From contig NW_025955007.1 of NCBI RefSeq assembly GCF_022376445.1, positions 62,001 to 126,000 on the forward strand: 64,000 nucleotides of DNA. Reading direction: 5' to 3'. The position numbers and the translations under genes are program-made. The notes under the pieces are model-generated. The model was not told the origin of the DNA and made no database searches. It saw only the letters and a program-made list of their open reading frames with translations. Of the stretch, positions 1 through 64,000 are shown in pieces; positions within the stretch are counted from its first letter, which is position 1, and every line of letters begins with the position of its first letter. Source of the DNA: Fomitopsis serialis (Eukaryota; Basidiomycota; Agaricomycetes; Polyporales; Fomitopsidaceae).

Positions 1-2
1 GC

Positions 3-368
3 ACCGAGGACAGTGATGGCGACGATGTCATGGATATCGAGAGTTTGTACGGGATGGAGGCCAGTGACCGCTCAAGTCCTCCATTGATTGCCAATCCGTA
101 CGGCATGGAAGACATCCGTCAGGTAATTTTTGAGTCCCTCTCTGCCTGTTCTACTTTGCTGATGGATGATATGGCAGAACTTCATGCACCTGAGAGAGGT
201 AAGTATCCGGGACCCTCAAATGGCGTTCGCACGACTGATGGTCTACTCATTCAGGAGATGAACTCTCTTCGACTTCAGGTTTGTTGTCTGCAAGACGACG
301 TGCATCAACTCGTCGATACAGTGTCAGCCGCCAGGGCCGAGCTTGCGAAGTGCGCCCCAGGGTCTTGA
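3..368 (+). CDS. C-terminal part of a coiled-coil protein, cut by the left edge
   Basis: An open frame enters from the left edge in frame with codons from base 3 and stops at 368. The visible part is acidic near its start (EDSDGDD) and ends in a heptad-like leucine-rich stretch (MNSLRLQVCCLQDDVHQL) that suggests a short coiled coil. A GTAAGT at 199 and a CAG at about 252-254 look like intron borders, but splicing there would bring in a quick stop, so I keep the frame unspliced. The family is not recognised. It could be the last exon of a protein like the DNA-associated coiled-coil proteins common in basidiomycete repeats. Confidence 0.35.
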   Translation, partial: TEDSDGDDVMDIESLYGMEASDRSSPPLIANPYGMEDIRQVIFESLSACSTLLMDDMAELHAPERGKYPGPSNGVRTTDGLLIQEMNSLRLQVCCLQDDVHQLVDTVSAARAELAKCAPGS

Positions 369-1010
369 GGGCCGTCGTTCGCTGCTCCACATGCTCAGGA
401 AGGTGTCTAGGTTTGGTCGTTGCGAACAATGCCTGTATCTGTTTCACTGCTCATATGCCACCTCGCGAAGTAGCTTTTTTGACCCCTATATGCTCATCCG
501 TATACATATCTCATGCCGCCTCATACTTCCATGCTTCACCCCCATGCTATTCTTCCTCCACGCCGTTGACTTGATAACGCAAACAATATGATATATCTTC
601 ATGAGCCTCTCAAGTGTGACTGACCCTGTCGACCTCTGTTGGTGCGCGATAGGTATGGCAGGGCCAGGGCGCGCGCAACCCACGTAAACTGCGCGCACCT
701 ACGCGATCGCCCACGCTTCCGCGCGCCCACTTACCGGCGGACCCGCGGACTCGGACGCGCCTGCAAAAGGCGGGAGATGGCTATGGTGGGCGGGGCCCAC
801 ACCCCGATCGCGAGGGCGAGAGCACAGCCATGGGCGCAAGTGGGCAACGACGGCGAGCACGCGGGGCAGATGCCCGCGTGCAAACGCGACCGGCGAGCGA
901 ACCGCAGACGCGGATTATGCATATTGTCCCGTAATGTAGTCTATAGGTTCATATGCACCATCTGTTTGCATTGCGATGTGTCCGAGCGCAGCGTGTCGGT
1001 GTCGGAGAGA
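369..1010. other. no gene seen
   Basis: Frames here are short and contradict each other on the two strands. The stretch from about 650 to 910 is very GC-rich and low in complexity. No RNA gene or recognisable motif was seen. Confidence 0.4.
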
Positions 1011-1060
1011 TGGAACATAAAAGAAAAAGAGAAAGACGTGGGACGGGTCTCCCTTCCACA
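1011..1060 (-). repeat. 50-bp direct repeat, left copy (possible LTR terminus)
   Basis: This 50-bp stretch recurs at 5182-5231 with one mismatch. Read on the minus strand it starts TGTGGAAGGG, the TG start expected of an LTR. The two copies flank the gag-like block, which fits two ends of one element. Similarity fades outside the 50 bp, apart from a shared GAGCG nearby. Confidence 0.55.
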
Positions 1061-1174
1061 AGTGGGGGTGGCTTCAGTCTTGACCCCAAGACCACCTCAG
1101 TACCATGGTGCGTAGTACTGGTTGACGAGAGCGAAGACGTCGAGTCGACCACGTCCGTGTGCTCGACGACGGAG

Positions 1175-2223
1175 TCACTGCCGACATAGAGGTCCACGAC
1201 AATCCAGAGTCCGGGCTCGCAGCCTGCGTCGTCGGCGTCGAACAACGTGCGAATTGAACATACTGAGAAGTTCGGAACGTACCAAAGTGGCCGCCTCCGT
1301 CAGGTCGTTACGCACGTCGGACATGCATGCTGCGATCTCCTGGGCCATCGTAGCCCGTGTCGGCAGATTGACGCAGATGTCCGATAACCTGTATATATCA
1401 CGTCTGATAACATCTGTGTTCTCAGTAAACTTGCACTCACATTGGCACCCAATTACCCCTTCGAAGTCCTCGGCGTGTTGCCTCGTGTGGGCCGAGCCGG
1501 GCGTGTGCGGGCTATGGTCGGGGCTTGGTGGACGTGTGCCCGTCGTGAGCGGTGGAGACGATGCACGGCCGTCGGACGGTGCAGGTTGGCTGTTAGGTTG
1601 CGGGGCGCGAACGTCGTTCTGAAGCTCGTTCAATGCCCGCTGAACCTCGTCCATGCGGTATCGGAGCTCATGGTGATCAGAGCCCAGTTCCTCCGAGTGG
1701 CGTGATCCCAGCTCGACTGCTTGCTGTATGTGTTCAGAGGTCGAGCTATGATGCTGCGTAGCCTGGTCAGCCAGAAGCTCGAGTTGGGAGAGGATGCTGT
1801 GGGTAGCTTTGAAGATGTAAGCAATATCGCGCTTGGTCGCCGTGGCGATCTCATTGTAGACGTTAGAAGTCTCGAGAGCGAGACGTTGGCCGCCTACAAT
1901 ATGCCGCAGTGTGTCGTGAATCGACGCATCTCTGGGCAGAGAACGCTGGTCGTGCGCGAACGTTGGAGAGGAAGCCTTGCGGCGCGGTCAGAGGACGATA
2001 TGCTCACAGAAGAAATGTTGGCGTCCAGTGACGAGGGTGTCGCAGAATCATCGAACAACCCTGGGTCGGTCTGGGTATACGCGTCAACCATTTCGGGGAG
2101 CTCGTCGTCGGACCCGAGTGAGGGCGCGAGTGGCGCGCCCGGTGGCGGTGCTGGCTGCGAGCCGTATCGAGGCAGTGTCGCAGTCTGACCGTGAGCGGTG
2201 GAGGCAGAGTCGATTGAAGACAT
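1175..2223 (-). pseudogene. Gag-like N-terminal protein with coiled coil, frameshifted
   Basis: A minus-strand coding stretch starts at an ATG (2223) after an untranslated leader that follows the LTR at 2423-2790. The first part is Pro/Ser/acidic with the motif AYTQTDPGLFDD. Around 1990 the good reading shifts frame, then continues for about 270 codons as a long coiled coil (SILSQLELLADQATQHH, HHELRYRMDEVQRALNELQ), a Pro/Ser linker, and a last helical part, stopping at 1175. Codon use is consistently coding on both sides of the shift. The order LTR, leader, acidic and coiled-coil N-terminus suggests the first half of a Ty3-type gag. No capsid, protease or polymerase follows. It could also be a host coiled-coil gene. 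The single shift may be a sequencing error. Confidence 0.5.
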
Positions 2224-2422
2224 GCCGGTTCCAAGAAGCAGAGTAGGGCAACGAAAGTCGTTGAAAGGGGTAGCGTGAGGAAGTGGCGGCCGCGAGGTGA
2301 GTGGGTACACCTGGTACTTGAGCAAACAGTGTCAAGCGAAGAGTGCTGTCGGGGACAGCCGAGTCGACGTCGAAAAAAGGGGGGAAAGAATGTGGTTTGA
2401 GGAGACTGAATGTCCACCAAAT

Positions 2423-2790
2423 TGTAACAAGACGGGTTACCGGACTTGTACGACGGGAGGGTTCAGTCACTCAAGATACACTCCGAGAGACGGGTGATCG
2501 GTCCGTAAGGTTAGGTTCCGGTGAACACGTGGATTACCGACTACGTTAGTGTAACGAGGGGTAGTACACGAAGATAGCGCGAGAGAGAGAGAGAAGCGAG
2601 AGAGAAGAAGAGAGAGAGAGAAGAGAGTAAACGAAGGGAGAGACCTTTGCCTAGCAAAGCGTGTCGAACTAGTTACTCGCGCCCTCCTTATATCCTGTTG
2701 TGAGATCGACTTGACGCTCGCCATCCTAGTCATCGCGAGTCGATACTGACAACAGCTAGATAGTCGAGGCAAGCTCTATCATATTCCACA
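2423..2790 (-). repeat. candidate LTR (TG...CA, 368 bp)
   Basis: On the minus strand it opens TGTGGAATATG and closes TTGTTACA. It contains a TATA-like ATATAAGG and a CT-rich tract (the GA run at 2580-2635 on plus) typical of fungal LTR leaders. Three bases after the end lies TGGTGGACATT, compatible with a primer binding site because PBSs start with TGG. It sits between a gag C-terminal piece (2845-4360) and a gag N-terminal piece (1175-2223). No second copy was found in the window, so the ends are inferred from these signals alone. Confidence 0.45.
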
Positions 2791-2844
2791 TGATTCGAGA
2801 CGAGCGTCGAAAGTACGTACATACACGCTATACTGACTAAGTAG

Positions 2845-4360
2845 CTAACTCGCTACACACTGCTTCTCCTGTGACTCGTGTTCCATCAATCCGTACTCGG
2901 TGTCGACCTTCGGCGGAGTCGGATCACTTGCTTGCGCCGTCTTCGTCTTGTCCTTGGTGAGTTGCGTCGGGGCGGGCTGCTGGACTTGAACGGGTGGGGG
3001 TGGCTTTACTTTCGGCGGCGCGCTGTCTTCATTGTCGGTGACGTGCCGGAAGTCGAACCTCATCGTCTTGAGTGCCTCTGGAGGCACGTCCTTCTCCTGT
3101 TCGACGTCCTTGACCGAGCCTTGCATTCGAGTCTGCGACCTGGTAGCAGAGAAAGCATAAACATCCTCAGACGAGACAGCGTAAACGTTACCGCCGAGCA
3201 TGGGCTCGTCATCCACGTACAGCTCGATCGAGTGCGTTGATGCCGCAAGGTGTGGTGGTGTGTCGCGTGCCTTGCCCTTCCCAGCCTGGATGTCGAGTCG
3301 CTGTTGGATAAGCGTCGAGATACCTCCGGCGACGCCGCATCCTTGCTGCGTCGCGTTTGTAGACGCGCTTGCCGAGCCTATCTGCATTCGCGCCAGCGTG
3401 TCCGCGAACACGGCTTGCTGCTTCGCCTGACTCTCCAAGAGTGCGGTCTGCATCTTCTGGTTCTCCACGAGCGCCTTATCGACCTTGTCGAGAAGGAGAG
3501 CTGCGAGGTTAGCGTCCGCATCCTGTTTCCCCGCCTTACCCTTCGTCTTGCTTTTCGACTTGCCCTTTCCGTCGTCGTCATCGCTCGAGGTCGACTCCGC
3601 GTCGCTGGAGTCCGAGTCTGAGCTGTTGTCCTCGCGGTTGTAGTGATCGGCCGTGAAATACGCCTCGACCGCGTCTTCGACCTGTTGGACGGTGGCAGGA
3701 TCTATCATTGTCGGTTCCCTACCCATCTCCTCCTTGAGCTTCGGGTAAATCGCATGCCGGATCGGCTTCGTTAGCCCCCTAAAAAAACAAGGAATCGCGC
3801 TCAGTTTTCATCATATTACTGTTCTTTACCTGATTGCCCGCGTGCTTGGTGAAGCGTTGTACGTATTTGTAGTACTCTCGGAGATTGGTGATCTTCTTCT
3901 TCCGGTACTTCTCGACGAACGCCCGGAGTTCGGCTGCTGACCCGAGTTCGCCTTGCTGACCTGTGCCGTAGGTTCTGGTCATCCGTTTCTTCGCCGCTTC
4001 CCAATCGCTGCCCTCGAACTCGCTCCTGCATATGAGTACCTTCCTTACCTTGTCTGTGCAGAACTGCACTACTCGTCGGCACTTCTCCTTGTCGGTCAGC
4101 CGCGACGCGTTCGCCGCATCTTCAAATGCATCTAGAAAATCTTGTAAGCATTTTCCGTCGAACTCGGGTGCGTACTTTGTTCTTGGCAGCACCATAGGCA
4201 GTCGCGCTGGTTGCATGAAAGTGAGGGACAAAGACGCATCCTGCGTCTGCTTCGTGTCGATTGTCATTTCAGCGGCTAGACCTTGATAGCGCGTTGATCG
4301 GCACAGATCTAGTCCGCCTCGATTGAAGTCGTTGGTGTTTGCGCACGGCGTGCTTGTCAA
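2845..4360 (-). pseudogene. gag: retrotransposon Gag (capsid region), frameshifted
   Basis: Two minus-strand frames (4360-3779 and 3726-2845) form one coding unit. The first resembles Ty3-type capsids: MQPARLPMVLPRTKYAPEFDG, then FLDAFEDAANASRL and KCRRVVQFCTDKVRKVL, the pattern of the Retrotrans_gag fold. The second carries DPATVQQVEDAVEAYFTADH, then a Ser/Asp tract, a Lys-rich stretch and a helical tail. The join is broken by one extra T in a run of seven at about 3781-3787, after which the frame continues smoothly into the second part. No zinc knuckle, protease, RT or integrase follows before the LTR at 2790. The element is therefore non-autonomous or truncated. The start could be the inner Met of MTIDTKQ, 31 codons downstream. 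Confidence 0.7.
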
Positions 4361-5181
4361 CGCGTTCGTCGAAGCCGTCCTAGAACCTGGTAGTAAGCGC
4401 GTCCGAGACCAAACACACTTACCAGTATGCTAAGAACCCCCTGCGGTGGTCACCACTTGTCGGAGAGAAGGCGTGCGTGCGACGGCAAACCACACACAAC
4501 GCGCGCTCGTCCTGATGCAGGGAGGTCGAGGGATGGACGGGGGCTCGGTGAAGGACGACGGATGGTGGTCTGTAGAAAGTAGTTAGGCCGCCAAATCTAA
4601 CGGAACACTTACTGGGTATCGGAACGCGACTCGACGCGGACTACTCAACTTGCGACTCGACTTGCTTTGCACCCGCGACCGCAGTTGTCGCGTCTAAGTG
4701 CCGAGGTCGGGAGAGCGAGAGACGTGGGGATTCGATTCGATGGAGAGCAGGGCGATGCGGCCCAGTACATATACATGTGAGAGGTTCTAGAAGCTTGGAA
4801 GAGCAAGAGAGATTAAAAAGTAGAAGCTGAGGGGGAGAGACGTCGGCGAGCTTGTGATGGTTCGAAAGGAAAAAGACGCGCGAGTGCTTGACAGATCGGG
4901 AAGGAATGATACCTAATAAGGAAGGTACCGTACAGCAGCCACATGAACACCCTCCAGGGAGACGGACGTCCCTTTGAGTCCCCTTCCAGCCTTGACTGAC
5001 GAACCCTTGTCTCGGTACGAGGTTGGAAGCTCGCACGCGGTGCTATTTACTAATCGCGACCTAGTCCCCCAGCAGGTGCACTCGGCGTCGCGGCGCTCGT
5101 CTCGTCCTACTAGCGGGTCCGCGTCGCAGCCTTCCGGTTCGTCGCAGGCGCGCCGGTAGAGTCGAGCGTACTGTAAGGAAT
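4361..5181 (-). other. leader / 5' LTR-like region of the retroelement
   Basis: This non-coding stretch lies upstream of the gag piece on the minus strand. It has a TATA-like region near 4770, CT-rich tracts on the minus strand, and no consistent reading frame. Bounded by the 50-bp repeat at 5182-5231, it could be the 5' LTR plus leader, but I could not fix its inner border. Confidence 0.35.
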
Positions 5182-5231
5182 TGGAACATAAAAGAAAAAG
5201 AGAAAGACGTGGGACGGGTTTCCCTTCCACA
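5182..5231 (-). repeat. 50-bp direct repeat, right copy (possible LTR terminus)
   Basis: Partner of 1011-1060 with a single C/T difference. Minus-strand reading starts TGTGGAAGGG. It would be the outer 5' edge of the minus-strand element. Confidence 0.55.
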
Positions 5232-5629
5232 TCGGCAGCCTGAAGAATGAACAAATTGTCTGGCAGGCGCTAATGGCTAACGGCTGCTATCGGATTCGAG
5301 CGCCGGGTCTCTAAATATTGCTAACACGTTTAACATGCGAACGAACTGACGGTTGCTAAAATCCCCACTTCAGATGCTGTTAGAGGCCGTCAGCAAACTT
5401 GCCGAAGTTCCGATGCGGCTGAACCACATACACTGACATCACAGACCAGCCATTTGGAAGCGACAGCGGATACGAGACCTGACTCTGTTGGGCACGCAGA
5501 CCCGGGTCTTCATTTTCTGGAGGTCGAACGGGGGCATTTGCGGCCAGTCAGCGACCAAGGCTTGCATCTCCTCTCGCCCTTGGCTGCCATGATCAATATC
5601 AATTGGTCGGGAAAAGCATTTTGCTACAG
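5232..5629. other. intergenic, no gene seen
   Basis: Between the retroelement and the 3' end of the RING gene there is no supported frame. It probably includes the RING gene's 3' UTR. Confidence 0.4.
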
Positions 5630-6780
5630 CTAGTGCGCGTACCTATTGCGGTCTTGCCACTCCTCTCGAAGCCTCCCACCATGTTCCCAACCACTCGATG
5701 GTCCGGCCTCCTTTGGAGATTGCGGTTTCTTACCTTTGCTCATCTTACGCCTGCTGCTACTGCCTTCAGACGAGTTGGTGGGAACAGGACCGCACAACAT
5801 GTCCACGAGTGCAGTAACCCGCTCATCGGCTAGCCGGGAAGGCGTGAAGGGTAGGGTGAACATTGGGCGAGGCCATATGAGTTCACCGGCCCAATCGTTG
5901 GGCAATTCAGCCCGGCACAAGGGACATGCTAGCTCGGAGCACCAGCTGCTGCATGCGTCGCAGAGATGTGTGAAATACCATTGGAGGAGACACAGTGCGC
6001 AGAACGAGTGACCACAGCTTGCAGGACTCAGGCTGTATGGGCACGCCCTACAACTTGTGTTGTTAACCGAGCAACCCGACTAATGGTTTACGGAAGGCGT
6101 ACACAACATCATAACATCTGTGTATGCGTCAGTATATCGAAGCGGACTGAGATCACAAATACGTACAATGCACATTGCCACAGCGCCTCAAGCTCAGCTA
6201 TGATCTCCTCGTTGCGACCAATCTTCACAGCGAGGGCCAAGTCCGTGACCGCCTCTTCCCTCTTTCGTAATTCCAACCGTTGTTCCTCCATGACCGCAGT
6301 CTGCTCCTTGCCTTCTGCTTCTCGCTTTTGGGATGCCTGCTCTCTTTCCTGAACAGCAGTCTCGCGTTCGTCGAGTTCACGTTGCATGCGCCTGACTGTC
6401 TCCTCAAACGCTTGCCGATCGCGCTCCAGATCGCCCGTTGCTTGCTGCAGAGCTCGCCCAGCATATTCGTCGCCAAGGCTCGCAGTGTTATCTGCTTCGT
6501 GGGTAGCAGCAGCAACTGTTCGCCGCTTCGATACCGACAAATCTGCGTCTGCCGCATCTGAACCTTCGGCGTAGTCTCATTAATAACATTTAGAGTAGTG
6601 ATGGAGATGGAGCTGCTCACCTTGCCCCCGTGTTCGGGCTGACTGGCGTGAAGAACGCCCATCGCGTTCCTGCAGAGGACGTCGCGATGCATGCGATCTA
6701 GTTGTTTGCACCGTGGTATGACTTGACCGGCGTTGGTGCATAGATCGCGTCTGCATGGGACGCATAGATCGCGTCTGCAT
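5630..6780 (-). CDS. coiled-coil RING-finger protein, probable E3 ubiquitin ligase
   Basis: Three exons fit: 6780-6621, 6563-6167 and 6053-5630, giving 326 aa. Intron 1 has GTGAGC...AAG (phase 1) and intron 2 has GTACGT...AAG (phase 2). The N-terminus is basic with a repeated MQTRSM. Residues about 80-190 are a charged coiled coil (RRMQRELDERETAVQERE). The second splice creates the first metal pair C-A-F-C, followed by the spacing CGHSFCALC and then ACPLCRAEL. This is a full C3HC4 RING with a long loop between the second and third pairs. RING domains recruit E2-ubiquitin, and the coiled coil may dimerise or bind substrate. That the splice completes the zinc site strongly supports the model. 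The C-terminal tail is Ser/Lys-rich. Substrate unknown. Confidence 0.8.
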
Positions 6781-7275
6781 GCTGTAAAGAGATGAGATCC
6801 GGAGGACAAGAGAGAAAGAGGAAGATCAGAGGCTCAGACTGGAGGTGAGGGACGAGGCATGACAAATCGCACTGCATAAGGAAAGCTTCAGCTTCAACTC
6901 CGGACCTATTAGTCCTATCAACTAAAATCTAACAACGCTTGGGCGGATTACGGTCCGTAGACGGAAGAGAGACGGTCAGACTAGCGCCGGTAGTTCGTGT
7001 AGCATTGATCCTTCAACAAAGCGGGAAAGCGGAGAAAGCGAGCGGGGAGCAAACCAGCAGCGACGACGGCGCCGAATGGATGGGAATGAATGAACTTTGG
7101 AGGTCTCGACGGTACAAATCAGTCCGAGGAGAGTGGGAGCGCAGTAGCGAGCATCTATACACGTACATATGACCAGTCACGGTGGCCAGAGATTGGGTTG
7201 TGTGATACTTTTTCGGAAAGGTTTGTACAGAACAAGCCATAGGGTTGCATACATAGGGTATACATATAATCGTTC
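6781..7275. other. upstream region of the RING gene
   Basis: No frame is supported here. It holds the likely promoter of the minus-strand RING gene and the 3' side of the next minus-strand ORF. No clear TATA box was seen. Confidence 0.35.
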
Positions 7276-7746
7276 TTAGGGTAAGCCTGTGATTTGCAAG
7301 TTACGCTCCCACATAGTCTGCTCACCGCAACGAAGCCTGCGACTCGGAGTTAGCTCCCTCTCCAGGTATTCACACCAGCGTGACTGCAGAAGCTCCTCCG
7401 TAACTTGTGTAGCATCTTTGTCGATGATGTAAGGGAGCGCCGTGATGAAATGCTGTTCGCCGTAGCAGACTTCAAGTACCAACATCACCACTCCGTGACA
7501 ATCTCGCAGCATCACGTCAGTCTGAACCCTTGCGAGCCCGAACCGCATCGTCAAGGCGTGAACAGTTGACTGCACACCATCAGCGTTTGAATATCGAACG
7601 TCCGCTGGCATGACGTACCGAAGCCGGAATTCTTTTGCACGAGAACCTCGCAGACTCACGCGTTGGGTAGAGGGGCCAGTGCGCTGTCCCGGTTCCTCAC
7701 GGAGAAGGTGTACCAAAGGGGAGACTTCACTCCGAGCATAAGCCAT
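7276..7746 (-). CDS. hypothetical protein, 156 aa
   Basis: A single uninterrupted minus-strand frame with believable amino acid use, for example FRLRYVMPADVRYSN, VHALTMRFGLARVQTDVML and VCYGEQHFITALPYIIDKD. It alternates beta-like and helical stretches, with no signal peptide or membrane segment. The ATG at 7746 is the first in frame. There is no homologue I recognise and no partner gene beside it. It may be one exon of a longer gene, because upstream bases also have moderate coding bias. Confidence 0.45.
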   Translation of the reverse strand: MAYARSEVSPLVHLLREEPGQRTGPSTQRVSLRGSRAKEFRLRYVMPADVRYSNADGVQSTVHALTMRFGLARVQTDVMLRDCHGVVMLVLEVCYGEQHFITALPYIIDKDATQVTEELLQSRWCEYLERELTPSRRLRCGEQTMWERNLQITGLP

Positions 7747-7749
7747 GTC

Positions 7750-10014
7750 GGCGCGGAGGACTCGGGCACCATTCAGGCCTGTCTGGATGGGCAGATCGCT
7801 GTACGTACGTACTTCATTTGTGTTTGGGCAATGGCCCGACGCCGCATCAAAAGCGCACTCTAGTTAATGCTCGTGATTGAACAAAGCTACGACGTGTAAC
7901 GCGGAACAATCCTCGCTGTGGTTGGATACATAGCAGGTCACCGGTCACCGCCCATCAGCACGACCGGCTGAACTTCGAACCTACTTTCGCCCATGACTCG
8001 ACCCTGTGCACGACAACCTGCACACGCCGCTCGTCGCCATGGCTTGCTCGCTCGGCGAGCGCATCTGCTCTGCTATGGTCACGAAGTCAGCATTTACCAG
8101 TCCGGCTCGATCGGAAACTCAGCTCGCCGGTGGCTCCATGCAGCCCTCGGTTTTGAACCTCGCACGATAGCTCGTCGGTGCAATAACAGCGATCAGCTCG
8201 TCATCGCCTTTCTGGAGCGCATCCTGCGCGGCGTCCACGGGCGCGAGCGTGCCGCCGTTACTTGATATGGATGGGATCTACACGCGGACGTTCGGGCCCA
8301 TGCTCGATGGCTCGGGCGCGTGGTATCTGCGCGTCGACCGGGTAAGATCTGTGAACGTTCCTCGTTGGCAGACGGGCCGGAAGGGTGCTTTTCGGGACGG
8401 GTAGGGGCCCGCCTCGTACGTCGTGGTGAGTTGACTCTGATGCGCCCTCCGCGCAGGCCGAGAGACGACGGAGCAAAGATGTGCTATCCGGCCCTGCGTC
8501 TCTCAGCTAGACGGTTCGCGCAGTGCGCCTCCTCCTCATGCCGCCCAGGGGAATGCTATCAGGACAGGGAGCATCGTACAGGATGCGCAGACAGCCTTCC
8601 ATGTGGCACGCCCCTCGTCGCGTCTAGCCCTGGAGAATAGTCCTCGTCTCCTCGCCGTTCATGCAAGCGAGTACTGGTGGTACGTCTCGCCGCCAGGCCT
8701 CTTATCTCCTCGAGTAACATCCATCGGCGAATCGCCCTCAGCCCGCTCGTCGATGAGACCATCCCCCGCGCCACGGCGATGAACAAGGTAAGTTTAGTCG
8801 CGGTGTTTCCGGTGCAGACGACCCGTCATTTGTTGAACTGAAGGTTGCCGTGGGACGGCGCGGGGAAGATGCAAGGCAGGGGGCTGTGGTGGATGGCGAG
8901 CGCAGATTTAGAGGGCCGGAACGGTGCTGCGCGAACTTGACGGCGGGGTCGGTGCGTGCAGATCCGCAGGCGGCAGAGCGACATCGTCCAGGTCGCACCC
9001 CTCGTGCTCTCAATGGACCACATTCCGTGTCACAGCCGCCATGAGAAGCGGGGCAAACTACACCTGTTTCCAAAACAATAGGCCCCTCATTAAAAATGCG
9101 TACACGGGTGGAGACCTCACAGCTTGCTCATTTCGGCGGCCTCCGAAACGCGACGAGACTGTGTGGATGCGTTGGATGGGGACGAGCGATGCAATGACAC
9201 TCGTAATCAACGTCTACATCTACAACCCGTCGTACCTCGAGCATGGCGATGAAGGAAAGACGTCCAAGGAAATAGATATGGTATGTGCTACACATCGCCC
9301 TCAGACTGTCGCGGCTGCCAACCCTGACAGGCGGAGTCTGAGGTCGTTGGGAGCAAGTGACGTATTCTTGCGAGGTAATACACGGTCCTTTGTCTTGTGT
9401 GCGTGTCAGCCCTTGTGTTTGCGAACGTCGCAGGCACATCACTCGCGACTCTCACCCGCAACGCCTAGACCCGCAGTTACGTACGCTATCTTCACTCCCT
9501 TGATCATTGCCTAGCGTCCGAACGCTGCTACACAGGATCTCAGGTGCGTGCTGTTTACTGCAGTGGATACGGGCTAGCATATGACTAGCTGCAGAATACC
9601 CCTAGTACTGGTGCAGCACTTGCCGGCGACTCCGTCATTGGTTGCCCTGAAACGCCTGTACGCATATGAATAACGGACGTCAATAACAAGTTGACGTGCT
9701 AACGCTTCGTGAGCTCAAATCCGCATAGACATGTCTCGTCATTCAGCGAAAGGAAATAGGTCATGGGTATACGTATGGAGAGGCCTAACGTATCTGGATT
9801 ATTTCGTGAGTGCTGTCTGCACTGACCATCTCCGCCAACGTCCGGCGGGTCGATTGTCTGAATCATGATCACGAACTTTACGATCAGAGCCCAGATCGAC
9901 ACCCGAGATCGACGGACAATGGAAGGCAGTACATAAAAGGCTCGTCGCGGGATCGCACGCTCGTCCTTTCGCTGTGTCCTGATTCATTACCTCGATCCTA
10001 CTCTCTAGGCCCAT
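7750..10014. other. decayed GC-rich coding stretches, no intact gene
   Basis: Several short plus-strand stretches have strong third-position C/G bias. These are about 8010-8170 (HTPLVAMACSLGERICSA), 8267-8341 (MDGIYTRTFGPMLDG, followed by a GTAAGA donor), 8670-8788 (PLISSSNIHRRIALSPLVDE, followed by GTAAGT) and 9120-9280 (VWMRWMGTSDAMTLV). I could not join them into one frame. They look like exons of a dead or heavily interrupted gene. The family is not recognised. From 9530 to 10014 nothing is seen. Confidence 0.3.
9068..9113 (+). repeat. dispersed 46-bp repeat, copy 1
   Basis: TTCCAAAACAATAGGCCCCT and the bases after it recur in diverged form at 23194-23239 (plus) and 23374-23409 (minus). 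Shared words are CCAAAAC, ATAGGCCCC, TCA-AAAA and GGGTGGAG. It is probably a piece of a small mobile element. Confidence 0.45.
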
Positions 10015-10774
10015 ATGGACTTGTCAGGCGACAGGGTGATCCTCACTCAAGATGTCCTTGACCCTCTCAACTTACCTGGAAACAATGGCTTCTATCTTGA
10101 GGTCATTGCTTATGTTGTGAGTGGCACCGTCCAATGCACTTTGAGCAGACCGACCTCATGAACAGTGCAGTGTCGCACTAAAGTAGGCGACAAGGTCATC
10201 GACACCTTGACGCGAACGGACCCAACAAATGAGTTCAGCGTGCACCCGTTTCAAGGCTCCAGCTCGGATTTCAGTGGCGACACGAGCGATGAAGTGCCGG
10301 AAACCAGAAACGATGAAAGTGGCAGCGGCGCAGTCGGTGTCGACGAGAGCACTCAAGAAGGTGGAGGAAATCAGTGTCCCAACACTGACATCAACGACAC
10401 CACGGCCGCGACGGACTCGGACGGTGACGAAGGGCGCAACAGCGATGACCCAATGTGGCAGCTGCTAGATCCGGCTGTTGTTTGTACGTATTTTACTTGC
10501 CTCCCTGTGGTTGATTGATTGACGAGCTACTCAGGCTACTTACTCGACCACCCCGAGGAGTTCGAAGGAGCCGACGAAGTTTATGTTGTGATAGTTCCAT
10601 ACATCGTAAGGCCCCAAGATCTGTATTCGAGCTATGCTCATTTCCCTTCAGGTTCTAGGCTACATAAGCATTCGCTTCTTGGTCCGAAAGGATGTCCAGG
10701 GTGCTACAAGGTCATTCCTGACAACCCCTCCGCTCGCCTTCCTCACACCCACGGGCGGGATAGGTAAGTCGTGA
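10015..10774 (+). CDS. family 2 small protein, 202 aa (copy a)
   Basis: Four exons fit: 10015-10116, 10171-10483, 10535-10605 and 10652-10774, with intron phases 0, 1, 0. All have GT...AG ends and lengths of 46-54 nt. The product starts MDLSGDRVILTQDVL. It has a long acidic, Ser/Thr-rich middle (DESTQEGGGNQ, DSDGDEG) and ends in a conserved block DEVYVVIVPYI, then ISIRFLVRKDVQG. The gene at 30570-31337 has the same exon number, phases and total coding length. It aligns at both ends but has no matching acidic linker. No signal peptide or convincing membrane helix. Function unknown. The shared architecture of two distant copies is the best evidence that both are real genes. Confidence 0.65.
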
Positions 10775-11529
10775 TCATAACTTAAGGGTCTGTGAATGTG
10801 TACAATTGACTCCCGCAATCTCTTTTGCAGCTGCTCGCTCTGTTTCGCGCCCAATGCCGGCCGCCTAGGTTTCAGAACGTCATGGGGCGTGCATTTCTCT
10901 AACACTGTCTGTCTCCACTTCGCTCTTGGTGTCTATATGTGTCCTCATCCCAATAGTATCGCGCCTGAGTCCACCTGTCTACCCTCTACATGCTAATGCA
11001 ATGGTTGTTCGATGGTCTGACCCCGTGAGATGGCGCTGTACATAAGGGCTTCACTGGTGGGTTGTTGAAGAGATCGGGTAAGCGCGCCGCTGCGGGGCCT
11101 GATACCGGCGAGAGCGCGTCAGTCGGGTCGCTCGCTGTCAATCATCGCCACTCTGCCTTGTCGTCCCCAGTGACGATCACTGTCTCCCTACGCCCGTGCA
11201 AGCCCGTACTAGCACCGATGATCTACAAGTACCAAGCCTGGACATGAACCTAGTTGCCTGAGTCCACTCTCCCACCCGGTGCCGCCGCGGCCGCGTAGGA
11301 CAGACCCGCGGGTGTCCCAAGGTGTGCCCGCAACCGTACCCGCCCCGGGTACAGACCGGCCGCAGTGGATACGGGTTTTGCGCGGGTTGTACGGGTGTGC
11401 GTGTCGGGATGGCGAGCTGCGGGCGAGTCACGCGGGTGAATGAGTGAGTGAGCGATAGAAGTGCACACGGAATTCTCCTGTCAAGAATCAGTCGCGGTGC
11501 AGATAGTCCTGGACGAAGTCCTTCCTGTA

Positions 11530-13309
11530 TTATAAATGGGAGTGCTGATCACGTTCCCCTTCGTGATTGCAGGAGTCGGAGTAGAGACCCTGCGGGCACC
11601 TCCGAAATGTGGCAGCGCAAGTATAGACCGTTGCAGACCGGGCGGCACGCCCGTCTTCGCCATCTTCCCCCCCCCTTGGCCACATCGGATTGGGCGACGA
11701 CGGCGCAGTATGTAGGCCATCCCCGTGCTCTGTGCTGATCCGGAGCTTGTGAGGATCGAGCAGCGACGGCGTCGCAGACCACTCCCCATACCCATTCTCC
11801 GAGACAGTGCACAGTTTGTCCGTCGACACGGATGACGTCGTCGACTGCGAGTCCGAGAGCGCAACCATCTCAGAGTGATGCGGAGAGACTGCAACTGGGG
11901 AGCGCGGTAGGGGAGGTAGCTGGACGTTTCCAAACGTGACCGCCCGAGCGTCGAACTGTCATGTTTGCCCCCATGCTATGCGCCATCCTCATCCCCGCGC
12001 TTTGGCATACCGGTCGTTGACAGATTACGCCGACATGGACTCGCGTGAGGGCGCCGCGGACGACGCGTTGGACATGCGCGTGAGCGGGTGCCAACGGGGA
12101 TACGTCAGCGGACCTCCATTCGATGTCGTTCCGTACTGTACATGGTCACTGCTCGTCGCCGGCCGACATGACGGCGCCTTCTTGTCGGGACCAGGGGTTA
12201 TCGGGGACCATTTGCTCGTCGGTGGTGAGCTACGGGTCGCAGACTGCGATCGACGCTGCTATCGGTTGGCGGAGCTGCTCTGAGGTCTTGGTCGCTGCGG
12301 TATGAATCCGAGCGGTAATACGGTATCCTGTTAGATGTGTTCGGGTTTTGAGGAGCGGGATCCTTGGGGGAAGGTCGACGAGCGGACAGGCGGCATCCCA
12401 GCGCGGTCTTCTGAAGATGTCGTGAGTAGAGTACATCCGGTGTATAGGACGGTCGCTCCTGTAGGATAGCCAGAGGGATCACGAATGCATCCGGCCGCTC
12501 CCAGACAGTCTCTCCATGCTTTGTGTGATAGTAGTATTGCAGTCTGCTGGCCTCGTCGATCATTTCCCACCACCCTGCCTCAGGGTTGGCAGGTAACCTG
12601 CCTTAAGATCGACGGCAGCGTCGAATACATCGCAGCGACGACTTACAAAGAGTTTCCGATCGGAGGATCCGAACCAACCTCTTCAGTCCCAGGGCACGCG
12701 TAGAAGGACACCTGGGTCTGCATCCAACGTCGGCCTGGCATGCATTGACAACTCTGACTTAGGACGCACCTGCGGATTGTATACCGTTGCCCAAAAGTTT
12801 GCTCCCCATTCCTCTCCTGCCGCTGCGCTTCCCCCGACACTGCGGCCCGCCAGATAGCGACTTACTCCGGTGGTGGGTCGCCCGTACAGATGGACGTCGA
12901 GTGCAGATGGTATGCCATAGTCGACCGAGGCGCGTCCTCCGATGTTTTCGGCGGGTGCTGACGCTGCCTGAGCATGTTCGGTGATGTTCACGTTTTGACT
13001 TCTGGTAGGTCTGTCCCCGGCCGTGCTTGCAGACATCCAGAGCTGCCGCGACTGTGCGACTCGGGACACACGCGGGTTATAGTTTGGAAACCTTCCGTGT
13101 CCGAGCCAGTCAACGCGTTGACCAGCAAGGAGATGCGAGTGATATTTAGCGCAGAGGCAATGAGCGCAGAAGGAGCGGCAGGTGGAATTAACTTTATTCA
13201 AAGGATGTGAGACGTCTGAGTAGTCTTCAACTCCGACCCAGCAGACATTGGCAGGCGCTCCGAGTCCAGCGCTTGCGGCGGCCGCAGGAGGAGGGACCTG
13301 GAGGGACAT
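11530..13309 (-). pseudogene. truncated WW-domain RhoGAP-like gene
   Basis: Minus-strand exons read GEEWGANFWATVYNPQ, intron 12769-12718, then TQVSFYACPGTEEVGSDPP, intron 12646-12598, then PEAGWWEMIDEASRLQYYY and HTKHGETVWERPDAFVIPL. The last is a WW domain (both Trp present, plus the YYY core and the trailing Pro). This order matches, from memory, the N-terminal part of fungal WW/RhoGAP proteins that restrain Rho-type GTPases at sites of polar growth. The next expected intron begins GAGCGA instead of GT, before LQKTALGCRLS. Downstream the frame shifts repeatedly (11870-12200). The Ser-rich linker can be followed to about 11530, but no RhoGAP catalytic domain appears. The gene is therefore cut short and probably dead. 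The start near 13309 is uncertain. Confidence 0.6.
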
Positions 13310-15159
13310 AGAAATGAGACCCGGACCCGTACCCGGTGTTCCCGACCCGTGCAGGCACTACCGGCGGCGTCTGCCCAAACATATTGCCTCTGGTTCAAGA
13401 GGCGGCAGGAATTAAATTTCCGTACACAAGGCCGGGTTTTTCCGAAACTTCAATATCTGGACCCCCCCACCCTACCACCCCCTGTATATTATTATTTTTC
13501 GGCGGTCCTGTCTCCAGACCACCCCCCACCCTCGTTCAATCAGTGAAAAAAGTGCCTTTATATTGCTGAAAAATCTACAAGCCACGTAGAGTATGTGAAC
13601 ACTGCTCTATGACATCCGCACCTTCTTCGACGCCGTGTGAGTGGCTTAGTGAGAGTGCAGGCGGAGACGTGGACACACAGATATGCAGGTACACATACGA
13701 CCGAGTTGGCAGACAATGAAGCAGAGTGGTGATCAGGCAGGCGGGTAGTCGGCAGGCGGGTGGCATTGTAGGTGCCAGACGGGCGAGCATGCAGGCGAAC
13801 GAGCCGGGAGATTCATTTGCAGCTAGATGGGCGAGTGTGCGGGCAGAAAAGCGGGCGTGCGCGCGAGTAAGCGAGTGCACAAACGCACGGTCAACTATTC
13901 GTACGGGTGTGTGCCTCCAAGCTGTTCAGCACAAGGATACGTAAGCAAGGGTATGGGCGAGCGGGCGAACGTGCAGGAGAGCATGTGGATTGGCGGGCAG
14001 GCATTTGAGCGGGCGAGTGGACGCGCACGAGGGCAGACAGACGAAATTTCGGGTTGACGGTCACTAGCTACCAGTTGTGCCAGATGGCAGACACATACCG
14101 AGGCAAACGAGAATCCGGAAGAGGGCATGCTGAGTAGGTGCAGACGAAAAAGTATGGGTGAGAAGGACCAGAGGCTCGGGGGATAGATAGAGGACAAACC
14201 GAATAGCGAGCTCAAATGCGCCGTTCCGGTTACGCTGCTACACACCAAACTCGCTTGATGAACTATCCAGACTGTAAAGTGCACTAGGTCGCAGACGGAC
14301 GGCGAGGGACATACCTTTGAATCGCTACCTGCCGCGCACACAACACTTACTGAAAATACGTGTGTCGCCTTCTTGAGCATGCCGCGCCCGATAAACGAGC
14401 CCGAAAACCTCACACATCCTTGTTTGCGTGCTCGTGTTTGGAGTTGTCGCACAACGGTACGTCGAGAACACTGTTACAGTGTTAGCACGCGCAAGGGCCC
14501 GGGGTGAACGTTCGAGTCTTTAGCTGAAAACGTCTTCCCGTGAAAGGAAACAGTAGATAGCGGTAAAAGTCGCTATCGTCCAGTCGAGGAGGAGCAGTGG
14601 AAAAGACGGCGACCTAGTAGTAGTACGCGACGAGAGCGCACTGTTGCTTCCGCCGCAGACGCACCCGCCACAAGCTCAGCCACACACTTGAGGTTACAGT
14701 TCCGCCTGCGATCCACTACGCACATTTAGACTGCGATTGAAAATACCGACCTCGAAAAGTAGACTAGCCAATGGGCCACGTGCAAAAAGGGTTGTCTGCG
14801 TGTGACAGGAAGCTAATTTACAACTAATCCGACACTATCGACGGTCTACTTCGACCGAGTTGGGGAGGGTATGACGGTTTTTTCGAACTTCTGGTATAAA
14901 ATTTCGGAATCGCCCATCCAAGGGTCGACCACCCTCCCCACCCCGGGGCCTTGTGTACCCGATCTGCCGATCCGCCGCCTCTTGCTCTGGTTGCCCGCTA
15001 ATAATGCCCGTGAGATGTCCAAATGTAGTGCCGCCGACGCCCATGCTGACGGCGACCGTATCTGCACAGATATCGAACGCTCATGCACAATCCTGCAGGA
15101 TGCGCCCCACCGGACGACGCTGCACAGCCTGTGCTTGTCAAACCGGGTGCCAGTGAGTC
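13310..15159. other. non-coding, G-rich minisatellite-like region
   Basis: From 13730 to about 14045 the plus strand is an irregular array of GCGGGCGAG/GCAGGCG-type words, similar in texture to 34230-34400. The stretch 13420-13570 has C-runs and AT-rich patches, and a similar block (TTTCGG...GACCACCCTCCCCACC) occurs near 14890-14940. The word GTACACAAGGCC at 13421-13432 is present inverted at 14947-14957. No gene is supported. Confidence 0.35.
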
Positions 15160-15681
15160 CTTGACCGTCAGTTCGAATTCCCTGTATCCCTGTCTCCTCG
15201 TCGTCGTCGTCGCCGCCCCCGCGAGCCGACTCTTGTTCACTGTCTGCTGATTTCCGCCTCGGAGACTGTCGAACACTGGGAACGATGCCCAATGGGCAAA
15301 CACTGAGCGAACAGCCTGGTGAGTGCAGTGTCATAAAGCTCGCTATTGGCCCTACGCGTACGCGATCTGCGCGTATGCTACGTCAGTTGATCGCTCCGGG
15401 CACTCCAACCGTGTACAGGAGAGACCTCGGCCACCGGATACTCGTAAAAATGAAACGCATGCCTGATAGCACCGGATTGACATCCCAAATTCAACAGAAC
15501 AGTGAGTCGTGGTTTTGATTTGATCGGAGGAGAGCTTAGCTGGTCTCCGGCAGACAGACTATCAGAGACACGACCGTAGACTCTGGCCGTTGCACGACCG
15601 ACCGTCGTGACTGTCATATCTGTGGCGGTATCGGCTCACTTACCGCGTGCCGGTCACGAGTCGCGTACCTGCTCTACTAAG

Positions 15682-15688
15682 TATAAAA
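15682..15688 (+). promoter_or_regulatory. TATA box of gene A1
   Basis: TATAAAA lies 88 bp upstream of the proposed ATG at 15776. The equivalent position in copy 3 (52571-52580) reads TACAAAA, so the box is lost there. Confidence 0.5.
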
Positions 15689-15775
15689 ACCCACACCGCG
15701 GCGGAGACAACAACAAACCACGGAAACATTCCAGCGGAACTTACACTCTACGCGTTTCACAGCTTCTACCAAGTC

Positions 15776-17180
15776 ATGACTACCGGCGCCGTCGAAGAGC
15801 CATACACCGCTGAGGAGCCGTTGTCCGCTGAGGAGCCGTTGTCCGCTGAGGAGCCGTCGACCGCTGAAGCTGAAGAGTCGTCGATCGTCGAAGAGCCGTC
15901 GACCGCGGAAGAGCCGTCGATCGCTGAAGAGCCGAACAACACACCTTCGAGGCCCATCTCGCCATTGTGCTCGGCGACGCCTGCGGTCGGACTACGAGAT
16001 CTCGAAGAAACGGTCGCCCTCCGTCGTGCGCCACTGCAGTCGGTGGCACCTGTGGTCGGACTACACGAAGACACCGTCACTCTGGATCGTGAGCAGATAC
16101 GGCAGGCTCTGTTCTCTGGTGCCTCAGTCATTGTTTCCTACATGGTAGATGTTCTACGCATCGCTTTTCGGTGGCTCAAGAGGCCGTTGGGCGTCCTCAC
16201 CTTTGTCGTGCTCCTGGTGATGATAAGTTGCCACGTCGCTGGGAAGCTCAGCGACATGCTTTCCCCCGTCTGTCTGCTTCCGGGCATCTCATCAAGCATG
16301 GTCTGTGCTCGTTATGCACCGAACATACTCGGCGTGGGGAAGACATCAAGGTTAGCGGGGGTCGGCAAGGTCGTCGAACTGCACAGCCACTTCGAGGCAA
16401 TCATGGATGCCAATCGATACACGAATGGAATCAGCCTAAAACTCAAGCAGTCGGAGGTTGCGACGCGCGACTTGGTTACGCTCGTACGCGCCAGTGACCT
16501 GAGGAGCCGCGATATCCTCGCAGAAGCCCTGATGGAGTTGGTGAAGGACGCAAAGAAGGCAGGCGAAGGGCTGTACAGGCTCAGCGCGAAGATTGACGGC
16601 GCGGTAGATCGGTGAGCCGTAGATCCATCCGTCGTACAATGCCTTGCTAATTGTACACTTCAGCATCGTGGCCGTGAACGACCACGCCATGCTCACAATT
16701 GAAGCCGCGACAGTCAAGGAGGGCTTGCTGCCGTGGCTCGCGACGACTCTCATGCCCCATCTTGCCACCGGCGCGAGCACTGTCGTCCGCTCGTATGCCA
16801 ATGTAATGGAGACGCTGGTACACGAGACCCAGCGCATGCTCTCCATGGCAACTACCAGCGCCGCAGACCTTGAGCAACTCCAGGGACACCTCCTGACAAT
16901 ACATGAAGTCTGCTTGCGAGAGGGAATCTTCGGTGGAAACCGTTATGCGCGCCAGACGAACGAGGCGCATCTTGCGCTCCTCAAGGAAGCCCTCGCCCAT
17001 GTAATCGCAACGCGAGATGCGTTACAAATGCTGGTCGCAGATGTGGAGGAGCTGCGGGACCGCTCGGCCGCACCTGGCATTGTAGGTGAACGCGTGCCGG
17101 TGGAGGCGTTGGTTCGGAGCGTCAGTTATGGCATTGAACGGCTGAAGGAGGGGCGCCGGGCGACAAACAGTGCGTATTGA
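15776..17180 (+). CDS. gene A1: single-pass membrane protein of unknown function, 450 aa
   Basis: Two exons, 15776-16611 and 16664-17180, around a 52-nt intron (GTGAGC, branch-like GCTAAT, CAG; phase 2). Residues 1-60 are a repetitive acidic Glu-Pro tract built on S/T-A-E-E-P. One membrane helix follows (VLTFVVLLVMISCHVAG) and right after it the Cys-containing motif SPVCLLPGISSSMVCARYAP. The rest is a long alpha-helical region (KQSEVATRDLVTLVRASDL, LLKEALAHVIATRDALQML). From memory this layout matches an uncharacterised protein class widespread in Agaricomycetes. The ATG was chosen because reading frames of copies 1 and 3 agree only from it onward and a TATA box precedes it. A near-identical copy is at 52664-54032. 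The helical part could form a membrane-associated bundle; no enzyme motif is seen. Confidence 0.75.
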
Positions 17181-20100
17181 CGAGCAAACTATTGGCTGCT
17201 GCGGGCGATCGTTTGGCAATCAAGAGTGATTGAGTACTGTGAGTAGTCTATGATACGTCCCGCATCTGCATATGTCTAAATCAGTACTCGCGTGCTATGT
17301 TTCGTACTGTTTATACCATGACGGTTCACTGACGGACACACGTCCGAGTCTGCGTCATGGTGTAATTAACGTCGTCTGCCATCGCACCTAGAAGCATGTC
17401 CGTGCTTGCTTACGATTGGCAGTCAAGTTCTGCGCTCAGGCCTCGGGGTCGGAAGGTCGACGGCATCCGTACATCTTGGCTCGTTGCGTCGGATCTTCGT
17501 GTAGAAGAATGAACGGGCGAGCAACTGCGGACAAACGTGCGCTCGCACAAGCAGGATATGTATTTCTTTGCGAAGGAGGTACAGCTGTCTAGTAAGTGTT
17601 TGGTCAGTTGTTGGAGATGGATATCGCTAACGGCTTGGCGTTCACTCGCCTGGTCTAGGCCTGTTCAGTCTGAGTTGTCGAGCGACACTCGGCTCGCGGT
17701 CGCAGACCCGGGGGGGGGGTTCCCTGAGGCTGGAATACCCGCCATCGGCGACAACGACCGGGCTATCGAACTCCCACTCGACGCGTCCTCACTGGATCGC
17801 CAGACAGACCTAGTGATGTCTGGTTGAGCGGGGTGGAAAGCTCGACAACCCGAGACTCTTCTGTGTCGAGTGAATCATACCTGGTGCGAGCCCTCCGTCA
17901 GCTAAGCCTGTTTGTACATTGCTCCTGCCAGCACCCCGTGAGCGCAGAACTTACCTGGCTAGCCGCACAGTCTTCAAACATCGGGTGGAACAGTACTGGC
18001 GCCGCCGTTGGTTCCGCGCCCAGGATCGTCGCGCAGCGGCCGCGGACTCAGCCTGTGGCGCCCTCTCCCTTGCATCGCCGCGTTGCACTATATCCGATCG
18101 CGCCAGGTAGTGCGAGCCACTATACGACACAGTTGCACGAGCAATTGGTGCGGTTCGTGAACTTTGAAGCTGGTCGAGCGCACCGGACTTGCCGTCACTG
18201 GAGCCTTGACAGCGACGTCGACATATCAGGATACCGGTGAATCTGAGCAGTGTTGCGACTCCTAAGCGAGTTACTATACTATACCAACAGTAGCAGTGGT
18301 GTGGACTCCGTACCGAAATTCGAGAATATGATGCAGGAGCGCTAGCCTGGGGACCACACGTGATGGACTCAGACACGTTCAGGCGACGACCGCATTCACG
18401 CTCGTCGCTCATGTCGCCCGACACTCGAGTCTCCTTTTCCTCCTCCTGAGCGCTGTCGCACTTTCCGACCCGGCTTCTGTCATGGCCCCGCACGACCGAG
18501 AAGGCACTCGGTACTGAAGAGGTCGTGGGTGGCCAGCCTGTGCTCGCCCCCTTTCACGTTCTCTGCTGCGACTCCGCGCGGTATGTGTTCCCGCGCATGG
18601 CGACAGATACAGTATCGTCTCATCGGACCCCTCAGCTACCAGGCCCACTCCCATACAGGTCGCTCCGCGGCAGATGGCTCATCGAGGGCTCGTCTTATGT
18701 TCTCTTCTTCGACACCGGGAGCGAACACTCTCGCCTGAACGACTGGAAGGGCGGTAGGAGAGGTGCGTTCCCTGTCTGCTAGTCACCGTGCTCGTCTTAG
18801 CTCAACCTACGCTGCAGTACCTGATGCCTCAGCCCGACGTCGCCGCCATCCGTCAGTCGACACCGTCGTCGTCCGTCAGTCGACACCGTCGTCGTCCGTC
18901 TGCTCGACACCGCAGCTGTCCGTCTGCTCGGCACCGCAGCCGTCGCGCACTTCAACGAATGGCAAGCCGGTATCGCCAGCCCGCTCCGCCGCGGATGTGA
19001 CATTAACGTCGCTACCCTCATCACGACTCCCTCGACGCCGCTCGGCTGCTATCTCTGTGCCGTCAGCGTCGACTTCTGCAACAACCTACAGTCCTTTGAC
19101 GTCGACCACGAGGTCAGCGAGTGCGGTATCTACCACAGGCGCATCATCAAACGCATCGCCGCACACTACACCGACGTCCCACGACTGGCATGTCGCCGCG
19201 TACGAAGTATGGAGCCGCCGCCTCGCGTTCGAGAGGCTCCGATCCGCTACGAACATTCAAGCGTGCCTAAGGCAATGGAGCCGGTGGTTCCGCTCTGCGC
19301 ACGCCAGGAGGTCGGTACTCGGCGTGTCCAGATTGGCCAGCCAGCCGATGGTACCCGCGAACGGGGAGTGGCGGCGGTTGCGAGTGGGTCCTCATTTGCG
19401 CACCACTCAGTACCTCGCGGGGCAGAGGCAGGGACGTCAATGAGTTCCAAGACGAAACACGCTTAAGGTATCCGACAGCAAGAGTTTCGTTACCTCTCAT
19501 GAAGTGACGATCACTCGCCCGTAATGTTCGGCCTGCTGCGGGCTTTCGCGTGGGCATTTCCTCACCGCCGCTCCTGCGTCTCGTGTCTGAACCAGCATCA
19601 CAGCGTCTGCGTCGCCGATCTCCATGTGTTTCCCGGACGAGCTGACTACATGTATGGGAAGCGTCACAAACCTACGTTTACAGTCGTCCGACTCGCGAAG
19701 GCGTGCTCCGCGAAGAGCGCCGCAGCCGTGTCAGAGCACCCATCCGTCGAGGCCAAGATGTCCGCTATCGCCCGCCGTCGCAACTATATCGATGCGCGCG
19801 AAGGATCCGTCATCGTGTCGAAGTGGGGATTTGATCGTCTGGTAAGCCGCCATCGACCTCACAGGTCACTCACTGATGAGATGGACCGTAGTTACTTTGG
19901 TGGGGAAGAGCTGGAACCGCTCAGGACTCCCTGGATAATGTGTCTTCTACCGCGTCAGAGTAAGACTGGGCGTTCTGCGGTGAGTCTCACGTCGTAAGTA
20001 ACGACTCGCCGCTGACTATGTGTCCGCGCTCATCAGGCCTCCGCCTCCGAATCTCCGGCCTCCAGCATCACCTCCGACTGAGAAACCCGGTTGACAGAGC

Positions 20101-21598
20101 TCGTCAAGACGTACATGCTCGTCGGTAGCATTGAGGTGACGGTCGCGCCGGACTTGTCGCCTGGTGCTCGATACTGAAGCTCGGTCTGTGCGGGCTGAAC
20201 CAGACCGTATCCTGTGCTGGCGCTGATGCGCCTGAAGATCTTCCTGACGTGTACGCTTGCGTGACGGAGGAGACGATGCGCATTGTGGAGTGCGCCGTTA
20301 CTGTCGCCAGTCAACGAAGGAGTCCGAAGGCCGCGGAGGTGCACGAGCGAGTCAGTTTTCTGGCTGGCGTCGTGGAGTATGACCGATCAATTGTGCTACG
20401 GATTAGCAGGACGCCGCAACGCCTCTTTCTGCAGGCGCCGCGCCGCGCACAAGTTGCCCGTCCCCACTGCTCATCTCCGGGTTGGCCCTTCCGGCTCAAT
20501 TCAGGAAGCGACTCTCCTCTTGTCGCCCCTTCCGACACCACCGTACTCACATTCAGCCAGCCCCAGCACCGCTGCCAAGAGGACGTCGACGCAGAGAGCG
20601 AGGGACGTGCCCGCGAGCCGTCTGGAGCTGGTGTGGTCTGATTCCGATGACAGAGGCTGCTTTGATGCCAACGTTCGTCTGGCGGAGTGGTGTTTGGTGC
20701 TCGGCGGTCTTATCCCTGCCCACGGGTGCGCCGCACATACTTCTCGCTGCCATGCCCTGGGTGTGCACTCGCACGGCGAGGCTGACACGAGATTCACCAG
20801 TCCACGCTCTGAACGCCTGCTTCGCCGGGAAGGGGTCTCAGTATGAGAATCTGCGCAGCCGGTCTTTGTCAATTCGTTCAACTTGAAGTAGGATGTGCTT
20901 CCGGCTGCCATCCCCGCAAGTATCCTCGCGCGGTACTCCCCACGGTACATCTTTTAGGGTAACTGGCGTCTTTGGCAGCTGTCCACCACGGACAGAGCAG
21001 TCGAACCGGCTGCCAATGCTATGTACCGGCAGCTCGTATGGGAGTATGTGTACACCAATCCCGGACGCACCTTCGGGACGATTATCTACGACAGCGGGGA
21101 GCTCGCTGCAGGTCTCGCGCTCGCCGCTGACACCTAACGCCTCCGGTGCGCCTTCTGTTCCTCTCAGCTTATGGACACCTCGCCCACAAGCGACACGACG
21201 GGGCTTCGCCTCTCTGGCTCTCCCCGTTTGCTGGCGACGTCTTAGCGGACGCTGAAAGCTGAGGTCTGGGGTGCTTCCGAACTCACTCAAGAGGCTCGGA
21301 ACATCCGCACAATATATGCCGCCCGCAACAGAGCTGTTGATTTCGCTGTTGATCTTTTCGGCCTCACCGTCGTCGCTCTGCGGACTACCTAGCTCGAGCG
21401 AAGGAGGCCCGGTCGCACTCGCACCGTCGGCACTCGTGTTGCGCACGACAATGCAGAGTGTAATAGGGCCAGACATTCTCCGGCTCGTTCGGCCGGGACT
21501 AAACTCAGCGAGTGCGTCCCGGACATTGTCCTTCCAGGCGTTCTATTGTACAGAGACAATGGAGCTCTTGGAGAATCAGAGCATGCCTGCGCGTGCCA
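17181..21598 (+). pseudogene. coding block of unknown genes B-D, frames interrupted
   Basis: Strong C/G third-position bias marks plus-strand stretches. About 17925-18107: FKHRVEQYWRRRWFRAQDRR. About 18447-18762: [18 protein letters not shown]. 18880-19466: [20 protein letters not shown]. 19524-19841: a 106-codon exon from an ATG, ending at GTAAGC, continued at 19892-19959. About 20150-20640: CSILKLGLCGLNQTVSCAG. About 20966-21240: VEPAANAMYRQLVWEYVYTN, whose intron has a clear CTAAC branch site. An in-frame TGA at about 18443 follows the ATG at 18406. A duplicated 23-bp unit at about 18855-18900 shifts the frame unless the second CAG (18877-18879) is the acceptor. Exon joins cannot be settled by eye. 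The products are not recognised. This could be two or three real genes or one decayed gene. Confidence 0.4.
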
Positions 21599-21607
21599 TA
21601 TATAAAG
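21599..21607 (+). promoter_or_regulatory. TATA box of family 1 gene a
   Basis: TATATAAAG lies 35 bp before an ATG in strong context (ACCATGG, ATG at 21642). The same box and start are kept in copy 2 at 45014 and 45057. Confidence 0.6.
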
Positions 21608-21641
21608 CGCGGCCTGATATGTTCCTTCAAACATCGCGACC

Positions 21642-22540
21642 ATGGCCTTTCTCCGCTTCCTCGCCACTCTCATGGAGCGTGCAGCTGTCGTATTCTGGAG
21701 GCTTTTACCCTTGCTGAAGTCCGTTCGTTCTACTATCGTGTGGCGATTGTCGTGCTGATCATCGTGGAACAGTCGAACGGCCATTCCCCTCGTTAGGCGC
21801 ATGGAGCACGCTCTCCCGAGGCTTCCGCCGATTTTGAAGTTCGTCCATTATCCTGTCGTGCGCCCGTCGTCGCGTTGACCACCCCGGCCCAGCGGGACGA
21901 CGGTCTGGTTTGCTCAGGTCGTACCAAATATTCAGGCCCGTTCCTTGCACCTAGGTGAACAACTCAACTTCAACGAGGAGTGGCCAGGCGCGTTGATGTT
22001 CGTCCATCTGCCAAGTAATCGGTGTATGTGCACAGTACCACTCCGTTCCCTCAAATCTGATTCATAACATTGTACTGCTTACCAGTTGCACTTATTTGCC
22101 GTGGCACGGGAATACCAGGGACGAGGACCGCGGTAATCTTGAGCTCCCTTCAGGTCCGGGCTTATGAGGTGAGCTGCCAGCGGGCTGGAGTACGACCAGT
22201 GATTGACCAGCAACCGTAACAGACCTATTTAGTGATCCAGTGGTCTCACGAAGAGACTCAGATGGTGTATCAAGTCAGAATGGAGACGCCGGCCGACTTT
22301 TGGGCTCTTCTGCTGTGCTTTGGGCTACGCAGCACTGACGAAGGGTGGTCGCAGAACGCCTCAGTCGATCAGGAGTTAGCCCCACTCATTGCCGCATTCA
22401 CGGATTGCTTGGAATACGGGGCCTTTGGCGGGAAGCTTGCACTCGCCAACCTCCCTCGGTTGCTCCAGAGTAGGCGGGCTCTTTACATCGTGGCGTTCGT
22501 CATCGTCACCTTCTGCGCGATTTATTTACAAGTCATGTAG
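21642..22540 (+). CDS. family 1 membrane-anchored small protein (member a)
   Basis: The start is the ATG behind the TATA box. The first exon reads MAFLRFLATLMERAAVVFW, but its 3' end is uncertain. The remaining exons are clear: 21893-22023, 22086-22168 and 22223-22540, with intron phases 2 (inferred), 1, 0. Key motifs are SGTTVWFAQVV, GALMFVHLP at the exon 2 end, VILSSLQ in exon 3, and VIQWSHEE...MVYQVRM...DFWALLLCFGL in exon 4. A C-terminal membrane helix follows (ALYIVAFVIVTFCAIYLQVM). Other members: 40298-41080, 45057-45747, 48970-49559, 50110-50940. The beta-rich pattern closing with a helix that holds a Trp recalls a PH-like fold, but that is inference. The first intron would be about 150 nt, longer than usual. 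Confidence 0.6.
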
Positions 22541-23193
22541 TAAGTGCGACATCATCGTTGCACGAGAACCTTCACTATGTATGTCTTTATTGATCCAATG
22601 TGTCCATAAGTGTGTACGAGTCAAGCAATTCATCATATGACATTGGTCTGTCATTTGTCCCTGTCTCGCCCCACCTTGCTGGTTTCGTCCCGATACGAGG
22701 TATCACTAAAAGCTGCAAACACGTCTTCCCGTCAATATTTCAATCGTGACAGCGTCTCGTGATCACGGGTGGATTTGGGCGCGAGCCTTAGATTCATCGA
22801 TGCATCTCCGACGGCTCCAAATACAACTTCCCGAGCCTCGTCGACATACTGATGCTATATCAGAGCTCACGGGCTTTTGTTTGTCCTGAACTTGGACGCG
22901 GCGTAGCGTCGAGACAACTCTCGCTCCCAGTTGGCTGAGACACCCACTGACATCCCAGTTTCGTCATGGCATGCGAGCATCCGCTGTACGTCGTGCTCCT
23001 CCTCCCGACTAGGACAAGTGAGGTCGCAGCTGAGCAGTACCTATCGATCGCCACATTCTGTCAAGGTGAGCGCTGTCGCCGAGACTAATAATGCCAAGTC
23101 TTCGCTAAGTTGCAGTCGATTCATACCGTCTGCAGCAATACTGTCAGTACTTCGGAGCCAATTCGGAGCCGTGTCCTTCGCTCTTCCAGCTAA

Positions 23194-23239
23194 TTCCAAA
23201 ACGATAGGCCCCACATCAAAAAACGGCACTCAGGCGGAG
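23194..23239 (+). repeat. dispersed 46-bp repeat, copy 2 (diverged)
   Basis: TTCCAAAACGATAGGCCCCA and the following bases align with 9068-9113 (about three quarters of positions by eye). It faces the copy at 23374-23409 across about 135 bp. Confidence 0.4.
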
Positions 23240-23373
23240 TGCCGGCCTCCCCTTTCCCAACAAGGTTGTATCATAACCGGCACGTCGAGGGCGAGACTAT
23301 GGCGGGTGGCTGAGCGCTGAGGTCGAACGGCAGAAGTCACGGTGCGGATCACCTCGCAGGTAAGATCCTCCTC

Positions 23374-23409
23374 CTCCACCCGTGTACGCATTTTTGATGA
23401 GGGGCCTAC
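23374..23409 (-). repeat. dispersed 46-bp repeat, copy 3 (inverted)
   Basis: On the minus strand GTAGGCCCCTCATCAAAAAT and the bases after it (GCGTACACGGGTGGAG) match 9076-9113 almost exactly. With copy 2 it makes an inverted pair. Confidence 0.5.
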
Positions 23410-23879
23410 GTCGCCCGACGGTGCTCGAGCAAAGCCACGGCGTAGGGTCTACAGATGATATGAGTACGAGATATTGTATGTGGGGTTGGCTACAGTACGG
23501 GATACGGATACGATTCACTTGGTTCGCCATCGTTAGGTCACCGCCGCTTGTTTGTCTGAGGGCTACAGATGCATGGCGGTGATAGTATCCATTCTTGCCA
23601 ACTACGCACTCTCCAGCGGCCTCGATATGCAGCTCTTGGCAATGGTCAGCTTAAGCTTCCACATACTGTAACGAAGCTAACAAGTGAAATATCGGGCAGG
23701 CGTGACCAATTAGGCCTCCTCCGCTGGCGCTTACTAACAAAGCGCCAACCCACGCGATACCGCACTGCGTATGCAGTGTACGAGTGTGAAGAGCAGCACA
23801 GGAGCAGCAGGTAAGTACCGCATACTGACTCACAGGCTTTATGGGCGAACCTCCTCACTCTCTTGTACCCTAGTTCGCC

Positions 23880-26800
23880 ATGACTGTACGTGGATCATGG
23901 TGGCGCCACTTCGGTGCCCGTTGGGCGGCGTTGAGAGAGGATACTCAAGCAGGGCTGCACTCGGAGCGACATACACAGGAGCTCAGACAGTCCGCTCAGC
24001 GGGGAGACGAAAACCCGGCCGATGACTTAGAACAAGGCCAACAGTCGCGCAAACGAGCAGGGCCGCCACTCGTGTCGCCACTTGAAAAGCGAAGACGGCA
24101 CTTTCCTCCTGAACCAGTCACCGACTTCAGCGCACTATTGCCGAGTTCAAAATCACGTAAACGACATGGATCACCACTGCAGGCGTCCAATACGAAAAGG
24201 CATCGCGCAACTCCAAAGTCGGACTCTCACCAAAAGCGACCTAGGAAAGCGGCAACAAGCAAGAGCCACACCGAACCCCGACAAGGTTAGTGAAACTTGT
24301 AATAGCACAGACCTGACCATATTGATTTGTTTCGCTAGATGACACAAGTATAGTACGCGCATTGCCAATAGTGACGTATCGAGAGGAGCCCGCTCTCACA
24401 TCGCGAGTTGCAGCTTGGTGTCACGATAGTCACTATTTCACTTCACCACCGGAAGCGATCGGGTCTAGCAGCAGAGGCAGCGGGCAAGGCGAAGATTCCG
24501 ACGCTGCCGCATCAGAATGGTACCATGATGCAGCTCTTGTCCCGATAGGGTCTATCTACGTTTCGACGGGGAGGCAGGAACTGCTTGAGGAGAGGATCCA
24601 CGCATGGCTGCCGCCTGATCGTCAAGTGGTTTGGGCTGAACATGACAAGACAGGCGTCCAAGTCTCTCTAACTCATGGTGTTGGCAATGCGGTTCGAGTT
24701 CGATCATCTCCTGTGCCCGACCTGCCCAGAGAAGAGCCCACCTTACAGGACTCCCGCCCCTTACCGGATGATCTTGATGGTCATGAGATGACACAAGTAG
24801 TCACTCCTGGGGAGATGATGGTCTTTGGCGCAAGCGTTAACACCCGCGGAGATGGTGGTGGCTCGAGCGGAAACGATGGCTTGGAGGTTGTTCATGACTT
24901 GGGCGGGCTGCTCGGGGATCGTTCCGACGGTGTGAATGGTCCGGCCGATGACGATGGTTGGACGAATGACGAAGGTATGAGCATTGCTCGCGGCGCTGAC
25001 GCGAAGGATGGCCACGGTGACACCAGCTCTCACCGTGATGATGGCTTGGGCGGCGACGGAGGCCTGGAAGACGCGAGCGTCACCAACGCGCCTGATAATG
25101 AGGCTAGCTTGCCTGGTGACGATGGTTCAGGCAGTGAGCAGGTTTTGAACGGGGAGGCTAGCCAGAACGACGCGAGCATCATCCCTGAGGATGGTGTCCA
25201 TGACGACATTGGCCTGGACGGTGCCGCACGCCGGGACGCTGTCTACGAAGCTCCCATGAGCAGCAAGGCTAGCCTGGACGATGTCCATGGCAGCGACCGT
25301 TGGGCTGACTCTCCTGGGGACGGGAGCCTTTATGGGAGTGAGTTGAGTGGTGGCGCTGGCTCGGAAGATGCGAGCGTCACCGGTACGCACAGTTCGATTG
25401 GCGGCGCGGACTCCAACGGTGACGAGGGCAACACTAGCTTGGGCGGTGAGGCTGGTATGGATGATGCGCGCGTAGACGGGGCTAGGTTTACTGGCGACGA
25501 CGGCACGAGCACCGAACAAGACTTCGGTGGAGAGGCTGGACTGCACGATGCGGGCATATTCGTCGGCGTGACGGACGACATTGGCAGCGCAGGCTTGGTC
25601 GACGGCGACCGCTGGGACATTGCATACGAACCTTCCTCAGGTAGCGAGATTGGCCCGCCCGACGCCCACAGCGCTCATGCGAACAGTAGTGACCGAGAGG
25701 CCAGCTGGCCTGGGGACGAAGGCTTCCTTGAGACTGGGCTGCGCGCCGACGCTGACTCGGAAGATGCGGATATGGTCGACTGCGCGGCCGCTACTGGTGA
25801 CGAAGGTGGTACTCGCTTGGGCGGTGAGGCTGATATGGGTGATGCGCACGTAGACGGGGCTAGGTTTGCTGGCGACGACGGCACACACACCGAACAAGAC
25901 TTCGGTGGAGAGGCTGGACTGCACGATGCGGGCATAGTATTCGTCGGCGCGACGGACGACATTGGCAGCGCAGGCTTGGTCGACGGCGACCGCTGGGACA
26001 TTGCATACGAACCTTCCTCAGGTAGCGAGATTGGCCCGCCCGACGCCTACAGCGCTGGTGCGAATGATGGTGACCGTGAGGCTAGCTTTCCTGGGGGCTT
26101 CTACAGATCTGACCTAGGAGGTGGTGCTGGCCCGGAAGATATGCACGTCACCGACGCGAACGATGGATCAAATGGCCAACAAGTACCAGTGGGCGGTAAT
26201 CTGGGCCGACGTGGTGGCAATATGCATCTAGGATCCGGCGGTATCGTAACGATGTCTATCAAAGCCCCCGGCGAAGACCCCAGCAGTAGCTCGTCTCAGT
26301 TGGGTGAGTCCGTAGTCTGCTTCCCAGGCTTGCGCTCTGCTCATTTTCTGCGTGGTCGTATAGAACCCGATGGCGGAGTGTCAGTCCCTATCGGCGGAGA
26401 CGGTAATGCCCCACTGCTCATGAGCAGGGATGAAGAATCGGCCTTTATGGAAGGGTTCGGTGGCGCTGGCAGCAGTAATCTCACACAGCAGGATTCAGCT
26501 CACCCGGATCATCGGTATGAAATCGAGCAGTGGGATGGGATGGTGATAGAAGACGAGGATGTGAACAAGAACGATCGTGAAGCCCAATATGGGGGTGACC
26601 ATTCCAATGACTATGCGCACGATGTCGGACAGGAGCGTGGGAGCGTGGATGGCAGGAAGATCATGAGAAATCCACAAGGCGAAGAGAAACGTCTGGCCGA
26701 GATAGGGAACGGGTTTGAAAAGGCACATGGTATTGACGACGAAGGTGAGGACAGATACGATGATGAGGATGAAGAAGAGGATGAAGATGAGGATGAAGAC

Positions 26801-28618
26801 GAGGATGAAGACGAGGATGAAGACGAGGATGAAGACGAGGAGCAGGGCGGGCACTATCGCGTCGAGGATGCATCCCTAGAGGTTGATTACTTCAGCGGCT
26901 CGGATATGAGCAATCATTCTCCAGTGGCGGATCAAGACGGAGATGCCGATGAGGTGTGGATCGCAGAAACTGAAGCTGCCACTCACCTGCAATTCAGGAG
27001 GAAGCGCAGGAGGAGTAAGAAACGCGAGCGTACTAGATCGCATGCCCATGAACCTCGCTCGAGACAGCGTCCGACGTCGCGTTCAAGCGAGCCAGTCTTG
27101 CACCCTAGCTTTTCGCAAGGATCGCGTGCTTCGGATCGCGAGTGCGCTACGGAGGAGACGCTGTACATCGAGAGGCAGCCTGAGGATGGGGCTGTAAATC
27201 ATCGCATTGTCCCGCGAAGCGAGGCGCGTTCGGTAGTAATCTCCGGGTTCATTGTCACGTCGCTTTCCTCATTGATGACATATAACAGGACCAGTTGGCA
27301 GCAAGTTTGGCCCGCGAAAATCCGGTGAGTCATAGTACAGTAGTGTGAGTATCCGCTCTCAAGTAGTTGCTCTCCTCCCAAGGATGCCCCTGCCACCAGG
27401 CGCGACGCACGAAATATTATGAGGAAAATAGACAAGGTGGCCGACGGGTTACAGATGATGGCTGCTTCACATCCGAGTCCTAGTGATGATGCCGACAATC
27501 CGCCGGGCAACATTGACCGGCGCGTCCGGTGCAATGTACAACGTCGAGCTATTGCAAAGACCCTTCTTCATGTGCGCCACACCGTATGTATACATGTATT
27601 TCGAACACTAAATTTAAACTGCATGTCCAGGAGGAGATCAGAAAACATGCACAGAACCTTATGCACCGAGTTGACAATTCAGATCCGATCCCGGTTGCTT
27701 CCGTGGAAGATGTCGAGCGGTATGCCCGGACGAAGAAGCATGAACATGGTCCGACGATTGAGGCGTTCACTGTTGATTTCAGTGGGCATCTGGGGTCGCC
27801 GTGGAATATGAGAGCAAAGGTTATCTTCGCAGAGCACTTCGCAGCTGCAGATTACAGCTCCAATGATCAACGCACCATCCGGAAGATGTTCAAGACTCAT
27901 TTAGCCGCCCTCCGCGATCAGTACGAAAAAGGGAGTCGCTCCGAGGATTACGAACCATCGCCAGAAGAATTGGACACCATCAATGCAGCAAAACGCGGAC
28001 AACGCCGGCGTGAGGTACGTTCTACGGTGCTTCGCAGTCAGAAAGTGCATAATTTGACTCGCTCAACAGCTCAGAGAACGGCGCCGCGCTGCATGCCAAG
28101 CGACACGGTCGTTGCGACCATTTGCCCAGTGCTTCAAGAACATCCCCTACACAGCGGTCAGTGGTGACGAATCGGACGAGAGCTCAGGCCGCAAGCGGTT
28201 CATCGTGACGAAGCTACCTTGGCGATCGCGAGAGTTTGAGGAATTCCTGGACGTGCTTGACCCGATCTATATGTCTACTCGGTGGACGGCGAATGGAAGG
28301 TGGAGTAAAGGACATCTTCCTCATCCGCGTGAGCGCGGGTCCCATCGCATAGAAAAGTTTTGTCCCGGGGTCCCAGGGCTCCCTAAAAACTTCTACGATG
28401 AAGACTGGCTCACGGATCTCCAGCAAACCGACCCCGAGGCTCATAACAAACTTGATGTGCAGCCATATATGGATTTGTCCATTCCAGAGGATGTTTTACA
28501 GTACGTCGTATGCCATCTATTCAGTGTCAATGATTTGTTTGACTGCGCGCCTAGGTTGTATGAACGTTTCAAGCACTGCAAGATTCGCAAAGACAAGCCA
28601 TTACTGCCGAGCCAGTAA
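23880..28618 (+). CDS. 1502-aa protein: long acidic repetitive region joined to a conserved basidiomycete domain
   Basis: Five exons fit: 23880-24285, 24339-27324, 27400-27583, 27631-28014 and 28070-28618. Every join keeps frame. The N-terminus (about 135 aa) is basic, with KR clusters like nuclear signals (SRKRHGS, KRPRKAATSK). Then follow about 850 residues rich in Gly, Asp, Ser and Ala, including two near-identical 126-codon repeats and a pure Glu/Asp run. A second basic patch (RRKRRRSKKRER) precedes the conserved part: EEIRKHAQNLMHR, AFTVDFSGHLGSPWN, TKLPWRSREFEEFLD, PGLPKNFYDEDWL. From memory this last part is an uncharacterised family expanded in Agaricomycetes. Acidic repeats plus nuclear-type signals suggest a chromatin or nuclear role, as inference only. 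The third exon's acceptor (CAG at 27397-27399) was chosen because the earlier AAG gives a stop. Confidence 0.7.
25475..26068 (+). repeat. internal coding repeat, two units 378 bp apart
   Basis: The stretch starting near 25475 recurs from about 25853. Both encode DGARF-GDDGT, EQDFGGEAGLHDAGI, DDIGSAGLVDGDRWD and AYEPSSGSEIGPPDA. The spacing of 126 codons keeps the frame. Looser copies of the same texture surround them. Confidence 0.8.
26757..26842 (+). repeat. GAT/GAA/GAG microsatellite coding a Glu/Asp run
   Basis: Alternating GATGAG, GAAGAC and GAGGAT units give about 28 consecutive acidic residues inside the 1502-aa protein. Mixed synonymous codons suggest the run is kept as protein. Confidence 0.8.
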
Positions 28619-30569
28619 CGATGTTAGGGGGACACGGCTGTATGCCGAGGAACAAGACCATTGTGACATAGTATGCCTGTACATAGTGCATGTGGTGAAT
28701 GGATGAAGGGGGAACTGCAGCACATCTAAGGCTCAGAAGCGTAACGACTCGGACCCTCGCCGATCGTGTGGCAGTTCAAACGTTCAGGCCTCTCTTATAT
28801 GCATGAGTGAAGCCACCGAGCGGTCAATGTACTGCTCACGTCCACCAAAACGTCGCAATCCGAGGTCATGCCCTCGAGGCCCTTTGTTGTTGTGTCCATC
28901 CCCGAGGGCGAGCCCTTCGTGCGCGTGAATGGAGGAGGAGGAGGAATATCAATGAAGCTCGTGGAGCCCGCCCGACCGGCGCTAAACCTCTCTTATGGCC
29001 GGCTTAGCGTCTCGCCACAAGGCCTTCATCCAAGTCGATGGCGACGACCACTAGTCGGCCCAATTCAACGAAGCCTTAATAAGTCTGTCTGCGTCGCATC
29101 CTTTGTCAAAGCGGACACGAAGCTGCTCTCCAATGCATCCTACAACCGTCTCGGCAACAACGACCGGCAAGAGCAGCGTCGACGACATGGTCGATGCGAA
29201 CCACCTCTAAATTCCCCAAGCCGGGCGCTGCCAAGGGCACGAGGGCGAGCACCCACGTCGGCCCAGATCATCAAGTACTTTCCCGCCGTCGTGACTCCCG
29301 GCGCGCGTACCGCCTGGGGATCTTCTGCGGCGGCTACCCGACCATCAATATTTTCAACGAGTACGACGTATGTACATAGCTCAAGCTCTAGAGGATGAAT
29401 ACATCACTGATCATGCTGAGTACATCGCAAGACTCTGGTCACCGCGCAACTCATCCTCACTGAACTGTTTGCCTACAGGGATAGCGGTGTCTATTGGATG
29501 AGAGACGCTGTACATGCACACGGTGAGTACCGGGTTCGTTGTGTTTTTGCTTCCTGTTCTACTGTCAACAATCTGCATCTGCGGTGACGCGACGCACCTC
29601 GCTATAGCTTGCAGCGCGAAATGAATGGTGGAGATGCGACGCGTTAGCATTAACTCAGTGCAACGAGTGCCCCGGATCACAACAAACTGCACCAAGAAAG
29701 GAACACGCAGCTACCGACCGCCGCCACCAGCTGATATCCCGCCTCCGAGTCTGTGCGGTCTCCGGGCGGGCAAGATTCGCGGGGGGCAACAGCCCGACAA
29801 AGTGTTCAGCCGCGCTTGTTGGCCTTCCGCACCTCCACGATGACCTCACGCAGGCGGCGCAGCGCTTCGTTTACTTGGTCTTCGGGCAGTAGACTGAATG
29901 ACGCGCGGACGTACGCCGTCTTGCGCGGGTTGGGGTAGAAGGCAGCACCAGGAAGCGCGAGGACTCCCCGCCCCAGTGCAACGTGACGATACGACTCGCC
30001 TTCCGGACGGTTCTCGCCCAAGCTACGCTTTGATAGGCCGTGACCTTATCTCTCCATTTTCCATGGGACCAATTCAATTGTTACATGCACTCGCGGAGTA
30101 CGCCGTGGGTCTGGGTCTGCCTCACGGCTCGGTCCTTGAGGCAAGCGATAATAGGTCCGCCCCTATGTCTTGAACCCTGTATGTACGTTCGCTGCTCCAA
30201 GGGTTGAATGCGGCGCTTCGAGAGCGATGGACGAGCTAACTTATCAGGGATCACTCGCCAGACCAGAACGACAAAGGGTCGCATTATCAGATGCATATTG
30301 TGCGAAGAGTTCGCCGGGAGCACCCGTGGCCACTAGAAGCACACAGAGGAGCGAGACGCTGCCGTTGATTTCTATGCAGTACGTACAGTACTACTTCGCG
30401 TATGTAGAAGAATTGGAAGACCCAGCTCACCATCAGATCGTCATATCGCCGACCGTATCGGTTTAATTCACGGGATTGTATCAGTCATCCGACGGGGCAC
30501 AAAAGCAATATTGCCTGAGATGATGGGCCCTGAGGCCTGAACGGGGCCTGCCTCTCCCTTTCCTTCACC
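28619..30569. other. mostly non-coding; contains one aminotransferase remnant
   Basis: Apart from the fragment at 29806-30021 there is only patchy coding bias (for example RPFVVVSIPEGEPFVRVN at about 28875-28930 on plus). I could not extend it or assign a family. Confidence 0.35.
29806..30021 (-). pseudogene. C-terminal fragment of a PLP-dependent aminotransferase
   Basis: The minus-strand frame reads PEGESYRHVALGRGVLALP, then GAAFYPNPRKTAYVRASFSLL and PEDQVNEALRRLREVIVEV. This is the closing part of fold-type I aminotransferases of the aromatic/aminoadipate group, where a late Arg (in the YVRASFS region) binds the substrate carboxylate. Only about 70 residues remain. Upstream sequence on the minus strand has no matching large domain or PLP lysine. 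It is therefore a relic left by duplication or transposition. Confidence 0.65.
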
Positions 30570-31337
30570 ATGGACGACGTTGATATATCCAGTGAAACTA
30601 TTATTCTCCGCAACGACATCGGGACACCTGAAACCATGTCAGCGAACGTCATCGCGATTGAGGTGATAGCACAAATCGTGAGTGATCATTGGTATGTTGA
30701 CCTTGTTGACTGACAAGTGCCTATAGCAGCGATGCCTCATGCGGAAGCGTACTCTCCGCTACCGCATATTTGCAACGGATCCCCTCACAGAATTTCAACC
30801 ACTGGCTTTTGACAAAGTCGTTTCGCTTGATGTTGTGGGCGAGGGCCAAGTACGGAACGTTTCCATGGAGGAGGAGGGCACAGAATGCGCCAGGCCAGCG
30901 CATGGTCCAGATGCTAGAAAAGGAGCTGATTTCAACCGTCTTGCTGACACACTTGAGGCCGATCCTGTACGAGGTGTCGGTGTTGTGGAGGTTCGGCTTG
31001 ATTCGGACAAGAAGTTCTGGGATACGATGATGCCCGCAATAGGTGGTAAGTTATGTCTCTTTCTCATTTGGTGCAATATCACAGCCTTACATGGATGATC
31101 CAGCTTATCTAAATGACTATCCCTCGAAGCTCCTTGCAGCGAAAGAGGTATATGTAGTCAGAGTTCCGGTGAGATATTTGATCAATGCTACCATCCAGCC
31201 TATTTAACTGCTGGTAGGCTTTGGCGGGTTGGATCATCTCGCTGTTCGTGCGCAAGGAGGTCAATGGCCAACTGGTCACTTGCATCACGAGCCCTGCGAT
31301 CGCCGCAAGTGCTCAGCCTGCGTCAACACCTGCTTAG
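30570..31337 (+). CDS. family 2 small protein, 202 aa (copy b)
   Basis: Exons 30570-30677, 30730-31045, 31104-31168 and 31218-31337 have intron phases 0, 1, 0. The coding sum is 609 nt, the same as copy a. The start is MDDVDISSETIILRND. The end of exon 1 (AIEVIAQI) aligns with copy a (FYLEVIAYV). Exon 2 opens RCLMRKRTLRYRIFATDP against CRTKVGDKVIDTLTRTDP. The last exons give YLNDYPSKLLAAKEVYVVRV, then GWIISLFVRKEVNGQLV. The middle is less acidic than in copy a. Exon 2 could start three bases earlier (one extra Gln). No catalytic or membrane motif is seen. Conservation of gene structure across 20 kb with low protein identity implies an old duplication with both copies kept. Confidence 0.65.
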
Positions 31338-34300
31338 TCCTCTCCCTTGTATATGTCGCTGTATATTGCTTGATCAATGATGCATTAACGTGTTTGAGAC
31401 TCAAGTGCACGGTAGGGATAACACCATGACAAGCTCCCACTGGACATCCTCGTCAAGCGTGTCATTGCCGAATTTGTCCCAGCTAACCTCGGGGCGCGGG
31501 TAGAACTCGCCTGAACAGTGCACAACGTCGGCACAGCTTGAGTGCAGCGCGTGCTTCGATGCCGTGTTCACGACTCGGAGGAACCGCTCGCCCGAGGTGT
31601 GCGAACAGATTGCGGTCGCTCGTGCCGTGCACGCCCGGCACGTCGTGGCCGTGGAGGAGGTGCCCGGGAATGTTAGAGGGCGTCTCGAGCACGCCGAAAG
31701 TGTTGGCAGCGGACCGCGTGTAGAGCATGCGGTGGCCCGTGTGGATGACGGAGCGCGTGACGGCGAGCGTGGTAGGGCCCGATGGGATGCGCCTTGCTGT
31801 ACTTGCGGCTCCAGGACTGGACCTCGTCGCCGAAGAAGAGGCGGATGCCCTTGATGTAGCTCTCCGCATTGCGTAGAGGCGGCTGTCGGCGTTCGTCGAG
31901 GGTAAGATGTGACAGCAAGCCAGTGTGCAAGACGGAGGATCGACAGATCAAAGTCCTGAATGTACGTTTCTGTCGCTACGGCTTCCGCAATCTATTTCTG
32001 ATGAGTCACTGGACGCGTGCAGGTCAACGAATCATGTCGAGGAATCGACGATTTGTATACGTAAGCAAGAGGAACGAGTGTCTCGGCGAGTACTACATCG
32101 CAATCGTCGGCACTGGTAACAGGCGGTTCCACTGTCTGTAGGGCGAGCGGACATGCTCATGCCATCATGCGTCCGCGAGCACGCGTCCAAGAGCGAACGC
32201 GATCGCACGGAACGTGAACACCGTCTGCACAGATGGGTACTAGCCTAAGTTGCTACGGTGGTGAGTCCTCGTCTGGGGCAGGGCAGCCTGAGTACGGTAG
32301 CACGGTACGCGTACGTAGTGCGGGGTCGTATGCCAGCCAGCCTGGACAAGCCGCCGAGTGCCCCGACGCGTTCTACTCGTCGCGTGTGGCGAACGTGAGC
32401 TACGGGGCCGGTATCTTGGGCAGTGTATCACCCGGCGCATCAAGCCGCCGTGTCCCCGATGCACGGGAAACGGGTGCGAGACGACCCAGGTGCGTGGGAG
32501 ATCTTGTCTGCGTGCGGGTCGTCTGCGTGCGGGTCGTCTGCGTGCTCGTCTCGCTGGCATTGTGAGTACGCGGAACGGACGGCGTAATCTCCGCACCGTC
32601 TACACAGAGGATGGATGCGTGGACGCCCGGCGTCCCAGATCGGGGACCTTACAGTCCCGTCTACTATACAACACACATCGCCAGTATTTCTTATAACAAG
32701 AGCGCATCAATTCCAAGGACGATACATGAAATGGAACACTCAACGGTGTATGGGTCCTGCGATACCATGCCGCCACACCTTGCTCGCGACTAGCCCCTAA
32801 GCCGAGCCCGAACGTCGAGGTGGATCGAGCTCCCGACTCTGATGGACTCTGTGCGGTCGTTTGATGCTCGGTGCTCGACGCGCTTGGGTACGTAACACTC
32901 GGGCTGTGTGCTGTCCGCATCTGAACAGGAGTCGAGAGGGCCAGTTGAGAGATCAGGTGGTTCCAGCGTGGCCGGATGTGAGAGTGAATGCACCGAGATA
33001 TTTTATTCAGTTTCGTACGTGACTGCCGGGCGAGGCCTACAAGTGCAAGTACGTACGCGGAGGTGTCTCGTTGCGAGGCCGATCCCGGGCGGGCACGAAC
33101 AACAGACCTTCGGCGGAGAGGGAACGCGGGACGACGGCGGGGTGTATGGGACAGCGAGGCAGCCTCGGACAAACACGGAGATGAGAAACCATATGCACGG
33201 ATCGTTCGTGGTGGTTGCATGGCCGCATACAGATGGCAAGACAAGAATAGACTTACGCCCGAACACCTCGGACGGACGTCTGGATGTGGGAAAGGATTGC
33301 CGGGGACGTTGGGCTCGGCGCATGCTGGCAAGATGGATAATTGCCGATGGTGAGAGAGGGCGAGTGGATATAGCGTCAAAGAGACTTCCAACGGTGCGTG
33401 GACATGGACTCATAAGAAAACGCGACGCTCGCATGGTCGAGTGCTGCGCTACGGCACGGCTTGCGAGACGCCGGTGTTTTGCATCCGATGTACAAGTCCG
33501 AGTGTGACAAAACGAAGCGGTGGACGAGCAGATCAACAGCCTTGAATTCCTCTCGGGTCAATCGAAAAGTCGAGATACATGCACCTCCTACGCATGCTTT
33601 GTTTGCCCGTCTGCAGCTTCCAATGCATACAGACCCTGCAGAACTAGCAGCTTTAAGCCATTTTGTCAGCGCTCGCCGAAAAATAGACCCACCCCGATGA
33701 ATATGCCCTCCTCCTTCAACATGCGCCACACGCAGATCTGCATCGTCCCCACGGGCCCTGGGGACCGGTTAGCCAAGCCTGCACTGCGTCGTCAACTGTC
33801 CACGTACTGGAACTCATCATATCTCGGTATGACCTCTACATCGCGCCATGGGTGAGCATAGGGTACTTACTGGCACCTACCCGCAGTATATCTCACTCAT
33901 CCTACCCAAAACGACGCGAGCAGTCTCTCCACATCCACATGTCTCGACACTTCCTTACCAGATTTAAGGCGCGACGAAGCTCAGGCACTGGAACGGCGCG
34001 CGCAGGCAGAACGTCACGCTCTGCGGCTCCGCGGAGAGTATTACCGCGACGCGCAGCAAGAAGGTGACGATGAGCAGCGACTCGGTCGTCACACTGATGA
34101 CGTCTCAGAATCCAAGCATGAGCTAGGAGACGAACAGGGGTAGTTTGAAGAGCTGGTACGCGCGATCAGTGGAAGGGACGGGGGAACGTAGAGCTCGGCA
34201 GACTGACTTTGTGCGAATTTACGGCGCAGACAGGTGGGCAAGTGCGCAGGCGAGCATGAACCCGAGTTGGCGAACAAGCAGGTGGATGGGTGAACGTACA

Positions 34301-35024
34301 ATGTGGACGGACAGCGAGTGGACGGGCCGGCCAATGATTAGCTGAGACGCGGATGTGCAAGCCCAAGGGGGTGAGCCAGCGAAGAGTCCAGCGAGCGAAC
34401 CAACGGGTATGAGAGTGAATATTTGAATACTAGAACGTCCGGACGGAATGGTCGGGCGCGCAAATATTCGCAGTTGAAGGCTTCCCAGATGCGCCATACC
34501 CCCGCTGAAGCTTCGGCGATGAGGGCATGCCCAGGCCTGACTCTGGCAGCACGATCCCTTAAAACCTCACCTACCATTGTACATACGCTATAGCACTGTC
34601 TTTCCATGGCGATTTGCAATTGCGAAAGGCGAGGCACGAGCCGATCATCGCTGCGGCCACAAGCTCGCAGGGCCAAGTCTAGACGTCTACTGTGAGATCG
34701 AGTAAGTTAAACCCAGCGGGACTCGCATGCGCGCGGTCACAACCGTACTTACTGTAACCGCCCTGGCTCGCTGGTGGTCACAATCGCATTGTGACTGCGA
34801 GGAGGCGTGATTAAATAGACGCGCAACGCGATCTCTCGTCGCGCGCCCCTCCTCCTCACTCTATAGCGAAAACACTTTCGTCCACTGGATCTTTTTCACC
34901 CACCATCCTCTGCCTTTCGCGGTAATCTTGCCACCCACACCTCGCCGAAGCTCAGGCAAGCCACTCCATTCTCAGCTACGACCGACACGCGTCGCGTCGA
35001 CCCTGCTAGCCTGTTCACAGGAAC
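31338..35024. other. no intact gene; minisatellite and isolated exon-like pieces
   Basis: 31483-31951 has GC-rich coding texture on the minus strand (SYIKGIRLFFGDEVQSWSRK) that breaks off and was not recognised. 33887-34143 on plus is an exon-like helical, charged stretch (DEAQALERRAQAERHALRL) ending in a stop, behind a good acceptor, but I could not fix its upstream exon. 34230-34400 has the same GCAGGCGAG-type G-rich texture as 13730-14045. The last 200 bp include an inverted TCACAAT...ATTGTGA near 34776 and a TTAAATAGA that may serve the transposase promoter. Confidence 0.35.
32508..32552 (+). repeat. 15-bp tandem repeat, three units
   Basis: CTGCGTGCGGGTCGT is repeated twice, followed by a third diverged unit (CTGCGTGCTCGTCTC). 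Confidence 0.6.
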
Positions 35025-38000
35025 ATGTCAACGGTAAGTTAGATCGTCTTTCTAGCTCGACTAGCACCGAATAACAGGGTATACAGAAACAAACCAACGC
35101 GGATGCGTCGGTATACCTCTGTCATTGTAGCCTCTGCGGTGATCAAACGGACGTAGATCGCCGTACCAACACAGTAGTCAAGGGCAAGTTCTGTGGCCGC
35201 AACAAGTACTACGACCACCTGAGGGACGAACGGGCACGAAGCGCGTGTTTACACAACGAAACTCGCGGGACCGGCTCGTCGAGTACAACCCGCGACCAGT
35301 GCATACAGAACAATCATGTTCATCAGCGATCGAGTCATCCTCCCCTTCCAAAACACAGTCCTACTCAGACTTCTTCTCCTGTGTCCCCGTCCCATACAGC
35401 ATCACGAGATTCGAAACGATCGCAGCGACAGGCTTATGGAGCAGGAGAGCCACATGATCTGGCACATCTGCAGTCTTTTGCGGATGCGTTGAACAGGCGA
35501 GCATCCTTATTGGCGGAGTCACACGATGTCCTTGTATTTCAGGAACCCCCAAATGCGTTCTCTGTCCCGGCTCAGTTGCTCCAAGCCGCGGCTGCTCAGG
35601 ACACCGAGGTCAACACAGGCAGTCTCGAGCTCTCTCGGGATGACGTACATAACACAGCGCTACTTGAATACGAACAGTGGCTATTGGAGTCGTACGTCAA
35701 ACTTGAACCGTACACCCAGTCCGACATCGCAGATGTTGCTCTCCGCGCGGACGAACTGCGGTACGACATGGGCCAAGCATTTGCTGAGGTCGAAAGCTGG
35801 AAGAAGGTCGAATGGGATCGGCAGCGCTGTGCAGGATTGGAGGACCTAAAGAGACCAACATACGGTCAACCAGGGGAACGGACGAGGGTCGATACAGGTG
35901 TGGCACTACGTCCTCAGTGGCGCTCCAGCTGCTAATGAGCGCTTGCACAGAACTCTACATGCGGCCGAACATATCTCAGTTTCATCCTATACTGCTATTG
36001 TGTTACGTGCTTGTCGCAGTGATGCATTTACTTTGTGGGGTATCAATTCGCCGGTGTCATTGGCTATTGGATTGCTTGAAGATGCTGCTGTCGATGACCT
36101 ACGAACACCTTCGCTCTGATACCGTTGCCTCGGATCCGTCATTCGAGAACATCATTTCAAGTGTTCCTGGAGATGCCAGAACGGTCGTTGAGCACCTCGC
36201 CATCTCGCCAAAAACGCGACCACATGTCTGCTGTCCTAGTTGTTTCGCATGCTACCCTATACAAACCGGCCGCGACTACCCCGACAACTGCACTGCGATT
36301 TTGTCCGGAGAATCCGTGTGCGGTGCTGAACTTCGTTGCAAACGCACCATCGGTGACCGCGAAAGAACGTTCCCCGCTCGACTCTATGTCTATCACGATT
36401 TCAAGGACTGGCTTGGGCGTCTTTTATGCAGGCCCGGGATCGAAGAGGTCATGGATCGCACTCTCACCGATGCTATGGACTCCAAAGGCGCCGATGCAAT
36501 CAAGGACTTCTACGATACCGCAACACTGCGAGAGCTCAAAGGCGCTGACGGGAACCAGTTCATCACGCGCGAAACGCCCGAGGGCCGCTACGTTTTCAGC
36601 ATCTGCATGGATGGATTTCTGCCCACCGGCAAAGGCGGCTCGGCGTCAGTGTCGGTGGGTGCGATATATCTCGCCTGCATGAACCTCCCCCTTTCAATTC
36701 GGTACCGTGAAGAGAATCTCTTCCTCTGCGGCATCATACCAGGGCCGCACCATCCGTCACAGGAAAAGATCAATCCTCTTCTAGGCCCTGTCATCGACGA
36801 CTTCCTCGATCTATGGTTTCATGGTGTCCGCTATACCCGAACTCCTGGCTTCTCATCCGGAAGGGTGGTCAGATGTATAATCGGCCCTCTCGTGTCTGAC
36901 ATGCTTGCCGCTCGCCAGATGGCAGGATTTTCTGGACACGGTTCCGATCTCTTCTGTTCGTTCTGTCTCCTGAGTATCTCGGAAATCGACAACCTCGAAT
37001 GGTGGAGTTGGCCACCGAGGACATGGGACAAGCAGCGCGCTGCCGCCGAGCGGTGGAAAGCAGCTAGTGACTTTGATGAACGCGCAAAGATACTTCGTGA
37101 AGAGGGAATTCGATGGTCTGAGCTCTTCCGACTACCTTACTGGGACCCTCTGAAGTTCACTGCCATCGATCCGATGCATGCGATCTTCCTCGGTTTGCTA
37201 TATCGACACTGCGACAAAGTCTGGGGTATGAGTTCTCTACACAAGGATGGACTCGAGGGCCGGGCACACGATCCGGCTGCGCATGCTCCATCAGATCGGG
37301 AGATGCAAGAAGCCTACATTCTCCTCAAGACTGGATCAGACACTGAGCTTGAGAAATTGCCGAAGGAGGTTCTCAGGACAATGTGCAAGGAGTTGAACCT
37401 TCCCTTCTCCGGACGGAAAGGTAAACTGCTCCATCGGTTACGTGCACATGTACGTTTTTTTTCGCGTGAAGTCAGGTTTCACGGTCACTGATCCTTCGTC
37501 CAGAAACGACAGAAAGGATATCCTGCAGGTATGGCACATGCGGCAAGTGGAGACGCACCACCCGCCGGCTCTGGCGGCCAATCCAGCGATGCATCTAGAG
37601 CCCCGTGGACGCCTTTCCAAGAATTTCAACTCCAAGAAGCTTCCCAAGCTCTTGAGACGAAGCAGGAATCGGTTTTGCGCAACAGCACCCACCCAGTTCT
37701 CGCAAAATTATGCACCGAGAAGCTCGGCGGGCCGCAGGCATCATATACTACACTGAAAAACTCCAAGCTACTTGCATTACTTGTCCGCTACGTATGTATT
37801 TGCTCTGTTAGGCATTGTACCCATTTGACGCGTGCTTCGCCGCAGATGCTGGAACAAGACGATTCGGGAGGTAAATCCCTCGCGAGTCCAGAGCGACCAG
37901 GCCGGGTCACGCAGTCTGGGCCACCCAGCAAATGGGAAGTCGATTTCGCCCTCGCTGCATTTGACTATGGCTCAAAATCGGATCTGCGAGGATTCCGAGT

Positions 38001-39772
38001 GGATGTACTGCGCGAGGCATGTGCCTCGAAGACAGGATCTGATTTAGCGGCTCTCAAAGGAAAGACGAAGGCAGAGCTTTTGGACTTGCTCAGTCGCTAC
38101 GTGGGTGTTGCATTCGTGACATCATGAGTGCGTCAGACTGAATGAATCCTAGCGCGTGGTCCACGGAACTGCGCAGACACAGAAGGATAACGTCGCAGAT
38201 AGCACAGCTGTGGATCAGTTCGGGGTCGCCATCCACGAAGCAGATCTTGTGACTGCAGAGGATGTATTTGAACATGGCACGAAGACTGCCCTACGAAAGT
38301 TGTCCATTTCTCTCCTTGCAGCACTCTGCGTCTCGAGGCTGCATATCTCGCGAGAAGAGGTTAAATCAATCGCGAAAACAAAGAGCAGGGCCCTGATAGA
38401 ACTAGAAGCAGCGGTGAGTGGAGGAGCGACAGGAGCTGTTCAGAGTTCAGAGATATAACCATGATTTTGGTCTTTAGCGGCTCAAGGCAGGCATCACAGG
38501 ACCCGACGGGAAACTCGTCATGACCCGTCGCACGCGGACTAGAGTCCTTGGCAAGGAGACTCTACGCCTCATTTGGAAGGATATGCGCCAGACTTCGTTG
38601 CCGTCAGAGGTATCTCCCGTACCGAAGAAGATAGGTGCTTCAGGACAAGGATCAATCTCTGCTGATGAATGGCGGACATTCTGCACTATCCACCTTGTCA
38701 CCACTCTGGTGTACCTGTGGGGAAACATGCCCCCTGAATCGCGCGAGTCACAGCTGCTTCACAACTATATGGACCTTATAAACGTCGTCAAGCTCGCCAC
38801 CGCGAGGACGATTACCCGGCAAAGTCTCATGACGATGCAGTGTACGATGCACCAATACTTGAAGGGAATTTTGGAACTGTTCCCAGGTTCGAATATAGCG
38901 CCATACCAGCATATGTGCCTTGGACATCTGCCTACCGTGTTGGAGACGCTAGGTCCCGCTCGCGCGATTTGGTGCTTTGCGTTCGAACGTGCGAATTTTG
39001 TGTTGCAACGGATCAAGACCAATAGTCGCATAGGTGCGTACAACTAGGGCTTACTCTACCATACCTGCGCCGATCACACAGATACAGATGATCTGCCGGG
39101 TACCCTTTTGAGGCGTCTCTGTTGCCGCCAAAATCTTCGCGCGTTGTTCTCGTATCTACCTTCAAGGTTGAGGCATCTCGTGCCCTCGTACGCCAGGGCC
39201 TTCGAATCGTACAAGCGAGGATCCCTTTTCAGCGACTTGAACCCACCAGAAGACTTGGACTTGGACGGCTTAGTCGGCGGCGAAGAAGATAGTATGAATG
39301 ACAGCAAACCATACATTCTTGCGGTGGATATCTACGCTGCGCTGCGTCTCCGCTCAGCTGGGGGGGGCGCCGTGCGACAGCGCTCAAAACCACCGAGATT
39401 CAAGGTACCTCTTATAAGGCACGTACGACAAGCGAAAAAGACAGTCATGTAGTGTTCAAGATGGTGGGCGACACTGATTGGCGAGCCGGGAGGATCCGCG
39501 AAATTTTCACCCAAGAGAATGGTCCGAAAGGTCAAGACTCGGCGGTAACATGGATTATCGTAGACGAGTTTGCCCCACTCAGTCCGGACGATGCATTGAT
39601 CGACCCATATCGCCGGTTTCCCCACGCTGGTGGTCGACTCTTCTATACGCATGTTATATCCAAGCCTCTCGCTTTGTCGACAGAAGAGATCGTCTGTCAC
39701 TCTGCGACCACGCCTAGGATTCTACCTGGGACGGACAAGAACTGTATCCATATCCTACCCTTGGATAAGTAG
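35025..39772 (+). CDS. Tnp2/CACTA-type transposase with four SAP-like motifs, 1443 aa
   Basis: Nine exons fit with frame kept: 35025-35033, 35078-35864, 35918-37449, 37504-37791, 37846-38100, 38153-38413, 38478-39033, 39082-39371, 39419-39772. The N-terminus has CHCSLC and further Cys/His, a zinc-binding start typical of fungal Tnp2 proteins. The core shows FSICMDGFLPTGKGG, GPLVSDMLAARQMAGFSGHG with a Cys pair, and FTAIDPMHAIFLGLLYRHCD, the Transposase_21 (PF02992-type) landmarks with acidic residues in DDE-like positions. After the core, four consecutive exon ends each carry a SAP-like helix-turn-helix (LPKEVLRTMCKELNLPFSG; GKTKAELLDLLSRY), probably DNA-binding. The weakest joins are 35864/35918 (donor GTCAAC) and 39371/39419. 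I saw no stop or frameshift, so it may still be active. Terminal inverted repeats were not found. Confidence 0.8.
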
Positions 39773-40297
39773 ATTCCGCAACGTCATGACATATGTGCTC
39801 CATTCCCTCCAGGCCCGCACCCTTCTCTACGCTGCTCACCTCACCTACGTCTAGTATCATGGGAAAGACGACCCTCGGTGTGGTCGTCAAGCTCTGTACC
39901 TAGGAAGCGCTACCTGTACTTATGAAGCGCTACTTACTACGAGGTATTCGACGAGATCCCCGACAGCCTGAGGAGCGGGTCGATTCCCTAACGGGAGTTC
40001 GAGCCCTAAAAGCCGCACCCCCACTCGAAGCGCGCATCCGCGGCGCCGCTGACATCGCCCAGAGGGCGGTCGGCGTTCACGACGCTCGCGGGGAGGGGGG
40101 AGATTCGGCGCGTCGGTCCGAGCTAGATACGGGACGGTGAACAGGGCGCGCCGATCACTCGGAGAGGCGCAACACTTCAACAATTGACAGCCAGTTGATA
40201 GAATCGGTGAATATTGTGAGACGAAAAGGAGTACATATAACGTCGTGGGTATCACGACTTGGCGAAGCAACTACACCTTACAAACGCAACGACAGAT
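39773..40297. other. intergenic; short direct repeat near the transposase 3' end
   Basis: GAAGCGCTAC occurs at 39903-39912 and 39924-39933. It could be subterminal binding sites of the CACTA element, but the element end was not located. Confidence 0.3.
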
Positions 40298-41080
40298 CTA
40301 GACCTCAGGTGCACGATTAGCTACGAGAACCGCAAACACGATACGCAAAACCAGATAAGCCATGAACATAACCCAACAGGTTTGGCGAATGTCGGTCCAC
40401 GTCAGCTCGTCGGCGAAAGCACCATATTCGAGGCAAGCCCTGAAATTGGCACTGATGTCTGACATCTCTTCGACAATCTCGTCCTCGGTCCCAGCATCAC
40501 TCTTGATGTCTGCATCAGACGGCGCTTCTGCTTTGTTGCGTTGGAGACACTGGACGAATGCTCGAAGATCCTGAGCACTGCAGAGCGTCACTTGATAACA
40601 GGAACGGTCGTCGCCGAGCTTATGTTCCCATTGTACTGTCAAAGTTTCCTAAGGACGTTGTAGATCAGATACAAGTCGGGTTATGTGCACAGACCACTCA
40701 CCGGTTGAGGAAAAATGACCGTGCTCTGCGGGAGGGGCAGTTGTAGTATATCAATGAACGGAGTGTTCGAATTTGGCGATAGTAAGATGGCATCTGAATA
40801 ACCGCAATCAGTTCTGCTGTATCATAGACAGCAAAATGAGTACCCACATTTCCCGCAGGACAGTCGCACAATGAGCACGGATATCGGCGCCTCAAGGTCG
40901 ACTGCAGGGCCACTCCGTCGTCCGATCTTCCTGAACTCATCCACCTCGCCAGCAAAATAGACGTTGACCCCGCTATGGTGTATAAGAGTAAGCCGTTAGT
41001 TGGTTCGCAGACCTATGGTACTCGCGGTGATGGTACTGACGCTGGGACTGGAGGTCCGGGTGGAAGCATGGCCAGGCCAT
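40298..41080 (-). CDS. family 1 membrane-anchored small protein (member b), 211 aa
   Basis: Exons on the minus strand: 41080-41013, 40972-40848, 40793-40702, 40648-40298, with intron phases 2, 1, 0. All introns are 40-54 nt with GT...AG, and the first has a CTAAC branch site. Motifs: SGVNVYFAGEVDEF (exon 2), ISVLIVRLSCGKY across the junction, PFIDILQLPLPQSTVIFPQP (exon 3), LTVQWEHK and YQVTLCSAQDLRAFVQCLQ (exon 4). An acidic linker (EDEIVEEMSD) and the shared word CLEYGAF (also in member a) precede a C-terminal membrane helix (VMFMAYLVLRIVFAVLV). A minus-strand TATA box lies at 41195-41202. This is one of the two cleanest members and looks intact. Tail-anchored topology is predicted. Confidence 0.75.
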
Positions 41081-41194
41081 ATTTGAGAGCGACAAAGACC
41101 ACGAGGAGGGTGATCATACTTTAGATCAACTGGGAGTGGATGAGACTGTGGGTGGATGAGACGAGGTGCCTTCGCTCTGGGCGTGAGCAGCGTT

Positions 41195-41202
41195 CTTATA
41201 TA
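41195..41202 (-). promoter_or_regulatory. TATA box of family 1 gene b
   Basis: Minus-strand TATATAAG, about 115 bp upstream of the ATG at 41080. Confidence 0.5.
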
Positions 41203-41828
41203 TGCCACCGGTAGCGTCGGCCGTGCTACAAGTATATTGCTTTGTGCGTTGTACATGAGGGTCAGCTGACTCCAACAATGCTATAGGCAACGTGGCTCGC
41301 CATTCTCCTCAGACTCGGAACGCATTGGGCATGATCCTATCCTTCACCGACTCTATAGCGGAGGCGTCAGAACACATTCGAATGTGACGGCGAACTGGAC
41401 GGGAATGCAAAGGGGCTCACAAGGCAATAATCCGGTGTCGTTTTCGCACACGACATGCACGGTGTCGAGTTCGTTTCGCCAATAACGCCAAGACCGACAT
41501 TCTTGATTTCTCGACCAGGCGTGTCATCATCCACAAACTGTGCAACAACAATACAACGCAGTGAGTGCAAGGTGAGTTATCAGGCGCCTCGGGGTGCATT
41601 AACGCGGCTCCCTCCGAAGATTGTGCGGTAGTCGCAGAGTATACGACGTAAGATGCATGCCGATGAGAGACTGGAGGAGACATGCAGAACCCGCGACAGG
41701 ATGTCGGGTCAGGAGCGACGGGGAGCGAATGGCACACGCAGAGAACGTTAACGCGCGAGCGGTCACGGAGTCATGTCGACTCACGACCGTCGATCACGCT
41801 CATCGCTCAAGCGCTCACAGGCGCTCAC

Positions 41829-44800
41829 ATGTCGCCCGACACTCGAGTCTCCTTTTCCTCCTCCTGAGCGCTGTCGCACTTTCCGACCCGGCTTCTGTCA
41901 TGGCCCCGCACGACCGAGAAGGCACTCGGTACTGAAGAGGTCGTGGGTGGCCAGCCTGTGCTCGCCCCCTTTCACGTTCTCTGCTGCGACTCCGCGCGGT
42001 ATGTGTTCCCGCGCATGGCGACAGATACAGTATCGTCTCATCGGACCCCTCAGCTACCAGGCCCACTCCCATACAGGTCGCTCCGCGGCAGATGGCTCAT
42101 CGAGGGCTCGTCTTATGTTCTCTTCTTCGACACCGGGAGCGAACACTCTCGCCTGAACGACTGGAAGGGCGGTAGGAGAGGTGCGTTCCCTGTCTGCTAG
42201 TCACCGTGCTCGTCTTAGCTCAACCTACGCTGCAGTACCTGATGCCTCAGCCCGACGTCGCCGCCATCCGTCAGTCGACACCGTCGTCGTCCGTCAGTCG
42301 ACACCGTCGTCGTCCGTCTGCTCGACACCGCAGCTGTCCGTCTGCTCGGCACCGCAGCCGTCGCGCACTTCAACGAATGGCAAGCCGGTATCGCCAGCCC
42401 GCTCCGCCGCGGATGTGACATTAACGTCGCTACCCTCATCACGACTCTCTCGACGCCGCTCGGCTGCTATCTCTGTGCCGTCAGCGTCGACTTCTGCAAC
42501 AACCTACAGTCCTTTGACGTCGACCACGAGGTCAGCGAGTGCGGTATCTACCACAGGCGCATCATCAAACGCATCGCCGCACACTACACCGACGTCCCAC
42601 GACTGGCATGTCGCCGCGTACGAAGTATGGAGCCGCCGCCTCGCGTTCGAGAGGCTCCGATCCGCTACGAACATTCAAGCGTGCCTAAGGCAATGGAGCC
42701 GGTGGTTCCGCTCTGCGCACGCCAGGAGGTCGGTACTCGGCGTGTCCAGATTGGCCAGCCAGCCGATGGTACCCGCGAACGGGGAGTGGCGGCGGTTGCG
42801 AGTGGGTCCTCATTTGCGCACCACTCAGTACCTCGCGGGGCAGAGGCAGGGACGTCAATGAGTTCCAAGACGAAACACGCTTAAGGTATCCGACAGCAAG
42901 AGTTTCGTTACCTCTCATGAAGTGACGATCACTCGCCCGTAATGTTCGGCCTGCTGCGGGCTTTCGCGTGGCATTTCCTCACCGCCGCTCCTGCGTCTCG
43001 TGTCTGAACCAGCATCACAGCGTCTGCGTCGCCGATCTCCATGTGTTTCCCGGACGAGCTGACTACATGTATGGGAAGCGTCACAAACCTACGTTTACAG
43101 TCGTCCGACTCGCGAAGGCGTGCTCCGCGAAGAGCGCCGCAGCCGTGTCAGAGCACCCATCCGTCGAGGCCAAGATGTCCGCTATCGCCCGCCGTCGCAA
43201 CTATATCGATGCGCGCGAAGGATCCGTCATCGTGTCGAAGTGGGGATTTGATCGTCTGGTAAGCCGCCATCGACCTCACAGGTCACTCACTGATGAGATG
43301 GACCGTAGTTACTTTGGTGGGGAAGAGCTGGAACCGCTCAGGACTCCTGGATAATGTGTCTTCTACCGCGTCAGAGTAAGACTGGGCGTTCTGCGGTGAG
43401 TCTCACGTCGTAAGTAACGACTCGCCGCTGACTATGTGTCCGCGCTCATCAGGCCTCCGCCTCCGAATCTCCGGCCTCCAGCATCACCTCCGACTGAGAA
43501 ACCCGGTTGACAGAGCTCGTCAAGACGTACATGCTCGTCGGTAGCATTGAGGTGACGGTCGCGCCGGACTTGTCGCCTGGTGCTCGATACTGAAGCTCGG
43601 TCTGTGCGGGCTGAACCAGACCGTATCCTGTGCTGGCGCTGATGCGCCTGAAGATCTTCCTGACGTGTACGCTTGCGTGACGGAGGAGACGATGCGCATT
43701 GTGGAGTGCGCCGTTACTGTCGCCAGTCAACGAAGGAGTCCGAAGGCCGCGGAGGTGCACGAGCGAGTCAGTTTTCTGGCTGGCGTCGTGGAGTATGACC
43801 GATCAATTGTGCTACGGATTAGCAGGACGCCGCAACGCCTCTTTCTGCAGGCGCCGCGCCGCGCACAAGTTGCCCGTCCCCACTGCTCATCTCCGGGTTG
43901 GCCCTTCCGGCTCAATTCAGGAAGCGACTCTCCTCTTGTCGCCCCTTCCGACACCACCGTACTCACATTCAGCCAGCCCCAGCACCGCTGCCAAGAGGAC
44001 GTCGACGCAGAGAGCGAGGGACGTGCCCGCGAGCCGTCTGGAGCTGGTGTGGTCTGATTCCGATGACAGAGGCTGCTTTGATGCCAACGTTCGTCTGGCG
44101 GAGTGGTGTTTGGTGCTCGGCGGTCTTATCCCTGCCCACGGGTGCGCCGCACATACTTCTCGCTGCCATGCCCTGGGTGTGCACTCGCACGGCGAGGCTG
44201 ACACGAGATTCACCAGTCCACGCTCTGAACGCCTGCTTCGCCGGGAAGGGGTCTCAGTATGAGAATCTGCGCAGCCGGTCTTTGTCAATTCGTTCAACTT
44301 GAAGTAGGATGTGCTTCCGGCTGCCATCCCCGCAAGTATCCTCGCGCGGTACTCCCCACGGTACATCTTTTAGGGTAACTGGCGTCTTTGGCAGCTGTCC
44401 ACCACGGACAGAGCAGTCGAACCGGCTGCCAATGCTATGTACCGGCAGCTCGTATGGGAGTATGTGTACACCAATCCCGGACGCACCTTCGGGACGATTA
44501 TCTACGACAGCGGGGAGCTCGCTGCAGGTCTCGCGCTCGCCGCTGACACCTAACGCCTCCGGTGCGCCTTCTGTTCCTCTCAGCTTATGGACACCTCGCC
44601 CACAAGCGACACGACGGGGCTTCGCCTCTCTGGCTCTCCCCGTTTGCTGGCGACGTCTTAGCGGACGCTGAAAGCTGAGGTCTGGGGTGCTTCCGAACTC
44701 ACTCAAGAGGCTCGGAACATCCGCACAATATATGCCGCCCGCAACAGAGCTGTTGATTTCGCTGTTGATCTTTTCGGCCTCACCGTCGTCGCTCTGCGGA

Positions 44801-45013
44801 CTACCTAGCTCGAGCGAAGGAGGCCCGGTCGCACTCGCACCGTCGGCACTCGTGTTGCGCACGACAATGCAGAGTGTAATAGGGCCAGACATTCTCCGGC
44901 TCGTTCGGCCGGGACTAAACTCAGCGAGTGCGTCCCGGACATTGTCCTTCCAGGGTTCTATTGTACAGAGACAATGGAGCTCTTGGAGAATCAGAGCATG
45001 CCTGCGCGTGCCA
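41829..45013 (+). pseudogene. coding block B-D, copy 2
   Basis: Same content as 18406-21598, including the in-frame TGA after the first codons and the duplicated 23-bp unit. Extra 1-bp deletions break the ATG-initiated 106-codon exon (GTGGGC to GTGGC) and the following exon (CTCCCTGG to CTCCTGG). If these are real, this copy is more damaged than copy 1. Confidence 0.4.
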
Positions 45014-45022
45014 TATATAAAG
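45014..45022 (+). promoter_or_regulatory. TATA box of family 1 gene c
   Basis: TATATAAAG, identical in position and context to 21599-21607. The ATG in ACCATGG context is at 45057. Confidence 0.55.
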
Positions 45023-45056
45023 CGCGGCCTGATATGTTCCTTCAAACATCGCGACC

Positions 45057-45747
45057 ATGGCCTTTCTCCGCTTCCTCGCCACTCTCATGGAGCGTGCAGC
45101 TGTCGTATTCTGGAGGCTTTTACCCTTGCTGAAGTCCGTTCGTTCTACTATCGTGTGGCGATTGTCGTGCTGATCATCGTGGAACAGTCGAACGGCCATT
45201 CCCCTCTTAGGCGCATGGAGCACGCTCTCCCGAGGCTTCCGCCGATTTTGAAGTTCGTCCATTATCCTGTCGTGCGCCCGTCGTCGCGTTGACCACCGCG
45301 TCCCAGCGGGACAACCGTTTTCTTCGCTAAGCACGTTCTCTCCTGCCAAGCCATCGCGCAGGCGGAGAATGGCGAACTGCAAATTGATAACAGTGACGGT
45401 GGCGCCTTGCTCATCGCCCTGCTGCCGTGTGATCGATGTATGTACAGTCTCCAATGACAGTTCTCTGGTTGATCTCAGAAATTGCCACGGTCGGAAGTCG
45501 CTGCGATATGCCGCCGGTCGGTTGACAACGTGGAGCCACTGTTATGGTCCTTGCCAATTCGACCAGTGTCGTTGTTTCTGAGGTGCGTTCAAATGATTAC
45601 TTACTGCCGTGCACAGTTGAACACCGATGCAGCACAATTGACGGTTTGTTGGCTCCACGAAGAACACTTTACTGGTATTCAGTCAAACTCCAGACGACAG
45701 AAGACTTCTGGATGTTAACCAGGTGCTTTGGCATGAAAGCTGCATGA
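45057..45747 (+). pseudogene. family 1 gene (member c), probably disrupted
   Basis: The first exon is the same as in member a because it lies inside the duplicated segment. From 45307 the protein diverges but aligns: SGTTVFFAKHVL, GALLIALLPCDR (exon 2, ending 45437 at GTATGT), then RPVSLFL, LTVCWLHEEH and YSVKLQTTEDFWMLTRCFGM. The expected exon 3 join creates a stop (T+AA), and the last block switches frame between HEEH and YSV. It stops at 45747 without the C-terminal membrane helix. It could be rescued by unusual splicing, but decay is more likely. Confidence 0.5.
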
Positions 45748-46090
45748 TGCCTGCCACATTGGCACTCGCCCTGTCCCTGCCGTACACGAGCTCACTACGC
45801 TCGTGGACAAATTCGAGCATGCTTGGCATATGGGGCTTTTGGGGAGAACCTGGTCCATGTTCGACAGTTCTGTCTCTGCGTGTTGGTGTACCTTCGGTTG
45901 GCACTGACTTGCTATCTTCTCTTGTGTGGCATGATTGTTTCCTATGGACTTGTTCTATGGGCTTGTTCTTAGCATCATGGAGGGTACTCTTGGCTGATTG
46001 TGTGTTTCACAAACTTCTACATCACTTCTGCTCTGTATGTACTTTATTGCTGTTTGCAAAAGTCTTGTCGCGGCGCCAAAATCACAAAAA

Positions 46091-46260
46091 GTTCGCACGA
46101 CGCGACCTTGCGGCCTCTTGCTCAGAATCGCTGTTTCTCGCTCAATTCTCAACGTATTGGCTCGGCAACTACAGCGTTCGATTCGCCTCGGTGAGACGCA
46201 GCACCTGGTATGAAGAACATGGCAAAATTCGAAGGTCTCAAAATCTCGATTTTCGGGTGC
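46091..46260 (+). repeat. 170-bp direct repeat, unit 1
   Basis: Matches 46402-46567 at roughly 80% by eye. Shared words are CCTCTTGCTCAGA, TTTCTCGCTCAATTCTCAAC, GAGACGCAGCACCTGGTAT and CTCAAAATCT. The period is about 310 bp. No stable frame. Confidence 0.65.
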
Positions 46261-46401
46261 GCGCGCGAAGGAGAACGGCGGCGGCGAGCGGAGGAGAGGC
46301 CAGGGAGCGTCGGGAATGGCTGGGACATGTTTGGTTGGGTAGTATGCAGTGCCCAAAAATGCGATGGTGAGTTTCGACCGCTCTGTTCTGTTGCCCGCGA
46401 G

Positions 46402-46567
46402 GTCTTTGACGCGAAACGCGACCTCTTGCTCAGAGTCGCGGTTTCTCGCTCAATTCTCAACGTATCTGCGCGGTGAATACAGCGTTCGAATCGTCTCGCC
46501 GAGACGCAGCACCTGGTATAAAGAACACGGCAAGATTCGCGAAACTCAAAATCTTGATTCCCGGGTG
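46402..46567 (+). repeat. 170-bp direct repeat, unit 2
   Basis: Second unit of the pair at 46091. It begins GTCTTTGACGCG and ends near CCCGGGTGAGG. The 140 bp between units is unrelated. Confidence 0.65.
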
Positions 46568-47244
46568 AGGCACAGAGGCCTAGCTATGTATGCCCTTGGC
46601 CTGAATTCCTCTTTACTTTCTATCCTTCGTCCTCAAACTGAGTAACGCCCGGTCATCTGCATACTACCACTGTACCAGCCTGATTTTCACGCACACACCG
46701 GCGTCGAGTGGATGCATACATGGTCCCTTGGTCTATTCCCGACAAGCTTCAAGTTCCTGCTTCTCTCACTTCTCGTCTTACCCTTACCTCGGTGGAGGCC
46801 TTGTAATGGATGTGCATGCTTTCTGTACACTCTGCTGATATCCCCTGTATTGCCTTCCTATAGATCTTACATCTATGTCGCCGGGCGTGGTTAAGGCCGT
46901 CGTAAAATGCTATCCCCGTACCGGACGGATTCGCGCGGTCCATCAGCCTCTCGAGACGACACCAGGCCTAACCAGGCTATGTAGTCGCTGAACCGAGAAC
47001 GGCACGCGGGCGACGAGTAGGGCTAACAGCGTGTCAAGGACGCCACCTGCGCGACGGTCGCAGATTCCGGCTCAGCAGGAGTGGTCTGCAGAACAAGCAG
47101 CGCCCAATTGCGCTTCTTGCTCGTGGGACCTTCTGGTACGAGCAAGATGTTCATGAACATGACGGTAAGTGTCGTTTCGCGTATCGAGTAAGCATACTGA
47201 CTGGTATTCTCACAGCTAATGACCCTGCTTTTAACTGCCCAAAG
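46568..47244. other. no gene seen
   Basis: Short frames only. 46700-46900 is pyrimidine-rich. The stretch just before 47245 shows no coding continuation of the Hsp104 relic. Confidence 0.35.
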
Positions 47245-47600
47245 CCAAGATACGTATCGACGGCTCCGAATACTCTGGGAAGCACTCCATCACACGTCTC
47301 ATTGGTGCTCCTCCGAGCTACGTCGGCCGCGACCAGGGCGTCCAGCTCACGGACTACATCCGCCGGAAGCCGAACTCGATCGTGCTCAACGATGAGATTG
47401 AGACGGCCTCGCGCGAATTCGTTGCGCTCTTCCTGCAGGTATTCGACGACGGTCCGCTCACAGACGGTCAAGCTCGCGTGGTTGAGCAACCTCAGCGCGA
47501 TGTGTCCCCGTCAGGCCCGAGACGCGCAAGCTCGTCATGGGCGCGACCCGCGTACATTCCCGCGTGAGTTCATCACTTTGGAACCGCGCTCAGCAGCGTC
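47245..47600 (+). pseudogene. Hsp104/ClpB fragment (second AAA+ domain)
   Basis: The plus frame reads AKIRIDGSEYSGKHSITRLI, GAPPSYVGRDQGVQLTDYIR, RRKPNSIVLNDEIETASREF, LFLQVFDDGPLTDGQARVV. This is the stretch from the pore loop through Walker B to sensor 1 of the second ATPase ring of Hsp104/ClpB disaggregases. The Walker B hydrophobic run has Asn (VLNDEIE) where a hydrophobic residue is expected. After ARVV a segment is missing. A later piece (RPETRKLVMGAT, then FPREFIT) is recognisable but in two frames, meaning deletion plus frameshift. No Walker A and no other domains are present, so this is a relic. Confidence 0.75.
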
Positions 47601-48969
47601 TGGTACGTGCTATTCTCGGAGGTCTGAGAGGTGGCGTCGGGGGTGGTGGGCGAGTCGAGTGAGTCGTCGATGGGGCGCGGAGGGAAGTTCGAGGCGGGAG
47701 GAGTCTCGGAATCGTGGCAGACGCCAGAAGTACTTAGGTGGTCGCCGCTTCGTGATGATACAGTGCCCTCGCGCACAGTCGCCTGTAGTCGACCATACGA
47801 GCGCCTACCGATGTCCGGTGCTAGCTAGCCTTCAAGTTCTCGGACCTTGAGACGTCCGTAACGCGTTGCAGCTAACTCAGCATAGAGCGTGAATTTGAGG
47901 ATCCCCTACCAATTTACTCTACAAGCTGAGGCGTGGTTTTTTTTGCATGGTGGTCAAAGAATGGTCCGACCGTTCGACATAGACGAGTATTGGACGAGTA
48001 TCAACTTGACACCTGATTGCTACTGCATGTCCCCACCTGCGTAACTTCTGGTTTCTAATGACGTGGGCCTGCGTTGAGTCCTGTAGCTCGATCCCACTGC
48101 CTCATCAAAATACACCATGCACCCGCCGCTGCAGAGCGCAGAGCAAGAGAAATGCTGTAACTCGGGCTGCGTGCATGCACGCCAACTGTCCTTCGCCTCG
48201 CGCACGCCCTCAAGTACTGCCACGAACGTTGCCCGGCACGCCCGACCCTCTACTCCGCATTACTTCTTGACCTTCCGCTACCCAGACATCGGCCGAGTAC
48301 GTTGTGTCCTTTCGTTCCCCGCGCAATAGCCAGCTACCGCCCTTCGCGCTTAGCTTACGGGTCAATGCCGACCACTGTGATCTCGTGTGGCCCTATAGGC
48401 CCCCCTGGGACCTCTCCTGGCAAGATGTAGGGCCGCGGGCGCGATGATCCGGCGAAACCACTGCGGATCTCTGCGTCCTCGCACTCTTTGAGGGACTCGG
48501 AGAAGAGATGCACGTACGTACAGTGTCTCCCCTGCCCCTGTCACATGACATTAATATCAACCCTTCGTTAGGTGTGGATGTCGCACGGCGACCAGCTCTC
48601 CGAGCCGCCGGTAGACTCTCATTTTATCGATGCAGACGATGCAGTCCGGGATCGACGTCACTTTGCAACTTTGTGATCGCTGCTCAAGCTATTGACAATG
48701 TCTCCTCTACACGGAGTACAATGTAAGTCATTGGCATTGAAGTCCTACGGAGTGAAACAAAGCAACGGGTACGCACATTCACATAAAAGCGGGTGAATGG
48801 TGTTATCGCATGTAATTGTTCAACTTTTCAAACTCTTCAGACACCACCAGCAGTTCGCGGATGACGTTCAACACCAACTCTTCTAGTGTTTCGCAGCCTC
48901 CTTCCATAGAGCTGAGAGAAGTATCTCCAGATGAAAGGTGTGTCTTCTTCGCATGAACCGTTGAGTTTG
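47601..48969. other. no gene seen
   Basis: Frames are short and not coding-like. 47934-47944 is a T run. Upstream exons of the family 1 gene ending at 49559 may lie after about 48800. Confidence 0.35.
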
Positions 48970-49559
48970 ATAGTCTCACTGGTAATAGGCAATTCCTGTT
49001 CATGTTGTACATAGGGCAAATCACTTTCGGGGCAATAGGTCTGTACCTTGGGAACGAAGGCGATGAGCCTGTCGACTTTAGCAAGAAAGCCAGCATCATA
49101 TTTGTCCGCCTCCCAAGCGGGTATTGTGAGTGGCGCTGCATCCACGTGTTCTCACTATGTGACGTGTTTTTCTAGTCGTCTTGATGGTGAAGGCCAAAGA
49201 CTCGAGCCCTGGAGTCGATGATAGACTCCATACAGTAATGTTGACGGCGGAGGTCTCATTCCGGTTTGACGAGGTATGTCAGGCTAAGTCTTATCTTGGC
49301 TAGGCTCACTCGCGCACACACACAACAGGATCCCCCGACGACGCAATGGCTGCAAGAAGGCAGCTCATTTACCATCCACTTCGATGACTGCGACGGATTA
49401 AGGGCCTTGATGCGCTGCATCCTCATCGCGCGGTCTGCTTGCACCGCAGTCAACACTGAGGTTGCTCGAGATGAGGCCGATACTCTTCAAGCACGACTGA
49501 AACACATGGACGAAGCAGCGATCATTGCTGCTATAGAGACCTCGACGGCAAAGGTCTAG
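48970..49559 (+). CDS. family 1 small protein (member d), 5' end not resolved
   Basis: Clear exons: one ending at 49125, then 49176-49273 and 49329-49559, with intron phases 1 and 0 as in members a, b and e. Motifs: FGAIGLYLGNEGDEPVDF, SIIFVRLPSGY at the exon end, FVLMVKAKDSSPGVDD and VMLTAEVSFRFDE in exon 3, TTQWLQEGSSFTIHFDD and GLRALMRCIL in exon 4. Unlike members a, b and e it lacks the C-terminal membrane helix. It ends with a soluble helix (DEAAIIAAIETSTAKV). The first exon and ATG lie upstream and could not be fixed, so the start given is only the beginning of the readable frame. Confidence 0.55.
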
Positions 49560-50109
49560 TTCACGCCCATTATTCGGTGTCATTCATGCCTTATCCTGAT
49601 ATGTGTTCACCGCACCTTCTACCTGTGTAACACTCCCGACGACGCCTCTCCCGTCGGACCTTAATATTTCATTATTTAATCTGATCCCATGATCGGCCCT
49701 TACTATATGACATGCGCGCCACGAAGGCTTCACGTGTGACGTGTCACACATCGAACACGCCAGGGCGTCTAGATGTCGTGACTAAATGGACTACCGTCCT
49801 CCTCCTCCTCCTCCTCCTCAAGGACCGCGGTCCTTCCGATTGCCCGAGTCGACTAAGCTTTTCCTAACCAACCCTCATCGTCTTCCATGGACGCCTTATT
49901 TCTATTGTGGCGTCGATGACTGGGGTCCGTGAGTGGCCGGGACCGCATTTGCAGCGTCCGAGCGTTCCCAGTTATCTCATTGGCTTTTCCCCAGCATTGT
50001 CCTCTTCCGTCGAACAGAAATGGGCGATTCCGCGGATAAAGCAAGGTCATGGCGCGGACGGTAAATAAAGCTCCCTCATTCCTACACCGCCTCCGTTGCG
50101 ACGACCAAC
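49560..50109. other. intergenic between family 1 genes d and e
   Basis: Contains a CCT microsatellite at 49798-49819 and a TAAATAAAG at 50062-50070, about 45 bp before the next ATG, which may act as its TATA element. Otherwise no gene. Confidence 0.4.
49798..49819 (+). repeat. CCT microsatellite
   Basis: Seven perfect CCT units in a non-coding stretch. Confidence 0.8.
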
Positions 50110-50940
50110 ATGTCGAACTTTCACAAGTTGCTCAACATGATCTTGACGAGTATCCGACGCCTCCCATTTTTTAGAAAGAACATTCCCGGGTGAGTGAGCG
50201 CGTGTAGCTTACCTTGCATGTTTGCTGATCACTTAATGGCAGAGTGGCAGAAGTATTGTTCAGAGGGCATGTCGACGACGCGAAGTTACACTTCAGCAGA
50301 GCCCTCATGCAACACGACCACTACGAACTCTGGGATCCAGGTCAGTTGACTGTCGCTCGTTTAACCGGAGGGCCATGTAGGTCGTAGCCATATTCCTTCA
50401 CCGCGGTGGCTCACCCCTTCCCAGATATCATCCTAGTGGAGCCAGATGAAGATTACCCACCTATTCTGCGCGTTCCCTTTCGCTTGATCCCAAACGAGAT
50501 GGTCATTACCGTCAATCAGGTGCGGTGGCTCTCATCAGCAGGGATGAGATGTGCCAGCTAATCACCTGCAGTAGAGCGAACTCACGATTTTCGGCGAGGT
50601 TCCAGACAACGAGGACGAGTTTCTCCACATCAAGGCGGGAGATGACAAGACGTTGTGGGTAATCGCTCAATGTTTGGCCCGTCATACGGCCGACGTTGAA
50701 CGTCGAGAGCGCAACATCCGTGCCCAGATAATGTCATTCCGGCTGTTCTTGTTCGAGGACTCAGAGGAGCGGCGATCGGTGAGGCGTCCCTCCGTCCTCT
50801 CAAATATCGCATATCGTCTTCTGCGTGTCGGAGTGGCTGCGGCTGCAGGGGTAGCCATGGGTGTTTTCGCGCTTGGTGTATTCACGCTTAGTTCATGGAG
50901 TCGCCAGTTGGAAAACATAGTCCGCAGTGCACATATGTAA
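50110..50940 (+). CDS. family 1 membrane-anchored small protein (member e), 212 aa
   Basis: Exons 50110-50189, 50243-50340, 50425-50519 and 50575-50940 have intron phases 2, 1, 0. Every join is in frame with GT...AG borders. Exon 1: MSNFHKLLNMILTSIRRLPF, an amphipathic basic start. Exon 2: VAEVLFRGHVDDAKLHFSRA. Exon 3: IILVEPDEDYPP and LRVPFRLIPNEMVITV. Exon 4: LTIFGEVPD, FLHIKAGDDKTLWVIAQCLA, then a charged linker and a strong membrane helix (VGVAAAAGVAMGVFALGVFT) near the C-terminus. The last strand plus Trp-bearing helix is PH-domain-like in pattern (inference). The length and phase identity with member b (211 aa) are the best support for a true family. The last acceptor is TAG at 50572-50574, because the CAG just before it gives an immediate stop. 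Confidence 0.75.
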
Positions 50941-51594
50941 CAACATGCCCGCCATATACTTACACAACTGTGCTGTAGTAAACGTGCGCCGCCCCGTACA
51001 GTACTCGCCGTAGCTCTTCCAATCTGTCCAGTATCCTCGTCATCCTCTTCCTCGCTTCCTGTGAATGCCATTTATGATCTCCATGCAGCTGTAGAAGCCC
51101 GGGTCCTTCGGATTGACTGGTGACAACCGTCGAATTGCGCTCGGCCAACACCTGTAACGTACGTACGTACGGGTCGCCTCCGTGGCTGGGCGTTTCGCGC
51201 CACCGCAAGTGCCACCGTCAACGATGTGGCCGCGCGACGCGTGACCGGAGGAGACGGTTCAAACCACCTGCGCTGCAGCACCGTCTTCGCCGCTCACATA
51301 AGTTCCCGGACGTGACTCTGTGTGCCATGTAACCCTTCGCACTACTATCGAACCTTGCGCCTTCGGCAATTGTCGTATACCACCCTGCCTACGCGTCACG
51401 ATAGCGAGCGCAGGGGAACCTGAAGAGGCCTGAACGGTTAGTGTTGTGATCTTTGTCGTGCTCTTCATTGGACCGACTGTCGTGTTACGCCGTGTTTACG
51501 AATTTGTCGGCGCACAGAAGATAGCTTCTTGACGAAATATGTACGTAGCATCTGACATTTCGTAGTCAGTTCAGGTTCTGAGTCGTCTCTCACA
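50941..51594. other. no gene seen
   Basis: No supported frame. A GTACGTACGTAC palindromic run lies at 51159-51170. Confidence 0.35.
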
Positions 51595-51906
51595 GTGACC
51601 ATATTCGTTCAGAGAGTCAATCTAGGCCAAAAGCCCGGCATCGGTCTCTCTCTGACTGCGGGCAACAACACCGTCGACATGACAGGTGTGCTCGTCGAGC
51701 ACGATAGCGACATCGAGCTCCTCGTCATGGGCGAACCTTATCCGGTACTTCAACAGCGTAACGTCGCTAGCCATTATAAAGGGTGCTATCTGGCCTTCTT
51801 CAGATCCGACGGTCTTCCCCCTCCCGATTCCGTTCAAGTCGAATGTGCCAATCAACCCCATCCAGCCGATTTTGACGTCCGGATCATGACTTTCGTTTCC
51901 GCGTAG
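51595..51906 (+). CDS. hypothetical exon or small protein, about 103 codons
   Basis: The frame starts right after an acceptor-like TCTCACAG and runs to a stop at 51906: VTIFVQRVNLGQKPGIGL, TGVLVEHDSDIELLVMGEPY, HYKGCYLAFFRSDGLPPPD. Codon use is coding-like and the pattern is beta-rich. There is no ATG at the start, so it is probably the last exon of a gene whose upstream exons were not found. It is just downstream of family 1 member e but does not align with it. Confidence 0.4.
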   Translation: MTIFVQRVNLGQKPGIGLSLTAGNNTVDMTGVLVEHDSDIELLVMGEPYPVLQQRNVASHYKGCYLAFFRSDGLPPPDSVQVECANQPHPADFDVRIMTFVSA

Positions 51907-52663
51907 AAAATGGCTTCAAAGCTGTCGCCGATCTTGAGTTATGGCGTGCGGGCCCATGGGCTAGTTTGTTTATTCCCTTAAATGTCACTGAGGGCGCCAT
52001 GGGTTAGGATCCACCCGAAACGCGTTCGATCTAACGCCCACCTCACCCGACAGAGTCTCAGCGTTTCCATCGGCCAAATTCACGGTGCGTTCAGGTGCGA
52101 GTGAGTCTTTGGCGCAGCTCCCTGTGTCCCTGTCTCGTCGCCGTCGCCGTTGCGGCCACGGGCCGACTCTTGTTCACTGTCCGCCTCGGAGATCCTCGAA
52201 CAGTGGGACGTTGCTCAATAGGCGAACACTGAGCGAACAGCCCGGTAAGTGCTATAAAGCTCCCGATTGACCCTACGCGTACGCGACCTTCGCATGTGCT
52301 ACGTCAGCTGATCACTCCGAGGCACCAGATACTCATAGAACAATGAAACGCATGCCTGATCGCACCGGATTGACATCCCAAATTCAACAGAACAGTGAGT
52401 CATGGCTTTGATTTGATCGGAGGAGAGCTTGATAGCTGGTCTCCGGCAGACAGACTGTCAGAGACACGACCGTAGACTCTGGCACGACCGACCGTCGTGA
52501 CTGTCATATCTGTGGCGGTACCGGCTCACTTACCGCGTGCCGGTCACGAGTTGCGTACCTGCTCTACCAAGTACAAAAACCCACAACGCGGCGGAGACAA
52601 CATCAAACCACGGAAACTTTCCAGCGGAACTTACACTCTACGCGTTTCACAGCTTCTACCGTC

Positions 52664-54032
52664 ATGACTACCGGCACCGTCGAAGAGCCATACACCGCCG
52701 AGAATCCGTTGTCCGCTGAGGAGCCGTCGACCGCTGAAGCTGAAGAGCCGTCGACCGCGGCAGAGCCGTCGATCGCTGAAGAGCCGAACAACACACCTTC
52801 GAGGCCCATCTCGCCATTGTGCTCGGCGACGCCTGCGGTCGGACTACGAGATCTCGAAGAAACGGTCGCCCTCCGTCGTGCGCCACTGCAGTCGGTGGCA
52901 CCTGTGGTCGGACTACACGAAGACACCGTCACTCTGGATCGTGAGCAGATACGGCAGGCTCTGTTCTCTGGTGCCTCAGTCATTGTTTCCTACATGGTAG
53001 ATGTTCTACGCATCGCTTTTCGGTGGCTCAAGAGGCCGTTGGGCGTCCTCACCTTTGTCGTGCTCCTGGTGATGATAAGTTGCCACGTCGCTGGGAAGCT
53101 CAGCGACATGCTTTCCCCCGTCTGTCTGCTTCCGGGCATCTCATCAAGCATGGTCTGTGCTCGTTATGCACCGAACATACTCGGCGTGGGGAAGACATCA
53201 AGGTTAGCGGGGGTCGGCAAGGTCGTCGAACTGCACAGCCACTTCGAGGCAATCATGGATGCCAATCGATACACGAATGGAATCAGCCTAAAACTCAAGC
53301 AGTCGGAGGTTGCGACGCGCGACTTGGTTACGCTCGTACGCGCCAGTGACCTGAGGAGCCGCGATATCCTCGCAGAAGCCCTGATGGAGTTGGTGAAGGA
53401 CGCAAAGAAGGCAGGCGAAGGGCTGTACAGGCTCAGCGCGAAGATTGACGGCGCGGTAGATCGGTGAGCCGTAGATCCATCCGTCGTACAATGCCTTGCT
53501 AATTGTACACTTCAGCATCGTGGCCGTGAACGACCACGCCATGCTCACAATTGAAGCCGCGACAGTCAAGGAGGGCTTGCTGCCGTGGCTCGCGACGACT
53601 CTCATGCCCCATCTTGCCACCGGCGCGAGCACTGTCGTCCGCTCGTATGCCAATGTAATGGAGACGCTGGTACACGAGACCCAGCGCATGCTCTCCATGG
53701 CAACTACCAGCGCCGCAGACCTTGAGCAACTCCAGGGACACCTCCTGACAATACATGAAGTCTGCTTGCGAGAGGGAATCTTCGGTGGAAACCGTTATGC
53801 GCGCCAGACGAACGAGGCGCATCTTGCGCTCCTCAAGGAAGCCCTCGCCCATGTAATCGCAACGCGAGATGCGTTACAAATGCTGGTCGCAGATGTGGAG
53901 GAGCTGCGGGACCGCTCGGCCGCACCTGGCATTGTAGGTGAACGCGTGCCGGTGGAGGCGTTGGTTCGGAGCGTCAGTTATGGCATTGAACGGCTGAAGG
54001 AGGGGCGCCGGGCGACAAACAGTGCGTATTGA
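52664..54032 (+). CDS. gene A3: single-pass membrane protein, 438 aa, near-identical copy of A1
   Basis: Exons 52664-53463 and 53516-54032 with the same 52-nt intron as A1. It is 12 residues shorter because the Glu-Pro repeat tract has fewer units. From NNTPSRPISPLCS onward the protein is identical to A1 as far as I can see, including the membrane helix and the SPVCLLPG motif. The TATA box of A1 is changed to TACAAAA here, so expression may differ. The 5' flank is clearly more diverged than the coding region, which points to recent homogenisation. Confidence 0.75.
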
Positions 54033-56239
54033 CGAGCAAACTATTGGCTGCTGCGGGCGATCGTTTGGCAATCAAGAGTGATTGAGTACTGTGAGTAGTC
54101 TATGATACGTCCCGCATCTGCATATGTCTAAATCAGTACTCGCGTGCTATGTTTCGTACTGTTTATACCATGACGGTTCACTGACGGACACACGTCCGAG
54201 TCTGCGTCATGGTGTAATTAACGTCGTCTGCCATCGCACCTAGAAGCATGTCCGTGCTTGCTTACGATTGGCAGTCAAGTTCTGCGCTCAGGCCTCGGGG
54301 TCGGAAGGTCGACGGCATCCGTACATCTTGGCTCGTTGCGTCGGATCTTCGTGTAGAAGAATGAACGGGCGAGCAACTGCGGACAAACGTGCGCTCGCAC
54401 AAGCAGGATATGTATTTCTTTGCGAAGGAGGTACAGCTGTCTAGTAAGTGTTTGGTCAGTTGTTGGAGATGGATATCGCTAACGGCTTGGCGTTCACTCG
54501 CCTGGTCTAGGCCTGTTCAGTCTGAGTTATCGAGCGACACTCGGCTCGCGGTCGCAGACCCGGGGGGGGGGGGGTTCCCTGAGACTGGAATACCCGCCAT
54601 CGGCGACAACGACCGGGCTATCGAACTCCCACTCGACGCGTCCTCACTGGATCGCCAGACAGACCTAGTGATGTCTGGTTGAGCGGGGTGGAAAGCTCGA
54701 CAACCCGAGACTCTTCTGTGTCGAGTGAATCATACCTGGTGCGAGCCCTCCGTCAGCTAAGCCTGTTTGTACATTGCTCCTGCCAGCACCCCGTGAGCGC
54801 AGAACTTACCTGGCTAGCCGCACAGTCTTCAAACATCGGGTGGAACAGTACTGGCGCCGCCGTTGGTTCCGCGCCCAGGATCGTCGCGCAGCGGCCGCGG
54901 ACTCAGCCTGTGGCGCCCTCTCCCTTGCATCGCCGCGTTGCACTATATCCGATCGCGCCAGGTAGTGCGAGCCACTATACGACACAGTTGCACGAGCAAT
55001 TGGTGCGGTTCGTGAACTTTGAAGCTGGTCGAGCGCACCGGACTTGCCGTCACTGGAGCCTTGACAGCGACGTCGACATATCAGGATACCGGTGAATCTG
55101 AGCAGTGTTGCGACTCCTAAGCGAGTTACTATACTATACCAACAGTAGCAGTGGTGTGGACTCCGTACCGAAATTCGAGAATATGATGCAGGAGCGCTAG
55201 CCTGGGGACCACACGTGATGGACTCAGACACGTTCAGGCGACGACCGCATTCACGCTCGTCGCTCATGTCGCCCGACACTCGAGTCTCCTTTTCCTCCTC
55301 CTGAGCGCTGTCGCACTTTCCGACCCGGCTTCTGTCATGGCCCCGCACGACCGAGAAGGCACTCGGTACTGAAGAGGTCGTGGGTGGCCAGCCTGTGCTC
55401 GCCCCCTTTCACGTTCTCTGCTGCGACTCCGCGCGGTATGTGTTCCCGCGCATGGCGACAGATACAGTATCGTCTCATCGGACCCCTCAGCTACCAGGCC
55501 CACTCCCATACAGGTCGCTCCGCGGCAGATGGCTCATCGAGGGCTCGTCTTATGTTCTCTTCTTCGACACCGGGAGCGAACACTCTCGCCTGAACGACTG
55601 GAAGGGCGGTAGGAGAGGTGCGTTCCCTGTCTGCTAGTCACCGTGCTCGTCTTAGCTCAACCTACGCTGCAGTACCTGATGCCTCAGCCCGACGTCGCCG
55701 CCATCCGTCAGTCGACACCGTCGTCGTCCGTCAGTCGACACCGTCGTCGTCCGTCTGCTCGACACCGCAGCTGTCCGTCTGCTCGGCACCGCAGCCGTCG
55801 CGCACTTCAACGAATGGCAAGCCGGTATCGCCAGCCCGCTCCGCCGCGGATGTGACATTAACGTCGCTACCCTCATCACGACTCCCTCGACGCCGCTCGG
55901 CTGCTATCTCTGTGCCGTCAGCGTCGACTTCTGCAACAACCTACAGTCCTTTGACGTCGACCACGAGGTCAGCGAGTGCGGTATCTACCACAGGCGCATC
56001 ATCAAACGCATCGCCGCACACTACACCGACGTCCCACGACTGGCATGTCGCCGCGTACGAAGTATGGAGCCGCCGCCTCGCGTTCGAGAGGCTCCGATCC
56101 GCTACGAACATTCAAGCGTGCCTAAGGCAATGGAGCCGGTGGTTCCGCTCTGCGCACGCCAGGAGGTCGGTACTCGGCGTGTCCAGATTGGCCAGCCAGC
56201 CGATGGTACCCGCGAACGGGGAGTGGCGGCGGTTGCGAG
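54033..56239 (+). pseudogene. coding block B, copy 3, truncated
   Basis: Repeats 17181-19381 with the same in-frame TGA and duplicated 23-bp unit. It is cut in the middle of the exon corresponding to 18880-19466, so any gene B product here would end in unrelated sequence. Part C-D of the block and the family 1 gene are missing. Confidence 0.45.
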
Positions 56240-57071
56240 TGCCAGCCCTCTCGCGCCCTCCTGCCCTCTCACCCTCTCTTGCCCTCTCGGCGTGCCCTCC
56301 TACTCGCTCTCACCTACCCACCCGTTCTGTTCTTGCTGCCTGCTCTCGCCCTCACTAGCTTGTTTGCTCGCCCACTGCCTCGGTCGCCCTCGCCGCCTGC
56401 TTGTCCGCTCCCATCCCCCACCTTGCCCCCTCGCCCGTCTCACCTGCTTGCCCGTCTCACCCGCTTGCCCGTCTCACCCGCTTGCCCGTCTCACCCGCTC
56501 GCCCTCCCTCGTCACGGCCCACAAGCAGCTCGACCCCCCACTCAGGCGCGGTCTCCGCATCGTCCTCCTGCTCCCTTGCGCCATCACCAGCCCTGGGGAG
56601 CGCGTGGGCACGCTACCGCTCGCGGAGCGCTACCTTTCCTCCAACTCGCGCCGGGCGTGCGCACGCTGATTGGCAAGGGCGCGCTCGTGGTCGTCGCGGG
56701 CCCCGGCGAGGGCATGTGCGGGCGGGGGAGGAGGCGAGGGCGGTGAGGAGCGCGAGCAATTATAGCTACTATGCGGATGTGCTCCGTCGCAATGACGCCA
56801 AATAAGTCTGCAAACTTGCAGCACGTTGCGCAGACAAATGGCCCGCTTGCCGTGGCCATATCTTGATGTCTCGTATACGGACGAGTTGGTGAGCCATACA
56901 TCTTGGTGGCCACACGTCGGGGCTAAGGGAGGATTGTCACTCGGGGGTCGTACACTGCTGGGTGGCCTCATAGCAATACGTCCGACACTATGCTTGTACT
57001 TCCCCTCGAAGACGGCATCGATAAAACGAGGATATAGCTACCGTGAATTCAGTCGAAATTAAGGATAATAT
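56240..57071. other. C-rich low-complexity stretch, then no gene
   Basis: 56240-56520 is dominated by CCCTCTCGC/CCCGTCTCACC words. 56520-56760 is very GC-rich with fragmentary coding texture that I could not assign. The rest holds no supported frame. Confidence 0.4.
56443..56505 (+). repeat. 17-bp minisatellite, about four units
   Basis: The unit CGCTTGCCCGTCTCACC is repeated head to tail (first unit begins TGCTTG, last is partial). It lies just beyond the right break of segment copy 3. Confidence 0.75.
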
Positions 57072-57432
57072 CACGATATCTTTACGGTGTCTATTGCCTA
57101 AAGCAGGAGTAACATTACCATAAATGGTAGGGTCTCAGAATATCTTTACGATGACTTTGAGCTTTCCGACATGCCTGTTACGTTTAACGATTAAGACAAA
57201 TATCAGCGTAAGGGGGCCCAATGTTACCGTGATGTTATTCTGCGTCACAATATGTTTAGGATAACTGGACCAATGGTACCGTGATGTTACTGTGTGACAG
57301 ACTCGTCACACTATCTTCAGGATAACCCTACGATTAAGCCACTCAAGTTATGTACATCTTGATCAGGATAACTTCACACTATCATGCCGTGACTTATGCT
57401 TAAGTTGGCTTCCCTATCTTCACCGTAACATC
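57072..57432. repeat. array of a degenerate 20-bp motif, six copies
   Basis: The motif is close to CACAATATCTTTAGGATAAC. It recurs at 57072, 57136, 57246, 57307, 57375 and 57412, often about 60 bp apart. It is interleaved with TACCGTGATGTTAC (twice) and its near-inverse CACCGTAACATC. The stretch is clearly more AT-rich than its surroundings and has no coding frame. The arrangement resembles subterminal binding sites of a DNA transposon. Confidence 0.5.
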
Positions 57433-60039
57433 AGCATATCTCAGTGCAAGATATCCTGAGCTGCACCCTGTGATACCCCGTTCGAACGCGTGAAGACCTG
57501 CTACGTACATGCGAACTATGTAGCTACTCCGATCACGTGCAGTAGGCGCTACACCCCATATTCCGTCATGGCCCCGTGCCCGTGTATCAGCCCTCCGTGT
57601 TGTCCTTCGTCCATGTGCAGCCCTCGCATCCACCATAACCGCCTCCCAGGAGTGTCGACTGCCGAACGGCATCAGTCCTCAGTCCCGTCGAACCCCGCAT
57701 CTCTGTGCGTTTCTACAATTCACCTCGCTGTGTCTCTAAATATTTTGAGACATTTTCCCGGTTGTCCGATGTTGCCATTTTCAGGTTGATTTTAGTGGAG
57801 TGAACCTCCTGGGAACTGCCGAGTAATGTGGGCGAAGCCGCATGCGTACCTTCGCTCGTTGCGCCTTTAGTGGGTGGCGCGGGCAGTGATTACAGATGAG
57901 TACTGTGCCTTTCTCTGACGTTCACTGGACCATGACTCGGACGTGAGCCGGTACACTACGACAGGTATACGTGCCATGATGAAAGCTCCTTAACCCAGAC
58001 ATACGCCACTGGTAGGTTGTCCTCTCGTACCCGTTGGTCTCAACATAATGGCTAGCTCAATTTGACGAATCCAGAATCATGCCTCGCCATACAACTTGAC
58101 CCGCGCATCATCGCTCTTCTCGCGCCCGGTATTGCCGTGCCCATCCGCTGCCAAGTTGACTCACTACTCTTGCGAGACTTCGTGTCAAGTGCGTACTTTG
58201 TAGCACCGGCTGACCGGCGGCGGGTCGACATGGAGGTTCGACATTCATCAAGATACTGTGACTTCACACATCCCGCCTCTGCTGACGGAGCCCCATGCGC
58301 GATCGAGCGTGGTGCTTGACTTTCAAGTTCCTAACCTCGCTCTTCCCCCATTGCCACAACAGACCGCGAGCGATCAATCACGCCCCTTTCTCCCAACTAC
58401 ATGTGTTTCATCCAGAGTGGCCCACCAATTCACGCACGTAGTGCGGCGAGCGTGCTCTGTTCACGAATCTTATTAGCCGAAGGTGAGTTTCTACACACAG
58501 AGGTCGCAGCATGTCCAGCTCATTGTCATGATCCGTCCAAAATTCACTCCAGTCGTGGAGAAGCCCACTGCGTCTCTTTACTCCGGAATTGCGGCGTACA
58601 TACGCACCTCCATGGCCGGCGCGTGCAGCTGGCCGGTCTTCAAAGCGTTCGTACTAGGTGTCGGTCTTCGGGATGAGAAGCGTATATGCCGGCTATGGTG
58701 GGTCAGACTTGTCGATAGCGCACGACGCCGCAATGATTGATGACATCGATCCATACGGCCGTAGCGTGTGGTCCATTCGCACAGGCTGTCGCACTCGCTC
58801 AAATTGACATTCCGATCTCAATACTAATCTTCATGTGATCAAGCCTCATCACTTTCGGTGCGCACAATCCCTGGCTGCCTACGGTGCCGGCGTCATCGTC
58901 AGAGACTGACTCTAACCCCTTCAGGCCGCAGTGGATGGTTACGAGGTCAACCTGCCTAAACCGACGCGAGACTGTCCAGCGCCGCACAAACCGCAGATCA
59001 GCAGCCCGGCTCAAGGTGATCCGTCAGTCGAGGGCAGAATCCCGAGGCCCGAAAAGCGTAGTACATTTTGAATCTCGATTCGTCATCCTGGCTGCTGATT
59101 CACTTTCGTCAGTACCTCATAATGACCCGACGTGTCGTTTGCAATAGATCCCGGGGTCGTCAAGACGTATGTTCAACTTGAAGGTAACTACCAGTGGACA
59201 ATGCCTTGTACTTGTCGTGTGGAGCAACTCGCAGGACGCCACTGAAGGCTATTCGGAGGTCGGTAAAGGTGCGATCCTCGTTTCTCGCAGCGGTATCCGT
59301 TTCTATTCGTATCTGCGCCATCATGTCATCTGTGCGCACGTCGTGTGGTTTTGCTCGTATTCTGTAGATGCAGGATTGTATATTACTCCGGACAACGGAC
59401 AGCCTCTGACGGCGATGCTGTTGATTACTGTCTGATGTACCGCACGTCGTTGATACTCAACTTACTCATTTTATGACTTTACGCCATGTATTCAGTTACT
59501 CTTAGCAACCATGAGGTTGCGGGTTGACTATAATGAAGATAGGTGTCCTATCGACACGCGCAGTGCTCGAATACAACTGGGAGCGTCCAGTACTATCGAC
59601 GGAACCCCGTTCTAGAACAGTTCGTATCTGTCTCGAGCATACAATATCTATACAGACGTCCGTCTCCTTCAATATCAATTCTCAAGAAACGATCATGGGT
59701 GCTACATATGCCATAAGTGGGCGGGAATGCCTCCCCCGACACCAGGCATCTCGACCCGCGTTGCGGCCGCGGGGTCATTCTGTACCTTGAGATCGTGCTT
59801 CCAATCAGCGGAGCAGCTTAATGCTGATCGTGGTTTCATACTCACGAACTCCATGCGACGGTACGAGCGAGGATGCAGGGTTGCAAGGATGTCAATCCGT
59901 GTCGCCTCGGGCACCCTCGTCGTCTTGACTTTCAAGCTGCGCCTCTCCTCCGGCATTGGTCTGTTCCATCGGCATGGTAGCATGTTGCCACTGCATGTCC
60001 TGCCTCCACATGTCGAGTCCTCGGAAGCCATACGCAATG
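57433..60039. other. fragmentary coding texture, no complete gene
   Basis: 58483-58740 on plus reads QHVQLIVMIRPKFTPVVE and IAAYIRTSMAGACSWPVFKA, and 59169-59435 reads CLVLVVWSNSQDATEGY. Both look like single exons of small proteins in the style of families 1 and 2, but I could not align or extend them. 57780-58050 shows nothing. Confidence 0.35.
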
Positions 60040-61559
60040 CTACAAAGACTCAATCTCGCTCCGCATTCTGCTTGATTCGGTCCATAGTACTACGTACCTC
60101 GATATACCTCGTCCACGCGAGTGTGGCATCTTCCGTGCAACAAGCTTGTCCCACCGATCGTACTGTTTTCCAAGTGTTGAATCCTTTGCAATAAGCGCTC
60201 TGTCATGTATCCGATTGCCGTTCTCATGGTCAATGCCTAAACAGACGCCTTTTGACGCAAGAGTACTGGAGAACTGCTCCTCCTGCAGTATGCTGTCCAA
60301 TCGCCCCATGACATCATCCTGTTCCATTGTCGTCAGCAATCCGTGCAAGTCATCGGCCGCGTGGTCTGTCCGAAGTATGAACATGACAGACATAGCCTGG
60401 AAGTGTTTCGAGCCGATGAGAGACACAATATGCGGGACCCATGGCCATACTGTGAAGGGGTGGTACAGGTAGATCTCCAACTTCCACAGGTGGTCGTAGT
60501 GCGAAAGGTTGTAATGTCGCTCTGTAGGCAAGAAACAATCAGCTAAGCGCCTCGACTCTCGAGAGGGAACTGAGATGACTTTCCGACTACGCTATCAATT
60601 GTACCATCACGAACAGAAATATTGAAATCAAAATCAAGCGCAAGCGTCTCTGCAGATGTGGAACTCGCATCTAGCAGATTCTGGCTTCTGCTGGCTCCCG
60701 AGGATGTATCCAACCTGTAGTCCACCACAAGCCAGAGATCGCGCACCCGGGAAGTCCGGCTGATCTGCAGGAAGAGGTCCTCGACTGCTGGTGCAACCCT
60801 TTGCGCTGCGACTTGGAGAGACTCCAGATTTGCACAGTCACGGTTCAGTGGGAGGAAGGCCTGGGAGACTTGCTGTTCCTGAAAGCAGGCAACCCCATCG
60901 CACCATAAGCACCTAAGTTGCGGGAGTGCTGAAACGAGGCGGGACAGCTGGGCAACGCTCGACAAGGTGGCATTGCGGATGAATAGAGTCTGAATGGAAC
61001 TGAACGCAGCTAGGTAGCGGATGTCCTCCGTTCGGACCGAGCCGATGGTCCACTCCGCATCTTCAATGCTGAGCATTGACAACCTCGGAAGCTTGCCCGC
61101 GAGCATGGCGGCAAACGTCCCAAGGTGTCGGATCGGTCGACGCTCCCCGGGAGAGTCACCCGATATGATGACCTCTTGAACGACCTCACGGAGGCGTGGC
61201 CTTTCGCGGAGTGTCTTGGAGAGCGAGAGAACATCCTTCCGGTCTCGCAGATGGATGCGTCGACGAAGATGAGACCATGTCAGGTAATACCAGTCTCGGC
61301 ATACGAGGGCGCAGGAAGTGAGAGAGGCCAGACGTGGATCACCCTTTGTAATCGGACGATAATCGAATGCCATTCCCATCGCGATGTGGTCGATGATCCG
61401 CTCACAGACCTTCGCAGGAAGCAGCCGAATCCGAGGACCATGAGAGAAACCTTCGGACATCTGCTGTGCGTGTGTGCCAGGATGCAATGACCTGTACACG
61501 TTATGCCTCCAGCTCGCGTGTTCTTGAATGTTGTGCACAGTGCTCCATTGAAGGGACAT
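60040..61559 (-). CDS. F-box protein (tandem copy 1), about 476 aa
   Basis: Exons 61559-60611 and 60521-60040. The intron (GTGATG...ACAG, phase 1) is placed at the same site in the neighbouring paralogue. An F-box-like domain lies near the N-terminus: IRLLPAKVCERIIDHIA, then SCALVCRDWYYLTWSHLRR. The rest has leucine-rich-repeat texture (LPRLSMLSIEDAEWT, ALPQLRCLWC). The second exon is conserved as HYNLSHYDHLW, IVSLIGSKHFQAMSVMF and MEQDDVMGRLDSILQ. F-box proteins link substrates to Skp1-Cul1 ubiquitin ligases, and basidiomycetes carry large variable sets of them. The first 34 codons may instead be an intron ending at the CAG before MSEGF, as the paralogue suggests. Confidence 0.7.
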
Positions 61560-61586
61560 TCAGCTTTCCTTCGCACTTGATGGAGT

Positions 61587-63037
61587 TCATAGTAAGGCTA
61601 CATACCTCAATAAACCTTGTCTGTATGAGTATGACATCTTCCGGCTAACAAGCACGTCCAACCGGTCGTACCATTCTCGGAGTGCTGACTCCATTATGAT
61701 ATACTCGTCGGCAGATTGCCGATTGTGGGCAACATTGTCAACGCCAATACAGACGTGGCATGACTTGGATGCAACAGTACTGGAGAAGTGTTTCCCCTGC
61801 AGTATGCTGTCCAATCGCGTCAGAACATCATCCTGCTCCATTTCCGCCAGCATTCTGTCCCAATCATCGGCCATGTAGTCTGTCGCATGCCTAAACATAA
61901 CAGACATAGCCTGGAAATGTTTCGAGGTGATGCGAGACACAATATGTGGGATCCAGGGCCATGCATATGCTGCGAAGGGGTGCAGCCGGATCTCCAACTC
62001 CTGCAGGTGGTCGTAGCGTGAAAGGTTATAGTGTTGCCCTGTAGACATGAAACACTCAGCCAAGTGCCCAGAAAGAGAAAAAAGAAGACTTTCCGACTAT
62101 GGTATCAATTGTATCATCACGAACAGGAGAACCGAGACCAATATTGAGCATGACCCTTTCTGCAGATGTGCAACTCGCATCCAGCAAAGTCTGGCTTCTG
62201 CTGGCCGCCGAGGATGGATCCAACTCGCTGTCCACCGCAAGTTCTAGCAGCCGCACTCGAGACGCCCGGCTGATCTGCACGAAGAGGTCCTCAACTTCTG
62301 GCGCAACCCATTTCACATTGAGCCACTCCAGATTTGCACAATTCAGTGGAAGGGAGGCCGGTGGGACTTGCTGTTTCTGCAAGCAACTGACATGGAAGCA
62401 CCAAAAGTCCGTAAGCCGCGGGAGTGCCAAAATGAGGTGGGACAGCAGAGAAACACTGGACAAAATGACGTTGCGGATGGTCAGAAAGCCAATGCAGCTG
62501 AACGCAGCTAGGTAGCGGATGTCCTCCATTCGGACCGAGCCGGTGGTCCATTCCGCATCCTCGATGGTGAACCTCCACAACCTTGGAAGCTTGCCCACGA
62601 GCATGACGGCAAACACCCCCAGATGCCGGATTGGTTGACGCTTCCCGGGAGAAGCACCCGATATGATGACCTCTTGAATGAACTCACGGAGGCGTGGCAT
62701 TTTGCAGAGTGTCTTGTAGAGCGAGAGGACGTCCTTCCGGTCTCGCAGATGGATGCGTCGGCGAAGATGATGCCACGTCAGGTAATACCAGTCTCGGCAT
62801 ACGAGTGCGCAGGCACTGAGAGTGACCACGTGCAGCTGTCCCTCGGTAATCCAGCATCCAAAGTCCACCCTCATCGCGACGTGGTCAATGATCCGTCCAC
62901 AGACCTCCACAGGAAGCCGCGGGGTCGAAGGGCCCTGAGAGGAGCCTTCGGAGGTTGCGGTCGTCCTGTAGGTTTATGTGTGAACCGTATTACCCGCTTT
63001 CGCACAGTGACACTTACATCGACTCGACTGTGTCCAT
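61587..63037 (-). CDS. F-box protein (tandem copy 2), 438 aa
   Basis: Exons 63037-63018, 62965-62121 and 62038-61587. The 20-nt first exon (MDTVES plus two bases) ends at a perfect GTAAGT, and the join gives MTTATSEGSSQGPSTPRLP. F-box-like region: VEVCGRIIDHVA, SACALVCRDWYYLTWHHLRR. It is similar along its whole length to the gene at 60040-61559, including IHLRDRKDVLSL, EDIRYLAAFS and the last exon (HYNLSRYDHLQ, SKHFQAMSVMF, EQDDVLTRLDSILQ). Head-to-tail tandem duplicates, both apparently intact. The identity of the F-box rests on the LPxEV...CxLVCRxW pattern and on context. Confidence 0.75.
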
Positions 63038-64000
63038 TCCGCTGAGATGGGATGTGCACTACGGCGACGTGACCACGCAGTGGCACCGATCAAAGTCTCA
63101 AGGATTCGTGCACGTTTGCGATGACAACGTAGATCCACGACGACGAATACACGTTACTGATGACATCGTCTCAGATCGCAATTCTCCAAGAGCAAGCACA
63201 ATGCGGTAACACACTACCTGATTTCCGGTATGTATACTGCTACCAGCTAAGCCAAGATGCGTCGTCCGGGTCCGGTCGTCAATTCGTCAGTCACTCACGA
63301 CCGTTCAGGCTTACGAGGCTACAAGGAAAGCACGACGTCAGTAAGGATATCCATTTTCGAAAGCGAAGTCGTACCTCGCGGGGACTTTCAATGGCTCTTG
63401 GTGCGTGCTGCAAAAGTTCAAAGCTAGACGAAGGGGAGAGCGCAGGGGCAGCGAAGGCAAAGATAGGCGATGTATATATGCATTGATCCAAGCGCTAGCC
63501 CACTGGCGTGTATGAAGTATCAAACACAGACACATGATGTCGAAAACGGTTCTTTGCTTTCAATGGACACCGCGAAGTCGAGGCCTTTCGCGGCCGATGA
63601 CATATTAGCCCGCTATGACCGGGTTACTGTGCAAAGCGGTACTCACAATACTCCCGTGCAGTCCGCGGCGAGTACACGGAAACCACATAGACTAAGAGGA
63701 GACTGCCTGGATGCAGTGCGCCTGATTCTGGTGAGCGCGGGCAAGGCACGCGTGTCCGAACCTTGAGCTTGTTGTATGAACGCTGGTCGATAATCAAGTG
63801 GACCACATAGACGTGCGATCAAGCAGGATTCTGCATAGAGAAAGGGAACACGCGGACCAATGCCGCATCCAATTCAGTACCAGCGAGAGGTATGGCGCAT
63901 CTATCTCTAGATAAGATGTGTTGCACCCAAGTTGCATCAGTTATCATGGCACCTATAGCATCTGCATGTACTTAGAGGAACGTGGAGACCCTCAGGCCTC
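63038..64000. other. no gene seen to the right edge
   Basis: The start of this stretch should hold the promoter of the F-box gene starting at 63037. Plus-strand frames at 63160-63486 and 63470-63766 lack clear coding bias. No RNA gene was seen. Confidence 0.35.

Follow-up and report, generated by a model that had tools for sequence, protein, structure and literature searches.

The brown rot polypore Fomitopsis serialis (order Polyporales) has a family of small genes, dispersed over its genome, that have a four-exon plan in common. The family is real and its predicted fold belongs to a known class; its role is hypothetical. Homology, the intron plan, coding constraint, the fold class of the b-type and d-type members and the membrane segments were all computed. 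The window is the whole stretch of 64,000 nucleotides that was analysed (C412:62001-126000), within an assembly of 66.2 Mb in 806 contigs, and it contains five members, designated a to e.

Five members in the window

21642..22540, plus strand: member a, exons 21642-21751, 21893-22023, 22086-22168 and 22223-22540; 213 aa.
40298..41117, minus strand: member b, exons 41117-41041, 40972-40848, 40793-40702 and 40648-40298; 214 aa.
45057..45970 (end approximate), plus strand: member c, broken; exon 1 and a diverged remainder.
48861..49559, plus strand: member d, exons 48861-48937, 48989-49125, 49176-49273 and 49329-49559; 180 aa.
50110..50940, plus strand: member e, exons 50110-50189, 50243-50376, 50425-50519 and 50575-50940; 224 aa.

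A family HMM, whose rows include the members themselves, was run on all six-frame pieces of at least 25 aa from the window and matches a, b, c, d and e with no further match below E 0.4, bearing out the five members named in the preliminary description. The four readable members (a, b, d, e) all have GT-AG introns with phases 2-1-0, in line with the claim that these phases are shared. The introns of the rebuilt b, d and e measure 48-68 nt and those of a 141, 62 and 54 nt, the 141-nt first intron being without outside support and the least certain part of that model. Member b, identical to public protein P0001 (B0H18DRAFT_1120444), consists of a hydrophobic N-terminus, a predicted PH-like domain (residues ~27-140 in the model) and a C-terminal membrane helix. 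Member a likewise carries a C-terminal membrane helix. Member d combines a predicted PH-like domain with a helical tail and no clear membrane segment, and in e a PH-like domain, probable by homology, precedes a C-terminal membrane helix and ~18 further residues. Member c looks chimeric from its sequence: exon 1 and the DNA upstream lie inside a 99.8% copy (41828-45312) of 18410-21898, which covers the upstream region and first part of member a; the copied DNA stops at about the start of exon 2, and what follows is a divergent member interrupted by frame breaks and a stop.

Two of the starts first proposed are wrong. Member b starts not at 41080 but 37 bases further upstream, at 41117, because P0001 begins MITLLVVF and the resulting exon 1 (41117-41041) also has phase 2; the corrected exon is hydrophobic (MITLLVVFVALKYGLAMLPPGPPVPA) and intron 1 remains phase 2. 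Position 48970 falls inside the first intron of d, which begins at 48861. In member e, the public model P0008 ends exon 2 at 50376 (donor 50377), versus a shorter form ending at 50340 (donor 50341). The longer exon adds GQLTVARLTGGPY and carries the strand and turn LTVARLTGGPY, resembling those of b (SVLIVRLSCGKY) and d (IIFVRLPSGY); with this exon end, the exon 2 strand and turn described earlier are shared by all three. The paralog on C24 fits the longer exon better, its score rising from 535 to 611, and lengthening both e-type rows takes the b-e match from E 2.6e-4 to 3.8e-8. P0008 departs from the model of e after residue 171 and is without the membrane tail, which is present in the C412 and C24 paralogs.

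Intron plan, homology and constraint across the genome

Single-protein genome searches and fetched regions place 23 loci outside the window, giving 28 with the five inside, on 10 contigs: eight on C412, five on C24, four on C434, three each on C168 and C423, and one each on C147, C98, C323, C501 and C546. The 28 are a lower bound on hits, yet may count two haplotypes, given the equal-score pheromone-receptor matches on C541 and C223. Reversed DNA of 17 loci scores 40-56 and the weakest real locus 119; L050 on C202 (score 57, no introns, internal stops) was left out because its score is at this control level.

Spliced alignment took a protein query, GT-AG borders with site preferences and introns of 40-150 nt as its sole inputs, and puts phase 2-1-0 introns in the same columns in 22 of the 28 loci. 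The query genes a, b, d and e account for four of the 22, and setting them aside leaves 18 of 24. L015, beyond the 22, follows the same plan when aligned with another query. The other five loci are partial or broken, keeping introns 2 and 3 (L022, L072), 1 and 2 (c), 1 (L030) or 2 (L071); in L071 a phase-2 intron also lies three residues away from site 3, contrary to the plan. Close to the locus ends, the same aligner adds further introns, two in L003 and one each in L016, L035, L043 and L045. Near-identical copies (L010/L011/L012; e/L002) mean fewer independent cases among the loci, and the d-type loci on C24 and C168 are 81-84% identical, in pieces within and beyond the gene. Internal stops are absent from the alignments of 24 of the 28; among the damaged copies, stops interrupt c, L030 and L071, a single stop interrupts L016, and L022 and L072 are incomplete.

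Thirteen public proteins, which are predicted models rather than transcripts, were compared with the rebuilt genes; in nine of them all three junctions match (P0002, P0003, P0006, P0007, P0008, P0010, P0011, P0012, P0014); P0008 was used to correct e and is not independent support there. P0001 supplied the corrected exon 1, P0013 has a different exon 1, and P0009 and P0005 agree in part. At one end, P0003, P0007, P0008 and P0009 differ from the rebuilt models.

Protein identity among a, b, d and e is 21-26%, as low as had been stated. Judged from sequence profiles, homology is beyond chance in two of the three group comparisons: b-type (nine rows, with member a and without P0002) against d-type at E 2.1e-11, and b-type against e-type (two rows) at E 3.8e-8. 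The direct comparison of d-type with e-type is not significant (E 0.026). Reversed-profile controls give E 0.29-0.64 across groups and 0.003-0.02 for a group against its own reverse.

The protein searches were word-limited, one scoring only the best 7997 candidates by shared words, and returned 14 proteins: 12 from F. serialis, one from Rhodofomes roseus and one of metagenome source. None of the 14 is identical to d, and among them the d-type and e-type are not represented by any other named species. In 13 of 14 copy pairs dN/dS is 0.15-0.56, the exception being L010/L011, with no synonymous change and hence no ratio; saturation is close in d/L035, e/L003 and L043/L045 (dS 1.05-2.4). The pairs have sequences in common and cannot be counted as independent, and the ratios are gene-wide averages that would not show single-site selection; they speak for constraint on coding changes. 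In a tree of 23 rows, P0004 of R. roseus and four F. serialis genes form a group (100/100) that excludes b, d and e. Support is also 100/100 for a d-type clade and for an e-type clade, the deeper branching order is tentative, and a and C546 sit on long branches. With a midpoint root, several subfamilies would predate the split between the genera; rooting on the branch of P0004 itself gives no pre-split subfamilies, but then d and e must have diverged much faster. The idea of an old, retained family is thus upheld by the intron plan (22 of 28), dN/dS below 1 in 13 pairs and the relative in another genus, its age being read through the midpoint root.

Predicted fold and membrane segments

The two models were predicted from separate alignments, the d-type model being the better. 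The predicted d-type fold, whose domain spans roughly residues 38-157 in P0010, runs through seven long strands into a helix, and that of the b-type consists of seven strands, a closing helix and one short extra strand. For each of the two, we take the 50 VIA rows among the matches listed to be PH-superfold domains; those for the d-type belong to EVH1, Ran-binding, Dcp1 and CARM1. The list from Foldseek itself for b has lipocalins, SsgA-like proteins and others as well, and the Akt1 PH domain is on it. Structural alignment of the predicted models to solved members of the EVH1/Ran-binding type spans the whole domain, above the level of unrelated models. The PH-like domain proposed earlier therefore finds support in two predicted models and the VIA rows listed for them.

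At sequence level, 11 proteins scanned at E 1 (b and e as uncorrected models, with P0008 and its corrected e exon 2 included) give no above-cut-off match to Pfam EVH1 (WH1), Ran-binding or classical PH domains; the only Pfam match is Y_Y_Y, to d, at E 0.0086 and 16.4 bits, below the cut-off of 26.6. Searching PDB sequences with b and with two alignments gave no meaningful match. In agreement with the statement that no described family with this design is known, these 11 proteins have no Pfam match above cut-off, and the family is not the subject of any title among the open-licence papers listed.

The best 19-residue hydropathy window in the last 60 residues scores 2.35 in a, 2.41 in b, 2.18 in e and 1.23 in d, and 18 residues follow the membrane helix in e, seven in b and none in a. 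A single C-terminal helix with at most a short stretch after it is thus found in a, b and e and is absent from d. The reported division into three members with a membrane helix, one soluble and one broken (c) stands, and a tail anchor is supported by hydropathy in a, b and e and by the model of b, whose N-terminus is also hydrophobic. Tail-anchored proteins have no N-terminal signal or membrane segment; N-terminal hydropathy here is 0.46 in e but 2.02 in b and 1.35 in a.

Genomic setting and proposed role

A second membrane/helical protein family lies in the same window.

15611-17180 and 52436-54032: second membrane/helical protein family, two near-identical copies.

The top six loci of this second family, at E 4.8e-40 or better, lie on C412 (two), C168, C434, C423 and C24, all of which carry the PH-like family; the contigs with the PH-like family make up 3.9% of the assembly. 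Among the weaker matches, C412 has a fragment and the rest lie on C90, C212, C157, C721, C81 and C623, six contigs on which the PH-like family was not found. Copying of one ancestral segment would explain the co-location without shared function. That the two families form halves of a variable membrane recognition system, kept in few genomic islands, is a long shot; if true, it could serve, for example, self/non-self recognition between mycelia, or pair a receptor with an adaptor.

Other settings were considered. The mating-type B locus is rejected as the site: the 53 pheromone-receptor (PF02076) matches lie on C734, C370, C287, C541 and C223, and the family was found on none of these. A check for subtelomeric location found the telomere pattern nowhere in the assembly. 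As to the family being a transposon gene, the repeat 18410-21600 upstream of a has six strong places including its own, all on C412 and four of them partial, with weak ones on C804, C597 and C346; the family is on 10 contigs and so is not simply this repeat.

The window also contains overlapping near-identical repeats (15432-21898, 41828-45312, 52323-56241; 98.2-99.9%). The start of C412 has a further copy of e (L052:16-1597), which is inverted relative to the window and 93.9% (16-1378) and 84.9% (1414-1597) identical. An AAA-domain fragment between c and d (47247-47462; PF07724, E 1.2e-19) is, we assume, ClpB/Hsp104-like. Elsewhere lie a Transposase_21 (tnp2) match (35788-37491, E 6e-10) with a SAP-like stretch below cut-off, two F-box-like open frames arranged in tandem on the minus strand (60543-61559 and 62056-62973; DNA 77% identical), of which 62056-62973 passes the Pfam cut-off and 60543-61559 fails, and a WW-domain-like open frame (12198-12602, E 1.8e-5, slightly under the Pfam cut-off).

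In the mechanism we propose, exons 2-4 would encode one folded unit, a PH-superfold domain of EVH1/Ran-binding type, exon 1 adding a distinct N-terminal part and the last stretch of exon 4 a tail, both variable. The tail of a, b and e would be a membrane helix holding the domain at the membrane, and that of the d-type would be soluble and helical. The domain would dock a peptide or protein partner, the membrane-bound members fixing it to the membrane and the soluble members acting as a free counterpart. The cytosolic facing, the protein rather than lipid ligand and the adaptor role are what we infer, and the explanation as a whole, a PH-superfold protein-docking adaptor that is membrane-held (a, b, e) or soluble (d-type), is moderately probable.

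Lipid binding, and a luminal position for the b-type, are the main rivals. If the PH-like domain bound membrane lipid, the anchored protein could touch a second membrane, as at membrane contact sites; a PH superfold combined with a membrane anchor fits this, as does the Akt1 PH domain in the Foldseek list for b, since PH domains such as Akt1's bind phosphoinositides. However, the d-type VIA rows among the matches listed belong to EVH1, Ran-binding, Dcp1 and CARM1, whose domains act on proteins, and the fold also occurs in the soluble d-type members, leaving lipid binding unlikely. Less probable again is a b-type N-terminus serving as a signal or first membrane segment, with a luminal or extracellular domain that recognises a partner. 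N-terminal hydropathy is 2.02 in b, 2.01 in P0002 and 2.44 in C423_42k, others are also hydrophobic, and C132 and C170 of b are invariant in a seven-row b-type alignment; yet the e-type rows score 0.16 and 0.46 (e itself 0.46) and the d-type rows -0.22 to 1.40, so a hydrophobic N-terminus is not general, and solved domains of the EVH1/Ran-binding-type PH fold are mostly cytosolic or nuclear.

We also think it very improbable that the genes are functionless debris of repeats or segmental duplication, with a plan conserved by shared ancestry only. The broken or partial copies (c, L030, L071, L016, L022, L072) and the near-identical repeats around a and c point that way, but dN/dS of 0.15-0.56, the 24 stop-free loci and the relative in another genus argue against it.

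In conclusion, a set of unnamed and partly mis-modelled proteins can now be treated as a single family, for which there are a diagnostic intron plan, a fold that can be tested and a working hypothesis; intron positions can link proteins at just 21-26% identity. Should the family indeed dock proteins and be linked to the second family, this would constitute a new membrane adaptor system in wood-decay fungi. The nearest entries, B0H18DRAFT_* of F. serialis and C8Q71DRAFT_885595 of Rhodofomes roseus, are uncharacterized members or relatives, and the records returned carry no annotated domain or function. EVH1/WH1 domains (Mena, Homer, Spred) use aromatic groove residues to bind proline-rich peptides; the present family differs in lacking a sequence match to them and in the terminal membrane anchors that a, b and e add. 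From the Ran-binding domains of RanBP1, RanBP2, RanBP3 and Nup2 it is likewise set apart by the lack of a sequence match, and by being partly membrane-anchored and multi-copy.
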